Below, in pieces: positions 1-64,000 of a stretch of 64,000 nucleotides of DNA (positions within the stretch are counted from its first letter, which is position 1; each line of letters opens with the position of its first letter). The stretch comes from Phytohabitans rumicis (lineage in GTDB: Bacteria > Actinomycetota > Actinomycetes > Mycobacteriales > Micromonosporaceae), in assembly GCF_011764445.1 (NCBI RefSeq), contig NZ_BLPG01000001.1, positions 1,054,001 through 1,118,000 of the forward strand. The letters are read 5' to 3'. The position numbers and the translations under genes were made by a program. The notes beneath the pieces are model-generated. The model was not told where the DNA came from. It did no database searches and saw only the letters and a list, made by a program, of their open reading frames with translations.

Positions 1-173
1 GCGCGCAGGAAGTACGCGTCCAGCGGGAGCGCCGCACGGCGATGAGTCAGGCCCTCCCCGCCCCGGCCACCGCATCCGGCGGCCAGGGCGGCGACGAGCC
101 CTGCCAGGAACACAGCCGGCGGCGGCGTACGCGTTCGCCGCGGACCCGCCACCGCCGGCTGTCTCGTGGACAT
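1..173 (-). CDS. Lipoprotein N-terminus (partial), possible class F sortase
   Basis: Reading leftward from an ATG at 173, a frame stays open to the window edge. It begins MSTRQPAVAGPRRTRT, then has a hydrophobic stretch ending in the lipobox LAAGC followed by Gly-rich residues, which marks a lipid-anchored exported protein (cleavage before Cys at about residue 34). Only 57 residues are visible, so no catalytic domain can be seen. It starts 2 bases after the stop of the LAxTG protein gene on the same strand. Actinobacteria often place a class F sortase directly after such a surface protein, so a sortase is the best guess, resting on context only. Confidence 0.5.
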   Translation of the reverse strand, partial: MSTRQPAVAGPRRTRTPPPAVFLAGLVAALAAGCGGRGGEGLTHRRAALPLDAYFLR

Positions 174-175
174 GG

Positions 176-377
176 TCAGACGGTCCGGCGCCGGCGGGCG
201 ACGATCACGAACACCAGACCGGCCACGACGAGTGCCGCTCCGACGCCCACCGAGATGGGCAGCCACCGGCCGGTGCCGGTTGACGCGAGGTTTCCGCCCC
301 CGGCGACCGGCGTGGCGGACGGACCGCCCGTGGCCGGCGGCGGTGCGGCGGCGCCGCCCCGTCCGGGCGTGGCAGCA
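176..377 (-). pseudogene. C-terminal remnant of LAxTG-anchored surface protein
   Basis: The leftward frame ending at the stop 178-176 encodes a Pro/Ala/Gly-rich stretch, then the sorting motif LASTG, a hydrophobic segment (LPISVGVGAALVVAGLVFVIV) and the basic tail ARRRRTV. That is the textbook cell-wall sorting signal; LAxTG is the form used by actinobacterial class E sortases. Going upstream, the reading frame runs into sequence that reads as a serine recombinase on the other strand at about 375, so the N-terminal body of the protein is missing here. The 5' boundary is approximate. Confidence 0.6.
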
Positions 378-720
378 CGAGGCGGCGGCGGATCTGGTCG
401 CTAGGCACGGAGTGATCGTGGCGGAGTACTTCGACGTCGGCTGCTCCCGTCGGCTGCCCTGGACCCAACGACCACGAGCGGCGGCCCTGCTGGACACGAT
501 CGCTGAGCCGGGCCGCAGGTTCGACGCGATCGTGGTCGGTGTGTACGAGCGCGCGTTCGCCGGCGACCAACTCATTCACCTGCTTCCCACGCTCGACCAG
601 CATGGGGTTAAGTTTGGTTGCCCGAAGCCGGCGGTCCGATCAATGTGGACGATCCAGCGCACCGGGCGCTGATCCTGCTGCTCGGTCAGTGGCCGCGATG
701 CTGGCTTCGTCAAAGCCCAA
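378..720 (+). pseudogene. Serine recombinase (resolvase) N-terminal fragment
   Basis: The rightward frame through 378-600 reads VIVAEYFDVGCSRRLPWTQR, then RPRAAALLDTI, FDAIVVGVYERAFAGDQL and LLPTLDQHGV. This is the typical catalytic-domain order of large serine recombinases of actinomycete integrative elements. After about 605 the match continues in another frame (GGPINVDDPAHRALILLLG), so there is at least one frameshift, and the similarity then fades. The N-terminal catalytic serine region and the whole C-terminal DNA-binding half are absent. It looks like scar sequence of a lost mobile element that also cut off the surface-protein gene to the left. Confidence 0.6.
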
Positions 721-780
721 GCCATCACGGCGATCCCGGCGCCGTCCGACGTTCCCGCGCTGGACTGGCGTCCCATTTGC

Positions 781-1084
781 GCGGAGTGGGTTGATGGCGG
801 CTCGGGTGGTGACCTCGTTGATCCGGCCGATCGGGTGACTTTGGACGAGTCGGTCAATATGGCGTTTCTGGTTGTGTTGGAGTCGATGACGCCGGCTGAG
901 CGGGTGGCGTTCATCCTGCACGACGTATTTCGCTTTTCGTTCGCTGAGGTGGCTGGGATCGTTGGGCGTACGCCGGCGGCCTGTCGTCAGTTGGCCTCGT
1001 CGGCTCGGCGCCGTATCCGCGTCGCGCAGGTTCCTGCGGCTTCGGTGGCAGGGCGGGCTGATGTGGTGCGGGCTTTCAAGCAGG
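781..1084 (+). repeat. 304-bp inverted repeat, left copy
   Basis: Compared base by base, this stretch is the exact reverse complement of 7954-8257 inside the intact ECF sigma gene. The match ends sharply at both sides: C780 against T at the partner, and T1085 against C. A further identical block (about 1086-1117) follows after a gap of about 52 bases relative to the partner. The two copies bracket the SARP, idi, THN synthase and DUF3050 genes. Confidence 0.9.
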
Positions 1085-1275
1085 TACGCCACGACGATCG
1101 CCGACGGCGGCGGCCTCTCCACCGCGCTCCAACGGCCAACCCGGACTGGTGGCGCACCAAAGGGGCGCACCATGGTGGCACTGGCCTTCGAGTTCGCGGG
1201 CGACCAGAATCAAGCACATCTGGGGAGTGCGGAATCCCGAAAATCTCCGGCCCTGGACGGCCCAACCCGCGTCCC
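781..1275 (+). pseudogene. Truncated, chimeric ECF sigma factor remnant
   Basis: The first part encodes sigma region 4 (SMTPAERVAFILHDVF, then FAEVAGIVGRTPAACRQL) and is identical in DNA to the intact ECF gene at 7613-8551. It lacks the start codon and region 2. After 1084 about 52 bases are missing relative to that gene. From about 1130 the sequence still resembles the SnoaL-like C-terminus (IKHIWGVRNPENLRPW) but is clearly diverged and in another frame. The mix of perfect and diverged segments suggests a chimera of two ECF paralogues or local gene conversion. It is not expected to make a working sigma factor. Confidence 0.75.
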
Positions 1276-1532
1276 GCCAAGAAACCGACACCGGAACGTC
1301 GTTATCCACCGACCTGCGGCAACGCCCACGACCTGCGCCTATTGCGCCATTGGGACCATTTACAGACTTCGTTGCCACGGCGTTCGATAGCCGGTAGCAT
1401 TTGAGTCTGCATGCTACGTGAGAGCAGCCCTCATTTTTACGGGGAAGGGGCCATCATGCGGCTAGTGATCAATTCTCGCGGCACGGACGGGACAAACCAC
1501 ACAAATCCTCATACCGTCACAAGTGCCAACGT

Positions 1533-4500
1533 ATGATCAGCACGGCAGCCACCAGGACACGTCCTACCTTGCCGGACTCTCTTAGGCGGATCGAACCGCA
1601 GTCGTCTGCGGTGCCGCGTTCCACCAAGGTGATGGTGGAGTTCCGTGCGTTGGGGCCGATGGAGGCGATCGTCGCTGGTCGGCTGGTGAATCTGGGCGCA
1701 CCCAAGCAGCGTGCGTTGCTGGCCTTGTTGGTGAGTCGGGTGGGTCAGCCAGTGGCGGTGGAATTGATGCTGGAAGCCTTATGGGCAGGGCATCCGCCAC
1801 CGTCTGCGATGACCTCGCTGCAGGCGTATGTGGCCAACCTGCGGAGGGCGCTGGAACCCGGGCGGCCTCCACGGACACCGGCGACGGTGTTGCGCACTTG
1901 CCCTCGGGGCTATCTGCTGGACAGCCAAATCATCGACGTGGATGCCGATCGATTCGGGGAGCACGCCGCTGCGGGCTGGCAGGCGTGGGATCGGGATGAT
2001 CCGCAGCAGGCGTTGTCTGAGTTCGAGGCGGGGTTGGCGCTGTGGCGGGGGCAGGCATACGCGGATGTGGCCGCCGCTACCTGCGTGGTGCCGGAAGTCG
2101 TGCGGCTGGAGGAACTCCATCTGTCCGTTGTGGAGGCACGCTGCGCGGCGCTGCTGGCGGTGGGCGCTCATGAGATGGCGGTGGCCGAGCTGGAGGCATT
2201 CGTTCAGGCGCATCCGCTGCGTGAGTACGGCTGCGAGCTGTTGAGCCTGGCGCTGTACCGGGCCGGACGACAGGCCGATGCGTTGCGAGTGCTGCGGACC
2301 ATCCAGAAACGGCTATCCGAAGAGCTCGGCATCGACCCCAAACCAGCGTTACAGCACCTGGAGCGCGAGATCCTGAACCAGGTTCCGGCTCTGGACTGGC
2401 AGCCGACCTCGACCGTCCCAGCCTTGACGGTGTCGAGCAGGCCCACGTCTCCACCGCAGCTGTGCACGACCAGTCCGTCGTCCTCGCCGGTTGCGAACGG
2501 GGAGGTGTTCGTCGGTCGCGAGGTGCCGCTGCGGCAACTGGTGGAGGCATTGGCCGCCGCGGCGGATGGTCAGGGGCGGGTGGTGACCGTGTCCGGGGAG
2601 CCGGGGATTGGTAAGACCAGCCTGTTGCGGCGCTTCGCCAACCTGGTGGCTGTGCCGGTGCTCTGGGGCACGTGCCCCGAGCATGTCGCCGCACCGCCAT
2701 TGTGGATCTGGGAGCAGGTGCTGCGTGCGGTGGGCACGTGCTTTCGGCAGCGTTCGATACCGGCGCCGGTGGCCGAGATCCTGGACGGGGACAGCCAGCA
2801 GCGGGTGGAAGCTGTGGACGTGACCGGTGCCACCTTGCGGCGGTTCGAGGCGATCGTCCAGTACCTGGCTGACGCGTCCCAAACCGCGCCGCTGGTGGTC
2901 CTGCTTGATCATCTGCATCGAGCGGACGGGGGTTCACTGCGACTGCTGGCCCACATGGCTGAGGCGGTGCCAGCGAGTCGGCTACTGCTGGTGGTGTCCT
3001 ACCGTTCCGGCGAGGCCGCTTCGCTGGCCGAGACGTTGGCCGCGTTGGCCCGCTCCGGGATGACGCGAATAGAGCTGAGCGGCCTGAACACCCAGGACAC
3101 TCAGACGCTGGCGAGCGCCATTCTCCAGCAGCAGGTCAGCAGGGACACGGCGGAAGGACTCTGGGCTCGCACCGAGGGTAACCCGTTCTTCCTGCGGGAG
3201 CTGATCAAGCTGTTGACCACCAAACAACGTGTGGATCAACCCCATACGGCACCGGTGCCGGTGCCGGTGCGCGAGGTGGTGCTGCGGCGCATCGCGCGGT
3301 TGCCCCAGGCTGCCGCCGAGGTGCTGTCAGTGGCCGCTGTCGCCGGCAGGCACTTCGACATCGAGGTCGTCGCCGAAGGTGCCTCGGTCGAGATCGAGGC
3401 AGCGCTGGATGTCCTCGACATTGCAGTCGCAGCCGGCCTGATCGTCGAAGACCCACGGCGGCTGGGCTGGTTCCGCTTCGCCCACACCGTCGTCGCCGAG
3501 GCGCTGTACGAGACCACCGGCCGGCTACGCCGGGCGCGCCTTCACCGGCGCATCGGTACGGCGGCGGCCCGGGCTTGGTTGGGAAACACCGACCGTGCCG
3601 GCGAGATTGCCCGCCACTGGCTTCTCGCCGCCGAGCTCGACCCCACCGCTGCCGCCCATGCCTTGACCCATGCCACCACCGCGGCCCGCGTCGCCGACGC
3701 CCGACTAGCGTTCGACGAGGCCGCCGCGCTGTGGCGGCAAGCCCTGACCGTCGCCGACCTGGCCGAAAAGGAAGACCTCGACCGGTTTCCGCTACTGATC
3801 GGCCTGGGGACGTCCCTGTATCGGGCTGGCAACCCGGACGACGGCCTTCCGATATTTATCCAAGCTATGGAGGAAGCCCTCGCGCCACATGACGCTGGCG
3901 GCGGTGCGGATGGCGCTCGACTGGTCACCGCGGCGGTCGCGGCCCTCAGCGAGCTGAACTGGTACCCGGCCAAGCCCGGCGAAGTCAACAAACGGCTCGT
4001 TGATGTCTTCGAGCAAGGGCTGGCCCAAGTGACCGACCCTGTGCACCGCGCGCTGGTTCTGTCCTGTCTCGCCGTCGCCCGCTACTACGACGGTGACCCG
4101 GTGGGCCGCGCCGCGCGTTCAGATGAGGCACTGGCCCTCGTCCGGCGCACGACCGACGAGTTGGCACTCGCCCACGTCCTGCACCTGCGGGCCGTGGCGC
4201 TCAAGGGGCCCGACCACCTCGACCAACGCCTCCGCGCGGTCACCGAGCTGCTGGCGTTGCCCGGCCTGCCGCCGTCCATGACGGTCCGCGCCCGGCAGCT
4301 CCGTGCCCGAGCACTGGTCACTTTGGGCCGCGTTTTCGAGGCGTCCGCTGAATTAGATCTCGCAGCCCAGCTGACGGACGACCAATGCGCACCCCTTTGT
4401 ACCCAACTCGCCTGGTCCCAAGCCGCCTTGCTACTGCTTGGCGGGCGTTGCCGGGAGGCGGACGAGTTGCGGCGTGCCGCCTACGACTGGCATTCGCGGA

Positions 4501-5048
4501 TGAAGTGGGGTGCCGCGCGGTTGAACCGAGTGGTCCAGATGTGGGAGGTCGCCTATCTCACCGGCGATGGCGCGAGTCTCGTCGGCGAGCTGCGCACTGT
4601 CGCGGAGTACGCTGATCTGCCCGCGCTGCACAGCATTCTCGGGATGGCACTGGCCGAGGCGGGGCACATGCGCGATGCCCGCATGGCGTTGCGCCGGCTC
4701 CCGTGCGGGCCCAAGGATCACTTGTGGCTCTATACCCAGTGTTGGGCGCTGCTCGCCGCATCACGTCTCGACGAGACTGAGCTGGTCACCCGGCTGCGGG
4801 CCGAGCTGCTGCCTTACCGCCATCTGGCATGTTCCGTTTCGGACGTGGTGATCAGCGGGTCAGTGGCCTACTTCACCGCGGAGGCCGCTTTGGGCCTCGG
4901 TGACGTTGACGCCGCCCTGGTCGATCTCCACATCGCTCTCGACACGACCCGACGGATGGGCGCCCAGCTATGGCTGGACCGGGTGCGCGAGCGTATCGGC
5001 CGGTGCGGAGACACCAAGGCGCGGCTGGTAGCGATGCCGATCGGTTAG
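1533..5048 (+). CDS. Large SARP-family regulator with ATPase and TPR-like regions
   Basis: This protein of 1171 residues has an AfsR-type order: a winged-helix DNA-binding domain (about 34-115, FRALGPMEAIVAGRLVNLGA), a bacterial activator domain (about 125-270), an NTPase domain with Walker A GEPGIGKTS near 356, and a long alpha-helical C-terminal half. Such proteins activate the adjacent antibiotic gene cluster. ATG 1533 and ATG 1632 (MVEFRALG, starting right at the conserved domain) are both possible starts. Codons 83, 273 and 941 (1779, 2349, 4353) are TTA, which in actinomycetes points to dependence on the rare leucyl-tRNA bldA. Its stop overlaps the convergent idi stop. It is the only regulator of this class here and so the likely pathway activator. 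Confidence 0.88.
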   Translation: MISTAATRTRPTLPDSLRRIEPQSSAVPRSTKVMVEFRALGPMEAIVAGRLVNLGAPKQRALLALLVSRVGQPVAVELMLEALWAGHPPPSAMTSLQAYVANLRRALEPGRPPRTPATVLRTCPRGYLLDSQIIDVDADRFGEHAAAGWQAWDRDDPQQALSEFEAGLALWRGQAYADVAAATCVVPEVVRLEELHLSVVEARCAALLAVGAHEMAVAELEAFVQAHPLREYGCELLSLALYRAGRQADALRVLRTIQKRLSEELGIDPKPALQHLEREILNQVPALDWQPTSTVPALTVSSRPTSPPQLCTTSPSSSPVANGEVFVGREVPLRQLVEALAAAADGQGRVVTVSGEPGIGKTSLLRRFANLVAVPVLWGTCPEHVAAPPLWIWEQVLRAVGTCFRQRSIPAPVAEILDGDSQQRVEAVDVTGATLRRFEAIVQYLADASQTAPLVVLLDHLHRADGGSLRLLAHMAEAVPASRLLLVVSYRSGEAASLAETLAALARSGMTRIELSGLNTQDTQTLASAILQQQVSRDTAEGLWARTEGNPFFLRELIKLLTTKQRVDQPHTAPVPVPVREVVLRRIARLPQAAAEVLSVAAVAGRHFDIEVVAEGASVEIEAALDVLDIAVAAGLIVEDPRRLGWFRFAHTVVAEALYETTGRLRRARLHRRIGTAAARAWLGNTDRAGEIARHWLLAAELDPTAAAHALTHATTAARVADARLAFDEAAALWRQALTVADLAEKEDLDRFPLLIGLGTSLYRAGNPDDGLPIFIQAMEEALAPHDAGGGADGARLVTAAVAALSELNWYPAKPGEVNKRLVDVFEQGLAQVTDPVHRALVLSCLAVARYYDGDPVGRAARSDEALALVRRTTDELALAHVLHLRAVALKGPDHLDQRLRAVTELLALPGLPPSMTVRARQLRARALVTLGRVFEASAELDLAAQLTDDQCAPLCTQLAWSQAALLLLGGRCREADELRRAAYDWHSRMKWGAARLNRVVQMWEVAYLTGDGASLVGELRTVAEYADLPALHSILGMALAEAGHMRDARMALRRLPCGPKDHLWLYTQCWALLAASRLDETELVTRLRAELLPYRHLACSVSDVVISGSVAYFTAEAALGLGDVDAALVDLHIALDTTRRMGAQLWLDRVRERIGRCGDTKARLVAMPIG

Positions 5049-5653
5049 ACGACGCCGTCGGTGACCGCGCTGTCGCTGGCCGTCGGGAGGGCGAGTGCGG
5101 CGGCCGCTGGCAGGCGGCCGGCCGCCTCGGTAGCCACCGAGAGCACGCCGAGCAGCCAGGGGGCGTACCGATCCGGGCAGTCGGACATGTCCGCGCGTAG
5201 CAGGTCCGGCGTCACCCAGCCCACACCGGCCACCTCGGCCGGATCCAACTGCAGGCAGGGCTCCACCGGCACCCGGCCGACCAGGACGTGGTCGTACTCG
5301 TATTCGACCCGGCCGGTCTGCGGGTCCTCGGCCCGGTACAGGTGCACCCCGGCCAGGTGCAGCCCCACCCCTCGGAGCCCGATCTCCTCGATCATCCGCT
5401 GCGTGGCCGCGTCGAACACCGCCTGTCCTGGGGCCGGGTGACCACAGCAGGCGTTGGCCCAGCGCAGCGGGAACCGGGTCTTCACCGCGGCCCGTTGCTG
5501 CACCATGACGCGGCCCACATCGTCCAACAGCATCACCGAGAACGCCCGGTGCAGCCGGCCAGGCGCGGCGTGCGCCTCGGCGACCGTGCATGAACCGGTG
5601 GCCGAGCCGTCGGCGCCCACGAGCTCCACCAGCTGTAATTCCCGACCAACCAT
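5045..5653 (-). CDS. idi: Isopentenyl-diphosphate delta-isomerase, type I
   Basis: A Nudix-fold protein of 202 residues from the ATG at 5653, which has GGAGG eight bases upstream; the frame extends further upstream without a comparable ribosome site. It carries LHRAFSVMLLDD, FPLRWANACCGHP with the catalytic Cys, the Nudix-like AATQRMIEEIG and the EYEYDH acidic segment of type I IDI. It interconverts IPP and DMAPP, the starters for prenyl chains. It lies 32 bases after the THN synthase gene and is probably co-transcribed with it. That fits a cluster needing GPP and DMAPP for naphthalene prenylation. Confidence 0.88.
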   Translation of the reverse strand: MVGRELQLVELVGADGSATGSCTVAEAHAAPGRLHRAFSVMLLDDVGRVMVQQRAAVKTRFPLRWANACCGHPAPGQAVFDAATQRMIEEIGLRGVGLHLAGVHLYRAEDPQTGRVEYEYDHVLVGRVPVEPCLQLDPAEVAGVGWVTPDLLRADMSDCPDRYAPWLLGVLSVATEAAGRLPAAAALALPTASDSAVTDGVV

Positions 5654-5685
5654 GGCGAGTCGCCTCCTCGTGAAACTCCGTTTGC

Positions 5686-6753
5686 TTAGTGCACATTCGT
5701 CGGTGCGTCGGTGCTCCATGCGCCCAGCGCCATTTCTGCGGTGATGCCGGGACCAAAGCCCGCGAGCAGGCCGGTCCCACCCGGGACCGGCGGGTCTTCG
5801 TCGAATAGCCTGCGCAGCGCGTCGAGTACGACCGCGCTGGCGATGTTGCCGTATTGGGTCAGCGTCGCCCAGCTGTGCCGAAACCTTTCACGATCGACAT
5901 CGAGAAACTTGGCGAGATCGTCCAAAATCCGCGGACCGCCAGCGTGAACGATGTAGAAGTCGAGGTTACGAACATCCCAGCCGTGGTCCGTGGCGAGGTC
6001 ACGCAGCACCGGGGCGAGCGGTTCCATCGTCCCGGGCACCCGCCGATCCAGCTGAAAGTGGAAGCCGGTGGCGCGCACTGCGTAGGAGATCCATTCCTCG
6101 GTGTTCGGGATGAGATAGGAGGCGTTGCGCTGCAGCGTCATGCCGGTGCCACCGCTGCCGCGCACCACGGCGGCCGCGACCGCGTCACCGAACAACCCGT
6201 CAGACAGCAGCGCACCCACCCCGTCGTCGTCGGGTTGGTAACACAGCGAACACAGCTCGCAGGCGACGATCAGGACGTTGCTCCCGGGGTACGCCTTGCA
6301 GAAGTCGTGGGCACGATTGATAGCCGCTCCACCCGCCGCACAACCCAACTGTGCGATAGGTATCTGTCGAGTGTCGGATCGGAACCCCATGCTGTTGATC
6401 AGCCATGCGGTCAGCGACGGCATCAGAAATCCGGTGCAAGAGACATAGATGATCAAGTCGATGTCGCGCACGCCGACGCCGGCGTTCGCGAGGGCCTGTT
6501 CGATGACCCCCGGGCACCGCTTCTTGGATTCGAGCGCATAGATTCGGTTGCGCTCCTCGAAGCCCGGGTGGCGGAGGGCTTCTTCGATGGGCTGCACAAT
6601 GTGCCGCTTCTGCACCCCTGTGTTCTGAATCAGTCGAAGCACTAAAGGGAGCTGCGGCTTTCCGGCGTGCGCTCGTTCTGCGAATGCCAGAGTATCCTCC
6701 ATTGTGATGACATATTCCGGTACACTCACCGACGGCTTGCACAACGTTGGCAT
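5686..6753 (-). CDS. Type III PKS, 1,3,6,8-tetrahydroxynaphthalene synthase
   Basis: A chalcone-synthase-fold enzyme of 355 residues. The catalytic triad is visible as Cys138 (AQLGCAAGG), His270 (IVHAGGPRI) and Asn303 (YGNIAS). It also has the extra Cys106 (YVSCTGFLMPS) that is characteristic of bacterial THN synthases (RppA family). The expected reaction joins five malonyl-CoA units to give THN, the aromatic core of flaviolin and the naphthoquinone meroterpenoids. The ATG at 6753 has AAGGAAAG about 11 bases upstream. A strong hairpin 40-80 bases upstream insulates it from the DUF3050 gene, so it likely has its own promoter in that gap. It is followed directly by idi. Confidence 0.93.
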   Translation of the reverse strand: MPTLCKPSVSVPEYVITMEDTLAFAERAHAGKPQLPLVLRLIQNTGVQKRHIVQPIEEALRHPGFEERNRIYALESKKRCPGVIEQALANAGVGVRDIDLIIYVSCTGFLMPSLTAWLINSMGFRSDTRQIPIAQLGCAAGGAAINRAHDFCKAYPGSNVLIVACELCSLCYQPDDDGVGALLSDGLFGDAVAAAVVRGSGGTGMTLQRNASYLIPNTEEWISYAVRATGFHFQLDRRVPGTMEPLAPVLRDLATDHGWDVRNLDFYIVHAGGPRILDDLAKFLDVDRERFRHSWATLTQYGNIASAVVLDALRRLFDEDPPVPGGTGLLAGFGPGITAEMALGAWSTDAPTNVH

Positions 6754-6792
6754 GTCTGGAATCCACTTTCCTTAGAGTCCGCAACCTGGATC

Positions 6793-6832
6793 GGCCCAGG
6801 GTGTCCAAACGACGGGTTGGACACCCTGGGCC
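6793..6832 (-). terminator. Strong hairpin after the DUF3050 gene
   Basis: A perfect 16-bp inverted repeat (6793-6808 with 6817-6832, stem GGCCCAGGGTGTCCAA, 8-nt loop) begins 25 bases past the DUF3050 stop on the same strand. There is no clear U tract, which is common for actinomycete terminators. It most likely ends the sigma/DUF3050 transcript before the THN synthase gene. Confidence 0.75.
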
Positions 6833-6857
6833 ACGAGCCACCTGTTACAGCAGTCAA

Positions 6858-7616
6858 TCAACGATCGTTGTCGAACTCTGCGAGCACGCCGTCCCACAAT
6901 CCGATGCGTGCCCGGATCGCTTCGACACTGACCGACTCGGCCTCGGCCTCGCGGACGGGATCGCCGTCACACAGCGACGCGAGCAGGCGCAGTGCCAGTG
7001 GGCCATGCTCGTTGTGATCCAGTGCGATGTGGCGGTCCAGGTAGTGCCGGAACACCGGCGCGTTTGCGAGTACGTCCTCCACATTGGACCTAACTGCGGT
7101 GAACACGTCCGGCAGCAAGTTTTCCCGGCCGTGGCAGAACGACGAGGCCACCTCGTGCGGTGCGCCGTTCAGGGCCACGCCCAGCGTGTGGCTGACGAAC
7201 TCTCGGACGCTTGCGGGCACCTTCGCGTCCTCAAGTGCCGCAATCGGAGCGAGGCCGGCGTCGAGTGCCGCGAGGAAGCTGTCGATCGGTCCCGTGTCGG
7301 CGCCGATTTCGTCCATCGCACGCCGGTACAGCTCGAAGTGGCTGATGTAGCCGCCGCCGATGTCCTCGTCGGTCTCCTCGGCGAGCACGATCTCCAGGAT
7401 GAACCGACCATGGTCGGCCCGCCCTCGCGGCCGCCAGGGCAGCGTCACCGTGGTCACCTCCTCCTGAAGGCGCTTGAGCAGCGTGAAGAAGTCCCACACG
7501 GCGAACACGTGGTGCTTCATAAAAATCCGCAGGCGATCCTCGGTGGTTATCTGTGAGTAAAGGGGATGGTCGATCAGCTTGGCGCGTGTCCTGTCAAACT
7601 CAGCAAGCGCGGTCAA
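6858..7616 (-). CDS. DUF3050 family protein, haem-oxygenase-like fold
   Basis: About 252 residues from a TTG at 7616 with GGGAGGA just upstream. The TTG shares TTGA with the sigma gene stop, so translation is coupled. The sequence (HPLYSQITTEDRLRIFM, FAVWDFFTLLKRLQ, LAEETDEDIGGGYISHFELY, FRHYLDRHIALDHNEHGPLA) matches my knowledge of DUF3050 proteins. These belong to the haem-oxygenase-like superfamily that includes non-haem diiron oxygenases and N-oxygenases. Several His, Glu and Asp residues sit where metal ligands are found in such folds, but I cannot assign them. Substrate unknown; oxidation of an aminonaphthoquinone intermediate is only a hypothesis from the location. Confidence 0.72.
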   Translation of the reverse strand: MTALAEFDRTRAKLIDHPLYSQITTEDRLRIFMKHHVFAVWDFFTLLKRLQEEVTTVTLPWRPRGRADHGRFILEIVLAEETDEDIGGGYISHFELYRRAMDEIGADTGPIDSFLAALDAGLAPIAALEDAKVPASVREFVSHTLGVALNGAPHEVASSFCHGRENLLPDVFTAVRSNVEDVLANAPVFRHYLDRHIALDHNEHGPLALRLLASLCDGDPVREAEAESVSVEAIRARIGLWDGVLAEFDNDR

Positions 7617-8551
7617 CTTTTCCTCCCAATGATTCGGCCCCGCCAGGGACGGAGTTTCTCGGGGTTGCGTACCGCCCAGATGTGCTTGATCCGGTCGCCC
7701 GCAACGTCGAACGCCATCACCGTCACGGTGAGGCCGTCTTGTTGAACCACCAGGCCAGGTTGGCCGTTGACCGTGCGCTCCAGGATCGTCAGCCTGGGCA
7801 CCAAGCCGAGGATCTCGACCAGCCGGCGCGCGATCTGCGCGCCCCCTTCGACCGGGTGCAGGTGGGCGCGTGCGAGGCCGCCGCCGTCGGCGATCGTCGT
7901 GGCGTCGGGGTCGAGGATGCCGATGAGAGCGTCGATGTCCTTGGCTTCCCACGCCTGCTTGAAAGCCCGCACCACATCAGCCCGCCCTGCCACCGAAGCC
8001 GCAGGAACCTGCGCGACGCGGATACGGCGCCGAGCCGACGAGGCCAACTGACGACAGGCCGCCGGCGTACGCCCAACGATCCCAGCCACCTCAGCGAACG
8101 AAAAGCGAAATACGTCGTGCAGGATGAACGCCACCCGCTCAGCCGGCGTCATCGACTCCAACACAACCAGAAACGCCATATTGACCGACTCGTCCAAAGT
8201 CACCCGATCGGCCGGATCAACGAGGTCACCACCCGAGCCGCCATCAACCCACTCCGCACGGTCGGGCAACGGCTCCGGAATCCACTCACCCACGTACCGC
8301 TCCCGCCTGGCCCGCGCCGAGCCCAGCAGGTCCAGACAGATACGACTGGCCACCGTGGTCAACCAACCACCCGGAGACTCGATTGCCTCCAGCTCCCGCC
8401 GCGACATCGCGTACCAACGCGCGTACGTCTCCTGCACCGCGTCCTCGGCCTCGGCCAAAGACCCGAGCAGCCGATACGCCAAATTGATCAACTGACGCCG
8501 CTCACTCACCACCGCACTCAACCCCGGATCGGATCTGGCGCTCATCTCCAC
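7613..8551 (-). CDS. ECF sigma factor with SnoaL-like C-terminal domain (ECF41/SigJ type)
   Basis: A protein of 312 residues: sigma region 2 (INLAYRLLGSLAEAEDAVQE), a GEWIPEPLPD linker, region 4 (AGIVGRTPAACRQLAS) and a C-terminal SnoaL-like domain ending HIWAVRNPEKLRPW. ECF41-type sigma factors use this tail to tune their own activity and often sit beside their target oxidoreductase gene. Here the overlapping DUF3050 gene downstream and the divergent WrbA-like gene are natural candidate targets. Start is GTG 8551 or ATG 8545, both near GGTGGAG. Positions 7954-8257 are duplicated exactly, inverted, at 781-1084. Confidence 0.88.
   Translation of the reverse strand: MEMSARSDPGLSAVVSERRQLINLAYRLLGSLAEAEDAVQETYARWYAMSRRELEAIESPGGWLTTVASRICLDLLGSARARRERYVGEWIPEPLPDRAEWVDGGSGGDLVDPADRVTLDESVNMAFLVVLESMTPAERVAFILHDVFRFSFAEVAGIVGRTPAACRQLASSARRRIRVAQVPAASVAGRADVVRAFKQAWEAKDIDALIGILDPDATTIADGGGLARAHLHPVEGGAQIARRLVEILGLVPRLTILERTVNGQPGLVVQQDGLTVTVMAFDVAGDRIKHIWAVRNPEKLRPWRGRIIGRKS
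7954..8257 (-). repeat. 304-bp inverted repeat, right copy
   Basis: Exact reverse complement of 781-1084, lying within the intact ECF sigma gene and covering region 4 and its flanks. Homologous recombination between the two copies would invert the roughly 6.9-kb segment carrying the SARP, idi, THN synthase and DUF3050 genes. Confidence 0.9.
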
Positions 8552-8651
8552 CTCACATTCCGAACGGCTACGTCGTCGTACTCATGGGACGGAAAAAATC
8601 TGGCCCCGCCGGCATCACCAGACAGGACCCGCGAAGAAGGGGAATTCGATA

Positions 8652-9259
8652 TTGGAACCCGTGAACGTCGCGATCATCTACTACAGCGCCACCGGCAACC
8701 TGCACGCCTTGGCGCGAGCCGCGGCCGACGGTGCGGAGAAGGCCGGCGCGCACGTACGACTGCGCAAGGTCGCGGAGCTGGCCCCATCTGAGGCGATCCA
8801 AGCCGTTCCGGCCTGGGCCCAGCACGTGCAGGACAGTGCCGACGTCGTCACCGCCAGCACCGACGACATAGCCTGGGCCGACGCGGTGCTCTTCGGCACT
8901 CCCACCCGATTCGGCAACCCGTCCGGTCAGCTCAAGGCGTTCATCGATTCCGCCGGCATCCTGTGGCGGCAGGGCAAACTCGCCGACAAGGTGTATTCCG
9001 CGTTCACCGCCAGCGGCACCATCCACGGTGGACAGGAGTCCACCATCCTCGCGCTGAGCAACGTGTTCTACCACTGGGGCGGCATCATCGTGCCCCCGGC
9101 TACACCGATCCGGTCCAGGCCCAGAGGGGAAATCCCTACGGCACCTCCCATGTGGCCGGCGATGGGCCGCCCAGCGACGTGACCCTTGAAGCCGCCCAAT
9201 ACCAGGCTCGGCGCGTCGTCGCCACGACGGCGGCACTCAAGGCCGGGCGCGCGACCTGA
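8652..9259 (+). CDS. WrbA-like NAD(P)H:quinone oxidoreductase (frameshifted)
   Basis: The flavodoxin-fold protein starts at TTG 8652 or GTG 8661 (VNVAIIYYSATGNLHALA, an FMN phosphate-binding loop) and has the WrbA-type FGTPTRFGNPSGQLKAFID and FTASGTIHGGQESTI. Near 9103 the frame breaks. The expected GGIIVPPGYTDP, then the family C-terminus GNPYGTSHVAGDGPP and AAQYQARRV, continues in the next frame to 9259. One missing G in CCCCGG(G) restores it. WrbA enzymes reduce quinones by two electrons, so this may protect the host from its own naphthoquinone. It is divergent from the ECF gene and may be its target. Confidence 0.8.
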
Positions 9260-9263
9260 GCCT

Positions 9264-9303
9264 CATGATCAAGGCGTCCTTGCGAAAGGACGCCTTGATC
9301 ATG
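9264..9303. terminator. Bidirectional hairpin terminator
   Basis: A perfect 18-bp inverted repeat (9264-9281 with 9286-9303, stem beginning CATGATCAAGGCGTCC, loop GCGA) lies between the 3' ends of the rightward WrbA-like gene and the leftward ispG. It is well placed to end both transcripts. Confidence 0.85.
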
Positions 9304-9327
9304 CGGGCTCCGCAACTGAGTGGACAG

Positions 9328-10482
9328 TCAGAAGACGCTGACCTCGGGCGTACCCCCGACGGTGCCAGCGGCCGTCATTTCGTCCGCGATCCGCAGCGCC
9401 TCGTCGATCAGCGTCTCCACGATCTGGGACTCCGGCACGGTCCGGACCACCTGGCCGCGTACGAAGATCTGGCCCTTGCCGTTGCCGGACGCGACTCCCA
9501 GGTCGGCCTCGCGTGCCTCGCCGGGCCCGTTCACCACGCAGCCCATGACCGCGACCCGCAACGGCACCGGCAGCCCTTCCAGGCCGGCGGTCACCTCGTT
9601 GGCCAGCCGATACACATCGACCTGGGCGCGGCCGCAGGACGGGCAGGACACGATCTCCAGGCTGCGCTGGCGCAGGCCCAGCGACTCCAGGATCTGGATG
9701 CCGACCTTGACCTCCTCGGCCGGTGGCGCGGACAGCGAGACCCGGATCGTGTCGCCGATGCCCTCCGCCAGCAGCGCTCCGAACGCCACGCTCGACTTGA
9801 TCGTGCCCTGGAACGTCGGCCCGGCCTCGGTCACCCCGAGGTGCAACGGGTAGTCGCAGGCGGCGGCCAGCTTGCGGTACGCGCTGATCATCACCACCGG
9901 ATCGTTGTGCTTCACCGAGATCTTGATATCCCGGAAGCCGTGTTCCTCGAACAGCGAGCACTCCCACAGCGCCGACTCCACCAGCGCGTCCGCGTTCGGC
10001 CGGCCGTACTTCTCCAGCAGCCGCTTGTCCAGCGAGCCCGCGTTGACACCGATCCGGATCGGGATCCCCGCCGCCGACGCGGCCTTGGCGATCTCCGCGA
10101 CCCGGTCGTCGAACTTCTTGATGTTGCCCGGGTTCACCCGGACCGCCGCGCAGCCCGCGTCGATGGCCGCGAAGACGTACCGGGGCTGGAAGTGGATGTC
10201 GGCGATGACCGGGATCTTCGACTTGCGGGCGATCTGCGGCAGCGCCTCGGCGTCGTCGGTGTCCGGCACCGCCACCCGCACGATCTGGCACCCGCTCGCG
10301 GTCAGCTCGGCGATCTGCTGAAGGGTGGCGTCCACGTCGGCGGTCTTGGTGGTGGTCATGGATTGGACGGAGACCGGCGCGTCGCCGCCGACCAGTACGT
10401 CGCCGACCCGCACTTGGCGGGATCTCCGCCGTGGGGCCAGCCGCTTGGGCGGAGTGGCCGGCAAGCCCAGGGAGACTGTCAC
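9328..10482 (-). CDS. ispG: 4-hydroxy-3-methylbut-2-enyl diphosphate synthase (MEP pathway)
   Basis: 384 residues. The TIM-barrel half has [18 protein letters not shown] and [10 protein letters not shown]. The C-terminal iron-sulfur half has the 4Fe-4S ligands CPSCGR and CVVNGPGE. It converts MEcPP to HMBPP using reduced ferredoxin or flavodoxin. The GTG start overlaps the dxs stop (GTGA) and GGAGG precedes it, so the two are coupled. It is the last gene of the operon ispH, prenyl synthase, dxs, ispG; a hairpin follows. This set is probably a dedicated second copy supplying the cluster rather than the housekeeping one. Confidence 0.95.
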
Positions 10483-12362
10483 CGGGACCTCCTTCGCGCT
10501 GGGACGACCTCCTTGATACGGCGTGTAATCTCCGGCGTGGTCAAGCCACAGTCGGCCAGCACCTCTGCCCGCTTGCCATGCTCCAGGAAGCGCTGCGGCA
10601 GGCCCATCGTGTGCACCGGCGTCGTGACGCGTGCGTCGCGCAGCTCCTGCGCGATGGCTGCGCCGACACCGCCGGCCCGTCCACCGTCCTCCAACGTGAC
10701 CACGACCCGGTGCCGCCGGGCCAGCCCGGCGATCGCCGGGTTGACCGGCCGGACCCAGACGGGGTCGACGACTGTGACGCCGAGGCCGGCCTCGGCCAGC
10801 TCATCGGCGACTTGGCGGCCCAGCCCGGCCAGCGCGCCGACGCAGACCATCAGGACGTCTTCCGGCTCGCCCGCGACCAGCACGTCCAAGCCGTCCACCT
10901 GGGACGCGACCGCCAAGTCGGCACTTGGCGTTCCCTTGGGGAAGCGAATCACCGTCGGGCCGTCCGTCACCTCTACCGCCTCGCGCAGCGCCCGGCGCAG
11001 GGTGGCGGCGTCCCGCGGCGCGGCGATCCGCAGGCCGGGCACCACCTGCAGGATGGACAGGTCCCACATGCCGTTGTGCGAAGGCCCGTCGTCACCGGTG
11101 ACGCCGGCCCGGTCCAGCACGAACGTGACGCCGCAGGAGTGCAGTGCCACGTCCAGCAACAGCTGATCGAAGGCGCGGTTCAGGAAGGTCGCATAAAGGC
11201 AGACCACCGGGTGTACCCCGCCCATGGCCAAGCCCGCGGCGGAGGTGACCGCGTGCTGCTCGGCGATGCCGACGTCGAAGACCCGCTCGGGGAACTTCGC
11301 CTGCATCTGCTCCAGTCCGGTGGGTTCGAGCATGGCCGCGGTGATGGCCACCAACTCGGGACGCTCGGCGGCCAGCGCGCCGAGCTCCGCGCCGAACACC
11401 TCGGTCCAGGTCGGGGTGGTCGCCGGAATGCGGCCGCCGGTGACCGGGTCGGTCCGCCGGTAGCTGTGCATCTTGTCCTGCTCGTCGGTCTCGGCCGGCG
11501 CCCATCCACGGCCTTTCTCGGTGACGCAATGCACCAGCACCGGGCCGCCGAACCCGCGTGCACGCCGCAGCGCGGCCTCCACCGCCGCCACGTCGTGTCC
11601 GTCGACCGGGCCGAGGTACTTCAGGCCCATTCCGGAAAACAGCGCCTGCGGGGCGATCAGGTCCTTCAGCCCGGCCTTGACCGCGTGCACCAGGTCGTAG
11701 ACCGGCTGGCCCACCACCGGCGTCTGCCGGACGGTGTTCTTGCCCCAGGCCAGGAACCGCTCGTACGGCCCGGCGGTGCGCAGCCCGGACAGCAGGTCCG
11801 CGATCCCGCCCACGGTCGGCGCATACGAACGCCCGTTGTCGTTGACCACGATGATCACCGGCCGGTCCTTGGCGGCGGCGATGTTGTTGACCGCTTCCCA
11901 CGCCATGCCGCCGGTCAACGCCCCGTCTCCGATCACCGCGACCACCGCGCGGTCCGTCTGCCCGGTCAGGGCGTACGCCTTGGCGAGCCCATCGGCGTAA
12001 CAGAGAGCGGTGGAGGCGTGCGAGTTCTCGATGACGTCGTGTTCGGACTCGGCCCGGCTCGGGTAGCCGGACAGCCCGCCGCGCTGCCGGAGCCGCTCGA
12101 ACCCCTCGACCCGGCCGGTGAGCAGCTTGTGTACGTACGCCTGGTGGCCGGTGTCCCACAGGATCCGGTCGTGCGGTGAGTTGAAGACGCGGTGCAGCGC
12201 GATGGTCAGCTCGACGACCCCGAGGTTGGGGCCCAGGTGCCCGCCGGTGCGGGAGACCGTTCGTACGAGGAGCTCGCGGATCTCCTCCGCCAGCGCCGGC
12301 AGCTCGGCCTCGGGCATTCTGCGCACGTCGGCCGGGCCGCGGATGCTGTTCAGCAGTGCCAT
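10479..12362 (-). CDS. dxs: 1-deoxy-D-xylulose-5-phosphate synthase
   Basis: 627 residues from the ATG at 12362 ([14 protein letters not shown]), which has GAGGA seven bases upstream. The thiamine-diphosphate motif [18 protein letters not shown], the acidic [17 protein letters not shown] and a transketolase C-terminal domain are all present at full length. It condenses pyruvate and glyceraldehyde 3-phosphate, the first and flux-controlling step of the MEP route. Overlaps ispG by four bases and follows the prenyl synthase gene by 67 bases. Placing dxs in the cluster should raise prenyl precursor supply when the cluster is switched on. Confidence 0.95.
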
Positions 12363-12429
12363 TGGTGGTCCTCTTCTCTTCCGTACCGGCCGAGGCCGAC
12401 GATGGCGGTGGGGACGTCGGGTGCCTCCC

Positions 12430-13482
12430 TCATTTCTGGCGGTACGCGACCTGAACCGCGAAGCGGGCCAGTTCGTCCCGCCAGGCTGGGTCGATCGGGA
12501 CTTCCGCGATCGCCGCCTGGGCCTGTTGGACCAGGTGATCGATGCGGCGCTCGACCTCACCCTGGACGTCCAGGTCGGTGATGATCTGGGCGAGTGTCGC
12601 GCCGCCGGCGCTCTGGCCGGCGAGCAGCCGGGAGATGCGTTCGTCGCGTGGCATCGCCAGCGCGACCAGCAGGGTCATCTTCTGCTGGGCGAAGTCCAGG
12701 CCGGTCGGCTTGCCGCTGACCGCGCTGTCGCCGAAGGCGTCGATCATGTCGTCGCGCAGCTGGAACGCCTCGCCGAGCGCGGCCCCGTACCGCTCGAACG
12801 CGGCCGCGAGGTCGAGCCGGTCGGCGATGGCCGCGCCGAGGGTCAGCGGCCGGTGGACCGAGTACCGCCCGGACTTGCACACCGCGATCCAGCGGGACAG
12901 TTCGGGATCGGCGATCCGCTCGGCCGCCACCCGGATGTCCAGGTACTGACCGACCATGATCTCGATGCGCAGCTCGTGCCAGATCTCCCGGGCGGCCGGG
13001 GACAGCTCGCTGACCAGCCGGTCGGCGTAGATGTGCGCCAGGTCGCCGGCCAGGGCCGCCACGCCCTCGCCATACCGGCGCGGCTCGCCGGCCCATCCGG
13101 CGGCGCGGTGCGCCGCCGCATGCCGCTCGTGCGCGGTCGGCTCGCCCCGCCGCAGTGGTGAGTCGTCCAGCACGTCGTCGTGCAACAGGGCGAACGCGTG
13201 CAGTACCTCCAGCGCGGCGGCGGCGTCCACCGCGACCGGCTCCCGCGCCGGATCGCCGCTGGCGGCCAAGAAGCCGTTCAGGCAGAACGCCGGGCGTAGC
13301 CGCTTGCCGCCCGCGCCCACCAGGGCGGCGACCGCCTCGACCGGTACCGCCGCGCGAGGGTCCACAGCGGACCACCGCGACGCCTCGGTGGCGAGCAGGT
13401 CGCGAAGCCGGTCCTCGACTCGGCACAGCAGCGCGTCACGGGCCGTCGCGGGCGCGGCGGTGGCCGGGTGGATGGCGCTCAT
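12430..13482 (-). CDS. Trans-isoprenyl diphosphate synthase (GPP/FPP/GGPP type)
   Basis: 350 residues with the substrate-binding Lys-Arg (GGKRLRP), the first Asp-rich motif at 102-107 ([13 protein letters not shown]) and the second, DDMIDAFGD. Phe97 sits five residues before the first Asp. An aromatic residue there usually limits chain length, so a short product (C10-C20) is expected; GPP would suit the ABBA prenyltransferases and the GPP methyltransferase of this cluster, but the exact length cannot be read from sequence. Its ATG overlaps the ispH stop (ATGA). Upstream of dxs in the same operon. Confidence 0.88.
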
Positions 13483-14519
13483 GCCACGACCTCCCCTTCC
13501 GTGCTTTGGTCGGCGTCCTCGGCGCTGCCCGGGGCGGTCGCCCGGCGCGGCGGCGCGAGACCGCTGGGCAGCGCGAAGGTGATGTCCTCGGTCGCGGTGC
13601 GGATCAGCTCCAGCTCGTCGAAGCCGAGCTCAGCCAGCCGCTCGACCACCTCGTCGACCAGGAACTCCGGCGCGCTCGCGCCGGCGCTGAGGCCGACCGC
13701 GCGGGCCCCGGCCAGCCAGCTCTCGTCCAGTTCGGTCACGTCCGGCACCAGGTGGGCCGGGGTACCGGCGCGAGCGGACACCTCCACCATCCGCACCGAG
13801 TTGCTGGAGTTGCGGGAGCCGACGATCAGGACGACGTCGGTGCGGGCGGCGATCTCCTTGACGGCGTTCTGCCGGTTCTGGCTCGCGTAGCAGATGTCGT
13901 CGCCGCCCGGCCCGCGCAGGTCGTCGAAGCGCTCTTCGAGCGCGGCGATGACGTCGGTGGTCTCGTCCAGCGACAGGGTGGTCTGGGTCAGATACGCCAA
14001 CGGCTCGTTCCGAGGCAGGTCCAGCCGTTCCACGTCCGCCAGGTCAGCCACCACGATGGTGCGGTCGGGGGCTTCGCCGTACGTGCCCTCGACCTCCTCG
14101 TGGCCCTCGTGCCCGATGAGCAGGATGGTCCGGCCGTCCCGGGCGTACCGCCGGGTCTGCTGGTGCACCTTGGCCACCAGCGGGCAGGTGGCGTCGATGA
14201 CCCGAAGCTGCCGGTCGGCGGCGTGCTCGCGGACCGCCGGGGAGACCCCGTGCGCCGAGAACACGCAGACCGCGCCCTGGGGCACCTCGGCCTCCGAGTC
14301 CACGAACACCACCCCACGCCGCTCGAAATCCCGGACCACGTAGTGGTTGTGCACGATCTCCTTGCGGACGTAGATCGGCGGCTCGTACTGGCGCAACGCC
14401 TCCTCGACGATCTCGATCGCCCGGACCACGCCGGCACAGAAGCTGCGCGGCTCGGCCAGCACGACGCGACCGCCCCGGCGGGCGCGGCCGGTCTCGGACG
14501 TCACTTCTCCCGGGCTCAT
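13479..14519 (-). CDS. ispH: 4-hydroxy-3-methylbut-2-enyl diphosphate reductase
   Basis: 346 residues from the ATG at 14519. The three iron-sulfur cysteines are visible in RSFCAGVVRAIE, DATCPLVAKVH and DICYASQNRQ, with the conserved HNHYVV, SAHGVSP and GSRNSSNS segments. It makes IPP and DMAPP from HMBPP, the last MEP step. First gene of the four-gene MEP/prenyl operon, whose promoter should lie in 14520-14812. The ribosome site is weak (GGGGGAC). The C-terminal tail after LPSGLAPP is extended and acidic, not part of the conserved fold. Confidence 0.94.
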   Translation of the reverse strand: MSPGEVTSETGRARRGGRVVLAEPRSFCAGVVRAIEIVEEALRQYEPPIYVRKEIVHNHYVVRDFERRGVVFVDSEAEVPQGAVCVFSAHGVSPAVREHAADRQLRVIDATCPLVAKVHQQTRRYARDGRTILLIGHEGHEEVEGTYGEAPDRTIVVADLADVERLDLPRNEPLAYLTQTTLSLDETTDVIAALEERFDDLRGPGGDDICYASQNRQNAVKEIAARTDVVLIVGSRNSSNSVRMVEVSARAGTPAHLVPDVTELDESWLAGARAVGLSAGASAPEFLVDEVVERLAELGFDELELIRTATEDITFALPSGLAPPRRATAPGSAEDADQSTEGEVVA

Positions 14520-14812
14520 AGGCGGGTCCCCCAAGCCTGTCGGTGGGTCGGCGATTATTTGCTCGATTGCTCTGGCTTGCTTTTTGCATGGCGATGCCGG
14601 TCTCAAGCGGACGCCAAGCCAACGGCAAGCGGGGTGAGCGACGATGCTCGCGTATTTTCCGAACCAAATCTCGGGGGGCATCGTCGAGGCCGCACCGTCG
14701 GCATGATCGCCAACGGGCCGCTGCGCCAGCGTGATCACCTCGACCCATCCAGCGCCGACAAAGGAGTCCGGCCTAGTAAACGACGTTTTGAGGCACCCTA
14801 AAAGGGGGAACG
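14520..14812. other. Divergent intergenic region ispH / hypothetical gene
   Basis: About 290 bases between divergent genes. It must hold the promoters of the MEP operon (leftward) and of the 14813 gene (rightward). GGGGG lies just before the GTG at 14813. I see no convincing consensus promoter, large palindrome or small RNA gene. Confidence 0.4.
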
Positions 14813-15469
14813 GTGGCAAAGCGGGGGCTATGTGCAGCCATGTCATGTCGATTGCCGAGCGGGAGCGCGAAGGAAGCACCGCGCAGAGCTGGCAGCGAGG
14901 GATTCCTATGCTTGGCGTGTCGCAACCGCCTGATAAGTAACCTTTCGCATCTGCCCGCCTTGTACGCCGACTGCGGCAGAGGCACAAGCCAGAAGGTAAT
15001 GCACGTACTCCGGAAGGGACCTAGGAGGAGCTCCACAACAGACTCGATGAACCCCGCCGCAGCCGAGATACGCTCTAGCATACTCACGGTCCTGGCATCG
15101 TGGGCCGGGCTGGTCGTCGAGGAGCGCCGGCTGGTGCCCCCGGCCCGAGATCTCCCAGCACTTGCCCGATTCCTGTGTCTGCATGCCGATTGGTTAACCA
15201 GCCATCCGGCCGCCGGCGACATAGCGGACGAAATCTACGACATCACTCGACTCGCCCGCAGCATTGCATATCCAAACAACGTCCGGCGAATACACATCGG
15301 CTACTGTCCTGGCGCCGACTGCGCCGGTGACCTGGTAGCCGTCATACGCCCGCGCGGCGATCTCCTTCCGTCGGAAATCATCTGCACGGTTTCCTCCGAC
15401 CACGCCTGGCCGACCACTTGGTGGACGAAGCTCGCGCGTCAGATACAGGGGCAAGGAGAGAGCAGTTGA
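14813..15469 (+). CDS. Actinobacterial Cys-rich hypothetical protein
   Basis: 218 residues from a GTG with GGGGG five bases upstream. The N-terminal half has a CLACRNRL...LYADC pattern and the C-terminal half a second pair (GYCPGADCAGDL then IICTVSSDHAW), suggesting two small zinc-binding knuckles around a helical core (AAAEIRSSILTVLASWAGLVVEERR). Proteins of this layout are common, uncharacterised, in actinomycetes and are often paired with a small helix-turn-helix protein, as here. The stop overlaps the TTG start of the next gene, so the two are translationally coupled. Function unknown; possibly a regulatory pair. Confidence 0.7.
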   Translation: MAKRGLCAAMSCRLPSGSAKEAPRRAGSEGFLCLACRNRLISNLSHLPALYADCGRGTSQKVMHVLRKGPRRSSTTDSMNPAAAEIRSSILTVLASWAGLVVEERRLVPPARDLPALARFLCLHADWLTSHPAAGDIADEIYDITRLARSIAYPNNVRRIHIGYCPGADCAGDLVAVIRPRGDLLPSEIICTVSSDHAWPTTWWTKLARQIQGQGESS

Positions 15470-15657
15470 GTGGCGATACCAGGATGACCGGCCTGACCGC
15501 GGACGACATTGCCAGCCTCTGGCAGATTCCCAAAGGTACTGTATACCGCCATGCCCATGTGAACCATTGGCGCCGTTATACCCAAGCGGGCCGCACCTAT
15601 TACCATCCCGACGATGTCACGGCCACCTTTGACCGCATGGATCAGGACGGACGCTAG
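15466..15657 (+). CDS. Small helix-turn-helix DNA-binding protein
   Basis: 63 residues. The TTG at 15466 shares TTGA with the previous stop and has AAGGAGA seven bases upstream; the alternative is ATG 15484. The body (LTADDIASLWQIPKGTVYRHA then GRTYYHPDDVTATFDRM) is a winged helix-turn-helix of the excisionase/MerR-like type. It would bind DNA as the partner of the Cys-rich protein. No recombinase accompanies it, so a regulatory role is likelier than excision. Confidence 0.72.
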   Translation: MSGDTRMTGLTADDIASLWQIPKGTVYRHAHVNHWRRYTQAGRTYYHPDDVTATFDRMDQDGR

Positions 15658-15677
15658 CCGTGCGAGGGCCTGGCGGC

Positions 15678-16313
15678 CTACAGCGTCAGGCCGCGCTGTA
15701 GGACCGCCAGTGCCCGTTCGATGATCTCCACGAGTTCGCCCGGCCGACCGTGGTCGCCCCAGGCGTACAGCGCCTGAGTGAGCGCGCCGGCGAGGGCACC
15801 CAGCGCGATGCGGAGCTCAATGTCGTCCTCCTGCCGACCAGCCCGCTTCGCAAGGGCCATGCTTACGGCCTCGACCAGCCTGCCCTGCGCCTCATACATC
15901 TGCGCTCGCAGTGCGGGAACCTCGCGGACAAGCTTCAGCCGCCGCGCGAACTCCACTTCGAACTCTCTGTAGACGGGGCGCAGCGACTCGGTCGCCGCCC
16001 TTCGCAGCGCGATGAGCGGCGGCTCGTCGGCCGGACGGGCCAGGAGGAGTTCGATGACGGGGCCGGCGAAGTCGGCCGTCAGAATGATGTGTTCCTTGCT
16101 GGCGAAGTATCGGAAGATGGTACTCGGGGAGACCTCGGCGGCCGCAGCAATCTGCTCGATGGTCGTGTTGTCGTACCCCTGCTCCTCGATCAGCCGATAC
16201 GCCGCCTCCCGGATCGCCTGGCGGGTGCGCAGCTTCTTGCGCGCCCGCAGGCCGAGGTTAGCTTGGCTGGTGGCGGTCGCCGGTGAAGCCGGACCCGGGG
16301 GCATGGTGGGCAT
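15678..16313 (-). CDS. TetR family transcriptional regulator
   Basis: 211 residues with the TetR N-terminal helix-turn-helix (TRQAIREAAYRLIEEQGYDNT then AAAEVSPSTIFRYFASKEHI) and a helical ligand-binding domain. Downstream of the ABC transporter genes on the same strand, 77 bases after the permease. Such regulators usually repress the adjacent exporter and respond to its substrate, here perhaps the cluster product. The likely target is the promoter at 18989-19017, although I see only imperfect dyad symmetry there. Confidence 0.85.
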   Translation of the reverse strand: MPTMPPGPASPATATSQANLGLRARKKLRTRQAIREAAYRLIEEQGYDNTTIEQIAAAAEVSPSTIFRYFASKEHIILTADFAGPVIELLLARPADEPPLIALRRAATESLRPVYREFEVEFARRLKLVREVPALRAQMYEAQGRLVEAVSMALAKRAGRQEDDIELRIALGALAGALTQALYAWGDHGRPGELVEIIERALAVLQRGLTL

Positions 16314-16390
16314 ACACCTCAGTTTCCTATACGGTCGGCTACCGACTCGGCCGGGGCCTGATAGCGCAGGCTGCCCGGCACGTGGTCACC

Positions 16391-18041
16391 TCACTTGGTT
16401 TCAAGGTCGCGACGCCGGAATGCGGCCAGCCCGGCCGCCGCAAGCCCAGCGGCGATCACGAGGAGGATCCCCATCGCCGGCCAGGCAATGCCGTCCAGCG
16501 GTGGTTTGCCCGCGTGCTCCAACGGCGACAGGTTGTGCGCCCACTGCGGTAGGTCGACAATCGCCCCGAACATGCCGGAAAACATGCCATAGGCGAGTAT
16601 CACCCAGGTGACGCCGATCGCCCTCGGTAGCACGCCGAACAGCAGTGCCGCCACGCCGAGCAGGACTAGGAGGCCCGGCGCGTGCGCCACATGCGCCGCT
16701 ACCATCTTTCCGACGTACGCGGCGTCGCCGGTCGAGATGGCCGCCCCGATCCCGGTCGTAAGACCGACCAGCAGAAGCAGCCCGACCAGGCCAACCGTCA
16801 CCACCGCCAGGTAGCTGCCGAACCAGGCCCAGCGGCCGGTCGCGGTCGCCAGCACGGGCTCGGCACGCCCTTTGGTCTCCTCCCCCGTGCCGCCTGCACG
16901 CCGAGGATCACCATAGTGCCGGCGAGGACGGCCATGAACAACGTGATCACGCCGAGGTAGCCGTCGACCAAGGTGTCCAAGGAGCCGCCGAACATCTCGA
17001 TGCGCTCCTCGTCCATGTCCGTAGGGTCAGCCATCGCATCGGCGACCGCTCCCCACAGAAAACCAGCCCCGGCCAGTGCCCCCGTCCACCAGAGCAGGCT
17101 CGACCGCTGCAGCCGAAACGCGACCGCGAGCGGTGACCTCAGCCACGGCGCCGCCTCCGGCGCCCCGATCCGGGCCGCGACCAGCCCAGCGCCGACATCC
17201 CGACGAGTGGATAGGGCGTACCCGGCCGCCGCGGCCGCCACCGCCAGCCCGATCGACAGCAGCAGTGGCCACCACCGGGCATCCACATACGGCCGGGTCT
17301 GCTGCGACCAAGCCAGCGGCGAGAACCAGGACAGCGCGCTGCCGTGGTCACCCATCATGTCGCCCAAGGCCCGCACCGCCCAAGCCACGCCGATCGCCGC
17401 GCCCGTGAGCCCGGTGGCCGCCCGCGAGTACTCGGTGACCTGCACCGTGAGCGCCGTGATTCCGGCGAAGATCAGCCCCACCGCCCGATGCCGGCGGCGA
17501 ACAGCAATGCCCCACCCGCGCCGAGGCCGTTGGCGGTCATCGCCCCGGTGAGCAACAGCGCCAGCACCACGTTCGCGCCGACAGCGACGACCAGCACCGC
17601 GGTCAGCTGTGCGTGCCGGCCCACCACGTTGGCGCGGATGAGCTCGGTCCGCCCGTTCTGCTCATCGACCCGGGTGTGCCGGGAGACCAGCAGCATGTTC
17701 ATCAGGCCGGCCAGCACGAAGAACCACTGCGCGTAGACGCCGACGATCGCCCGCTCCAGGGTGATGTCGTCGCGGCCGTAGCCGGGACCGCCGAAGAGAG
17801 CCCCGAACGACCCTCCCATGAACCGGCCCATGTCCTGCAGCTGCTCTTGGGTCTGATAGACCTCCGAGACGATAGTCGTGAAGTAGAGCATCAGGGCGGT
17901 GATGCCCAGCAGCCAGGCAGACAGCTTGATCCGGTCACGGCGCAGAATGAATCTGATCAACGTGCCGGTGCCGGCGAGCGTGTCGCCAGATGCGCGGCTC
18001 ACGGCCGTCCGGGTCGGCTGCCGGACGGCGGTCGCCGTCAT
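16391..18041 (-). CDS. ABC-2 type exporter permease (two frameshifts)
   Basis: The polyketide-antibiotic-exporter type of membrane protein, read in three successive frames: 18041-17472 ([20 protein letters not shown]), about 17485-16870 ([20 protein letters not shown]) and about 16880-16391 ([19 protein letters not shown], ending FRRRDLETK). Joined, it has about a dozen hydrophobic segments and about 550 residues, normal for the family. Both breaks are repaired by adding one G: at GCATCGGG(G)CGGTG near 17487 and at GCACGGGGG(G)AGGAG near 16885. The ATG overlaps the ATPase stop. Probably functional in the living strain and exporting the meroterpenoid. Confidence 0.78.
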
Positions 18042-18982
18042 CGCTTCCCCCTGTTTCCGTCGCCGGCGGCGGCGAGCTCGTCGCCGTAGTGGCGCAGCAT
18101 CAGCTCCTCCAGCGTCGGCGGGTGGCTGGTCAGACTACGGATCCCGGATTGAGTCAAGGCGCGGACCGCATCGCCAAGATGCTGACCGTCGACCGCGAAC
18201 CGCACCCGGCCGTCGATGGTCTCCAGGTTGTGGATGCCGGGTATCCGCTCCAGGCCGACGACCGGCTGGGTGGTGTCGGCTTCGATGGTGGTGCGGGTCA
18301 GGTGCCGCATCTCGGTGAGGGTCCCGGACTGCACGATCTGGCCCTGCCGGATGATGCTGACCCTGTCGGCGAGCTTCTCCACCTGGGCCAGGATGTGGCT
18401 GGAGAGCAGCACGGTGCGCCCCTCCGCCTTCATCTGGTTGATCACGTCCTGGAACACCACCTCCATCAGTGGGTCCAGTCCGGCGGTTGGCTCGTCGAGG
18501 AGGAGCAGCTCCGCGTCGGAGGCCAGCGCCGCGACGATCGCCACCTTCTGCCGGTTGCCCTTGGAGTAGGTACGGCCCTTCTTGCGGGCGTCGAGGTCGA
18601 ACCGCTCGATCAGCTCAGCCCGGCGGGCTTTGTTGAGACCACCACGGAGCCGGCCGAGCAGGTCGATCGCCTCGCCACCGGTGAGGTTGGGCCAGAGCTC
18701 GACGTCGCCCGGCACGTATGCCATGCGGCGGTGCAGGGCGACCGCGTCGCGCCATGGGTCACCGCCAAGCACCTCCGCCCGGCCCGAATCGGCCCGCAGC
18801 AACCCCAGCAACACCCGGATCGTCGTCGACTTGCCGGCACCGTTCGGCCCGAGGAACCCGTGCACCTCCCCGACCTCGACACTCAGGTCCAACCCACCCA
18901 GGGCACGAGTCGCCCCGAAGGTCTTCACCAGCCCAGACGTAGCGATAGCCGTAGTTGCCAAGCCATCTCTTTTGGTAGTCAT
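18038..18982 (-). CDS. ABC transporter ATP-binding protein
   Basis: 314 residues from the ATG at 18982. Walker [11 protein letters not shown], the signature [11 protein letters not shown] (a variant of LSGGQ), Walker [11 protein letters not shown] and the H-loop SSHIL are all present, with a C-terminal extension typical of antibiotic exporters of the DrrA type. It powers the downstream permease, whose gene overlaps by four bases. A near-consensus promoter sits only six bases before the ATG, so the message is probably leaderless. Confidence 0.9.
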
Positions 18983-18988
18983 GACCAA

Positions 18989-19017
18989 ATGATAGACCCT
19001 CTCACTAGAGGTCTCAA
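18989..19017 (-). promoter_or_regulatory. Sigma-70-type promoter of the ABC exporter, leaderless
   Basis: On the minus strand: -35 TTGAGA (19017-19012), 17-base spacer, -10 TATCAT (18994-18989), then six bases to the ATG at 18982. There is no Shine-Dalgarno sequence, which fits a leaderless transcript. The -35 overlaps the stop of the O-methyltransferase gene. An 18-base piece covering the -10 (GAGGGTCTATCATTTGGT) recurs exactly at 40463-40480. Confidence 0.7.
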
Positions 19018-20087
19018 TGAGGGTCCTTCGTCGCGCACAGGACGGCCGGGACGGGGATGACGTCCGGCGGTATGTCGGCGGGATTCTTGACCACGGTCTT
19101 CGTGACCGTGAACCCGCACTCCTCCAGCCAGCGCCGGTACGTCGACAGCTTCTGCGGCCCGCCCTGGCCCATCGTGCAGCCGATGAAGAAGGCGGGGAAG
19201 AAGTCGACGTTGTAGTTGTCGGAGTCTTTGATGTTCTCCGGGTACACCGGCACCAAGATTTTGACCTGGCCGCCGACCTGCAGGGACCTGTTGACGCTCT
19301 CGAGGATCTTGAACACGTCATCCTTGTCGAACATGTCCAGGAAGTGCTTGATCAGCACGACGTCGAAGCCCTCTGGGACTCCTTCGAAGACGTCACCGCC
19401 GATGAACGAGCAGTGCTCCGCAACGCCGTGCTTCCGGAAGTTCGCGAGGCACTCGTCTTCCTTTTCCGGAAGGTCGAACGTGGTCACCCGAAGTCCGGGC
19501 GACGCCTTCAGCTTGTATGCGTGGATCGCCCCCAGACCAGTGTTTCCGGCGAGGTCGAGCACCTGTGCGCCCGCCGGAATGTCGATGTTGTCGAAGAACC
19601 ACGGATCGATGCGGGCAGTGACGGCGTCCATCAACGTTGCCCAGGACTCGCGCAAGTCCTTGTGCTCGGCCACGGCGCCGTACAGCGTGCCTTCCGATCC
19701 ATAGAGTTCCTTCAGGCCGACGAGCGCACCGGTCCGCGCGCTGTCGGTGAGATAGAACAACTGCCGGAGTGCGACGACCTTGATCATGTTCATGTAGGTG
19801 AGCGCTCGCTGGAGGTCGGCCTTGGCGACGCCGGCCAGGGCGTCGAGGGAGTAGGCGCCAGAACCTTCGTCGTAGGCGACGAAGCCCTCCTTGACCAGTA
19901 GAAACAGGAGTTGTTCCACGGAGTCCGGCTTGGCGCCGACGGCGGCGCCGAGCTTGGCGGCGGTCATGCCAGGGGTTTCCCGGAGCGCGTCGATGATGCC
20001 GAGCTCGAAACAGGACAGTAGGGTCATGAACCGCGACGGTCCCACCATGTATTCACGAAACCGCGCGAGCGTAGCTTCTGCTGTCAT
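19014..20087 (-). CDS. SAM-dependent O-methyltransferase (acetylserotonin-MT type)
   Basis: 357 residues: an N-terminal winged-helix dimerisation domain ([23 protein letters not shown]) and a C-terminal Rossmann methyltransferase with the SAM loop [17 protein letters not shown], the acidic FDLPE and [22 protein letters not shown]. Such enzymes methylate phenols or carbons of small aromatics. In naphthoquinone meroterpenoid clusters a methyltransferase decorates the flaviolin-derived ring, the likely job here. The ribosome site AAAGGGG precedes the ATG. The final gene of the long leftward tailoring block before the exporter. Confidence 0.85.
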
Positions 20088-20114
20088 CGCACCGATCCCC
20101 TTTCGAAGGGCTTG

Positions 20115-21428
20115 TCACCGAGGCTGGGGGATCATGAGGAGTTCGTGGGGATGAAGCGTGGTCTCTGCTGCCGCTTGAACGCTGCTGCCGGGCTTGGTGC
20201 CAAGCCTCCATCTCTGCATCACCGTGCCGAGAATGACCTCGAGCTCACGCCAGGCGAACGCTTCCCCGATGCACGCCTTCGGCCCGATTCCAAACGGGAT
20301 GTACGAGGTGTCGTCCCCAGCACCAGGTCGAAAGGAAAGCCACCGATCGGGGTCGAACCGGTGCGCGTCCGGGTAGCGGTCGGAGTTTCTGTGCAGCAGA
20401 TACGAACTGAATATTACATTCACACCCTCGGGAAGCAGGTGATCACCTAGTGAGATGCTCGAACGGGTCTTTCGACACGCGATCCACACGGGCGGGTAGA
20501 GTCGCAGAATCTCCATCAGGAACCGGAAGGTGTAGCTGGAGCGCTCTATGCCGTGCGCAGCGCCTTCGTTTCCCGCTTTGGGCATGTCTTCGAAGAGTTT
20601 TTCCTCGATCAAGGGCTCTTCGGAGAGCACGTACAGAGCCCATGACATCACGGAAGCCATGGTGGCCGTCGCCGCGATAAGCATCATTATCGCCTCGTCG
20701 CAGATTTGGTCCACCGTCAGGACGCGTTCGCCGGTTTCGTCGGTGTCCAACAGCAGCGCCGAGAGGTAGCCGGCCGCAGAGTCTGGACGACGCAACTGCT
20801 CGTCCACGTACGAAAAGAGCAGCTTCCGAACCTCTTCGCGTGCCTGCGCCGGCTGCCCCGACGGCAGCCCGTAGGGCTGTGCGGGGGTGGCCACCTTTCC
20901 GTACAGGGGCTTCCTGATCGTCTCCAGGATCAGGGCGGCAAGGCGATCACTGAGATCTCTCGACGGCTCGGGAAATGGACTCGGGAAGAGAGCAGCCAGG
21001 GCGATCGCACCCGAAATCCAGCACATCTCGTTCTGGATGTCCACAAGATCCCCAGCATGCCAGGAGGCTACTGCATCAGAAACGATGCGGCGCATGGTCG
21101 GGACGTATTCATCGACCTTCGCCACCCGCAGGAACGGATTCGACAATCGCCGATAGTGTCGATGCGAAGCCTCGTCCTCCAGGAGAAGCCCCGCCCTGCT
21201 GATGTTTCTGCCCTTCTGGAAGAGGTCGCCTCTTACATATTTCCTACTGTCTTTCACCTGTATTGCGCGGATCAGGGTCGGGTCATTGATAAATACGGCG
21301 TCGATGCCATCTACCGTCACCTGACCCACCGGACGGCCCTGGAGGATCTCCTCCATCCGGTTGAAATGAAACTCCGCTTTACCTGAGAGTCCGGTTGTCA
21401 AGTCCAGGTGACTCTTCAACGTACTCAC
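20115..21428 (-). CDS. Cytochrome P450
   Basis: 437 residues from a GTG. The haem loop FGIGPKACIGEAFAWRE supplies the Cys ligand, EILR gives the ExxR motif and PDRW follows as expected. In the I-helix the usual acid-Thr pair (AGxDT or AGxET) reads IAATATMAS: the Thr is kept but the acidic residue is Ala. That is unusual and can signal altered oxygen activation. It lies between the O-methyltransferase and GPP methyltransferase genes, so hydroxylation of the terpenoid chain or naphthoquinone is likely. The redox partner is not encoded nearby. Confidence 0.9.
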   Translation of the reverse strand: MSTLKSHLDLTTGLSGKAEFHFNRMEEILQGRPVGQVTVDGIDAVFINDPTLIRAIQVKDSRKYVRGDLFQKGRNISRAGLLLEDEASHRHYRRLSNPFLRVAKVDEYVPTMRRIVSDAVASWHAGDLVDIQNEMCWISGAIALAALFPSPFPEPSRDLSDRLAALILETIRKPLYGKVATPAQPYGLPSGQPAQAREEVRKLLFSYVDEQLRRPDSAAGYLSALLLDTDETGERVLTVDQICDEAIMMLIAATATMASVMSWALYVLSEEPLIEEKLFEDMPKAGNEGAAHGIERSSYTFRFLMEILRLYPPVWIACRKTRSSISLGDHLLPEGVNVIFSSYLLHRNSDRYPDAHRFDPDRWLSFRPGAGDDTSYIPFGIGPKACIGEAFAWRELEVILGTVMQRWRLGTKPGSSVQAAAETTLHPHELLMIPQPR

Positions 21429-21500
21429 CTCTCGAGTGTTCTGAGGGGGCGGGTTGGAGCTCCCGCCCCCGGCATCTTGGCCGTCCGGACCCTCCGGTGG

Positions 21501-22349
21501 TCACACGCGGTCGGCGCCGATCAGGAGGTACTGGAAGCTGCCGTTGCGGTACGCCTCGAGGAACGGCTCCTCGATGCCGGTGGCCACCGGCGACTTCGCC
21601 CGCAGTTCCCAGTAGGGAATCGTCGCCGGGGTGAGGTCCACAACGGCGAACGGGACGAGGCGGTTGTTCGCCATCTCGCGGAAGTACGACGACCGCGGGT
21701 GGATGCTGCAGATGTAGTGCGCGTTGATCTGGCTGACCGCCCGGGACGGCATGCCGTAGGCGTCGTTGTAGCAGCCGGTGATCGTGACGTAGCGGCCGCC
21801 GCGGGCCAGCAGCCGGGAGTGGGCCGCGAAGAGCAGGGAGAGCTCGACGTACATCGTGGACTCGTTGTTCCAGATCGCCTTGTAGGCGCCCGGCTCAAAG
21901 CCGGTGTCCAGCATGTTCTTCAGGTGGAACCGCACTTTGTCGGCCACACCGCGCTGCCTGGCCTGCTCGTTGGCGAAGGACACCTGCCCCTCGGAGATCG
22001 AAACGCCATCGACGGAGCAGCCGAACCGCTGGTTCGCCATGAAGCTCGTGCCGCCGCGACCGCAACCGGCGTCCATGATCCGGTCTTCGGGTCCTACGTC
22101 GCCGAGGTGGTCGATGAGATAAGACGCCTGGACCGACTCCAGGCGGTGCATCTCCTCGATGACTCGCTTCTCCCAGGTCTCCGTGGAGCCCTCGAACACG
22201 GCCTGGTCGACGTCGCCGATGCCGTAGTGGTGGTGGTACGTGCCGTCCACGTCCCCCAGCTTGATATTGACCGGGTCCTTCTCCCGGTTCCAGTAGTCGG
22301 CAACCGACTGCTGGTAGGGGCTCCTGAGGGCGAGGGACTCTGTTGCCAT
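21501..22349 (-). CDS. Geranyl diphosphate C-methyltransferase-like enzyme
   Basis: 282 residues from the ATG at 22349 with AAGGAGA upstream. It shows the hallmarks I know from GPP 2-methyltransferases (the 2-methylisoborneol family): KDPVNIKLGDVDGTYHHHYG near the N-terminus, the SAM loop DAGCGRGGTSFMANQRFGC, WNNESTMYVELSLLF, GCYNDAYGMPSRAVSQINAHY and IPYWELRAKS. Members methylate C2 of GPP; the relative BezA methylates C6. Here there is no terpene cyclase, only aromatic prenyltransferases, so a C11 methyl-geranyl donor for naphthalene prenylation is the natural inference. Confidence 0.78.
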   Translation of the reverse strand: MATESLALRSPYQQSVADYWNREKDPVNIKLGDVDGTYHHHYGIGDVDQAVFEGSTETWEKRVIEEMHRLESVQASYLIDHLGDVGPEDRIMDAGCGRGGTSFMANQRFGCSVDGVSISEGQVSFANEQARQRGVADKVRFHLKNMLDTGFEPGAYKAIWNNESTMYVELSLLFAAHSRLLARGGRYVTITGCYNDAYGMPSRAVSQINAHYICSIHPRSSYFREMANNRLVPFAVVDLTPATIPYWELRAKSPVATGIEEPFLEAYRNGSFQYLLIGADRV

Positions 22350-22384
22350 TGTCGTTCTCCTTGGTCGTCCGGGTTGGCGTCGCG

Positions 22385-23941
22385 TCAGTCCTCGGCGTCG
22401 CCGCTGATGTACCGCTGCATGAACTCGTAGGCCAGGTCGCCGCACTGCCCGCCGAACTCGATGGACCGCTCGATCGTCTTCCGGAAATGCACCCCACCCC
22501 ACACCCGGCTGATGCCGCAGTCCTGCACGAGGTCGGTCCAGGTTGGCCAGTGCAGCTCGATGTTGTTGGCGGGTGTGATTCCCGGCTCCACCAGCGTCCA
22601 GCCGGCGGGAATGGGGAACCGCCAATCCAGGACGTCATCGCCGAAGAAGCGCCGCACCGCCTGCGCTTCGGCGGAACAGAGCGTCGTGGAGCCCGACGGG
22701 TACTCCGGGTGATCTCCGACGTTCAGGTAGCTGGCCCACTCGTCGGCACGAATGTCGTGGACCGTCCCCTTGCCCGGTCCGCCCCAGGCGGTCAGCCGCC
22801 GGCTCCCGTACACGTGCCGGATCGCGCTGAACGGCCGCACCGCGTCGTACTTGGCCTTCTGATGCCAGACCGCGACCAACGCGTCGTAGACAGCCGTGTT
22901 GTGAATCGTCAACAGGTGAACCCAGCTGTGCAGGTCGAGATTGCGCTTGCGGGCTACGACCGCTGGCGGCTGGCCGATACCGATCAGCTTGTTGTCGAAG
23001 AACTCGGCCATCGCTTTCTGTTTGTCGGTGAGCGAGGCCGAGGCTTCCAGCATCTCGTCGACCGAACGCTTGTAGTCCCTACGCCGGTGGTGGTCGGTGT
23101 GGTCGGGTGGGGCGAGCCGGAACTGAGCGGGGCTCTTGTAGGAGTAGGGCTTGGCCAGCCGCATTTGCGGCGTGACGAAGTGCTGGATGGTGTATATGCC
23201 CTTGTCCCCCACGCCCGCGCCGAGGCGGCGGCGGTGGGGCGTCAACTGCGGCTGCCAGCGGGACGGGTTGGTCAGCTTGAAGGCGGTGTTCACCGGCCGG
23301 TAGCCGGTGTAGTCCGCAAACGGCTGTGGGTTGTACCGGCGACCAATGTCACCCAGGATGTTCATGCCGTCCCGCGTGCGCGCCGCGGCGGCGCCCCGGC
23401 CGGCCAGGTTGCCGATGCCGACCGGAGTGGTCGGATCCACCGACTCGTCGTTGGGGTTCAAGCCAACTGAAGCCATCACCTGCCCGAAGAGGGGCGCCTG
23501 GTCCGGCACCGCGGATTTGAGCACCTGGTACGACGCGTGGAAAATGGCGATGTTCATGTTGCGGTTGGTGGTGGATTCGCTGGCCGGACGGCGGGGTATG
23601 CGGGTGTGCACGCCGACCGCGGTCGGATGGTAGGGCGCCACCGCATCGAACCACGCGATCACCGTCGACTGGGTGAACCAGATGAACAGGGTCACGTCCA
23701 TGGGCGCGAAGAACTTCAGCGAGGACGAATCCCTGATGCTCTCGTCGGGGGGAAACATCAGGTTGAGGGCGATGTCGGTGTCGAAGTCGAACGCGGGCGC
23801 GGCCAGCGCGGCGGACGAATCGGCGGCGGCCGCACCGGGCAGACCAAACACCAGCGCCGCCGCACCGCCCGCCCCACCGAGCAGCAGCGACCTGCGCTGC
23901 AACGACAGATCTGACACCGGAGAACTTCCGGACGTCGTCAT
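22385..23941 (-). CDS. Vanadium-dependent haloperoxidase paralogue 1
   Basis: 518 residues with a twin-arginine-like leader (LQRRSLLLGGAGGAAAL) and the PAP2/haloperoxidase core. The vanadate pocket is intact: Lys-x6-Arg in HQKAKYDAVRP, PSGS in EYPSGSTTLCSAEAQ (Ser where classic enzymes have His, as in the napyradiomycin subgroup) and SRVWGGVHF with the axial His. It also keeps the Lys of FFDNKLIGIG, probably the counterpart of the catalytic Lys324 of NapH1. A chlorinating or cyclising meroterpenoid haloperoxidase is expected. Its N-terminus is very close to that of paralogue 4. The leader AAAGGACGCACACC precedes the ATG. Confidence 0.9.
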   Translation of the reverse strand: MTTSGSSPVSDLSLQRRSLLLGGAGGAAALVFGLPGAAAADSSAALAAPAFDFDTDIALNLMFPPDESIRDSSSLKFFAPMDVTLFIWFTQSTVIAWFDAVAPYHPTAVGVHTRIPRRPASESTTNRNMNIAIFHASYQVLKSAVPDQAPLFGQVMASVGLNPNDESVDPTTPVGIGNLAGRGAAAARTRDGMNILGDIGRRYNPQPFADYTGYRPVNTAFKLTNPSRWQPQLTPHRRRLGAGVGDKGIYTIQHFVTPQMRLAKPYSYKSPAQFRLAPPDHTDHHRRRDYKRSVDEMLEASASLTDKQKAMAEFFDNKLIGIGQPPAVVARKRNLDLHSWVHLLTIHNTAVYDALVAVWHQKAKYDAVRPFSAIRHVYGSRRLTAWGGPGKGTVHDIRADEWASYLNVGDHPEYPSGSTTLCSAEAQAVRRFFGDDVLDWRFPIPAGWTLVEPGITPANNIELHWPTWTDLVQDCGISRVWGGVHFRKTIERSIEFGGQCGDLAYEFMQRYISGDAED

Positions 23942-23983
23942 GGTGTGCGTCCTTTCGTGGTAAAGGAACTGGCTTGGTGGAGG

Positions 23984-25536
23984 TCAGTCCTCAACGTCAC
24001 CGTCGACGTACCGCTGCACGAACTCATGGGCCCGGTCGCCGAACTGCTCACCGAACCCGATGGACCGCTCGACCGTCTTCCGGAAATGCACCCCGCCCCA
24101 CACCCGACTGATGGCACAGTCATTGACAAGGTCGGTCCAGGTTGGCCAGTGCAAAACGACCGGGCTGGCTGGAGTGATCCCCGCCTCCACCTGCGTCCAG
24201 CCGGCCGGAGCGGTAAACGTCCAGTCCAGGGCGTCGTCGTCGAAGAGGCGCCGCGCCGTCTGCGACCCCGCGGAGCAGATCGCCGCCCAGCCCGACGGGT
24301 ACTCGGGGTGGTCCCCGTGTTCAGGTAGCTGGCCCATTCGTCGGCGGGCATGTCGTGGACCGTTCCCTTGCCGGGGCCGCCCCAGGCGGTCACCGGGCGG
24401 TGGCCGTACACGTGCCGGATCGCGCTGGCCGGCCGCACCGCGTCGTACCGGGCCTTCTGATGCCAGATCGCGATCACCGCGTCGATGATCGCCGTCGAGT
24501 GCGCAAGGAACAGCTGAGCCCAGCCGTGTAGGCCCAGCTCCTTGTGGCGCCGCGCCGTGGCTACGGCCGCGTGGCCGATGCCCAGCTGCGTGTTGTCGAA
24601 GAGCTCCGCCATCACCTTCTGCGCGTCGGTGAGCGCGGCCGACGCCGCCAGGACCTCGTCGACCGAGCGCTTGTACTCCCCGCGCCGGTGGTGGTCGGTG
24701 AAGTCGGGCGGAGCGAGCCGGAACTGAGCAGGATCCTGGAAGGTATAGGGCTTTATCAGCCGCATTTGCGGCGTGGCGAAGTGCTGGACGGTGAAGACGC
24801 CCTTGTCGGCCGTGCCCGCGCCGAGACGGCGGCGGTGCGGGGTCAGCTGCGGCTGCCAACGCGACGGGTTGGTCAGCTCGTAGGCGGTGTTCACCGGCTG
24901 ATAGCCGGTGTAGTCCGCGAACGGCCGCGGGTTGTACCGGCGACCGTCGTCACCCAGCAGGTTCATGCCATCCCGGGCGCGGGCCGCGATCACGCCCTTT
25001 CCGGCCAGGTTGCCGATGCCGACCGGAGTGGTCGGATCCTCCGACTCGTCGTTGGGGTTCAAGCCGACCGCGACCATCAGTCGCGCGAGCTCCGGCAACA
25101 CCTCCGGCACCAGGGCTTTGATCATTTGGTACGAGGAGTGGAAGATGCCGATGTTCATGTTGCGGTTGGTGGCCGACTCGCTGGCGGGGCGGCGTGCGAC
25201 CCGGGTGTACACGCCAACCGCGGTCGGGTGGTAGGGCGCGACCGTGTCGAACCACGCGATCGCCGACACGTGGTTGACCCAGGCTGACGTCAGGTCCATG
25301 GGGGCGTACGCGCCCGCCGAGGGCTGTTGCCCGGCCCTCGCGTCGGGTTGGAACGAGATATCGATGCCGTTGCCGGTATCGAAGTCGAAGATGGGCGGTT
25401 GAGGGGGATCGGCTGCGGCCGCCGCCGTACCGTGCCCGAGCATGGCCAGCCCAACGGCACCGCCGACCCCGCCGAGCAGCAGCGACCTGCGCCGCAACGA
25501 CAAGTCCGACACCGGAGAACGTCCGGACGTCGTCAT
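23984..25536 (-). CDS. Vanadium-haloperoxidase-like paralogue 2 (frameshifted, altered pocket)
   Basis: About 517 residues once a one-base loss near 24318 is repaired: ASYLNTG then DHPEYPSG continues in the next frame, and CACGGGG(G)ACC restores it. The leader is RRRSLLLGGVGGAVGLAM. The Lys-x6-Arg pair (HQKARYDAVRP) and the axial His (SRVWGGVHF) remain, but the PSGS serine is Trp (PSGWAAICSAG) and the DNK lysine is Thr (FDNTQLGIG). These changes in the halogenating centre make a non-halogenating role likely, by analogy with NapH3, a family member known to act as an alpha-hydroxyketone isomerase. Confidence 0.85.
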
Positions 25537-25574
25537 GGTGTGCGTCCTTCCTTCAAGGAACCGGCTTCGGTGGG

Positions 25575-27119
25575 TCAGTCGACGTCGCCGTTGACGTGCC
25601 GCTGCACGAACTCGTGGACCAGATCACCGAACTGCTCACCGAACTCGATGGACCGCTCGACCGTCTTCCGGAAGTGCACCCCACCCCACACCCGGCTGCT
25701 GGCACAGTCGTTCACGTAGTCGGTCCACGTTGGCCAGTACAGCTGGATGTCGCTCGCGGGGGTGATCCCTGCCTCCACCCGCGTCTTGCCCGCCGGCCAG
25801 GTGAACCTCCAGTCGAGGCGGTCATCGCCGAAGAAGCGCCGGGTCACCTGCGCCGCCGCGGAGAAGGTCGTCGTGGAGCCGGACGGGTACTCGGGGTGGT
25901 CACCCACGTTCAGGTAGCTGGCCCACTCGTCGGCGGGCATGTCGTGGACCGTCCCCTTGCCGGGGCCGCCCCAGGCGGTCACCGAGCGATGGCCGTACAC
26001 GTGCCGGATCGCGCTGGCCGGCCGCACCGCGTCGTACTTGAGCTTCTGGTGCCAGCACGCGATCGCCGCGTCGAGCGTCGCCAACAAGTGCGCCAGCTGA
26101 TACTGAACCCAGCCGTGGATGCCGAGCTCGGGGTGGTGCCGAGACTTGATCAGCGCCGAATGGGTGAGGCCCAGAATCTTGTCGTCGAAGACCTCCGCCT
26201 TCACCTTCTGCTCGTCGGTGAGCCCGGCGGACACTTCCAGCATCTCGTCGACGGACCGCTTGTAGTCTTTGCGCCGGCGGTGGTCGGTGAAGTCGGGCGG
26301 GGCGAGCCGGAACTGAGCCGGATCCCGGAAGGTGTATGGCCTGACCAGCCTTATCTGCGGCGTGATGATGTGCTGGACGATGTAGACGCCCTTGTCACCC
26401 GTCCCCGCGCCGAGGCGGCGGCGGTGCGGGGTCAGCTGCGGCTGCCAGCGCGACGGGTTGGTCAGCTCGTAGGCGGTGTTCACCGGCTGATAGCCGGTGT
26501 AGTCCGCGAACGGCCGCGGGTTGTACCGGCGACCGATGTCACCCAGCAGGTTCATGCCATCCCGCGCACGGGCCGCGGCCACGCCCTTGCCAGCCAGGTT
26601 GCCGATGCCGACCGGACTGGTCGGATCCACCGACTCGTCGTCCGGATTCAGGCCGAACGCCTTCAGCAGTTGCGCGAAGAGCGGTGCCTGCTCCGGCAAC
26701 ACACCCTTCACCGCTTGGTACTGGGCGTGGAGGATGGCGACGTTCAGGTTGCGGTTGGTGGCGGATTCGCTGCTGGGGCGGCGCGGTATCCGGGTGTACA
26801 CACCAACCGCGGTCGGGTGGTAGGGCGCCACCGCGTCGAACGCCGCGATGGGCGTGAAGTGGCCGATCCAGATGAACACCGGCAGATCCATGGGCGCAAC
26901 GACCTCCGCCCGAGGGTTCGGCGCGAGTTCGTCGGTGGGCTGTACGAAATCCATGATGTTGCCGGTGTCGAAGTCGAAATCGGACGGCTGAGGATCGGCG
27001 GCGGCCGCGGCCGTGCTGTTCCCCAGCGTGGCCAGCGCCGCGGCACCGCCGACACCACCGAGCAGCAGCGACCTGCGCCGCAACGACGAACCTGACACCG
27101 GAGAAAGCTCAAACGCCAT
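25575..27119 (-). CDS. Vanadium-dependent haloperoxidase paralogue 3
   Basis: 514 residues, leader SSLRRRSLLLGGVGGAAAL. The pocket is complete: HQKLKYDAVRP, EYPSGSTTTFSAAAQ and SRVWGGVHFRK. The extra lysine is present but in a variant setting, VFDDKILGLTHS, rather than FFDNKxLGIG, and the following segment (ALIKSRHHPELGIHGWVQYQ) is the most divergent of the set, so substrate contacts may differ. A predicted halogenating enzyme on a prenylated naphthoquinone. The conserved upstream GTCCT/AGGAC leader is retained in altered form. Confidence 0.9.
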   Translation of the reverse strand: MAFELSPVSGSSLRRRSLLLGGVGGAAALATLGNSTAAAAADPQPSDFDFDTGNIMDFVQPTDELAPNPRAEVVAPMDLPVFIWIGHFTPIAAFDAVAPYHPTAVGVYTRIPRRPSSESATNRNLNVAILHAQYQAVKGVLPEQAPLFAQLLKAFGLNPDDESVDPTSPVGIGNLAGKGVAAARARDGMNLLGDIGRRYNPRPFADYTGYQPVNTAYELTNPSRWQPQLTPHRRRLGAGTGDKGVYIVQHIITPQIRLVRPYTFRDPAQFRLAPPDFTDHRRRKDYKRSVDEMLEVSAGLTDEQKVKAEVFDDKILGLTHSALIKSRHHPELGIHGWVQYQLAHLLATLDAAIACWHQKLKYDAVRPASAIRHVYGHRSVTAWGGPGKGTVHDMPADEWASYLNVGDHPEYPSGSTTTFSAAAQVTRRFFGDDRLDWRFTWPAGKTRVEAGITPASDIQLYWPTWTDYVNDCASSRVWGGVHFRKTVERSIEFGEQFGDLVHEFVQRHVNGDVD

Positions 27120-27163
27120 GGTGTGCGTCCTCTTCTTTAAGGAAATGGCTCTTGGAAAGGGCG

Positions 27164-28723
27164 TCAGTCCCCGAGTTCGCCCCGGACGTGCCGCTGCACG
27201 AACTCGTAGACGCGGTCGCCGAACTGCTCGCCAAACTCGATGGACCGCTCAACCGTCTTCCGGAAATGCACCCCGCCCCACACCCGGCTATTGGCGCAGT
27301 TGTTCACGTAGTCGGTCCAGGTGGGGAAGTACAACTCGATGGCGGTGGCGGGGGTGATTCCTGGCTCCACGTCCGTCCAGCCGGCTGGAACCGGGAACCG
27401 CCAGCCCAAGGCGTCACTGCCGAAGAAGCGCCGCTTCGCCTGCGCCGACGCCGAGCAGAGCGTCGTGGAACCCGACGGATACTCCGGGTGGTCCCCTACG
27501 TTCAGGTAGCTGGCCCACTCGCCGGCCGGCAGGTCGTGGACCGTCCCCTTGCCGGGTCCGCCCCAGGCGGTCACCCGCCGGCTGCCGTACACGTGCCGGA
27601 CCGCGCTGAACGGCCGCACCGCGTCGTACTTGACTTTCTGATGCCAAGCGGCGATCAGCGGCTCGAACGTCGCCAAGACATGCAGCGCGAACAGATGAGC
27701 CCAACCGTGGATGCCCAGATCGGGGTGCTGCCGCGCCGCGACGACCGCCGCGTGGCCGATGCCTAGGATCTTGTTGTCGAAGAACTCCGTGAGCACCTTC
27801 TGCTTGTCGGTGAGCGCGGCCGACGCTTCCAGGATCTCGTCCACCGAACGCTTGTAGATCGAGCGCCGGTGGTGATCGCTGTGGTCGGGCGGGGCGAGGC
27901 GGAACTGAGCGGGATCCCGGAAGGTGTAGGGCTTGACCAAGCCCATCTGCGGGGTGACGAAGTGCTGGACGGTGAAGATGCCCTTGTCACCCGGCCCCGC
28001 GCCGAGGCGTCGGCGATGGGGAGCGAGCTGCGGTTGCCAGCGTGAAGGGTTGGTCAGCTTGAAGGCGGTGTTCACCGGCCGGTAACCGGTGTAGTCCGCG
28101 AACGGCTGAGGGTTGTACCGGCGACCCACGTCGCCGACCATGTTCATGCCGTCCTGCCTTCGGGCCGCGACGACGCCCTTGCCGGCCAGGTTGCCGATGC
28201 CCACCGCACTGGTCGGATCCACCGATTCGTCGTCGGGGTTGAGGCCGAGCACTGTCATCATTTGCCGGACGACCTGTTGCTGCTCCGGCACCACGCCCTT
28301 GACCACTTGGTACTGGGCGTGGATGAGGGCGATGTTCATGTTCCGGTTGGTCGCGGACTCGCTGGAGGGGCGCCGGCGGATCCGGGTGCATATGCCGACC
28401 GCGGTCGAGTGGTACGGCGCCACGGCGTCGAACCATGCCACCGCTGTCAACTGGCTGAACCAGAGGAAGATCGTCACGTCCATGGGGGCGAAAATGGACG
28501 CTGAGGGCGACTGCCCGGCGGATTCGTCGGTGGGCTGAAAGAAGTCGATGAAGTTGCCGGTGTCGAAGTCGAACGCGGGCGCGGCCAGCGCGGCGGACGA
28601 ATCGGCGGCGGCCACACCGGGCAGACCAAACACCAGCGCCGCGGCACCGCCCGCCCCACCGAGCAACAGCGACCTGCGCTGCAACGACGAATCTGACACC
28701 GGAGAACGTCCGGACGTCGTCAT
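27164..28723 (-). CDS. Vanadium-dependent haloperoxidase paralogue 4
   Basis: 519 residues, leader LQRRSLLLGGAGGAAALVFG, nearly the same as paralogue 1 through residue 55. In its own numbering the pocket is Lys363-x6-Arg370, Pro416-Ser-Gly-Ser419, Arg480 and axial His486; Lys318 lies in FFDNKILGIG. All the residues needed for vanadate binding and for the lysine-based chlorine transfer proposed for NapH1 are present. Predicted substrate: a prenylated flaviolin derivative. A good reference copy for comparing the other seven. Confidence 0.9.
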   Translation of the reverse strand: MTTSGRSPVSDSSLQRRSLLLGGAGGAAALVFGLPGVAAADSSAALAAPAFDFDTGNFIDFFQPTDESAGQSPSASIFAPMDVTIFLWFSQLTAVAWFDAVAPYHSTAVGICTRIRRRPSSESATNRNMNIALIHAQYQVVKGVVPEQQQVVRQMMTVLGLNPDDESVDPTSAVGIGNLAGKGVVAARRQDGMNMVGDVGRRYNPQPFADYTGYRPVNTAFKLTNPSRWQPQLAPHRRRLGAGPGDKGIFTVQHFVTPQMGLVKPYTFRDPAQFRLAPPDHSDHHRRSIYKRSVDEILEASAALTDKQKVLTEFFDNKILGIGHAAVVAARQHPDLGIHGWAHLFALHVLATFEPLIAAWHQKVKYDAVRPFSAVRHVYGSRRVTAWGGPGKGTVHDLPAGEWASYLNVGDHPEYPSGSTTLCSASAQAKRRFFGSDALGWRFPVPAGWTDVEPGITPATAIELYFPTWTDYVNNCANSRVWGGVHFRKTVERSIEFGEQFGDRVYEFVQRHVRGELGD

Positions 28724-28751
28724 GGTGTATGTCCTTTCTATGAAGGGGAGG

Positions 28752-30311
28752 TCAGTCCTTGACGTCGCCGTCGATGTACCGCCGCACGTACTCGTAGGCC
28801 AGGTCGCCGAACTGCCCGCCGAACTCGATGGACCGCTCGATCGTCTTCCGGAAGTGCACGCCGCCCCAGACCCGGCTCATGCCGCAGTCCTTCACATAGG
28901 CGGTCCAGGTGGGCCAGTACAGCTCCATCGCGTTGGCGGGGGTGATCCCCGGCTCCACCAGTGTCCAACCGGCCGGGATGCGGAACCGCCAGTCCAGGAC
29001 GTCGTCGCCGAAGAAACGCCGGAGCGACTGCGCCGACGCGGAACAGAGCGTCGTGGAGCCGGACGGGTACTCGGGGTGGTCACCCACGTTCAGGTAGCTG
29101 GCCCACTCGTCGGCGGGCATGTCGTGGACCGTCCCCTTGCCGGGGCCGCCCCAGGCGGTCACCGAGCGATGGCCGTACACGTGCCGGATCGCGCTGGCCG
29201 GCCGCACCGCGTCGTACTTGGCCTTCTGATGCCACACCCCGACCAGCGCGTCGAAGACCGCCGTGGAGTCCACAAAGAACACGTGCGCCCAGCCTTGCAC
29301 GCCCAACTGCTGTTGCCGGTCGTGGTTTCGGCAGGCGACGGCCAGCGCCTGACCGATGCCCAGCAGCTTGTTGTCGAAGAACTCCGCGTTCACCTTCTGC
29401 GCGTCGGTGAGCCCGGCCGACGCCGCCAGCATCTCGTCGACCGAACGCTTGTAGTCCGCGCGACGGCGGTGGTCGGTGTGGTCGGGCGCGGCGAGCCGGA
29501 AACGGCTCGGGCTGTCGAAGGCGTTGGGCTTGACCAAGCCCATCTGCGGGGTGACGAAGTGCTGGACGGTGAAGACACCCTTGTCGGCCGTGCCCGCGCC
29601 GAGACGGCGGCGGTGCGGGGTCAGCTGCGGCTGCCAACGCGACGGGTTGGTCAGCTCGTAGGCGGTGTTCACCGGCTGATAGCCGGTGTAGTCCGCGAAC
29701 GGCCGCGGGTTGTACCGGCGACCGTCGTCACCCAACAGGTTCATGCCATCCCGGGCGCGGGCCGCGATCACGCCCTTTCCGGCCAGGTTGCCGATGCCGA
29801 CCGGAGTGGTCGGGTCCACCGACTCGTCGTCGGGGTTCAGGCCGAGCGTGGTGAGCATTTGCCGGATGACCGCCGTCTGCTCGGGCACCACGCCCTTGAC
29901 CACCTGGTATGAGGCATGGATGACGGCGATGTTCAGGTTGCGGTTGGTGGCCGACTCGGTGGCGGGGCGGCGGGCGAACCGCGTGTGCACACCGACCGCG
30001 GTCGGGTGATACGGCGCGACCGCGTCGAACCACGCCAGCACCGTCAGATGGTTGATCCAGATGAAGATGGTCACGTCCATGGGCGCGAAGATGCTCGCTG
30101 ACCGCGACACGCCAGCGTTCTCGTCGGTGGGCGAGAAGAAGTCGATGAAGTTGCCGGTGTCGAAGTCGAAAACGGGCGGCTCAGGAGCGGCGGCCGCCGC
30201 CGCGGCGTTTCCGAGCGTGGCCAGCGCCGCGGCACCACCGACGCCAGCGAGCAGCAGCGACCTGCGTCGCAATGACAAGTCTGGCACCGGAGAATGTCCG
30301 GACGTCGTCAT
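28752..30311 (-). CDS. Vanadium-dependent haloperoxidase paralogue 5
   Basis: 519 residues, leader LSLRRRSLLLAGVGGAAAL. Pocket residues intact (HQKAKYDAVRP, EYPSGSTTLCSASAQ, SRVWGGVHF) with FFDNKLLGIG. It has a short insertion after that lysine motif (CRNHDRQQQLGVQGW) not seen in the others. The central block from VGIGNLAGKGVIAARARDG to TADKGVFTVQHF is almost the same as in paralogue 2 at the DNA level, suggesting gene conversion. Predicted active halogenase or cyclase. Confidence 0.9.
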   Translation of the reverse strand: MTTSGHSPVPDLSLRRRSLLLAGVGGAAALATLGNAAAAAAAPEPPVFDFDTGNFIDFFSPTDENAGVSRSASIFAPMDVTIFIWINHLTVLAWFDAVAPYHPTAVGVHTRFARRPATESATNRNLNIAVIHASYQVVKGVVPEQTAVIRQMLTTLGLNPDDESVDPTTPVGIGNLAGKGVIAARARDGMNLLGDDGRRYNPRPFADYTGYQPVNTAYELTNPSRWQPQLTPHRRRLGAGTADKGVFTVQHFVTPQMGLVKPNAFDSPSRFRLAAPDHTDHRRRADYKRSVDEMLAASAGLTDAQKVNAEFFDNKLLGIGQALAVACRNHDRQQQLGVQGWAHVFFVDSTAVFDALVGVWHQKAKYDAVRPASAIRHVYGHRSVTAWGGPGKGTVHDMPADEWASYLNVGDHPEYPSGSTTLCSASAQSLRRFFGDDVLDWRFRIPAGWTLVEPGITPANAMELYWPTWTAYVKDCGMSRVWGGVHFRKTIERSIEFGGQFGDLAYEYVRRYIDGDVKD

Positions 30312-30350
30312 GGTGTGCCCTTTCTCGTAAAGGAACCGGCTTGGTTGAGG

Positions 30351-31871
30351 TCAGTCCTCGACATCGCCGTCGACGTGCCGGCGCATGAACTCATGGGCCT
30401 GGTCGCCGAACTGCTCTCCAAACTGGACGGACCGCTCCACCGTCTTCCGGAACTGCACGCCGCCCCATATCCGACTGCTGGCGCAGTCGTTCACGTGGTC
30501 GGTCCAGGTGGGCCAGTGCAGCTCGATGGCGCTGGCCGGGGTGATCGCTGGCTCCACCTGCGTCCAGCCGGCCCGTATCGGGAACCGCCAGCCCATGACG
30601 TCATCGCCGAGGAGACGACGCATCGCCTGCCCTGCCGCGGAGCAGATCGCCGCGGAGCTCGACGGGTACTCCGGGTGGTCCTCCACGTTCAGGTAGCTGG
30701 CCCACTCGTCGCCGGGCAGGTCGTGCACGGTGCCTTTGCCGGGGCCGCCCCAGGCGGTCACCGGGCGGTGGCCGTACACGTGCCGGATCGCGCTGAACGG
30801 CCGCACGGCGTCGTACTTGGCCTTGTAATGCCAGACCGCGATCAGCGTGTCGAAAACCGCCATCGCGTGCGTCAGGAACATCTGAGTCCAGCCGTCCAGG
30901 CCCAGCCCGTGCCGCCGAGCTGCGACTGCCGGCGAGTGGCCTATGCCCGCCGTGTTGTTGTCGAAGAACTCCGCCATCACCTTCTGCTCGTCGGTGAGTG
31001 CGGCCGACGCCTCCAGGACCTCGTCGACTGAGCGCTTGTAGGCCGTACGCCGATGGTGGTCGGTGTGGTCGGGCGGGGCGAGGTGGAACTGGCCCGGGTC
31101 CGCGTAGGTGTAGGGCTTGATCAACCCCAGCTGCGGCGCGATGAAGTGCTGGATGGTGAAGACGCCCTTGTCGCCGACGCCCGCGCCGAGGCGGCGGCGG
31201 TGCGGGGCCATCTGCGGCTGCCAGCGCGACGGGTTGGTCAGCTCATATGCGGTGTTCACCGGCTGGTAGCCGGTGTAGTCCGCGAACGGCCGCGGGTTGT
31301 ACCGGCGACCCTCGTCACCCAACAGGTTCATGCCGTCCCGCTCCCGGGAGGCGACCGCGCCCTTTCCCGCCAGGTTGCCGATGCCGACCGGACTGGTCGG
31401 ATCCACCGACTCGTCGGCAGGGTCTAAGCCGAGCACGGTCATCAGCTGCGCGAGCCCCGGCGCCTGCTCCGGCACACCAGCTTTGATCACTTGATAGGAG
31501 GCGTAGAGAAGGGCGATGTTCATGTTGCGGTTGGTGGCCGACTCGCTGGAGGGACGGCGGCCGACCCGCGTGCGTACGCCGACCGCGGTCGGGTGGTAAG
31601 GCGCGACCGCGTCGAACCACGCGATCGCCGACAGGTGCTTGACCCAGGCCCACATGGCCTCGTCCGAGGGGTTGAGAAACACCGTGGCGGGCGACTGCCC
31701 GACAGCCTCGTCGCCCTGGTTGATGTCGAGGGCGTTGCCGGTGTCGAAGTCAAAGTCAATCTGGGGTGCGGCGGCCATCGCGCTGTCTCTCGGCGTGGCC
31801 AGCGCCGCGGCGCCGCCGACCCCGCCGAGCAGCAGCGACCTGCGCCGCAACGACAAACCAAACGTTGCCAT
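30351..31871 (-). CDS. Vanadium-haloperoxidase-like paralogue 6 lacking the axial histidine
   Basis: 506 residues from the ATG at 31871 (MATFGLSLRRRSLLLGG). Lys-x6-Arg is kept (HYKAKYDAVRP). However, the axial vanadate ligand is Gln (SRIWGGVQF, codon CAG), the PSGS motif is PSSS (EYPSSSAAICSAAG) and the extra lysine is Asn (FFDNNTAGIG). Without the axial His, stable vanadate binding is not expected. The frame is open and full length, so this looks like a protein under a new constraint: a non-oxidative catalyst, a scaffold, or an early pseudogene. It shares the AAICSA signature with paralogue 2. Confidence 0.88.
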   Translation of the reverse strand: MATFGLSLRRRSLLLGGVGGAAALATPRDSAMAAAPQIDFDFDTGNALDINQGDEAVGQSPATVFLNPSDEAMWAWVKHLSAIAWFDAVAPYHPTAVGVRTRVGRRPSSESATNRNMNIALLYASYQVIKAGVPEQAPGLAQLMTVLGLDPADESVDPTSPVGIGNLAGKGAVASRERDGMNLLGDEGRRYNPRPFADYTGYQPVNTAYELTNPSRWQPQMAPHRRRLGAGVGDKGVFTIQHFIAPQLGLIKPYTYADPGQFHLAPPDHTDHHRRTAYKRSVDEVLEASAALTDEQKVMAEFFDNNTAGIGHSPAVAARRHGLGLDGWTQMFLTHAMAVFDTLIAVWHYKAKYDAVRPFSAIRHVYGHRPVTAWGGPGKGTVHDLPGDEWASYLNVEDHPEYPSSSAAICSAAGQAMRRLLGDDVMGWRFPIRAGWTQVEPAITPASAIELHWPTWTDHVNDCASSRIWGGVQFRKTVERSVQFGEQFGDQAHEFMRRHVDGDVED

Positions 31872-31890
31872 CGCGTGCGTCCCTTTCGTG

Positions 31891-33441
31891 TCAGTCCTCG
31901 ACGTCGCCGTTGATGTACCGCTGCGCGAACTCGTAGCCGCGGTCGCCGAACTGCGCGCCGAACTCGATGGACCGCTCGACCGTCTTCCGGAAGTGCACGC
32001 CGCCCCACACCCGGCTGAAGGCGCAGTCCCGCACGAATTCGGTCCAGGTCGGCCAGTGCAACTCGATCGCGTTGGTAGGGGTGATCCCCGCTTCCACCAG
32101 TGCCGAGCCGGCGGGAATGGGGAGCCGCCAGTCCAGGACGTCATCGCCCACGAAGCGCCGTACCGCCTGTGCCTCCGCGGAGCAGAGCGTCGTGGAACCC
32201 GACGGGTACTCGGGGTGGTCCGCCACGTTCAGGTAGCTGGTCCACTCGTCGGCGGGGATGTCGTTGACCGTCCCCTTGCCAATCCCGCCCCAGGCCCGCA
32301 CCGGGCGGTGGCCGTACACGTGCCGGATCGCGCTGAACGGCCGGACCGCGTCGTACGTGGTCTTCTGATGCCAGACCGCGACCAGCGCGTCGAAGACCGC
32401 CGTCGAGTGCGCCAGGAACAGCTGAACCCAGCCCTGCACGCCCAACTCCTGGTGGCGCCGAGCCACGACAGCCCGCGGCTGGCCGATGCCCAGCAGCTTG
32501 TTGTCGAAGAACTCCGCCATCACCTTCTGCGCGTCGGTGAGCGCGGCCGACGCCGCCAGGACCTCGTCGACCGAGCGCTTGTACTCCCCGCGCCGGTGGT
32601 GGTCGGTGTGATCGGGTGGAGCGAGCTGGAACTGGCCTGGATCCTCGTACGTGTAGGGCTTGACCAGCCGCAGCTGCGGCGTGACGAAATGCTGGACGGT
32701 GAAGACGCCCTTGTCGGCCACTCCCGCCCCGAGGCGGCGGCGGTGCGGGGTCAGCTGCGGCTGCCAACGTGACGGGTTGGTCAGCTCGTAGGCGGTGTTC
32801 ACCGGCTGATAGCCGGTGTAGTCCGCGAACGGCCGCGGGTTGTACCGGCGACCGACGTCACCCAACAGGTTCATGCCATCCCGCGCACGGGCCGCGATCA
32901 CGCCCTTGCCAGCCAGGTTGCCGATGCCGACCGGACTGGTCGGATCCACCGACTCGTCGGCGGGATTCAGGCCGAGCACGGTCATCAGCTGCCTGATCAC
33001 CGGCACCTGCTCCGGCACCACGACTTTGACCACTTGGAGTGAGGCGTGGAAGATGGCGATGTTCAGGTTGCGGTTGGTGGCCGACTCGCTGTCGGGACGG
33101 CGGCCGATCCGGGTGTACACACCGACCGCGGTCGAGTGGTAGGGCGCGACCGCGTCGAACCACGCGAGCACCGTCACGTGGTTGACCCAGAGAAACATGG
33201 TCACGTCCATGGGGCCGAGAACATCCGCTGAGGGCGTCGCCACGGCGGCGTCGTTGGCGGGTTGCAGCAAGTCGATGGCGTTGTCGGTGTCGAGGTCGAA
33301 GTCGATCTCGGGCGCCTGCGCGGCGGCCTTCGCGCCATCCGCCAGCATGGCCAGCGCCGCGGCGCCGCCGACCCCACCGAGCAGCAGCGACCTGCGCCGC
33401 AACGACAAACCAGACACCGGGGTACGTCCAAACGTCGCCAT
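31891..33441 (-). CDS. Vanadium-dependent haloperoxidase paralogue 7
   Basis: 516 residues from the ATG at 33441, leader LSLRRRSLLLGGVGGAAALAML. Pocket intact: HQKTTYDAVRP (the first Lys is the conserved one), EYPSGSTTLCSAEAQ, SRVWGGVHF and FFDNKLLGIG. Only 19 bases separate it from paralogue 6. Its upstream leader differs from the AAAGGACGCACACC type of most copies, and a 12-bp stem hairpin lies in the gap to paralogue 8. Predicted active enzyme. Confidence 0.9.
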   Translation of the reverse strand: MATFGRTPVSGLSLRRRSLLLGGVGGAAALAMLADGAKAAAQAPEIDFDLDTDNAIDLLQPANDAAVATPSADVLGPMDVTMFLWVNHVTVLAWFDAVAPYHSTAVGVYTRIGRRPDSESATNRNLNIAIFHASLQVVKVVVPEQVPVIRQLMTVLGLNPADESVDPTSPVGIGNLAGKGVIAARARDGMNLLGDVGRRYNPRPFADYTGYQPVNTAYELTNPSRWQPQLTPHRRRLGAGVADKGVFTVQHFVTPQLRLVKPYTYEDPGQFQLAPPDHTDHHRRGEYKRSVDEVLAASAALTDAQKVMAEFFDNKLLGIGQPRAVVARRHQELGVQGWVQLFLAHSTAVFDALVAVWHQKTTYDAVRPFSAIRHVYGHRPVRAWGGIGKGTVNDIPADEWTSYLNVADHPEYPSGSTTLCSAEAQAVRRFVGDDVLDWRLPIPAGSALVEAGITPTNAIELHWPTWTEFVRDCAFSRVWGGVHFRKTVERSIEFGAQFGDRGYEFAQRYINGDVED

Positions 33442-33484
33442 GGTGAGCCTCCCGTGTGTACCGGAACTGGCTTCCCTGAGGGGA

Positions 33485-33519
33485 ACGGCGGCGGGCCTGT
33501 GGGCTGTGCCCGCCGCCGT
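33485..33519. terminator. Hairpin between haloperoxidase paralogues 8 and 7
   Basis: A perfect 12-bp inverted repeat (33485-33496 with 33508-33519, stem ACGGCGGCGGGC, 11-nt loop), nine bases past the stop of paralogue 8. It is the only large hairpin in the haloperoxidase block. It may stop or attenuate transcription, or stabilise the upstream message, so that paralogue 8 and the genes before it are made in larger amount than 7-1. Confidence 0.55.
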
Positions 33520-33527
33520 CGCTGGGG

Positions 33528-35045
33528 TCAGTCCTCGACGTCGCCGTTGATGTACCGCTGCGCGAACCTGTAGGCGCGGTCGCCGAACTGCTCGCCGAAC
33601 TCGATGGACCGCTCGATCGTCTTCTTGAAGTGCACACCGCCCCACACCCGGCTGATGGCGCAGTCCTGCACGAAATCGGTCCAGGTGGGCCAGTGCAACT
33701 CGAGCGCGCTGGCGGGGGTGATCCCCGCCTCGACCGCAGTCCAGCCGGCCGGAATGGGGTACCGCCAGCCCAGGACGTCATCGCCCAAGAAATGCCGCGC
33801 CGCCTGTGCCTCCGCGGAGCAGAGCGTCGTGGAGCCCGACGGGTACTCCGGGTGGTCTCCGACGTTCAGGTAGCTGGTCCACTCGTCGGCGGGGATGTCG
33901 TTGACCGTCCCCTTGCCGACCCCACCCCAGGCGGTCACCCGCCGGTGGCCGTACACGTGCCGGATCGCGCTGAACGGCCGCGGTGCGTCGTACTTGGCCT
34001 TCTGGTGCCAGACCGCGACCAGCGCGTCGAAGATCGCCAACGAGGTCGTCAGGAACAGGTGGACCCAGCCGTCCAGGTCCAGCTCGGGGTGGGCGATGCC
34101 GGCGGCGATCCCCGCACGGCCGATGCCCAGCAGCTTGTCGTCGAAGAACTCCGCCTTCACCTTCCGCTCGTCGGTGAGCGCGGCCGACGCCCCCAGCATC
34201 TCGTCCACCGCGCGCTTGTAGTCCCTGACCCGGTGGTGGTCGCTGAACTCGGGCGGGGCGAGGCGGAACTGGCCGGGGTCCTTGAACGTGTATGGCTTGG
34301 TACGCCCCAGCTGCGGCGTGACGAAGTGCTGGACGGTGAAGATGCCCTTGTCACCGACGCCCGCGCCGTGGCGGCGGCGATGGGGCGTCAGCTGCGGCTG
34401 CCAGCGTGACGGGTTGACCAGTTTGAAGGCGGTGTTCACGGGCCGGTAGCCGGTGTAGTCCCGGTAGGGCACGGGGTTGTACCGGCGGCCCACGTCGCCG
34501 AGCTGGTTCATGCCGTCCCGCAGCCGGGCCGCGACCACGCCCTTGCCGGCCAGGTTGCCGATGCCGACCGGACTGGTCGGGTCCTCCGAGTTGTCGTCGG
34601 GGTTCAACCCGATCGCGGCCATCAGCGTCCGGAACGCCGGCAGCCGGTCCGGCGCCACGCCCTTGATCACCTGGAACGTGCCGTAGACGGCGGCGATGTT
34701 CCTGTTCCGGTTGGTGGCGGACTCGCTGGAGGGGCGGCGGCCGATCCGGGTGTACACGCCGACCGCGGTCGGGTGGTACGGCGCACACGCGTCGAACCAC
34801 GCGATCGACACCATGTGGGTGATCCGCATGTGCAGGGTCACGTCCATCGGGGCGACGTCCGGCAACGATCGCGAGTCGACCGCGCCGGACAGGTCCCGGA
34901 TGATGTTGCCGGTGTCGAGGTCAAAAGGAATCGGGGCCGCCGCGGCGAGCGGACCGGCGGTGGCCGTTCCCGGGTAACCCATGGCCAGGGCCGCGGCACC
35001 GCCGGCCCCACCGATCAGCACCGACCGGCGTCCGAGCGTTGTCAT
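33528..35045 (-). CDS. Vanadium-dependent haloperoxidase paralogue 8
   Basis: 505 residues from the ATG at 35045 (MTTLGRRSVLIGGAGGAAALAMG, a twin-arginine-like leader). Pocket intact: HQKAKYDAPRP, EYPSGSTTLCSAEAQ, SRVWGGVHFKK; the extra lysine lies in FFDDKLLGIG. It is the most divergent of the active-looking copies (PYRDYTGYRPVNTAFKLVNP, RHGAGVGDKG) and stands first in transcription order, directly after the prenyltransferase genes, so it may act first on the prenylated substrate. Inference only. Confidence 0.9.
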   Translation of the reverse strand: MTTLGRRSVLIGGAGGAAALAMGYPGTATAGPLAAAAPIPFDLDTGNIIRDLSGAVDSRSLPDVAPMDVTLHMRITHMVSIAWFDACAPYHPTAVGVYTRIGRRPSSESATNRNRNIAAVYGTFQVIKGVAPDRLPAFRTLMAAIGLNPDDNSEDPTSPVGIGNLAGKGVVAARLRDGMNQLGDVGRRYNPVPYRDYTGYRPVNTAFKLVNPSRWQPQLTPHRRRHGAGVGDKGIFTVQHFVTPQLGRTKPYTFKDPGQFRLAPPEFSDHHRVRDYKRAVDEMLGASAALTDERKVKAEFFDDKLLGIGRAGIAAGIAHPELDLDGWVHLFLTTSLAIFDALVAVWHQKAKYDAPRPFSAIRHVYGHRRVTAWGGVGKGTVNDIPADEWTSYLNVGDHPEYPSGSTTLCSAEAQAARHFLGDDVLGWRYPIPAGWTAVEAGITPASALELHWPTWTDFVQDCAISRVWGGVHFKKTIERSIEFGEQFGDRAYRFAQRYINGDVED

Positions 35046-35097
35046 ATTGTGCGTCCTTTCCGAAAGGAGGGTGCCCGACAAGTTACGCACATTTAAG

Positions 35098-36006
35098 CTA
35101 TTTCTCTTCTCCATGGGCCGCCATCATCATCTGCTGCGCCGGCGAAAGCTGGTAGTACGACACGAACTCGACGGCTTCCCCGCTGGCCGACCACTTGAGA
35201 CCAAGCAGATTGATGTGCTCGCCGGGGTAGGTGCGCGGAGCGCCAATCCTGAGCCGCTCGAACCCTGGTTCGAGGTGATCGGAGAGTACCGACGGATCGA
35301 GGCTGCGGGCCGGGAACTGAGCAAGAGCGATACGTGCGATCTCCGGCGAATCCCAGCTGAGGGTGACATTGACTCTGAACGCCTTTTGGGCGAACTCCAG
35401 CGCCTGCTGGCTCGGCGATGGCAGCCCGCATTCGCCGACCATCGACAGGACGGTCTCCCGTTCGAGAGGTTTAGGGGGCCGCTGGAAGTACAGGTTCATT
35501 GTCTTGCGCCCGTAGTCGATCGCGATCATCGCAACCTTGTCCAGGCCGTGCCGGTCGAAGAAGCTGGCATTCTCGCCCACCGCGCTCGGCATCGACGGGA
35601 TGTCGGCAAGCTCTGACACCTTCTGCATGTTCCGGGGGAAGTGTGCCAGGGTCTTCTTGAAGCCACCGACGACCCCACAGTCGATAAGGTGATCGCTGAT
35701 GGAAAGTCGCTTCCGGAGATCCGACAGCAGGGCGCCGACGGGGTGGTCCGTCTTGGCGACAAGGCCGTTCGACAGTGCGACGGCGTATGGGTCGTCGACG
35801 CTGGGCGAGACGGTCATGGTGTAGTCGAGCTCTCCCGCGCTGCGCTCACCGCTCAGCAATCCGAAACCAATCCCGGCCCCGGCGAGTGCGTCTTCGTACG
35901 CGGTCAGGATCGGCATGACCCTCCCGCGCGCGCAGGCCACGTCTGCCAGCCCAGCCGCCTCCTCGATTGCCGAGTACACACGTTCCAGCTCAGCGGCTCC
36001 GGACAT
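35098..36006 (-). CDS. ABBA-fold aromatic prenyltransferase (NphB/CloQ family), copy A
   Basis: 302 residues from an ATG with AGGAGG upstream. It aligns by eye along its whole length with NphB: VERVYxAxEEAAGL is ERVYSAIEEAAGLADVACAR here, then ELDYTMTVS (position of the NphB Mg-binding Asp62), GGFKKTLAHFP (diphosphate-binding Lys), IPSMPSAVGENASFF, GLDKV and MNLYF. Such soluble enzymes attach GPP or DMAPP to THN- or flaviolin-type rings. With the second copy, it suggests two prenyl additions, as in napyradiomycin-type compounds. Confidence 0.92.
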   Translation of the reverse strand: MSGAAELERVYSAIEEAAGLADVACARGRVMPILTAYEDALAGAGIGFGLLSGERSAGELDYTMTVSPSVDDPYAVALSNGLVAKTDHPVGALLSDLRKRLSISDHLIDCGVVGGFKKTLAHFPRNMQKVSELADIPSMPSAVGENASFFDRHGLDKVAMIAIDYGRKTMNLYFQRPPKPLERETVLSMVGECGLPSPSQQALEFAQKAFRVNVTLSWDSPEIARIALAQFPARSLDPSVLSDHLEPGFERLRIGAPRTYPGEHINLLGLKWSASGEAVEFVSYYQLSPAQQMMMAAHGEEK

Positions 36007-36021
36007 TTATCCTCCTAGTTG

Positions 36022-37605
36022 TCACGCCCGCTTCTCCAACTGGTCGTGGAGCCTGCGGGACAGCTCGATCCGCTGCACCTTCAGCGTGGCCGTGCGAGGT
36101 AGCTCGGCTTGCGGGATCTGGAACGGGTCTGCCAGTTGAGGAAATTCGGCGACGGCCGCACGCCAGCGTTCCCGGTCCAGCGGCTGGTCGCCGTTGGTGC
36201 AGAGCACCGGCACCGGTTCTGCCTTCGGACCCCGCACCACGACAAGCTCGCTCAGCTCTCCGAGCCTGCTCAGCACGATGTCTTCGACTTCCAAGGTGCT
36301 GCGCACGCCGGGGATCATGTCGACCTCCCGGTCGAACACGTGAAGGCAGCCGAACCTGGTGCGGTAGCCGACGTCGCCGGTCCGCCACCAGTCGCCGAAC
36401 CGGTTGGAGTCGTAACGGTCCTGTTCGGCGAAGTAGGTTTTCGCCAGTCCAGGCCACGCGACCTCGATGTAGCCGGGATTCTGCTCGGAGGGCCGCTTAC
36501 CGTCCCGGGCAGTCACGCGGACTCTCGCGTTGCCCGGCATCGCCCAACCGACGCAGCGCCCGTTCGCCTTGTGGGCCGACCTGCGGAAGTATGCTCGGCC
36601 AACGGCTGGGCCGACCTCGCTCTGACCGTAGATCTGGAAGAACAGCGCCCCACGCCGCTCGGACGAGTTGACGAGCCGGCTCATCGTCCTGGGGTGTATG
36701 GCATCGAAAGTGCTGCTGAAGTACTTCACCGACGCGAACGGCTTTCGCCGGTCCTCGGTGAGTTCCTCCCATTCCATGAACGAATTGGGCAGCGCCTCGA
36801 TGAATCCCGGCCGGTTCTGGATGAAGAACTCGGCGACCAGTTCGGGATCGGACTCCTTCATCAGCAGCACCGGCATGTCCCGGAGGAGCGCCAGAGCCAT
36901 CGCCGCGAACATCCGCGAGTGCACGAACGAGATGTGGATCGCGACGGTCTCACGCCGCCTCATCAGCGCCAGGAGACGCCACTGCGGCTTGAGCCGCTCG
37001 CCCATGGTTCGTGGCGTGTGCACGACGAGCTTGGGCACACCGGTGGTGCCGGAGGTGTGCGTGATCATTGCGGGCTCGTCCTGCCCCCGGAACACCGGGT
37101 CGAGCCGCGGAGCGCCAGCGAGTTCGCTGAGCGATGCCGCGTCCGGCCTGCTGCCGCTGACGATGACCACCCGCGCGACGAGGTCGGTCAGCGGCAACTC
37201 GGCCAATGCGTCGAGCTTGTGCACGTCAGTGAGCAGCTTCGGCTGCTCCAGCCGCTGCAGCAGAGCGCCGACGGTCGGGGGGTTCAAGGCCGGCGACAGC
37301 ATCACAGGCACCGCTCCGAGCCGCGACGCCGCGGTGGCCAGAACCCAGACGTCGAAGTTGGCGGACTTGTAGATCACGACGTGCTCGCCGGACCGCACCC
37401 CCGCCGCCCACATCCGGCCGGCCAGGTCATCCACGTGGTCGGCGAGTTCGGCCACCGTCAGGCGCCGTCCCGCCGCTGGCAGGACGTCGAGGTCGTGGTC
37501 GAGTGTGAGCGGCGTCGAAGCGTGCATCCCGGCGGCCATTTGCGGCATCACGCCGAGCTGGAGACCGCGCTCCCGAATCGAGCTTGGTAGCGTAAAGCCC
37601 TTCAT
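36022..37605 (-). CDS. AMP-forming acyl-CoA synthetase / ligase (ANL family)
   Basis: 527 residues from an ATG with GAGGAGG upstream. Phosphate loop THTSGTTGVPKLVVHTP, IYGQSEVGP, the GDWWRTGDVGYRTRFGC hinge region and the C-terminal TATLKVQRIEL, where the catalytic lysine is expected (K of LKVQRIEL). The N-terminal domain is that of fatty acid or aryl adenylating enzymes. It sits between the two prenyltransferase genes. Homologous ligase genes occur in several naphthoquinone meroterpenoid clusters with an unclear role; activation of an amino acid or acyl group for attachment to 8-amino-flaviolin is one possibility. Confidence 0.85.
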   Translation of the reverse strand: MKGFTLPSSIRERGLQLGVMPQMAAGMHASTPLTLDHDLDVLPAAGRRLTVAELADHVDDLAGRMWAAGVRSGEHVVIYKSANFDVWVLATAASRLGAVPVMLSPALNPPTVGALLQRLEQPKLLTDVHKLDALAELPLTDLVARVVIVSGSRPDAASLSELAGAPRLDPVFRGQDEPAMITHTSGTTGVPKLVVHTPRTMGERLKPQWRLLALMRRRETVAIHISFVHSRMFAAMALALLRDMPVLLMKESDPELVAEFFIQNRPGFIEALPNSFMEWEELTEDRRKPFASVKYFSSTFDAIHPRTMSRLVNSSERRGALFFQIYGQSEVGPAVGRAYFRRSAHKANGRCVGWAMPGNARVRVTARDGKRPSEQNPGYIEVAWPGLAKTYFAEQDRYDSNRFGDWWRTGDVGYRTRFGCLHVFDREVDMIPGVRSTLEVEDIVLSRLGELSELVVVRGPKAEPVPVLCTNGDQPLDRERWRAAVAEFPQLADPFQIPQAELPRTATLKVQRIELSRRLHDQLEKRA

Positions 37606-37623
37606 ACCGGCTGCCTCCTCGAC

Positions 37624-38520
37624 TCAGTTCATCGACCGGGACCGTGGATATCCGCGACCGGCGCGGCGACCATGCGACGGCCATCGATAATATGCTTGGA
37701 GTTTGTAGTATTCCTCGCCGGTCGACGTCACTGCCCCGTAAACGAGCTTGGGGTCGTCGACCCCGTAGGAAACGTTCTTCGCGAAGTGCTCGATCTTCGG
37801 GCCGAGCCGGACGGGAAGTGCCGTCGGATCCTGGGCCTTCGCACCAAAGGAGATCCGCTCAACCTTTGGGGAATCCCAGCTCAAGGTGGTATAGAACCCG
37901 AACGCCCCCTCGCAGAACTTCAACATCTGCTCACTCGGCTCCGGCAGTCCGATGTCGCGATGCAACGAACGGATCGTCGTCGGGTCGGGCGGCTGGGGAA
38001 AGTACAGATTCACAGATTTGTGGTGGTAGTTGATGCCGGCCACATCCACTCTGTCGTCCAGACCATGGCGGGCGAAAAGGTCGACGTTGTCCGCCAGGCT
38101 GCTGGGCATCGACCGGAGGTCGGCAAGCGTCGACAGCCTTTGAAATTCCCCGTCCGGGAAGTAGATCCAGATCTTCCTGAATCCGCAAACGACTCCGAAG
38201 TCGACACCACTACTGTCGATGGGGCATCGTTCCTGCAGTTCCGAGAGCAGCGCTCCGACGGGATGGTCGGTCTTCGCGATGAGGCCGTTCGACAGGGCGA
38301 CACCATATGGCTCCACACCGTCGTTCAGCGAGAAGCGGCAGTGAAAGTCTCCATCGTCGCGGGTGTCATTCGCCACCCGGAAAGCAATGATGTTCTGCCG
38401 GGCCGCGTCGTACGCTGCCAGGATCGGCCAGACCTTGTCACGCGAGCAGGTGACGTCCACCAGCGCGGCGGATTCCTCAATGGCCGAGTAGAGATGTTCC
38501 AACTCAGCAGCTCCCGACAT
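37624..38520 (-). CDS. ABBA-fold aromatic prenyltransferase, copy B
   Basis: 298 residues from the ATG at 38520, with GGAGGAAAA directly before it. Clearly paralogous to copy A (MSGAAELEHLYSAIEESAAL against MSGAAELERVYSAIEEAAGL). It has CGFRKIWIYFP (Arg-Lys at the diphosphate site), SMPSSLADNVDLF and SVNLYF. The C-terminus is shortened and basic after YYRWPSHGRR. Different donor (GPP, methyl-GPP or DMAPP) or acceptor preference from copy A is likely, but cannot be read directly. Confidence 0.9.
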   Translation of the reverse strand: MSGAAELEHLYSAIEESAALVDVTCSRDKVWPILAAYDAARQNIIAFRVANDTRDDGDFHCRFSLNDGVEPYGVALSNGLIAKTDHPVGALLSELQERCPIDSSGVDFGVVCGFRKIWIYFPDGEFQRLSTLADLRSMPSSLADNVDLFARHGLDDRVDVAGINYHHKSVNLYFPQPPDPTTIRSLHRDIGLPEPSEQMLKFCEGAFGFYTTLSWDSPKVERISFGAKAQDPTALPVRLGPKIEHFAKNVSYGVDDPKLVYGAVTSTGEEYYKLQAYYRWPSHGRRAGRGYPRSRSMN

Positions 38521-38533
38521 TTTTCCTCCAACG

Positions 38534-39667
38534 TCACTGCTTGATGGCTGCGCGGAGTGCGGCACGCAGGCTCTTCGCGACTCGTTCGACCTGGTCGGTG
38601 CCGAGTTCGGCGTGCATGGGGATGGCGAGCTGACGCGCGAAGAGATCCGCCGAGACGGGGCACCGCTGCTTCGTCTCGTACACCGGTTGAAGGTGGCACG
38701 CCCAGGTGCCGTGCCCGCATCCGATGCCCTGTGCGCGGAGGTCGGCGGCGACCCTCGCGCGGTCCACGCTCGGGTCCAACTTCACCATGTAGGACTGCCA
38801 GGCATGGGTACGGTCCTGCGGCACGTACGGCAGGGTGACGAGCTCTTCGTCGGCGAACAGCTCGGCGTAATGCGCTGCGACCGCGCGCCGGCGGTCCAGC
38901 AGTTCGCCGACCCGGCCAAGCTGGACCAGCAGGATCGCGGCGGCGATGTCGGACAGCTTGTAGTTGTAGCCGATCTCGGTGAACACGGGTATCGGCAGAC
39001 CGACGACCTTTGCCTGATCGAAGATGCTTTCGATGCCGAAGGACGACCGTAGCCTCGCGTGCGCCGCGATTACCGGATCGGTGGTGAGCAGTGCCCCGCC
39101 CTCGCCGCTGGTGATTCCCTTGCGCCCGTGGAAGGACAGGCAGGCAACCGGTGCCAGCGCGCCCGCCTCGCGCCCCTGGTACGTGGCGCCGACCGCACAG
39201 GCGGCGTCCTCGACGAGGAAGAGCCCGTGCCGGTCCGCGATCGACGTCAGGGCCGCGTAGTCGGCGGGCAGGCCGACCGTGTCGACCGCGATCACACCAA
39301 CCGTTCGCGGGCCGATCAGGTCCGCTACGGACTGTGGGTCGATGGTGCCGGTGTCGGCACGCACGTCGGCGAAGATGGGGACCGCGTCGACGTACCGCAC
39401 CGCATGGGCGGGAGCCGGAAAGGTGTAGTCGGCGACGATGACCTCGTCGCCGGGCTGGACGTCGAGCGCTAGCAGAGCCAGGTGGAGCGCGGCGCCGCAG
39501 TTGCTCACCGCGACCGCGCCGCCAACCCGGTACCGCTCGGTCAGCTGTGTCTCCAGTGCCTTTCCTCTTGGGCCCTGACCGGCCGGCCAGCCCGAGGAGA
39601 AAGCATCCGCGACGGCCGCCAGCTCCGCCGCGCCGAGACTTGCGTGAACCAGGGGGATCGTGTCCAT
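38534..39667 (-). CDS. DegT/DnrJ/EryC1-type PLP aminotransferase
   Basis: 377 residues. Fold-type I sugar-aminotransferase family with the PLP-binding Asp154 (VEDAACAVG) and Schiff-base Lys183 (SFHGRKGITSGEGG). In furaquinocin- and naphterpin-type pathways a member of this family aminates flaviolin to 8-amino-flaviolin. Together with the THN synthase and cupin genes here, that step is the best-supported assignment. No sugar-nucleotide genes are nearby, arguing against a deoxysugar role. It follows the cupin gene by 39 bases. Confidence 0.88.
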   Translation of the reverse strand: MDTIPLVHASLGAAELAAVADAFSSGWPAGQGPRGKALETQLTERYRVGGAVAVSNCGAALHLALLALDVQPGDEVIVADYTFPAPAHAVRYVDAVPIFADVRADTGTIDPQSVADLIGPRTVGVIAVDTVGLPADYAALTSIADRHGLFLVEDAACAVGATYQGREAGALAPVACLSFHGRKGITSGEGGALLTTDPVIAAHARLRSSFGIESIFDQAKVVGLPIPVFTEIGYNYKLSDIAAAILLVQLGRVGELLDRRRAVAAHYAELFADEELVTLPYVPQDRTHAWQSYMVKLDPSVDRARVAADLRAQGIGCGHGTWACHLQPVYETKQRCPVSADLFARQLAIPMHAELGTDQVERVAKSLRAALRAAIKQ

Positions 39668-39706
39668 TGTGGTCGCCCTCCGCTCCGTCTCACGTTCTGG
39701 TGCTGG

Positions 39707-40240
39707 TCAGGAATTCAGCAGAGTGGGCGGTTCGTAGCGAAGCGGCGTGATCTGGCTAATGTCATAGCGGTCACGCAGTCGTTGCACGGCCTCCGGATCC
39801 ACCGATCGGCCGGCGCCGAAGATCTCAAAGATCTGCTCGAAGTAGCGCTCGTGATCGGGCGATGGATAGCTCTGAAACAGCATGCGTGCCGGCTTGTCGG
39901 TGGCGTTCCTGAAGGCGTGCGGGCATCCGGACGGGACGAACATGCAGCTACCCGCAACCGCGCTGACGACTTGACCCCCGCTGGAGGACTTCCAGTCGTG
40001 CCAGCTGTCCGCGGTGCGTTCGGCCGGCTCGAACGCCAGCAGCTCGAGCTGTCCTTCCAAGACGTAGAAGAACTCCTGCGCGTGCTGATGGCTGTGCGCT
40101 CCCACGTCGAAGCCGGGCGGAACCACCACCTCGAAGCACGAGACGGCGGAGCCCTGCGCCCCAGTGACCTTGAAGGTGACGTCCTGCGCCTTTGTGACCA
40201 GCCTTCGACCTTGACCAGGTAGGACTACGTGACCGCTCAT
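39707..40240 (-). CDS. Cupin, probable THN mono-oxygenase (flaviolin-forming)
   Basis: 177 residues from the ATG at 40240 with GAGGTG six bases upstream. The first cupin motif reads VGAHSHQHAQEFFYVLEGQ (two His and Glu metal ligands) and the second ends at GCPHAFRN. Cupins of the MomA type turn THN into flaviolin. Its position at the head of the tailoring operon, followed by the aminotransferase, fits that role. The frame extends further upstream to 40399 without a ribosome site, and that stretch is best read as the 5' leader of the promoter at 40384-40412. Confidence 0.85.
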   Translation of the reverse strand: MSGHVVLPGQGRRLVTKAQDVTFKVTGAQGSAVSCFEVVVPPGFDVGAHSHQHAQEFFYVLEGQLELLAFEPAERTADSWHDWKSSSGGQVVSAVAGSCMFVPSGCPHAFRNATDKPARMLFQSYPSPDHERYFEQIFEIFGAGRSVDPEAVQRLRDRYDISQITPLRYEPPTLLNS

Positions 40241-40383
40241 GCGGAACACCTCACGGCATCGAGAAGACCCGGCGAGACAACGTGCCACCACAGTGGACGA
40301 TGGGTGCTGCAGGGGATGAAGGGCACGTGGCGATGAATCGACGCCCAGAGCGTGCAGGAGGGCGGAATCGAGGTGCCATCGTA

Positions 40384-40412
40384 TGTATAGGTTCTTCACC
40401 GCTGGCTGTCAA
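40384..40412 (-). promoter_or_regulatory. Near-consensus sigma-70 promoter of the tailoring operon
   Basis: On the minus strand: TTGACA (40412-40407), exactly 17 bases, then TATACA (40389-40384). This is as close to consensus as any promoter in the window and leaves a leader of about 135 bases before the cupin ATG. It is the best candidate for driving the leftward block of cupin, aminotransferase, prenyltransferase and haloperoxidase genes. Confidence 0.78.
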
Positions 40413-40445
40413 GGGTCCCCACTGCCGTCAAGGTCATCGATATGC

Positions 40446-40499
40446 TTGGTCCTGGCTGATGGGAGGGTCTATCATTTGGTGACGACTGCCAAAAGTTGA
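40446..40499 (+). promoter_or_regulatory. Second copy of the exporter-promoter element, facing qcrA
   Basis: TTGGTC (40446-40451), 18 bases, TATCAT (40470-40475). The 18-mer 40463-40480 equals the exporter promoter element at 18984-19001 (opposite strand). The likeness continues into what is the start of the ATPase gene there: GTGACGACTGCCAAAAG here against ATGACTACCAAAAG, but here the frame stops after six codons. It is therefore a duplicated promoter with a stub of coding sequence, now positioned about 100 bases before qcrA. Confidence 0.6.
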
Positions 40500-40583
40500 T
40501 CTCTCGCAAAACATGCCGATCTTGACGACACCCAGGTCGGCGCTTCGCGCTGGTTTTCGGCACCTCCGGATTGCGGGGAATTC

Positions 40584-41666
40584 ATGAGCACGGAAACACA
40601 CGGCGCCGAGCGGGAAGAGGTGGACGTCTTCGACCCGCGGCTGTCGCGGTTCGAGATCGTCCGCGAGGGCGCCCGCCGCGACGGCGTCGAGATCGTCCAC
40701 TACGAGGACCCGTACCCGGTCAAGGGCACCAAGGAAGAGCGCCGGATGGTCCGCACCGTGGCGTTGTGCTTCTTGATCACCGGCCTCGCGGGCACCGCCT
40801 TCATGGTCATCTACATCTGGTGGCCGTGGGCGTACGACCTCGGCTCCAACAACAGCAAGCTCTATACGCCGCTGCTGGGCCTCACGCTCGGCGTTTCGCT
40901 GCTCGGTGTCGGCTTCGGCATCCTCATCTGGGGCAAGCGACTGCTGCCGCACGAGATCTCGATCCAAGATCGCCACGACGGGAATTCCGGCCGTGTCGAG
41001 CGCAGACTGACCGGTGAGTCGATCGTCTACATGGGCGATGAGCTCGGCTTCAAGCGCCGCAAGACGCTCGGCCTCGCCGCGATGCTGGGGCTCACCCCGG
41101 TCGGCCTGGCCGTGGCCGCCCCGTTCATCGGTGGTTTCATCAAGAGCCCGACCAAGGACGCCATCCTCTTCCACACCGGCTGGGACCCGGCGGCCAACGG
41201 CGGCAAGCCGGTGCGGCTGACCCGCGAGGACGGCACGCCGATCCGCCCCGAGGACGTCAGCGTGGGCGGCCAGATGACCGTCTTCCCGGGCATCCCGGAG
41301 GGCGCCACCAACGAGCACGCCGACTCCCCCACCCTGCTGATCCACCTACGGGCCGAAGACTCCGCCAAGGCTCTCGCCAGCGCCAAACCGATCAACAAGG
41401 GCTCCCAGTGGGAGAACTTCGTGGCGTACTCGAAGATCTGCACCCACGCCGGCTGCCCGGCCAGCCTCTACGAGCAGCAGACCAACCGCCTGCTCTGCCC
41501 GTGCCACCAGTCGCAGTTCCTGATCACCGACAACGCCCGGCCGATCTTCGGACCCGCCACCCGTACCCTGCCTCAGCTACCCATCACCGTGGATGAAGAG
41601 GGCTTTTTCGTGGCGACGTCCGACTACAAGGTTGCTGTCGGGCCAGCATTCTGGGAGCGGCCATGA
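40584..41666 (+). CDS. qcrA: Cytochrome bc1 complex Rieske iron-sulfur subunit
   Basis: 360 residues from an ATG with GGGGA five bases upstream. Three hydrophobic segments (TVALCFLITGLAGTAFMVIY, LLGLTLGVSLLGVGFGILIW, LAAMLGLTPVGLAVAAPFIGG) precede the Rieske domain with CTHAGC and CPCHQSQF, the 2Fe-2S ligands. This is the actinobacterial form of the subunit. It overlaps qcrB by four bases. The usual qcrC neighbour is absent and the upstream gene belongs to the natural-product cluster, so this is probably an extra copy rather than the housekeeping locus. Confidence 0.94.
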   Translation: MSTETHGAEREEVDVFDPRLSRFEIVREGARRDGVEIVHYEDPYPVKGTKEERRMVRTVALCFLITGLAGTAFMVIYIWWPWAYDLGSNNSKLYTPLLGLTLGVSLLGVGFGILIWGKRLLPHEISIQDRHDGNSGRVERRLTGESIVYMGDELGFKRRKTLGLAAMLGLTPVGLAVAAPFIGGFIKSPTKDAILFHTGWDPAANGGKPVRLTREDGTPIRPEDVSVGGQMTVFPGIPEGATNEHADSPTLLIHLRAEDSAKALASAKPINKGSQWENFVAYSKICTHAGCPASLYEQQTNRLLCPCHQSQFLITDNARPIFGPATRTLPQLPITVDEEGFFVATSDYKVAVGPAFWERP

Positions 41667-43281
41667 AGCGCCGAAAGCCAGACGTCAAAGCGGTCCCCGC
41701 CAACTTCGCCGGTGGGCTGGACGATCGGTTCGGCGGATCGACACCGCTACGGCGCATCCTGAACAAGGTCTTTCCGGACCACTGGTCGTTCCTGCTCGGC
41801 GAGATCGCGCTCTTCTCGTTCATCGTGCTGCTGCTGACCGGCACGTTCCTGACGTTCTTCTACAGCCCATCGCTGGAAACGGTGACGTACGACGGCAGCT
41901 ACGCCCCGCTGCGCGGCGTGCACATGTCCGAGGCGTACGCATCCAGCCTCGACCTGTCGTTCGACGTGCGCGGCGGCCTCGTCATGCGGCAGATGCACCA
42001 CTGGTCCGCGCTGTTGTTCCTGGCCGCGATCGTCGTGCACATGTGCCGGATCTTCTTCACCGGCGCGTTCCGCAAGCCTCGCGAGGCCAACTGGATCATC
42101 GGGCTCACGATGTTCTGGCTCGCGTTCCTGAGCGGCTTCACCGGATATTCGCTGCCCGACGACGCGCTGTCCGGCACCGGCCTGCGGATCGCCTCGGCCA
42201 TCATGCTGTCGATCCCCGTCATCGGCTCCTGGGTGACCACGGCGCTCTTCGACGGCGAGTTCCCCGGGCACGTCATCATGGGCCGGTTCTACATCACGCA
42301 CGTGCTGCTCCTTCCGGCGGTTCTGGTGACACTGGTAACCGTCCACCTCACTCTCGTCTTCTCGCAGAAGCACACCCAGTGGCGCGCTCCCGGCCGCACC
42401 GAGCACAACGTGGTCGGCGAGCGGTTCGTGCCGCGCTACATCATCAAGCAGGGCGGCTTCTTCATGATCGTCTTCGGCGTCATCGCGCTGATGGGCGGTC
42501 TGTTCCAGATCAACCCGATCTGGCTGTTCGGCCCGTACGAGGCGTACACGGTCTCCGCGGGCAGCCAACCCGACTGGTACGTCATGTTCCTCGACGGCTC
42601 GACCCGGCTCTTCCCCTCCTGGGAGATACGGTTCGACCTCTTCGGCTGGGGCGACGGCTACACCATCCCACCGATCTTCTGGCCGACGGTGGTGCTGCCC
42701 GGCATCCTGACGGTACTGCCGATGGCGTATCCATTCATCGAGGCGCGCCTGACCAAGGACTACCGCCGGCACAACCTGCTGCAGCGGCCACGTGACGTAC
42801 CGGCCCGCACCTCGCTCGGCGCCATGGCGATCATGTTCTGGCTCGTCCTGACGCTCTCCGGCGGCAACGACATCCTCGCCGACAAGTTCCACATCAGCCT
42901 GAACGCGATGACCTGGGCCGGCCGGATCGGCATCCTGATCCTGCCGCCACTCGCCTACTACGTCACCTACCGGATCTGCCTCGGCCTGCAGCAACACGAC
43001 CGGGAAGTCCTCGTACACGGCGTGGAAACAGGCATCATCCGCCGCCTGCCGGACGGAAAGTTCATCGAGGTACACCAACCGCTCGCCCCGGTCGACAAGC
43101 ACGGCCACGGCGAACTGGAGTACGCCGGCTGGGTCGTACCGAAGAAGATGAACCGACTCGGCGCCCTAGGCCCCGCCATCAAGGGCTTCTTCTTCCCGAT
43201 CGAAAAACCCGCCGAGGCCCCGGTCTCCCCGGCCACCCGCCCGTCTCTCCCATGCCCGAGCGCGAGGAGATCACCGAGTAA
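41663..43281 (+). CDS. qcrB: Cytochrome bc1 complex cytochrome b subunit (3' frameshift)
   Basis: About 539 residues after correction. Haem-ligand histidines lie in QMHHWSALLFLAAIVVHMC and ITHVLLLPAVLVTLVTVHL; PDWY in the quinol-oxidation loop corresponds to PEWY/PDWY of cytochrome b. The usual actinobacterial C-terminus PEREEITE is present but one frame over. Adding one C in CTCCC(C)ATG near 43247 joins it and gives a stop at 43279-43281. As printed, the frame runs on to 43357 and overlaps the convergent sigma gene. Menaquinol oxidation in the membrane, with QcrA. Confidence 0.92.
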
Positions 43282-43302
43282 GCAGAATCAGGCCGGTGGC
43301 GG

Positions 43303-44244
43303 TTACCGTGGATCGCGGCTCAACTGGTTGCGGCGTCGTCGGCCAGCGCGGATCTGAGCACCGAGGTCGCTGACCGAGTCGAGATGGCGCAGCTTGTCGG
43401 GGTTGACGATGGAGTGGATCGCCTGGATCTCACCGTCGGCGACGTCGAGTCCCAGCACACCGAAGAGCCGGTCCTGCGAGTCGAACACCATCGCGCCGGG
43501 TAGGCCGTTGACCTCCGCGATCCGGATACGCACGCCACCGTGCTCTGCCACCACGGACATCGCGGCCAACAAGTGCCGGGCCACACGCTCCCGGCCATTG
43601 ACCGACCGAGCCAGCGCGGGGACCTTCCCGCCACCATCGCCATGCAGAACCACGTCCTGCGCCAGCAATGCCTCCAGCGCCCGCAGGTCGCCCTGCTCGG
43701 CAGCAGCGAAGAACCGCTGAGCAAGCTCCTCTCGCTGCCGCGCGGAGGCGTAGTACCGTGGCCGGCGCTCCTGCACGTGGGCGCGAGCCTTCGCCACCAG
43801 GTGCCGGGTGCTGTCGATGTCGGTGCCGATGATCTCGGCGACCTCGGCGTACGGATAGTCGAACACCTCACGCAGCAGGAACGCGGCCCGCTGCCGCGGC
43901 GACAGGGTCTCCAGCAGGACGAGGAACGCCAGCGACAGCGAGTCGGCGGTCTCCGCGTGGTCGGCCGGTGACGGATCGGTGACCAACGGCTCCGGCAGCC
44001 ACTCACCGACATACCGCTCCCGCCGCACCCGCGCCGAGCGGAGCTGATCGATGGCCAGCCGGGTGACCAGCGTGGCGATGTACGCCCGAGGCGAGGCGAT
44101 GTGCTCGTCTCGCTCCAGACTCTGGTGTATCCGCAAGAACGCTTCCTGCACCACGTCCTCGGCCTCGCTCACGCTGCCGAGTATCTGATACGCGATGGCG
44201 AACGCCCGCGGGCGCAGCTCGCCGTAGAGATCAGCCGATGACAC
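43303..44244 (-). CDS. ECF sigma factor with SnoaL-like C-terminal domain (SigJ/ECF41 type)
   Basis: 313 residues: region 2 (AFAIAYQILGSVSEAEDVVQEAF), linker GEWLPEPLV, region 4 (YAEVAEIIGTDIDSTRHLVAKA) and a SnoaL-like tail (VNGLPGAMVFDSQDRLFGVLGLDVADGEIQAIHSIVNPDKL). A paralogue of the sigma gene at 7613-8551 in layout, not a recent copy. It starts three bases after the epimerase stop on the same strand. ECF41 sigma genes are typically paired with an oxidoreductase or epimerase gene, exactly as here, and probably control it. Confidence 0.88.
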   Translation of the reverse strand: MSSADLYGELRPRAFAIAYQILGSVSEAEDVVQEAFLRIHQSLERDEHIASPRAYIATLVTRLAIDQLRSARVRRERYVGEWLPEPLVTDPSPADHAETADSLSLAFLVLLETLSPRQRAAFLLREVFDYPYAEVAEIIGTDIDSTRHLVAKARAHVQERRPRYYASARQREELAQRFFAAAEQGDLRALEALLAQDVVLHGDGGGKVPALARSVNGRERVARHLLAAMSVVAEHGGVRIRIAEVNGLPGAMVFDSQDRLFGVLGLDVADGEIQAIHSIVNPDKLRHLDSVSDLGAQIRAGRRRRNQLSRDPR

Positions 44245-44247
44245 CGG

Positions 44248-45192
44248 TCAGCCCAGCCCTTCGATGAAACCCTTGCGCCAGCTCGGATACCGCAACGTCC
44301 AACCCAGCTCACGCTTGGCCTTCTCGCTGGAGATGCCACGAGCCTGAGTCATCAAATTCACCGGAGCCTCACCGGCCAGCATGCGAACAAGCCAGGCCGG
44401 GAGGCGGCGCGGCGGTTTGGCACCGAGCACATGGGCCAGCTCCGGCAGCCACTCGCCCACCGGCGCCGGGTCATCGTCGGCGACATGATAGATCCCGCGC
44501 TTGCCACGTTCGATGGCCGCGACCGTAGCCGACACGGCATCGACGATGTGCACCAGCGACCACACCCCAGCGCCACCGCCGACGATCGGGAACTTCCGCT
44601 GGCGGATCTGCCCGGCCATGCCTGCGTCCGGCGCCAACTCCACGCCGGTGCCTGGGCCATAGAAGGCACCGTAGCGAAGCGCGATGCCCTCGGCCCACGT
44701 AATACCGGTCACCGCAGTCTCCACATGGCGCAACGCTGCCACGGTTTCCCCAGCATCGGCCGGCGGATTCGGCTCGATGCGGCCGTTCTCGTCAACGACC
44801 GGCCCACCGATGCGTTCCATCCACATCGCGTTGCTCTGCGCCACGACCTTGCGTACCCCGACAGCACGCGCAGCCGCCAGCAAGTGGTCGGTGCCCACGG
44901 TGCGGAGCCGGTCCGTTGCGGCCGCCATCTGCTTGGCGCGCCGAAAGTCCGTCGGACCGCTCAGCGCCGTCAGCTGATGCACGATCACCTCCGGATCGGC
45001 CTTGGCCACGGCATCGGCCACCGACTCAGGGTCCAGCGCGTCGAAGACGACCGGTTCAGCGCCCAACGCACGCAGGGCGTCGGCCTTGGCCGCCGAGCGG
45101 GTCGTCCCGACAACCTCGTGACCGCGCGCCACCAGCGCGGTCGTCAGCTGGCTGCCGATCGCGCCAGACGCTCCAGCAAGGAAGATCTTCAT
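44248..45192 (-). CDS. NAD(P)-dependent epimerase/dehydratase family protein
   Basis: 314 residues from the ATG at 45192. The Rossmann dinucleotide loop is GASGAIGSQLTTALVARGHEV; FDALDPESV and IVHQLTALSG follow, then IALRYGAFYGPGTG, where the Tyr of the extended SDR active site is expected. Extended short-chain dehydrogenase fold, substrate unknown. First gene of a two-gene unit with the ECF41-type sigma factor downstream. Such oxidoreductases are the usual targets of ECF41 sigma factors and may act in stress protection. Confidence 0.82.
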   Translation of the reverse strand: MKIFLAGASGAIGSQLTTALVARGHEVVGTTRSAAKADALRALGAEPVVFDALDPESVADAVAKADPEVIVHQLTALSGPTDFRRAKQMAAATDRLRTVGTDHLLAAARAVGVRKVVAQSNAMWMERIGGPVVDENGRIEPNPPADAGETVAALRHVETAVTGITWAEGIALRYGAFYGPGTGVELAPDAGMAGQIRQRKFPIVGGGAGVWSLVHIVDAVSATVAAIERGKRGIYHVADDDPAPVGEWLPELAHVLGAKPPRRLPAWLVRMLAGEAPVNLMTQARGISSEKAKRELGWTLRYPSWRKGFIEGLG

Positions 45193-45289
45193 GACGTCTC
45201 CGTTCGTTCGTGCTTGCCAACAGAGACGAGACGACCCGACGCCCCATGAACGACAGTGGCCTAGCTCACACTGATCTTCGGCGTCCGCC

Positions 45290-45455
45290 GTCTCCGGGAC
45301 TCCGGCGGAGCCCCGATCTGCAAGGCGATCCCACCAAGGTGCGCGTCGCCGACATCGCACTGAGGTGGGGGTTCTTCCATCAGTCGCGATTCGCCCAGCA
45401 GTACCGCGACCAGTTTCACGAGCTGCCGTCGGTCACTCTCACCGCTGAACTCCCG
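45290..45455 (+). pseudogene. AraC-family regulator, C-terminal fragment
   Basis: The frame reads DPTKVRVADIALRWGFFHQ then SRFAQQYRDQFHELPSVTL, the second helix-turn-helix of AraC-family regulators. Nothing of the N-terminal sensor domain or the first helix-turn-helix is present upstream (45193-45290 lacks similarity), and the text after 45455 is not family-like. Taken as a relic of a deleted regulator. Confidence 0.65.
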
Positions 45456-45547
45456 TCAAGGTTGCTCCCTTCGACAGCGGAGAACGAGGGTGCGTCCGGC
45501 CGGCGCGCAGCACCATCCCCACGGTTGCAGCGCGACCGTCTCCGGGC

Positions 45548-45569
45548 CACTGGTACCGCGGTACCAGTG
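45548..45569. promoter_or_regulatory. 22-bp perfect palindrome, probable TetR operator
   Basis: A perfect palindrome built from two CACTGGTACC half-sites. It lies 62 bases before the ATG of the ABC ATPase gene. A looser copy of the half-site follows at about 45590 (CTCTGGTACCAC), and a related palindrome is found at 47401-47428 at the other end of the transporter genes. The TetR gene at 47439-48035 is the obvious candidate ligand. Confidence 0.7.
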
Positions 45570-45631
45570 ACCCTCGAAGTGCCTGCTCTGGTACCACGGT
45601 CGACGGGCCGGATCTTCATAGCGTGGTTTGC

Positions 45632-46555
45632 ATGATTGATGTGCGGAAACTGACGAAGCGGTACGGGCCGAAGGTGGCGGTCGACGGGCTCGACTTCACC
45701 GCCGCGCCGGGACAGGTCACCGGGTTCCTGGGCCCGAACGGGGCCGGCAAGTCCACCACGATGCGGATGATCATCGGGCTGGACCGCCCGAGCTCAGGTA
45801 CGGCACTGGTGAACGGCCGCCGGTACGCCGAGCACGCGGCGCCGTTGCAGGAGATCGGTGTGCTGTTGGAGGCCCGCGCGGTCCACCCGGGCCGCACCGC
45901 GTACAGCCACCTGCTCGGTTTGGCCCGCACGCATGGCATCCCCCGCGGCCGGGTGGAAGAGGTGATCGACCTGGCCGGGCTGGGCGCGGTGGCCGGCAAA
46001 CGGGTCGGCGGGTTCTCCCTCGGCATGGGCCAGCGCCTGGGCATCGCGACCGCCCTGCTCGGCGACCCCGCCGTGGTCATGCTCGACGAACCCGTCAACG
46101 GCCTGGACCCCGAAGGCGTGCTGTGGGTCCGTAACCTGCTCGCCGGCCTGGCCGCCGAGGGCCGCACGGTGATGCTGTCCTCCCATTTGATGACCGAGAC
46201 CTCGCTGATCGCCGACCATCTGGTCATCGTCGGCCGCGGCCGGCTGCTGGCCGACACCTCCGTCCACGACCTGATCGCGCAGAACGACGCCGGTGTCCGG
46301 GTCGCCAGCGACAACGCCGCCCGGCTGCGGTCGCTGCTGGCCGGACCGGACGTGAAGATCAGCTCGACCACCACGGAAGAGCTGATGGTGACCGGCCTGA
46401 CCGCCCGCCAGATCGGCGAGATCGCGAACAAGCACGACGTACCCCTGTACGAACTGTCCCCCCTGTCGGTGTCGCTGGAAGAAGCGTTCATGGAACTGAC
46501 CCACGACGCCGTCGAGTACGCCTCCACCGCCCCTTCGTCCGCAAAGGCCACCTGA
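45632..46555 (+). CDS. ABC transporter ATP-binding protein
   Basis: 307 residues from ATG 45632 (MIDVRKLTKRYGPK); GTG 45623 is also possible. No Shine-Dalgarno sequence is present, so the transcript may be leaderless. Walker [13 protein letters not shown], signature FSLGMGQRLGIA, Walker B VVMLDEPVNG, H-loop SSHLM. DrrA/bacitracin-exporter type ATPase. It pairs with the permease gene one base downstream. Probably repressed by the TetR regulator through the palindrome upstream; the substrate is unknown. Confidence 0.9.
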   Translation: MIDVRKLTKRYGPKVAVDGLDFTAAPGQVTGFLGPNGAGKSTTMRMIIGLDRPSSGTALVNGRRYAEHAAPLQEIGVLLEARAVHPGRTAYSHLLGLARTHGIPRGRVEEVIDLAGLGAVAGKRVGGFSLGMGQRLGIATALLGDPAVVMLDEPVNGLDPEGVLWVRNLLAGLAAEGRTVMLSSHLMTETSLIADHLVIVGRGRLLADTSVHDLIAQNDAGVRVASDNAARLRSLLAGPDVKISSTTTEELMVTGLTARQIGEIANKHDVPLYELSPLSVSLEEAFMELTHDAVEYASTAPSSAKAT

Positions 46556-46556
46556 C

Positions 46557-47384
46557 ATGAGCACCCTGACCCTCACCGCACCGTCGACCACCCGGCCCCG
46601 CTACCGGCTCACCACCAAGGGCGTGCTGCACGCCGAATGGACCAAATTCTGGTCCCTGCGCTCCAGCTGGATCACCCTCGCGGTGTCACTGTTCCTACTG
46701 GTCGCGTTCGGCGTGATCGCCGCCATCACCTACAACCCCGCCACGGTCGCCGACGGTCCGCCGGGCCAGCAGGCCGCCTCCGACGCCATCGGCGTCATCC
46801 TCACCGGCGCCACCTTCGCCTCCCTGGCCATCGGCGTCCTCGGCGTACTCATGTCCGCCGGCGAATACACCACCGGCTCCATCCGCTCCACCCTCGCCGC
46901 CGTCCCCTCCCGACTCCCAGTCCTCTGGTCCAAAGCCACCGTGTTCGGCGCCATCGCCCTGGTGGCCACCACCATCGGCGCGTTCACCGCATTCGCCCTC
47001 GGCAACCCCCAACTCAACGGCCAGGACATCGCCCTAAGCCTCACCGACGACGGCGTGATACGCAGCCTGCTCGGCGCCGGCCTCTACCTCAGCCTCGTCG
47101 GCATCCTCGGCGTCGCCCTCGGCGCCCTACTACGCTCCAGCGCCGGCGCCATCACCGTCCTGGCCGGCGTCCTACTCATCGTCCCCGGCCTGACCTCACT
47201 GCTGCCCGACTCCTGGTCCGACACGATCAGCCCCTACCTACCCAGCAACGCCGGCAGCGCCGTCATGTCCCTGACCCACACCAGCGACTCCCTCAGCCCA
47301 TGGACCGGACTGGCCGTCTTCGCCGGCTGGGTCGCCATCGCCCTCGCCGCCGCCGCATACCGAATGATTAAGCGCGATGCCTAG
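46557..47384 (+). CDS. ABC transporter permease
   Basis: 275 residues. A cytoplasmic N-terminus (TKGVLHAEWTKFWSLRSSWI, the usual start of ABC-2 permeases) is followed by about six hydrophobic segments including LAVSLFLLVAFGVIAAI, ASLAIGVLGVLMSAGEY and VLAGVLLIVPGLTSLLP. Partner of the ATPase encoded one base upstream. A drug or peptide export role is likely. The gene is convergent with the TetR gene, with a palindrome in the 54-base gap. Confidence 0.87.
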   Translation: MSTLTLTAPSTTRPRYRLTTKGVLHAEWTKFWSLRSSWITLAVSLFLLVAFGVIAAITYNPATVADGPPGQQAASDAIGVILTGATFASLAIGVLGVLMSAGEYTTGSIRSTLAAVPSRLPVLWSKATVFGAIALVATTIGAFTAFALGNPQLNGQDIALSLTDDGVIRSLLGAGLYLSLVGILGVALGALLRSSAGAITVLAGVLLIVPGLTSLLPDSWSDTISPYLPSNAGSAVMSLTHTSDSLSPWTGLAVFAGWVAIALAAAAYRMIKRDA

Positions 47385-47400
47385 GCGACAGCGGCACGAG

Positions 47401-47428
47401 GCCACTGGTACCTCCAGGTACCGGTGGC
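47401..47428. promoter_or_regulatory. Palindrome related to the 45548 operator, or terminator
   Basis: A 13-bp inverted repeat with one mismatch (GCCACTGGTACCT, two-base centre, AGGTACCGGTGGC) between the convergent permease and TetR genes. Its left half contains the same CACTGGTACC as the 45548 palindrome. It could be a bidirectional terminator or a second operator for the same regulator; there is no U tract. Confidence 0.55.
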
Positions 47429-47438
47429 CCCGGCGAAC

Positions 47439-48035
47439 TCAGGTGGGCAGGTCCAGTACGGCTAGGGCGGCGGCCAGCGCGAACTTGCGCTGCTCGCCGG
47501 TCAGCGGCGCGGTGCCGAAGCGCGGCGCCGGCACACCGTCGGCGTCGAATTCGATCCCGGCCGGCGCCAGCGTGGCCGCATGGATGACACCGAGCACGCA
47601 CAGCGCCCGCAAGACCGCGACCGGATCGTCGGAACCGGCCACCGCGCGCACCAGGGCGTCGATGCGCGCCGGCAGCCGGTGCCGCATCGCCAGGCTCTGC
47701 GCGGTCGACGGGTCGCCGAACACGGACTTGAGAACGCCGGAATGCTCGTCGATCAAATCAAGCAAACGGCGTACCAGGTCGGCATCGAGGCCACCGGCCG
47801 CGGTCACCTCGGCGGTGAACGCCTCGAGCGCCTCGATGAGCGGGCTCACCAGCGCGTGCAGGATCTCCTCCTTGGAGGAGAAGTGGTAGTACAGCGAGCC
47901 CTTAGTCACGCCGACCCGCTCGGTGATGTCCTTGATCGAGGCGCCCGCGTAGCCACGCTCGACGAACAGTTCCCGGGCGGCGGCGAGGATCTGCTGGCGC
48001 GTGGCGTCGGCGCTACTGCCAACCGTGCGTGCCAT
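47439..48035 (-). CDS. TetR family transcriptional regulator
   Basis: 198 residues from the ATG at 48035. N-terminal helix-turn-helix RQQILAAARELFVERGYAGAS then ITERVGVTKGSLYYHFSSKEEI, followed by a helical ligand domain. Divergent from the CrtC/AttH-like gene and convergent with the ABC transporter. It may control both through the palindromes at 45548 and 47401 and the repeats at 48082-48146. GAGGGGC precedes the start. Confidence 0.88.
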   Translation of the reverse strand: MARTVGSSADATRQQILAAARELFVERGYAGASIKDITERVGVTKGSLYYHFSSKEEILHALVSPLIEALEAFTAEVTAAGGLDADLVRRLLDLIDEHSGVLKSVFGDPSTAQSLAMRHRLPARIDALVRAVAGSDDPVAVLRALCVLGVIHAATLAPAGIEFDADGVPAPRFGTAPLTGEQRKFALAAALAVLDLPT

Positions 48036-48081
48036 AGCGCCCCTCTCCTCTCGCCGCATTCGCGCCGAATCCTGCGTCCGG

Positions 48082-48146
48082 GACGGTAACACCGTCTCAG
48101 GCTCCCAACAGGAAGCGCACCGTACCGTCCGTAAGCATACCGACCG
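48082..48146. promoter_or_regulatory. Candidate operator cluster in TetR/CrtC-like divergent promoter
   Basis: Contains an inverted repeat GACGGT-AAC-ACCGTC (48082-48096) and two direct repeats with a 15-base period, CGTACCGTCCG (48121-48131) and CATACCGACCG (48136-48146). All share an ACCGtC/ACCGaC core. They sit between divergent genes, just upstream of the AAGGAGA site for the gene at 48171. Probable binding sites of the adjacent TetR protein. Confidence 0.45.
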
Positions 48147-48170
48147 TTCGATTAATTAAGGAGACCTCTC

Positions 48171-49244
48171 ATGATCAAGCGCCGGACCGTCATCACTGGA
48201 GCCGCCGCGGCCGCCGTCGCCGCGGCCGCCACACCCTCGGCGGCACGAGCCGCCACCCCATCGGCGACCTCGTACGGCGGCTCGGCCACGCTGCCCGCCG
48301 GTAAAGGAATCCCCGCCGTGGTCGACCCCGCGGTCGACCTGGGATCGCAAACCCCCGGGCCGGAGATCACCTGGTCCGACTCGATCTACTTCACCAGCAT
48401 GGTGAAGGCGGGCAGGCAAGAGTTCGGTGTCCTGGCACACGCCTTGGCCGCACCGAACGCGCAAGGGCTGGCCGGCATCTACGCGCTCTCGGTCACCGAC
48501 AAGACCAACGGCTGGTACAAGAGCCACTCGACCACCCTCACCGCGGAGCAGTTCCACTGGAGCCGGGGCAAGCTCGACATCACGCTGCCCGAGCTGACCT
48601 GGACCGGCGACAACACCCGCATGACGGTGAAGGCCACCGCGCCCTGGGGATCCCTCGACGCCCAGTTCGAGGTGACCGGCCCAGTCATGAACTACGCGGG
48701 GACCGGCCTTTTCAAACTCGTCGACGTGCAGAACTACGAGTTCGCGTTTCCGGCCATGCGCACGTCCGGAACACTCGTCATCGAGGGCCGCAAACACGCG
48801 ATCACCGGCACCGCCTGGCTGGACCGGCAATGGGGTCCACTGCCACAGGCGTTCCAGCGGTGGACGTGGATGAACCTCGACCTGCCGGGCGGCGACAAGG
48901 TCGCCATCTGGGACGCGGTCGGAACCGGTACCGAGAACGCCTGGGCAACCGTCCTACACCCGGACGGCTCCTACGACCTGGCCGCGGTCGAACCCCTCGC
49001 CAACCACGCCGCCGAGCCATGGACCAGTCCCACAACCGGCGCGAAGTACCCCACCCGCTGGCGCATCACCATCCCCTCCCTGCACGCTCGGCTCGACGTG
49101 AAAGTCACCGGTACTCCGGAGCAGGAACTCGTGCTCGTCGCGGGCAGCCGCCTGGAGGCCACGGCGGCCTTCACCGGCACATACAACGGCCGGAACGTCA
49201 GAGGCGAGAACTACGTCGAGATGATCGGCGCCTGGCAAGGCTAG
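48171..49244 (+). CDS. Secreted CrtC/AttH-like lipocalin-domain protein
   Basis: 357 residues with a twin-arginine-type leader (MIKRRTVITGAAAAAVAAAA, Ala-rich cleavage site). The body has WYKSHSTTLT, LDITLPELTWTGDNTRMTV and GTAWLDRQWG, the signature seen in AttH/CrtC (hydroxyneurosporene synthase-like) proteins. These are putative lipocalin-fold hydratases or hydrolases, so an exported enzyme or carrier for a hydrophobic molecule is likely. Good ribosome site AAGGAGA. Followed 33 bases on by an MFS pump gene, probably one operon under the TetR regulator. Confidence 0.75.
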   Translation: MIKRRTVITGAAAAAVAAAATPSAARAATPSATSYGGSATLPAGKGIPAVVDPAVDLGSQTPGPEITWSDSIYFTSMVKAGRQEFGVLAHALAAPNAQGLAGIYALSVTDKTNGWYKSHSTTLTAEQFHWSRGKLDITLPELTWTGDNTRMTVKATAPWGSLDAQFEVTGPVMNYAGTGLFKLVDVQNYEFAFPAMRTSGTLVIEGRKHAITGTAWLDRQWGPLPQAFQRWTWMNLDLPGGDKVAIWDAVGTGTENAWATVLHPDGSYDLAAVEPLANHAAEPWTSPTTGAKYPTRWRITIPSLHARLDVKVTGTPEQELVLVAGSRLEATAAFTGTYNGRNVRGENYVEMIGAWQG

Positions 49245-50831
<1,587 letters not shown>

Positions 50832-50836
50832 TCCGC

Positions 50837-52123
50837 ATGAACGCTGCCATGCAGAGCAGTCGGCGAGCTACCACGCCTGCGGTAGTCCGCGACCTCGCCG
50901 GTACCGTGGCCGGACGACGCAGCGTGCCCGGTCACGTCGGTAGCGTGATCATCGTGGCGTGGACGAGGGCGGTGCGTGGCCAGGCCGGCACCGGCGTGGA
51001 CATCGCGTTCGGCGCCGCGATCGCGCTGTTGTTTCTGGTGGCGGTCGCCGTCAGCCCGGACGACGTCGCCCCGCAGGCATCGCCCGTGGCCACCCTTGTC
51101 GCGGCGGCCGTCACGTTCGCCACCATCGCCAGCCGCCGCCGGTACCCGATACCGGCGCTGCTCACCGCAGCCATGGCTGCACTGGCAGCCCGCGTGGTGG
51201 CCGACACCGTACCGGCGCTGATGGTGGCGTTGGTGGTCACCGCGTACACCATGGCCGCCCGCACCGGCCGGCGCACCGCCTGGCCCCTGGGCTGTGGCGT
51301 GGCCATGGCCCTCTACCTGTCCGGCGCGATCTTGGGCGAGGGCGGCTGGTGGGCCCCGGAAAACCTCGGATCGCTGGCCTGGGTCGGCATGGCCGTCGCC
51401 TTCGGCGACGCCACCCGCAGCCGCCGCGCGTACGTCGCCGAGGTCGAGGAACGCGCCCGCCGGGCCGAACACAGCCGGGACGAGGAAGCCCGCCGCCGCG
51501 TGGCCGAGGAACGGCTGCGCATCGCCCGCGAACTGCACGACGTCGTCGCCCACCACATCGCCGTCATCAACGTCCAAGCCGGGGCGGCCGCGCACGTCCT
51601 ACACAGCCGCCCCGACGTGGTCGGCACAGCACTGGCCCACATCCGCCACGAGTCCGACACCGTCGTCAAGGAGCTAGGGGCCGTGGTCGGGTTCCTACGC
51701 CAACCCGACGAATCATCCACCGAACCCACCCGTGGCCTGGCCCGTTTGGAAGACCTGCTCGCCAGCATGGCAACCGCCGGACTAACCGTACGCTGCCACC
51801 AGCAGGGCAACGCATACGAGCTGCCAACGGTGACGGACCTGGCCGCGTACCGCATCGTCCAGGAAGCCCTCACCAACGCCCACAAACATGGAACGGGCGG
51901 CGCCCACCTCACGATCACCTACCGCCCACACGCCGTCGCCATCGAAATCACCAACCCGATCCACACCACCACACCGCCATCCGCAGGCGGCGGCTACGGC
52001 CTCATCGGCATGCGCGAACGCGCCTCCGCCGCCGGCGGCGTACTCACCACCGCGACCGGACCCGACGGCGCATTCCATGTGCAGGCCGTCCTCCCCAGCG
52101 CCCCCAACGGCCGACAGTCATGA
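50837..52123 (+). CDS. Two-component sensor histidine kinase (NarL-partner class)
   Basis: 428 residues from ATG 50837; a later GTG (about 50946) would start just before the first membrane segment. Five to six hydrophobic stretches are followed by RLRIARELHDVVAHHIAVIN, the HisKA_3 dimerisation helix with the phospho-accepting His, then the ATPase half with EALTNAHKHG and GGGYGLIGMRERA. The kinase sits in the membrane and senses an unknown signal. Its stop overlaps the start of a transporter gene, not of its regulator, which comes one gene later. Confidence 0.88.
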   Translation: MNAAMQSSRRATTPAVVRDLAGTVAGRRSVPGHVGSVIIVAWTRAVRGQAGTGVDIAFGAAIALLFLVAVAVSPDDVAPQASPVATLVAAAVTFATIASRRRYPIPALLTAAMAALAARVVADTVPALMVALVVTAYTMAARTGRRTAWPLGCGVAMALYLSGAILGEGGWWAPENLGSLAWVGMAVAFGDATRSRRAYVAEVEERARRAEHSRDEEARRRVAEERLRIARELHDVVAHHIAVINVQAGAAAHVLHSRPDVVGTALAHIRHESDTVVKELGAVVGFLRQPDESSTEPTRGLARLEDLLASMATAGLTVRCHQQGNAYELPTVTDLAAYRIVQEALTNAHKHGTGGAHLTITYRPHAVAIEITNPIHTTTPPSAGGGYGLIGMRERASAAGGVLTTATGPDGAFHVQAVLPSAPNGRQS

Positions 52124-53061
52124 CGATCACCCTGGCGGTCGTGCTGTGCATCGTGTCGTCGGTCGCGTACGCCGCCGCCGCGCTACTGCAGCGCGACCTG
52201 TCGACCCGGCCGCTGGCTGCCCTGACGGCTCACCCGGTGTGGTGGCTCGCGCTGGTGTTCAACGGCGTCGGGGCCGCACTACATGTCGCTGCGCTCAGGT
52301 TCGGGCCGCTACTGCTCGTTCAGCCGTTCGGACTCCTCACGCTGGTGCTGGCCCTGGTGTTCACCGCCTCCCGGCAACACAGGCGGCTGCAGTCGGCCGA
52401 GTGGCAGGGTTTGGCGCTAATCTGCGCCAGCCTCACCGGGCTTCTGACCGTCACCGACAGCACGGCGACCGCCAGCGCTGTCAGCCCCCACGACTTGCCG
52501 ATCCTGCTCGGGGCACTGACCCTCGTCATCGCCGCCGCCCGCCTCACCCGGGGCCGCGCGATGGCCAGCATCGGAGCAGCTGTCGCAGCCGGAGTCAGCT
52601 TCGCCGGCGCGTCCACCCTGGCCCAGACCATCACCATCGAGCTGAGCAGCGGCGAAGCAGCGACGCGCGCCCTCTTCCTGGCAACCGCGGCCCTCGGCAT
52701 GGCGGCCCTCGCCGGAGCCGGCCTGCTGCTCACCCAACTGTCCTACCGGGACACCTTCGGGCCCGCGGTCGCGACCAGCACCCTGGCCAACCCTGTCGCG
52801 GCTGCCCTGATCGGCATCATCCTGCTCGGCGAAACAGTCCGCTGGGGCTTCTTCGGCACCGCCATCGCCGTTGTCTGCGCTGCCCTGGCCGCCCGCGGGG
52901 TCGCGATCCTGCCTGCCGACCCCGCGGTTGGCGGCGGTCCCCGAGATCCCCTCAGCGCCCGCCCGGCGATCGCCCGCATACGCGTTCGACGACTCGACGT
53001 CCGCCCGAGGAATTCCAAAAGCATGTCACGCACACGGTGCACGGCGGCGGGGCGGCCATGA
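52120..53061 (+). CDS. DMT-superfamily (EamA/NIPA-like) membrane protein between kinase and regulator
   Basis: 313 residues. About nine or ten hydrophobic segments (TLAVVLCIVSSVAYAAAALL to GFFGTAIAVVCAALAARG), with the two-fold EamA-like pattern and PVAAALIGIILLGETVRWG near the end, typical of drug/metabolite transporters. The last 45 residues are Arg-rich and unlike the family. It overlaps the kinase gene (ATGA) and the response regulator gene (ATGA), so all three are translationally coupled. It could be a transporter that feeds or modulates the kinase. Confidence 0.8.
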   Translation: MTITLAVVLCIVSSVAYAAAALLQRDLSTRPLAALTAHPVWWLALVFNGVGAALHVAALRFGPLLLVQPFGLLTLVLALVFTASRQHRRLQSAEWQGLALICASLTGLLTVTDSTATASAVSPHDLPILLGALTLVIAAARLTRGRAMASIGAAVAAGVSFAGASTLAQTITIELSSGEAATRALFLATAALGMAALAGAGLLLTQLSYRDTFGPAVATSTLANPVAAALIGIILLGETVRWGFFGTAIAVVCAALAARGVAILPADPAVGGGPRDPLSARPAIARIRVRRLDVRPRNSKSMSRTRCTAAGRP

Positions 53062-53732
53062 CGATCCGCGTGCTTCTGGCCGACGATCAGGCCCTCATCC
53101 GCGCGGGCTACAAGATGATCCTGGACTCTGAGCCCGGCATCGAAATCGTCGGAGAGGCACTCGACGGCCGGGAGGCAGTCGCCCTCGCCCGGTCCGCCCG
53201 CGCCGACATCGTGCTCATGGACATCCGGATGCCCACAATGGACGGCATCGAGGCGACCCGCCGGATCGCCGCCGACGACGACCTCGCCGGCGTACGCGTC
53301 CTGGTCCTGACCACGTTCGAAAACGATGACAACGTCATGCTCGCCCTGCGCGCCGGGGCCAGCGGCTTCCTCGGCAAGAACGTCGGCCCAGACGAACTCA
53401 TCAACGCCATCCGCGTCATCGCAGCCGGCGACGGCATGCTGTCACCGAAGGCAGTCCGCGGCCTGCTCGGCCACCTGCGCACCCAGCCCGACATACCCGC
53501 CGCGACGCGGGTACCCCTCGACGTGCTCACCGACCGGGAACGCGAAGTCCTCGTGCTGGTCGCGCACGGCTTGTCGAACGAGGCCATCGGCGAGCGGCTG
53601 TACCTTTCTCCGCTGACAGCCAAGACCCATATCAACCGGGCCATGACCAAGCTGGGGGTACGCGACCGGGCGCAGCTCGTCGTCGTCGCGTACCAAAGCG
53701 GGCTGGTCAAGCCTGGCAGCCCCGCGCCGTAG
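53058..53732 (+). CDS. NarL/FixJ-family response regulator
   Basis: 224 residues. Receiver domain with the acidic pocket (LLADDQALIRAG), phospho-acceptor Asp in DIVLMDIRMPTMDG, and Lys in FLGKNV; C-terminal LuxR-type helix-turn-helix LTDREREVLVLVAHGLSNEAI and LSPLTAKTHINRAM. It pairs with the kinase two genes upstream. The RND pump gene downstream on the same strand is a natural target. Confidence 0.92.
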   Translation: MTIRVLLADDQALIRAGYKMILDSEPGIEIVGEALDGREAVALARSARADIVLMDIRMPTMDGIEATRRIAADDDLAGVRVLVLTTFENDDNVMLALRAGASGFLGKNVGPDELINAIRVIAAGDGMLSPKAVRGLLGHLRTQPDIPAATRVPLDVLTDREREVLVLVAHGLSNEAIGERLYLSPLTAKTHINRAMTKLGVRDRAQLVVVAYQSGLVKPGSPAP

Positions 53733-53892
53733 GCGACGCGGTCTGCGGCCGCAGTACACCGACGACCGCGGATACCACGTCGGCGGTATCCGGCCGACTG
53801 CCGATGGACGATGTCGACCCGCGTCGCCGGTGCACAGACTTGCCGGGGTGCTCGCCGCACCACCGAAACGTCTCACCCGAGCGAGGTCGCTG

Positions 53893-56800
53893 GTGTCCTT
53901 CCTGTCCCGGATCAGTCTTGCGAACCGGAAGCTGGTGGCCCTGCTCACCAGTCTTGTCGTGGCGCTTGGGATATATGCGGCCCTGTCGCTGAAACAGCAA
54001 CTGCTGCCGGACCTGTCGTTTCCGGCGGTGACCGTGGTGGCCACCTACCCCGGTGCCGCGCCGGAGGTCGTCGAGGAGCAAGTCACCAGCCCCATCGAGA
54101 AGGCCGTCGAGGGCCTGGACGGTGTGGAGACCACGACCTCGACCTCGCAGCAGGGTTCGGTCCAGGTGACGGTGTCGTTCTCGTTCGACACCGACATCGA
54201 CGACGCGTCCACCGAGGTCGAGCAGGCCGTCTCGAAGATCTCCACATCGCTGCCGCAGGGTGTGACGCCGGAGGTGCTCACCGGCAGCACCAGCGACCTG
54301 CCGACCATGGTCCTGGCCGCCACCTCCGACGGCGACCAGCGCAAGCTCGCCGCCGACCTCGACGACAAGGTCGTACCGGCGTTGCGGGCCGTCGACGGCG
54401 TCAACGACGTCTCCGTCTCCGGCACACGCGACCAAATCGTCACCGTGACCCCGCGCACCGGCGCGCTGGCCAAGGCCGGACTGTCCACACAGTCGATCGT
54501 CAACGCGCTCAGCACGCTCGGCGGCACCTCCTCGGCCGGGCAGATCACCTCCGACGGCCGCAACCTCAGCCTCGCCGTCGGCCAGCCGGTCGCCTCCCTG
54601 CAGCAGATCCAGGACCTGTGGCTCTCACCGGCAGCGTCGGCCACCAGCCCGGCCGGACCCGGCAGCACCGACGCGGGCCAGAGCACCGTCAGCCCCACGA
54701 AGCCCGTCCAGCTCAAGGAAATCGCCGACGTCGCCCTCGCGGACGCCCCGCAGACGTCAATCACGCGTACCGACGGCAAGCCCAGCCTCGGCATCTCCAT
54801 CACCATGGACCAGGGCGGCAGCAGCCCGTCCGTCTCTGACGACGTACGCGACCAGTTGTCCACGCTGCAGTCCTCGCTCGCCGACAACGCCAAACTCGTC
54901 GTCGTGTCCGACTCCGGCCCGTCGGTCCGGGACTCCGTCAACGGCCTCGTCGAGGAAGGCGCGCTCGGCCTGGCAATGGCGATCCTCGTCATCGTGCTGT
55001 TCCTGCGTTCGGGCCGCGCCACCGTGGTCACCGCGGTGTCGATCCCGCTGTCGCTGCTCGTCGCGCTCATCGTGCTCTGGTGGCGCGACTACACACTGAA
55101 CATCCTCACCCTCGGCGCGCTCACCATCGCCGTCGGCCGCGTCGTCGACGACTCGATCGTGGTACTGGAGAACATCAAACGCCACCTCGGCTACGGCGAG
55201 GACCGGCGTACCGCGGTCATCTCCGCCGTACGCGAGGTCGGCAGCGCCGTCACCTCCTCCACGCTGACCACCGTCGCCGTGTTCCTGCCCATCGCGCTCG
55301 TCAGCGGGTTCGTCGGCGAACTGTTCGGCTCCTTCTCGATCACCGTCTCCGTCGCCATGGTCGCCTCGCTGCTGGTGTCGCTGACCGTCGTTCCGGTGCT
55401 GGCGTACTGGTTCCTGAAGGCGCCCAAGGACGCCGCCGGCGTACCGGCCGACGAATACCGCGCCCGGGTGGAGGAACACGAGCGGCACGGCCTGCTCCCC
55501 CGCATCTACCTGCCGGTCATCACCTGGGCGGTCGGCCACCGCAAGACCGTGCTGGCCGGAGCCGTCGGCCTGCTGATCGCCACGTTCGCCATGGCCGGCG
55601 GCCTGAAGACCACTTTCATCGGCGACTCCGGCCAGGAGTCCATCCGCGTCACCCAGAGCCTGCCCGCGGGCACCGACCTGGCCGCCACCGACGCGGCGGC
55701 GCAGAAGGTCGAGCAGGCTCTGTCCGATGTGGACGGCGTCGAGTCGTACCAGGTCGTGATCGGCTCGTCGAGCGGGTTCTTCGGCTCCCGCACCGCCAAC
55801 AACGTCACCTTCACCCTCACCTTGGCCTCCGACGCCGACAGCGAGACCGTCACCGACACCGTCCGGGACAAGCTCGACACGGTCACCGACGCCGGAGATC
55901 TGACCGTCGGCGGCGGCGGAGGCCCCGGCGGCGGCGACGGCCCCGGCGGCGGCGACGGCCCCGGCGGCAGCAGCAACATCTCGGTGTCCGTCAACGCCGA
56001 GGACGAGCAGACCCTCAGCCAGGCCACCCAGCAGGTCCAGGAGGCCATCTCCAGCGTCTCGCAGGTCACCGATGTACAAAGCGATCTGAGCGAAAGCGCG
56101 CCGCAGATCAGCATCGTCGCGAACGGCGAAGCAGCCGCCCGCTACGGCCTGAGCACCATGACGATCGTGTCGGCGCTGCGGCAAGCCGTCGACGGGACCA
56201 CCACTGCCCAGGTCACCCTCGACGGCACCCCGCACGACGTGATCGTGAAGACCACCGCCGCCGCCCCGGACAGCCTCGCGAAGGTCAAGGCCATCACGCT
56301 GCCCACCAGCGCCGGCCCGGTCCGCCTCGACCAGGTCGCCACCGTCAGCCAGGTCGACGGGCCCGTCCAGCGCACGCACGTCGACGGCGAGCGCACCAAC
56401 ACCGTCACCGCCACGCCCGTCGGCGACAACACCGGCGCGGCCAGCAGCGCCGTCACCGACAAGCTCGACACCCTCACCCTGCCGGACGGGGCGAGCTACG
56501 ACATCGGCGGCGTCACGGCCGACCAGAGCGAGGCGTTCGTCCAACTCATCCTCGCCATGATCGCCGCCATCGCCCTGGTCTTCCTGGTGTTGGTCGCCGT
56601 GTTCCGCAGCTTCCGCCAGACCCTGATCCTGCTGGTCTCCATCCCGTTCGCGTTCGTCGGCGCCTTCGCTCTGCTGCTGGTCACCGGCACGCCGCTGGGC
56701 GTCGCCGCGCTCATCGGCATCCTGATGCTCATCGGCATCGTCGTCACCAACGCCATCGTGCTCATGGACCTGGTCAACCAGTACCGCGAAAGGGGCATGA

Positions 56801-57102
56801 GCGTCGCCGAAGCGGTCATCGAAGGCGGCCGGCGACGGCTGCGCCCGATCCTCATGACCGCCCTGGCGACCATCTTCGCCCTCCTCCCCATGGCCCTGGG
56901 CATCACCGGCGAGGGCGGCTTCATCTCCACACCGCTCGCGGTTGTCGTCATCGGCGGCCTCATCACCTCGACCCTGCTGACCCTGGTGCTGATCCCGGTC
57001 CTCTACACGATCGTCGAAGGCCGCCGGGAGCGCCGCCAGGCCCGCAAACACGGCCACACCCCGCGACAGGAGCCCGTGGCCGAACCGGTTCCGGTCCCCT
57101 GA
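53893..57102 (+). CDS. RND superfamily efflux pump (AcrB-like)
   Basis: About 1069 residues from GTG 53893 (VSFLSRISLANRKLVALLTS), which has GAGG six bases upstream; GTG 53830 is a longer alternative. Twelve transmembrane segments in the two-fold AcrB pattern, large extracytoplasmic loops after TM1 and TM7, PGAAPEVVEEQVTSPIE, and the TM4 region with GALTIAVGRVVDDSIVVLENI. The second loop contains a Gly-Pro-Asp repeat. No adaptor or outer-membrane partner is present, as usual for actinobacteria. Probably controlled by the kinase/regulator pair upstream; a drug or lipid exporter. Confidence 0.9.
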   Translation: MSFLSRISLANRKLVALLTSLVVALGIYAALSLKQQLLPDLSFPAVTVVATYPGAAPEVVEEQVTSPIEKAVEGLDGVETTTSTSQQGSVQVTVSFSFDTDIDDASTEVEQAVSKISTSLPQGVTPEVLTGSTSDLPTMVLAATSDGDQRKLAADLDDKVVPALRAVDGVNDVSVSGTRDQIVTVTPRTGALAKAGLSTQSIVNALSTLGGTSSAGQITSDGRNLSLAVGQPVASLQQIQDLWLSPAASATSPAGPGSTDAGQSTVSPTKPVQLKEIADVALADAPQTSITRTDGKPSLGISITMDQGGSSPSVSDDVRDQLSTLQSSLADNAKLVVVSDSGPSVRDSVNGLVEEGALGLAMAILVIVLFLRSGRATVVTAVSIPLSLLVALIVLWWRDYTLNILTLGALTIAVGRVVDDSIVVLENIKRHLGYGEDRRTAVISAVREVGSAVTSSTLTTVAVFLPIALVSGFVGELFGSFSITVSVAMVASLLVSLTVVPVLAYWFLKAPKDAAGVPADEYRARVEEHERHGLLPRIYLPVITWAVGHRKTVLAGAVGLLIATFAMAGGLKTTFIGDSGQESIRVTQSLPAGTDLAATDAAAQKVEQALSDVDGVESYQVVIGSSSGFFGSRTANNVTFTLTLASDADSETVTDTVRDKLDTVTDAGDLTVGGGGGPGGGDGPGGGDGPGGSSNISVSVNAEDEQTLSQATQQVQEAISSVSQVTDVQSDLSESAPQISIVANGEAAARYGLSTMTIVSALRQAVDGTTTAQVTLDGTPHDVIVKTTAAAPDSLAKVKAITLPTSAGPVRLDQVATVSQVDGPVQRTHVDGERTNTVTATPVGDNTGAASSAVTDKLDTLTLPDGASYDIGGVTADQSEAFVQLILAMIAAIALVFLVLVAVFRSFRQTLILLVSIPFAFVGAFALLLVTGTPLGVAALIGILMLIGIVVTNAIVLMDLVNQYRERGMSVAEAVIEGGRRRLRPILMTALATIFALLPMALGITGEGGFISTPLAVVVIGGLITSTLLTLVLIPVLYTIVEGRRERRQARKHGHTPRQEPVAEPVPVP
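55921..55971 (+). repeat. 18-base in-frame tandem repeat (GPGGGD units) in RND pump
   Basis: The 18-base unit GGCCCCGGCGGCGGCGAC is repeated two full times plus a partial third, encoding GPGGGDGPGGGDGPGG in the periplasmic-side loop of the pump. It acts as a flexible linker and could change length by slippage without breaking the frame. Confidence 0.8.
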
Positions 57103-57114
57103 GGACCGGAAACA

Positions 57115-57155
57115 GCCCGGCCGGTACGCACGCCCCCCGCGCGTACCGGCCGGGC
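57115..57155 (+). terminator. Hairpin terminator after RND pump gene
   Basis: A perfect 15-bp inverted repeat (57115-57129 with 57141-57155, stem GCCCGGCCGGTACGC, 11-nt loop) begins 13 bases after the pump stop codon. A strong GC stem without a U tract, typical for actinomycetes. Confidence 0.8.
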
Positions 57156-57452
57156 GTCCAACGATCTACCGCGAAGACTGCCTGGCCGGAAACGCAGCCG
57201 GCGTGACCGGGCATCGGTGGGCGGCGCCGCGAGCCGGCGCTGCCCACCACCGGCACCATCACGGCCATCCTCGCAACGACCGACGTCCTCGCGCTCACGG
57301 CCATGTCCGTACTGTCCGAGCCGCGGGCTCGACGTATCGGGTTCGACGACGTCCCGGCGGCGGAGCCAGCCGGCCTGACGACGACCCGGCAGCCCTTGAT
57401 CGAGAAGGGCCGCCGCGGCGCGGAAACCCTCCTGCGCCCTGCTGAGGCCGGC
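57156..57452. other. Intergenic stretch without a supported gene
   Basis: About 300 bases between the RND terminator and the end of the DUF3817 gene. Short frames exist on both strands but none has a ribosome site or a recognisable sequence. I see no RNA gene or large repeat. Confidence 0.4.
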
Positions 57453-57758
57453 CTAGGCCACCGGCTCGGACTGGGTCTGGCGACGGCTCACCCAACGCTC
57501 GAAGAGCAGGGTGGTCAGCGGCGGGATCGAGGCTGCCAGGGCCACCACAGTGCGCCAGAACGACCACCGGTCCGCCCGCGCCACCCATACGGTGGCCAAC
57601 AGGTAGGCGACGAACAGCGCTCCGTGGACCCGGCCGAACAGCCACACACCCATCTCGGTGGTATGCGTGACGTGCTTCAAATACATGCCGACCAGCAGCC
57701 CGGTCCACGAGATCGCCTCGGCGATCGCGGTCACCCGGAAAACTCCGAACGCCTGCAT
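57453..57758 (-). CDS. DUF3817 small membrane protein
   Basis: 101 residues, three hydrophobic segments, with the family features FRVTAIAEAISWTGLLVGMYLKH near the N-terminus and VHGALFVAYLLATVWVARADRW. DUF3817 proteins are short integral membrane proteins, common in actinobacteria, some associated with MFS or RND-type transport genes. Function unknown. GGGAGTGAG lies upstream of the ATG. Confidence 0.82.
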   Translation of the reverse strand: MQAFGVFRVTAIAEAISWTGLLVGMYLKHVTHTTEMGVWLFGRVHGALFVAYLLATVWVARADRWSFWRTVVALAASIPPLTTLLFERWVSRRQTQSEPVA

Positions 57759-57874
57759 CCCGTCTCACTCCCGTCTTCTCGTACCGCGACGACGGTACGC
57801 AACCAAAGTTGAGAGTTTGCTGAAGGTACGCCGTCCGCAGATCGCGCAGCGTAACCGGTATCGTCGGCACTGCG

Positions 57875-58696
57875 ATGGAAGATCAGCACGGCGCCTCGAA
57901 CGCGGACGCGGAGCGGCCGAGCGCGGCCCGGGTGTACGACTACCTGCTCGGCGGCCACCACAACTTCGCCGCCGACCGGGAGCTGGCTCGACAACTCCAG
58001 CAGGCGGCGCCCGAGCTCCGGCGGATAATCTGGGCCACCCGGGCGTTCTCCCATCGCGCGGTCCGGTTTCTCACCGGCGTGGGCGTCCGCCAGTTCATCG
58101 ACCTCGGGGCGGGCCTCCCGACGGCAGGCAGCGTCCACGAGGTGGCCCGCCGGCACGCGCCGGGCACCCGGGTCGTCTACGTGGAGAACGACCCGGTAGC
58201 GGTCGCACACGGTGAACAGGTGCTGGCGGGTGATCCCGCGGCCGCTGTCATCGCCGCCGACCTGCGGGACTACGGCACTGTGCTGAGCCATCCGCGGGCG
58301 CGGGCGCTGATCGACCCGCGCGAGCCGGTCGGCGTCCTGCTCGTGGGGGTGCTGCACGAGCTGCCCGCAGACGAGCCGGCGCGGGCCATCGCCGGGTACC
58401 GGCGGGAGATGGCGGCGGGCAGCTTCCTGGCGCTGTCCCAGGCCACCTGGGCGGGTACTCCAGAAGACGCCGAGATCAAGGAGGCGTTCGACAAGGGCTT
58501 TGCCCCCAGCATAGAGATGGCCTTCCGGACACGTGCCGAGGTATCTGCGCTGTTCGAGGGTTTCGACCTCGTGGACCCGGGCGTGGTGCACATCGCCCAG
58601 TGGCACCCGGATCCCGCGCCACCGGAGGAGCCGACGATGCGGCCGCCCGTGTACGCGGGTGTCGGCCGGCTCCCCGCGAGGCCGCTTGGCTCTTGA
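57875..58696 (+). CDS. SAM-dependent methyltransferase, DUF574 family
   Basis: 273 residues: ASNADAERPSAARVYDYLLG then GGHHNFAADRELA at the N-terminus, NPVAVAHGEQVL-like NDPVAVAHGEQVLAGD, LVGVLHELPADEPARAI and SQATW. These are signatures of the actinobacterial S-adenosyl methyltransferase family PF04672. Members occur in large numbers per genome and in some natural-product clusters; substrates are mostly unknown. Stands alone, divergent from DUF3817. Confidence 0.88.
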   Translation: MEDQHGASNADAERPSAARVYDYLLGGHHNFAADRELARQLQQAAPELRRIIWATRAFSHRAVRFLTGVGVRQFIDLGAGLPTAGSVHEVARRHAPGTRVVYVENDPVAVAHGEQVLAGDPAAAVIAADLRDYGTVLSHPRARALIDPREPVGVLLVGVLHELPADEPARAIAGYRREMAAGSFLALSQATWAGTPEDAEIKEAFDKGFAPSIEMAFRTRAEVSALFEGFDLVDPGVVHIAQWHPDPAPPEEPTMRPPVYAGVGRLPARPLGS

Positions 58697-58756
58697 CCCG
58701 GGCCGGCGGGGAGCGGCGTCCCGCGTCCGGTGCGTGCGGGACACCGCCCCCCTTGT

Positions 58757-59203
58757 TCAGAGCCGTACGCAGGTGCGTGCCGGCCGGAACCGGTGGTACG
58801 GCGCGTCGTCCGGCAGGCTGCCGCAGACCTCGACGCCGCTGTCGAGCTGTTGGCCGATGTCGAACGCCGCCCTCGCCCGGTCGCCGACGCAGTCCACCTT
58901 GCGGGAGTCGGAGATCTCGCCGCTCGGGCTGGATGCCGACACGTGCAGGCCCACGGCGTCGTCGCACGCCGACCGCTGCGCGGTCAGGGTGATGGTGACC
59001 CGGTCGACCCGGGTACCGCTGGCTTCCACGGTGACGCAGAGGTCCGCGACCGGATCGTCCCCTTTCGACTGTGCATGGTAGACGGTGACGCAGGGGGCGT
59101 CTTTGGTGCCGTCCGCCGGCCATGCCCGCGCGCCGAACACGGCGGCCGCGAGCAGGAGAGCGGTCACGCCGACGACCTTGGGCAGGTTGATCCGCTGCGC
59201 CAT
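58757..59203 (-). CDS. Secreted hypothetical protein
   Basis: 148 residues from the ATG at 59203. A signal peptide (LPKVVGVTALLLAAAVFGARAW) is followed by a domain with six cysteines (CVTVYHAQSK, LCVTVEASG, SACDDA, KVDCVGD, EVCGSL, RTCVRL), consistent with three disulfides in an exported beta-rich domain. I do not recognise the family. It begins three bases after the multicopper oxidase stop, so the two are made together; it may be an accessory or substrate-binding protein. Confidence 0.65.
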   Translation of the reverse strand: MAQRINLPKVVGVTALLLAAAVFGARAWPADGTKDAPCVTVYHAQSKGDDPVADLCVTVEASGTRVDRVTITLTAQRSACDDAVGLHVSASSPSGEISDSRKVDCVGDRARAAFDIGQQLDSGVEVCGSLPDDAPYHRFRPARTCVRL

Positions 59204-59206
59204 GGG

Positions 59207-60706
59207 TCAGTTGACCATCAGGCCGAGCATCATGCCGGCGTCTTCGTGTACCAGGTTGTGGCAGTGCAGCATGTACATGTATTCGGTGTCGGTGAAGTCG
59301 GTGAACTGCATGGCGATCTTCACGGTGGCGCCGGGCGGCACCTCGATGGTGTCCTTCCATCCGAGGTTGACGCCGCTGGCGGCCACGCCGTTGATGGAGA
59401 TGACCTGGTAGGGCACGTCGTGCAGGTGGAACGAGTGGTGCAGGGCGGCGGTGGCGTTGACGACGTCCCACACCTCGATGTCGTTGAGGCCCGTCATGAT
59501 CATGTTGTCGTGCAGGGTGGTGATGCTCGTGCCGGCGATGCCATTGATCATCTGGATCGCGCCGTTGTTGTTGAGGGTCAGGGTCCGGGTCAGGGCGTTC
59601 GTGGTGGCCAGCGGGGTGATCACGTTGAGGGTGGGAGGCAGTGGGGGCAGCAGCGGGCCAGGAGGGCTCGTGGTGCTGACCGCGACGAGCGGCACGGTGT
59701 AACGGACGGCGTTGACGGCGTTCTGGACGGTGGCCTGGAGGGTCACCGTCGTACCGGTGGTGAGGTCGAGCAGGATCTCCGCGCGCTCGCCGTGCACGAG
59801 CCGCACGCTCGTGACGGAAAGCGGCGCGGCCAGCAGGCCGGCGTCGCTGGCGACCTGCGTCACGGCGGCGCCATCAGCTCTGGCTACCGTGATGGTGTCG
59901 ACGAGTGAGGCGTTGAGCAGGCGAAGGCGTACGCGGCCCCGGTCCACGCTGAGGGTGGGTGTGGCGGCGGTCGCGCTGGCGCCGTTGACGAGGAGTTGGA
60001 GGGTGCTGCCGGCGGCGGTGAACCCGCCGTTGTTCTGGGCGAGCGAGCCGTCGGCGAGGACCGCCGTGGACTGCATGATCAGCGGAAAGTCGTCCCTGCC
60101 GTAGTCCCTCGGCAGGCTCGCGCTGGCCGGCGAGGGACTGTCCACAATGATCATTCCTGCGAGGCCCAGGCTCACTTGCCGTGCCGTGGTGCCCAAACCG
60201 TGCGGGTGGTACCAGAGTGTGCAGGACTGGCTCTGCTTCACCGTGAACTGCGGCGACCATGTCGTACCCGCGGCGATGATGTTCTGCGGTCCGCCGTCCA
60301 TGGATGGCGCGATGTGCAATCCATGCCAGTGCACGGTGGTCTCCTCGGCCAGGTTGTTGGTGACCGAGAAGCGCACCTTCTGCCTCTCCAGGATCCGCAT
60401 GGTCGGGCCGAGGAAGGCGCCGTTGAATCCGGCGGTCGGGCTCGCGACCCCCGGTAGGACTTCGGTGCTGCCGGTCGCCATCTGGAGAGGGAAGACCAGG
60501 ACGTCCTTGTCCAAGGTGGGCTGGAGCAGGGGTGGGACCGGTAGGGTCCCGCCGACCAGTGCGACCGCCGTCATCCGCGCGGCCGCACCTCCCATAGTGG
60601 ACACAGGACCCAGCAGTGTCGTGGCACCGACCCCCAACGCACCGCTGAATACCGCCCGTCGTGACACACCCGTGTGCGCCCAAGTCGGACGCCTCCCATT
60701 TATCAT
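59207..60706 (-). CDS. Multicopper oxidase, exported (CotA/bilirubin-oxidase-like)
   Basis: 499 residues with a twin-arginine leader (SRRAVFSGALGVGATTLLG). All four copper motifs are visible: VHWHGLHIAPS, LWYHPHGLG, HHSFHLHDVPY and HCHNLVHEDAGMM, giving the type 2/3 cluster and the type 1 Cu with axial Met. It oxidises phenols, metals or similar substrates with O2 at the cell surface. In an operon with the Cys-rich secreted protein. The two-component genes on the same strand upstream may control it, perhaps in response to copper or cell stress. Confidence 0.92.
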   Translation of the reverse strand: MINGRRPTWAHTGVSRRAVFSGALGVGATTLLGPVSTMGGAAARMTAVALVGGTLPVPPLLQPTLDKDVLVFPLQMATGSTEVLPGVASPTAGFNGAFLGPTMRILERQKVRFSVTNNLAEETTVHWHGLHIAPSMDGGPQNIIAAGTTWSPQFTVKQSQSCTLWYHPHGLGTTARQVSLGLAGMIIVDSPSPASASLPRDYGRDDFPLIMQSTAVLADGSLAQNNGGFTAAGSTLQLLVNGASATAATPTLSVDRGRVRLRLLNASLVDTITVARADGAAVTQVASDAGLLAAPLSVTSVRLVHGERAEILLDLTTGTTVTLQATVQNAVNAVRYTVPLVAVSTTSPPGPLLPPLPPTLNVITPLATTNALTRTLTLNNNGAIQMINGIAGTSITTLHDNMIMTGLNDIEVWDVVNATAALHHSFHLHDVPYQVISINGVAASGVNLGWKDTIEVPPGATVKIAMQFTDFTDTEYMYMLHCHNLVHEDAGMMLGLMVN

Positions 60707-60717
60707 GCTCGATGACG

Positions 60718-60734
60718 TTAGGGCTCTGCCCTAA
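60718..60734. promoter_or_regulatory. Small palindrome upstream of the multicopper oxidase gene
   Basis: TTAGGGC-TCT-GCCCTAA, an exact 7-bp inverted repeat 12 bases before the oxidase ATG. CCCTAA recurs at 60763-60768 (TTCCCTAAGATTCT). Possible operator for the neighbouring response regulator or another repressor in the 89-base gap. Confidence 0.4.
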
Positions 60735-60795
60735 AAGGATCTTTTGAAAAATCTAACAGTTCCCTAAGATTCTCGGCCAGGCAACCTCGCGCCAT

Positions 60796-62166
60796 CTACA
60801 GCGGCCTCATGGGCAGGACGAGGCAGAAGATGTTACCACCGCCCGATCGGGGGGCCACCGTGACGGCGCCGCCATGCAGGGCCGCGGTCTGCTGGACGAT
60901 GGCTAGTCCGAGGCCCGAGCCGGGCATGGAACGGGACGTGTCCATGCGGTAGAACCGCTGGAATATGCGGTCGCGGTGGTCGCCAGGGATGGTGGGGCCG
61001 CGGTCGTGGACGCTCACCTCGGCGTACTGCGCGGTACCGGCGGTCGCCTTGCGGATGTATATCTCGATTTCCTGTTCGGGTGGCCCGAACTTGGCGGCGT
61101 TGTCCAGCAAGTTGACCAGGGCGCGTTGCAGGGCGGCGGGCCGGGCGGTGATGGTCACGGCATCCGGCGCATGGAGGCTGAACGTCGGGCGCGGGTAGTG
61201 GGCACGGGCGAGGTCGCTGGCCTCGGCGGCCAGTTCCGTGAGCTCCGTGGCGACGGCCAGCTCGTCGACGGCGTTGGAACGGGCCAGGTTGACGAGGCTG
61301 GCGACCAGGTCGGCCAGTTCGATGCTCTGCTTGTCGAGGTCGGTCAGCAGCGCGGTGCGGTCGGATTGGCCGAGCCGATCGCCGGCGTGGATGAGCAACT
61401 CGACATTGGTACGCAGGCTGGCCATCGGGGTCCGCAGTTCGTGGGCGGCGTCCTCGATGAGTTCCCGCTGCTGGCGCTGGGCGACGTCGAGGCGGGACAA
61501 CATGTTGTTGAACGCCGTGCCGAGCTGGGCGATCTCGTCATGCCCGTGCACCTGGATCGGTTGGCTGAGGTCGCGAGTCTCAGCGATTCGCATGGCCACG
61601 GTGGTCAACTCCTCGACCGGACGCAGCCCAGCGCGGGCGACCAGCCGCCCCGCTACGGCGGCGATGCTCGCCGCACCGACGATAAGAGCCGCGATCAGCA
61701 GCCCGAACCGTCGCAACGTCGCGTCGGTTCCCTCCAGTGAACGAGCCAGCTGGATCGTCTCACCCTGGTGGCCGCGGACGGTGAAAACGCGGAACCGGCC
61801 ATGGCCGGTGTCGACGGTGTAGTGGGCCCGACCCTGCATGCCGACGGCGACGGCGGCATCGGCCGCGGTCCATGGCAATGCGATCGCGTCGCGAGGCGCG
61901 CTGACGCTGGCACCGTCGGAGAAGCGGATCTGCAGACGCACATCTTGGTCGGCGTCCAGAGGTGTGGTGGGGATGGCGGCCGCGGCCTCGGCGGTCAGCC
62001 GCGGTGGCAGGCCAAGTGTCATCGCCCGCAGCTCACGATCGGCCTGCCCGATCAGCGTCTGGCTCAGCGCGAGCCAGGCCAGCACGCCCACCGCGACCGC
62101 CACGACCGTGACGGCGGCCCCGGCGATGACCGCCAGGCGGCGGCGGATGGACGGCCGGCGGATCAT
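60796..62166 (-). CDS. Sensor histidine kinase (MprB-like)
   Basis: 456 residues: TM1 (LAVIAGAAVTVVAVAVGVLAWL), an extracellular sensor domain of about 120 residues, TM2 (FGLLIAALIVGAASIAAVAG), HAMP, then DAAHELRTPMASLRTNVELL with the phospho-accepting His, and the ATPase motifs LLDNAAKFGPP and GSGLGLAIVQQTAALHGG. Overlaps the regulator gene by four bases. Organisation and sequence resemble the MprAB envelope-stress system. Confidence 0.92.
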   Translation of the reverse strand: MIRRPSIRRRLAVIAGAAVTVVAVAVGVLAWLALSQTLIGQADRELRAMTLGLPPRLTAEAAAAIPTTPLDADQDVRLQIRFSDGASVSAPRDAIALPWTAADAAVAVGMQGRAHYTVDTGHGRFRVFTVRGHQGETIQLARSLEGTDATLRRFGLLIAALIVGAASIAAVAGRLVARAGLRPVEELTTVAMRIAETRDLSQPIQVHGHDEIAQLGTAFNNMLSRLDVAQRQQRELIEDAAHELRTPMASLRTNVELLIHAGDRLGQSDRTALLTDLDKQSIELADLVASLVNLARSNAVDELAVATELTELAAEASDLARAHYPRPTFSLHAPDAVTITARPAALQRALVNLLDNAAKFGPPEQEIEIYIRKATAGTAQYAEVSVHDRGPTIPGDHRDRIFQRFYRMDTSRSMPGSGLGLAIVQQTAALHGGAVTVAPRSGGGNIFCLVLPMRPL

Positions 62167-62870
62167 CGCCGCACGCCGTGGCGCAGCACGAAGCCGACCC
62201 CGCGTACGGTGTGCACCAGACGCGGCCGGCCACCGGCTTCCAGTTTGCGGCGCAGGTAACCGATGTAGACATCGAGGGTGTTGGACGACTGGTCCAGGTC
62301 GAAGCCCCAGACGTGCTCGAACAGTTGGCTGCGGGTGAGCACCTGCCCTCGGTGTTCCATGAGGGTTTGCAGCAGGTTGAACTCCGTCCGCGTGAGGTCG
62401 ACCGGTTCGCCGCTGAGGTGTACCTGGCGGGCACGGCGATCCACGACGAGATCACCCACCTGCTGTACGTCGGTCTGGCCGAGCAGCGGCCCGGTCCGGC
62501 GCAACAATGCCCGCACCCGGGCCAGCAGTTCCTGCAACGCGAACGGCTTGACCAGATAGTCGTCGGCGCCCGCGTCCAGGCCCGCCACCCGGTCGGCGAG
62601 CGCGTCCCGGGCGGTGAGCATCAGTACCGGCGTGCGATCCCCGCCGGCACGCAACCGGCTGCAGGCATCCAGCCCGGAAAGGCCCGGCATCATCACGTCC
62701 AGCAGCACCAGGTCGGGCTTGAGTCTGGCGACCTGGGCGAGGGTGTCCGTGCCATCGGCGGCCAGATCCACCAGATAGCCCTCGAACCGCAGCGCGCGCT
62801 CCAGCGCCTGCCGTACGGCCGTGTCGTCGTCGCTGACCAGCAGCCGGTAGCCCGTACTCACGGCGTTCAC
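62163..62870 (-). CDS. OmpR-family response regulator (MprA-like)
   Basis: 235 residues. Receiver domain (VSDDDTAVRQALERALRFEGY, phospho-Asp in LVLLDVMMPG, Lys in YLVKPF) and a winged-helix DNA-binding domain (LTRTEFNLLQTLMEHRGQVLT then SNTLDVYIGYLRRKLE). First gene of the pair with the kinase. Likely targets: its own operon and the multicopper oxidase gene downstream. Confidence 0.93.
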   Translation of the reverse strand: MNAVSTGYRLLVSDDDTAVRQALERALRFEGYLVDLAADGTDTLAQVARLKPDLVLLDVMMPGLSGLDACSRLRAGGDRTPVLMLTARDALADRVAGLDAGADDYLVKPFALQELLARVRALLRRTGPLLGQTDVQQVGDLVVDRRARQVHLSGEPVDLTRTEFNLLQTLMEHRGQVLTRSQLFEHVWGFDLDQSSNTLDVYIGYLRRKLEAGGRPRLVHTVRGVGFVLRHGVRR

Positions 62871-62899
62871 GATAGGAAAGCCATGTCGGTACCCGGCAC

Positions 62900-63890
62900 T
62901 TTTCTTACGCTCTTCTTAGAATCGGCTCCAGCGCCGCCGTTCACCGCGCCTCTTCCTGCGCGCGGCAACGGGGTCCCGGGCCGACAAAGAAGCGGTACGA
63001 CGCATGCGGTTGCGCCTTGGCCGCGGACGACTACAGCAACGGGTCCAGCCCATCGCGGCAGCAGCGGCCGGCGAGGCCGCGGGCAAGTCGATGAAGCAGG
63101 CCGCGAGGTCGAGGTACGGGCGGCTCCGGTGATCCAGAACAGCTCGACCAGCGCGGTCTCGACCCCGGGTGTCCGTCGAGCGCGTCCTCGTTGCCGTCGC
63201 TGAAGCGCCACAACGGCCGGCCACCCCGGGCGGTCGGGATCCACACTCCGCCGGCCCCCGAGGTCCAGGGTGAAGGTGCCGTGATACCAGCGCACCGGCA
63301 CCAGGCCACGCCGCCGCCGTGGGAACCGGGCCGAGGAATCGCCACTACGGCGGCGTTTGGCGGCGGCGAACCAGGCATCGGAGAACCTGCGCAACACCGG
63401 ACCTGCGGGTCACGGCGTCGGCCTATCGATCGTCGCCGTCATCGCCACCGCTCACGACGCCAAGCTTCGCGCTATGGCACTGCCCGATGGTGGCCTCGAC
63501 CTCCGGATCGCCTTCCCCGAATGATTCGGCAGCGGCGCCGCCAGGTGATCGGCCTCCATCGTGTGAAGGCGCTCGGCGCCGTACCGGCTGGCCAGCTCGG
63601 TGGCGGTGGCGCTATTCCGGCGGTGCAGGTCGGCGTCGCTGTCCCGCAGCGGGCGGCCCAGGCCTGTGGCGAGCCCGACGGCATCTACTCGTTCGTTAGC
63701 GGCGCCACTGGCTGGAGTCGGGTCTACACGACCACCAACGACACCAGCACCACGCACACGTGGAAGGTGGTGAGCAAGGCGTCGCCGACCGCCTCCGAGG
63801 CGTACCGGGTGAGTGGATGCTCGGCGGGCTTCTTGGTGTGGGCAACCCTGCGGGGGTCGGGTTCCGTTTCATGGCGGAGATGAGGAGGTG
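62900..63890 (-). pseudogene. Frame-broken leftward coding sequence(s), unrecognised
   Basis: No single frame holds. By switching frames on the minus strand one can read FTLDLG, then GGVWIPTARGGRPLWRFSDG, GVETALVELFWITGA and PYLDLAACFIDLPAA between about 63300 and 63060. Separately, TATELASRYGAERLHTMEAD then ESFGEGDPEVEATIGQCHSA can be read at about 63620-63430. At least four single-base frame changes are needed. I do not recognise either piece. Either these are decayed genes or homopolymer errors broke them; the region otherwise holds no supported gene. Confidence 0.3.
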
Positions 63891-63896
63891 GCCACG

Positions 63897-64000
63897 GTGG
63901 CTATGGACGTGGAGTCCTACCGCGATTTCGTGACAGCCCGGATGGATGGGCTGCGGCGTACCGCGTACCTGCTGTGCGGCGACTGGCACACCGCCGATGA
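63897..64000 (+). CDS. SigE-family ECF sigma factor, N-terminus (partial)
   Basis: From GTG 63897, with GAGGAGG eight bases upstream, the frame reads VAMDVESYRDFVTARMDGLRR and then TAYLLCGDWHTAD to the window end. This is the start of sigma region 2 of the SigE family of actinobacterial ECF sigma factors (FxxFVxAR, RTAYLLxGDxxxAxDL). The rest lies outside the window. Confidence 0.75.
   Translation, partial: MAMDVESYRDFVTARMDGLRRTAYLLCGDWHTAD

Follow-up and report, generated by a model that had tools for sequence, protein, structure and literature searches.

Eight tandem vanadium-haloperoxidase-family genes in a predicted naphthoquinone meroterpenoid cluster of Phytohabitans rumicis

Selective haloperoxidases are prized biocatalysts, and the basis of their selectivity is poorly known. 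Three haloperoxidases are given for napyradiomycin and three for a marinone-type candidate in the relevant parts of PMC10897937 and in Table 1 of PMC4650096, so the two to four copies per known cluster that an earlier sequence-only reading of this DNA had given were roughly right. For furaquinocin (fur), Table 3 of PMC9686526 lists fur1 to fur5 as a type III polyketide synthase (T3PKS), cupin, aminotransferase, methyltransferase and acyl-CoA ligase, all of which have counterparts in the locus described here; the main text of that paper does not mention a haloperoxidase. NapH1 and NapH3 (PDB 3w35 and 8cxl) belong to the same two-domain family as the genes of this locus and are their closest solved relatives, with 52-60% identity to NapH1 or NapH3 (67% to NapH1 for the second fragment of copy B). 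Copy H scored 631 bits to NapH3 and 608 bits to NapH1.

The window, meaning the whole 64,000-nucleotide stretch of P. rumicis DNA that we analysed, has at 22385-35045 on the minus strand eight consecutive head-to-tail vanadium haloperoxidase (VHPO) genes, each with a PF22778 (VCPO_2nd) and a PF21167 match in a Pfam search, whereas Table 1 of PMC4650096 gives three copies for the napyradiomycin cluster.

22385..23941, minus strand: VHPO copy A, 518 aa, canonical motifs; PF22778 (247.7 bits) and PF21167
23938..25536, minus strand: VHPO copy B, frame shift near 24316, the rest in the frame of ORF 23984-24859
25575..27119, minus strand: VHPO copy C, 514 aa, canonical motifs; 172-base identical run with E
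27164..28723, minus strand: VHPO copy D, 519 aa, canonical motifs
28752..30311, minus strand: VHPO copy E, 519 aa, canonical motifs
30351..31871, minus strand: VHPO copy F, 506 aa, PSSS, final His replaced by Gln
31891..33441, minus strand: VHPO copy G, 516 aa, canonical motifs
33528..35045, minus strand: VHPO copy H, 505 aa, canonical motifs; not in the clade that the other six copies in the tree form

Of the two helical-bundle domains, PF21167 was above cut-off in all eight copies and PF22778 was near full-length in seven, the match in copy B being split across two frames. Because of this split gene, the nine PF22778 matches in the 10.7 Mb genome amount to eight genes, all in the array, and no PF22778 gene was found elsewhere in that genome. 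A search of the same genome with PF01569 (PAP2) gave nine matches and none in the window, which places the array's family outside the reach of that model. The gaps between the genes run from -4 to 86 bp. The leader GGACGCACA precedes copies A, B, C and H and near variants of it precede D, E and F, so that the description of most genes as having the same leader holds except for G, which deviates; we read the AAAGGACGCACACC-type leader as a possible duplicated ribosome-binding leader. The genes are thus co-directional, tightly spaced and mostly of one leader type, as would be expected if many copies merely raised the amount of one enzyme, but 24-34% of residues 41-519 are different between copies, a divergence far beyond what dosage needs, and we regard this explanation as very improbable.

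The genome of P. rumicis NBRC 108638 is a PacBio-only assembly, according to the part of PMC7692728 that describes it, and in congeners of that study some genes within this same cluster or close to it are split (L211, L214 and L216). If that is the strain analysed here, these facts would fit an assembly artefact as the source of the array and suggest that the shift in copy B may be an indel error. However, the seven intact copies are only 76.2-83.9% identical in DNA, whereas duplicated contigs should be nearly identical. Assembly duplication, which had been named beforehand as the finding that would undo the eight-gene count, is rejected on this divergence, and we give an artefact of any kind almost no weight.

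NapH1 and the window copies have in common the motifs K-x6-RP, PSGS and SRVWGGVHF, and the twin-arginine N-terminus of NapH1 (RRRSMLLGG) has Tat-like equivalents, identified by eye, on all eight copies, which may be exported. We take the vanadate-binding residues of this family to be K, R, PSG, R and H. The full set is present in six of the eight copies (A, C, D, E, G and H), for which vanadate- and halide-dependent peroxidase activity is predicted. In copy B these residues are spread over two frames, the second of which carries the C-terminal PSG and SR...H motifs as PSGW and SRVWGGVHF. Since this second part is still open with its motifs, the frame shift is either recent or an error, perhaps of the PacBio-only assembly. 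Copy F is full length with altered motifs: PSSS replaces PSGS (Gly to Ser) and GGVQF replaces GGVHF (His to Gln), the lost histidine presumably being a vanadate ligand. Copy F probably no longer halogenates and probably either performs non-redox chemistry or is decaying. The claim of eight full-length paralogues on one strand thus stands for eight tandem minus-strand genes, with B frame-shifted and F altered in its motifs, and six canonical copies remain. At 120 conserved columns, each full row deviates at one to four, and the two parts of copy B deviate at 3 of 93 and 2 of 27. Eleven distant rows were set aside from the conserved-column, block and identical-run controls, and NapH1 and NapH3 from the DNA-based controls.

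The array is flanked on both sides by biosynthetic genes.

5686..6753, minus strand: type III polyketide synthase, tetrahydroxynaphthalene (THN) synthase candidate (PF00195/PF02797; 87% to its SBT349 counterpart)
9328..10482, minus strand: IspG/GcpE (PF04551)
10479..12560, minus strand: DXP synthase (PF13292)
12430..13482, minus strand: polyprenyl diphosphate synthase (PF00348)
13479..14987, minus strand: IspH/LytB (PF02401)
19014..20087, minus strand: O-methyltransferase (OMT), fur4-like by analogy (PF00891)
20115..21428, minus strand: cytochrome P450 (PF00067)
21501..22349, minus strand: geranyl diphosphate (GPP) 2-C-methyltransferase, 282 aa (NF041943)
35098..36006, minus strand: ABBA aromatic prenyltransferase PT1 (PF11468)
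36022..37605, minus strand: AMP-forming ligase, fur5-like, diazotase-type candidate (PF00501)
37624..38565, minus strand: ABBA aromatic prenyltransferase PT2 (PF11468)
38534..39667, minus strand: DegT-type aminotransferase, fur3-like (PF01041; fur gene table)
39707..40399, minus strand: cupin, fur2-like (PF07883; fur gene table)

The set of a THN meroterpenoid is complete, comprising the type III PKS, counterparts of fur2 to fur5, ABBA prenyltransferase and isoprenoid supply. These domain matches and neighbours support what had been proposed for the locus, a meroterpenoid cluster with enzymes of the haloperoxidase family; its core is of furaquinocin type and its product is predicted. The AMP-forming ligase matches NF058622 far under its cut-off and has counterparts in 9 of the 12 genomes searched, its own included. 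The GPP methyltransferase lies 35 bp downstream of copy A and passes the NCBIfam equivalog NF041943 (521.5 bits against a cut-off of 400), and its position directly downstream of the array suggests an unusual C11 prenyl chain. It is not in a 2-methylisoborneol operon arrangement, in that no terpene synthase adjoins it; PF19086 matches in this genome occur only at 4.07 Mb and 5.81 Mb of contig C1. In one congener (G004), an encapsulin, a terpene synthase and a GPP methyltransferase occur together.

The closest parallel is in Streptomyces sp. SBT349 (NZ_LAVK01000021.1), whose cluster has the same core (T3PKS 87%, AMP-ligase 79-80%, OMT 84%, DegT 84%) and also a P450, PT1 and a diverged GPP-methyltransferase homologue that, at 169.8 bits, is under the cut-off of 400. 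It carries five tandem VHPO genes and one in the opposite orientation, six in total versus eight in the window. The size of the P. rumicis array exceeds that of every cluster compared, but it is not without parallel. One SBT349 copy has PSGY and VNF and another has PSSS. Orthology of copy F with the latter was considered, but whole-length and segment identities do not favour that pair; PSSS and HYK, common to the two, may reflect convergence or masked ancestry. The three-VHPO cluster of Streptomyces sp. CNH099 (L052), which we take to be marinone-type, has an OMT at 81% and a PT1 that adjoins the VHPO genes, as in the window. Its three VHPOs fall in three different clades; the cluster is on a 20.7 kb contig, with AMP-ligase copies on other contigs.

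We placed seven window copies in two trees, copy B being absent from both because it is in two fragments. The 81-row tree excluded duplicates and ORFs with less than 330 bits or fewer than 350 matched residues; the 60-row tree used sufficiently long ORF matches of at least 500 bits and three outgroup rows. In the 81-row tree, copies A and C-G form their own clade (99/96), which groups with H, L054 and a 20-row NapH1-type clade (81/95), and H pairs with a row from Actinomadura, though the support is only 84/76. None of the seven lies inside the NapH1 clade or the 22-row NapH3-type group, so a phylogeny with these enzymes, which had been proposed as a check, indicates that the array does not just repeat the steps already known. 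In the 60-row tree, the window rows needed three changes, with C outside the other five. The five tandem SBT349 copies form a separate clade in the 81-row tree (99/95), but an AU test did not reject one clade of window and SBT349 copies (p 0.20), and wholly independent expansion is thus not proven.

These trees bear on a fixed division of labour, in which each paralogue would perform one successive step of a linear pathway, like NapH1, NapH3 and NapH4. Several haloperoxidases do serve napyradiomycin and the marinone candidate in the part of PMC10897937 that treats them, F (PSSS, VQF) and B (PSGW) deviate at catalytic positions, and the SBT349 array likewise has its PSGY/VNF and PSSS copies. 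However, NapH1 and NapH3 are in separate clades and the window rows are in neither, six copies have the same canonical catalytic residues and several exchange DNA, and eight successive haloperoxidase steps are more than in any pathway compared. We consider such a division unlikely.

The longest identical DNA runs between window copies are 172 (C/E), 114 and 97 bases, compared with at most 49 in 217 similarly divergent pairs from different organisms and at most 54 in 360 pairs of a window copy with another sequence; the SBT349 copies have common runs of up to 77. A permutation test on all variable sites gave 0/1000 for C/E and for C/G. At silent sites, uncorrected p values were 0.0025 for B/E and 0.0095 for C/E, the latter being lost after correction for 21 pairs, and most pairs had no excess. 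The four most divergent 30-residue blocks exceed the four least divergent by a ratio of 3.08, against a mean of 1.96 and a maximum of 2.47 in 3000 control groups of seven from different organisms; because different draws have some control rows in common and the control groups show greater overall divergence (0.40 versus 0.29), 0/3000 is not a probability. The variable blocks (about 41-100, 131-160 and 311-370) are nearly as divergent as between organisms while the framework is alike, a pattern that favours diversification of one progenitor. The SBT349 ratio, 2.28, is within the control range. Modelling with AlphaFold from seven copies gave a structure of low quality (mean pLDDT 32).

With pN at 0.171 and pS at 0.29, the window copies look constrained, and since their overall pN/pS (0.59) does not exceed that of the control pairs from different organisms (0.65), positive selection is unsupported. 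This constraint also argues against an array that grows and decays by recombination, with most copies redundant and of little function. The frame shift in B, the lost ligand in F and two congeners (G002 and G005) that carry the core with no adjacent haloperoxidase would suit such birth and death, but six copies keep the full constellation, conserved-column departures per row are few and the shift in B is recent or an error. We think this account improbable.

Taken together, these results point to a THN meroterpenoid cluster in which one NapH1-like vanadium chloroperoxidase has undergone a lineage-specific expansion in tandem and its copies have diverged in function, a reading to which we assign a probability of about 0.62. 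The core (type III PKS, cupin, aminotransferase, O-methyltransferase and AMP-ligase) would make and modify a naphthol, and the embedded non-mevalonate genes and prenyl synthase would supply a geranyl-type diphosphate, probably 2-C-methylated by the adjacent methyltransferase, for the two ABBA prenyltransferases to join to the naphthol. Using peroxide, the haloperoxidases would next oxidise halide at their bound vanadate, chlorinating or cyclising the prenylated naphthoquinone, and the divergent copies would take different intermediates or congeners as substrates. Neighbouring genes may be held alike in the framework by gene conversion and unequal exchange while the blocks stay divergent. From the cluster one would expect halogenated naphthoquinones whose prenyl chain is C-methylated, and these could be sought directly in the strain, probably a culture-collection type strain.

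A more ambitious proposal is a diversity-generating enzyme family, in which one progenitor underwent amplification on two or more occasions in different genera, each time next to the same naphthoquinone core, and gene conversion in the window shuffles the catalytic framework under freely diverging substrate-facing blocks. Each array would have re-evolved a vanadate-free member (F, and the PSGY/VNF copy of SBT349) for NapH3-like rearrangement, and the window substrates would carry an unusual C11 2-methylgeranyl chain. We hold the joint proposal to be doubtful, selection for diversity being conjectural; successive steps and a diversity-generating family, the two options first offered for the array, cannot be separated by sequence. 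Under the expansion that we prefer, eight paralogues with a common framework and few differing blocks form a natural experiment on site selectivity and loss of vanadium dependence, and a natural test of whether halogenated molecules diversify via enzyme duplication and shuffling.

Among 354 genomes of the family and a class sample of 394, only the genome with the array had more than two matches, and a 392-genome Streptomyces sample (genus inferred) had totals of up to eight per genome with at most three close together; these searches scored only eight or nine candidates per genome, and some assemblies were fragmented. Among the open-licence PMC papers that literature searches listed, none was about a larger haloperoxidase array. 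In G002, the VHPO closest to those of the window (C1:347384) was considered as a core-cluster member and rejected, with no core gene in the 60 kb of sequence around it. The other related clusters compared have zero to three haloperoxidase copies, apart from the six of SBT349, so that comparison is possible with another array next to the same core as well as with clusters of zero, one, two and three copies.

The enzymes and the type of cluster are already known; what is unusual is the large, recombining array of vanadium-haloperoxidase (VHPO) genes, and any function or product we assign to the array and its cluster is one that we infer. The features discussed are as follows.
22385-35045, minus strand: eight consecutive genes matching PF22778 and PF21167 (Pfam profile search), lettered A to H in order of increasing coordinate
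21501-22349, 35 bp downstream of A: geranyl diphosphate (GPP) 2-C-methyltransferase gene
16391-18041: three neighbouring cluster ORFs without a match in Pfam or NCBIfam

A search of the rest of the genome (10,714,690 bases, three contigs) found no further PF22778 genes, the array copies being the only ones found. Each copy was taken to start at the ATG following its leader. The genes are spaced by -4 to 86 bp, and the seven intact copies share 76.2-83.9% pairwise DNA identity. The full motif set is retained by A, C, D, E, G, and H; copy F carries HYK, PSSS, and GGVQF. Copy B has a frame shift near 24316, where it has eight bases between CTGAAC and CACCC and the six copies compared (A, C, D, E, G, and H) have nine, and its C-terminal part runs on in another frame (GDHPEYPSGW...SRVWGGVHF). 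In congener assemblies (stretches L211, L214, and L216), a prenyltransferase, a large flanking ORF, and a VHPO appear to lie in pieces, as if by indels, and the frame shift in B may be another such case.

Upstream of the array, in the same direction, are genes for a cupin, a DegT aminotransferase, the ABBA prenyltransferase PT2, an AMP-ligase, and the ABBA prenyltransferase PT1. Downstream are the methyltransferase, a P450, and an O-methyltransferase (OMT), and farther on IspH, a polyprenyl synthase, DXS, IspG, and a type III polyketide synthase (PKS). Furaquinocin fur1-fur5 are listed as a type III PKS, cupin, aminotransferase, methyltransferase, and acyl-CoA ligase (PMC9686526, Table 3), gene types also present here, and the marinone candidate cluster is described with similar non-mevalonate supply genes (PMC10897937). 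The genomes of P. rumicis NBRC 108638, P. flavus, P. houttuyneae, and P. suffuscus rest on PacBio RSII reads and Canu assembly (PMC7692728). Section 3.3.2 and related passages of the same paper describe t3pks-2 as a 356-aa type III PKS (the ORF here has 355 residues) with terpenoid genes and an unpredicted product, and these passages make no mention of haloperoxidases. A 2025 comparison of clusters from three Phytohabitans includes NZ_BLPG01000001 (PMC12670698); its main text names no haloperoxidases and has "vanadium" in reference titles only.

We compared copy number beside the furaquinocin-type core genes. The window has eight VHPOs there; congeners G002 (P. houttuyneae-like) and G005 (P. 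suffuscus-like) have none in 54 kb and 40 kb around the core, and each has one of a more distant type some 45-60 kb from it (identity, 44% in G002, L225, and 43-54% in G005, L216, where it is broken over two frames). There is one in Micromonospora endophytica and in Saccharomonospora saliphila, two in Actinomadura livida, three in S. aculeolatus (contig C74, one truncated by the contig end), and five in tandem plus one in Streptomyces sp. SBT349. Streptomyces sp. CNH099 has three adjoining OMT and PT1 on a 20.7-kb contig, with AMP-ligase copies on other contigs. Outside the window's own genome, the maximum was two in both the family survey (matches in 53 of 354 genomes) and the class sample (23 of 394); it was also two in the family of G427 (6 of 35). 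In the genus of G444 (44 of 392), totals reached at least 8, with at most three close together among the matches listed (G808, G937, G811; G861). Of 106 stretches confirmed in the profile search of genome contigs, the best 80 were retained (79 loci), and a larger array may exist elsewhere. A DDE transposase, which might have promoted rearrangement, lies between P450 and PT1 genes adjoining the SBT349 array (L050:7671-8510).

In an 81-row tree, A, C, D, E, F, and G formed one clade (support, 99/96), H paired with an Actinomadura row (84/76), and both joined a 20-row clade holding NapH1 (81/95); the 22-row NapH3 group held no window rows. Five tandem SBT349 copies formed a clade (99/95), with the sixth placed elsewhere. 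An earlier 60-row tree put C outside the other five copies. Constraining the seven window copies together was not rejected (p-AU, 0.197), nor was joining window copies with the five from SBT349 (p-AU, 0.20). These clades and unrejected constraints therefore suggest that either the expansion of each array followed the split of the two lineages or concerted evolution masks an older orthology.

The longest identical DNA run was 172 bases for C/E; the first part of B shared 97 bases with G and, with E, 114 in the tree-set codon alignment or 157 in the array-only alignment. Runs reached 49 in 217 between-organism control pairs of similar divergence, 54 in 360 window-to-other pairs, and 77 among the six SBT349 copies. 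Permutation of all variable sites gave 0/1000 for C/E and C/G, 0.002 for D/E, and 0.004 for A/D; with silent codons only, p was 0.0095 for C/E, 0.032 for C/G, 0.0025 for B/E, and >0.2 for other pairs (all uncorrected). By 30-residue block, the window copies diverged about as much as different organisms at 41-70 (0.54 versus 0.55) and 311-340 (0.48 versus 0.53), and half as much across 161-250 (0.14-0.17 versus 0.33-0.35). Divergence in the four highest blocks was 3.08 times that in the four lowest, versus a mean of 1.96 and a maximum of 2.47 in 3000 groups of seven organisms; the six SBT349 copies, at 2.28, fell within this range. Blocks picked after looking gave 3.53 versus 1.75, which is weaker evidence. 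pN/pS was 0.59 for the window copies, about 1.1 for those of SBT349, and 0.65 for 206 control pairs, and about 1.0 in blocks 41-90 and 311-360 of the window copies (controls, 0.79 and 0.77); because GC3 is extreme (0.88-0.96), pS is unreliable and positive selection is not claimed.

NapH3 works without vanadium. The final histidine was missing in 11 of the 80 tree rows having a residue there: copy F (Q), single copies from the SBT349 array (N) and from CNH099 (N), five other NapH3-type-group rows, and three rows of a distant clade. Loss of this vanadate ligand is thus a recurrent event, and F is not necessarily junk. Two NapH3-group haloperoxidases (L064:12626-14134 and L147:1498-3531) have Ile at the vanadate-binding Lys position.

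The gene beside A scored 521.5 bits against the NCBIfam equivalog for geranyl diphosphate 2-C-methyltransferase (cut-off, 400) and alone exceeded that cut-off in its genome, where a profile search found no PF19086 terpene synthase near it. Unlike this locus, congener G004 has an encapsulin, a terpene synthase, and a methyltransferase in a row. A literature search on the combination and a term search of the review PMC10881772 returned no meroterpenoid of the 2-methyl-GPP type. On the simplest reading, 2-methyl-GPP would feed the cluster prenyltransferases; a methyltransferase in a naphthoquinone cluster lacking a nearby PF19086 terpene synthase suggests a C11 prenyl donor. In SBT349, the corresponding position is occupied by a diverged homologue of the methyltransferase (169.8 bits).
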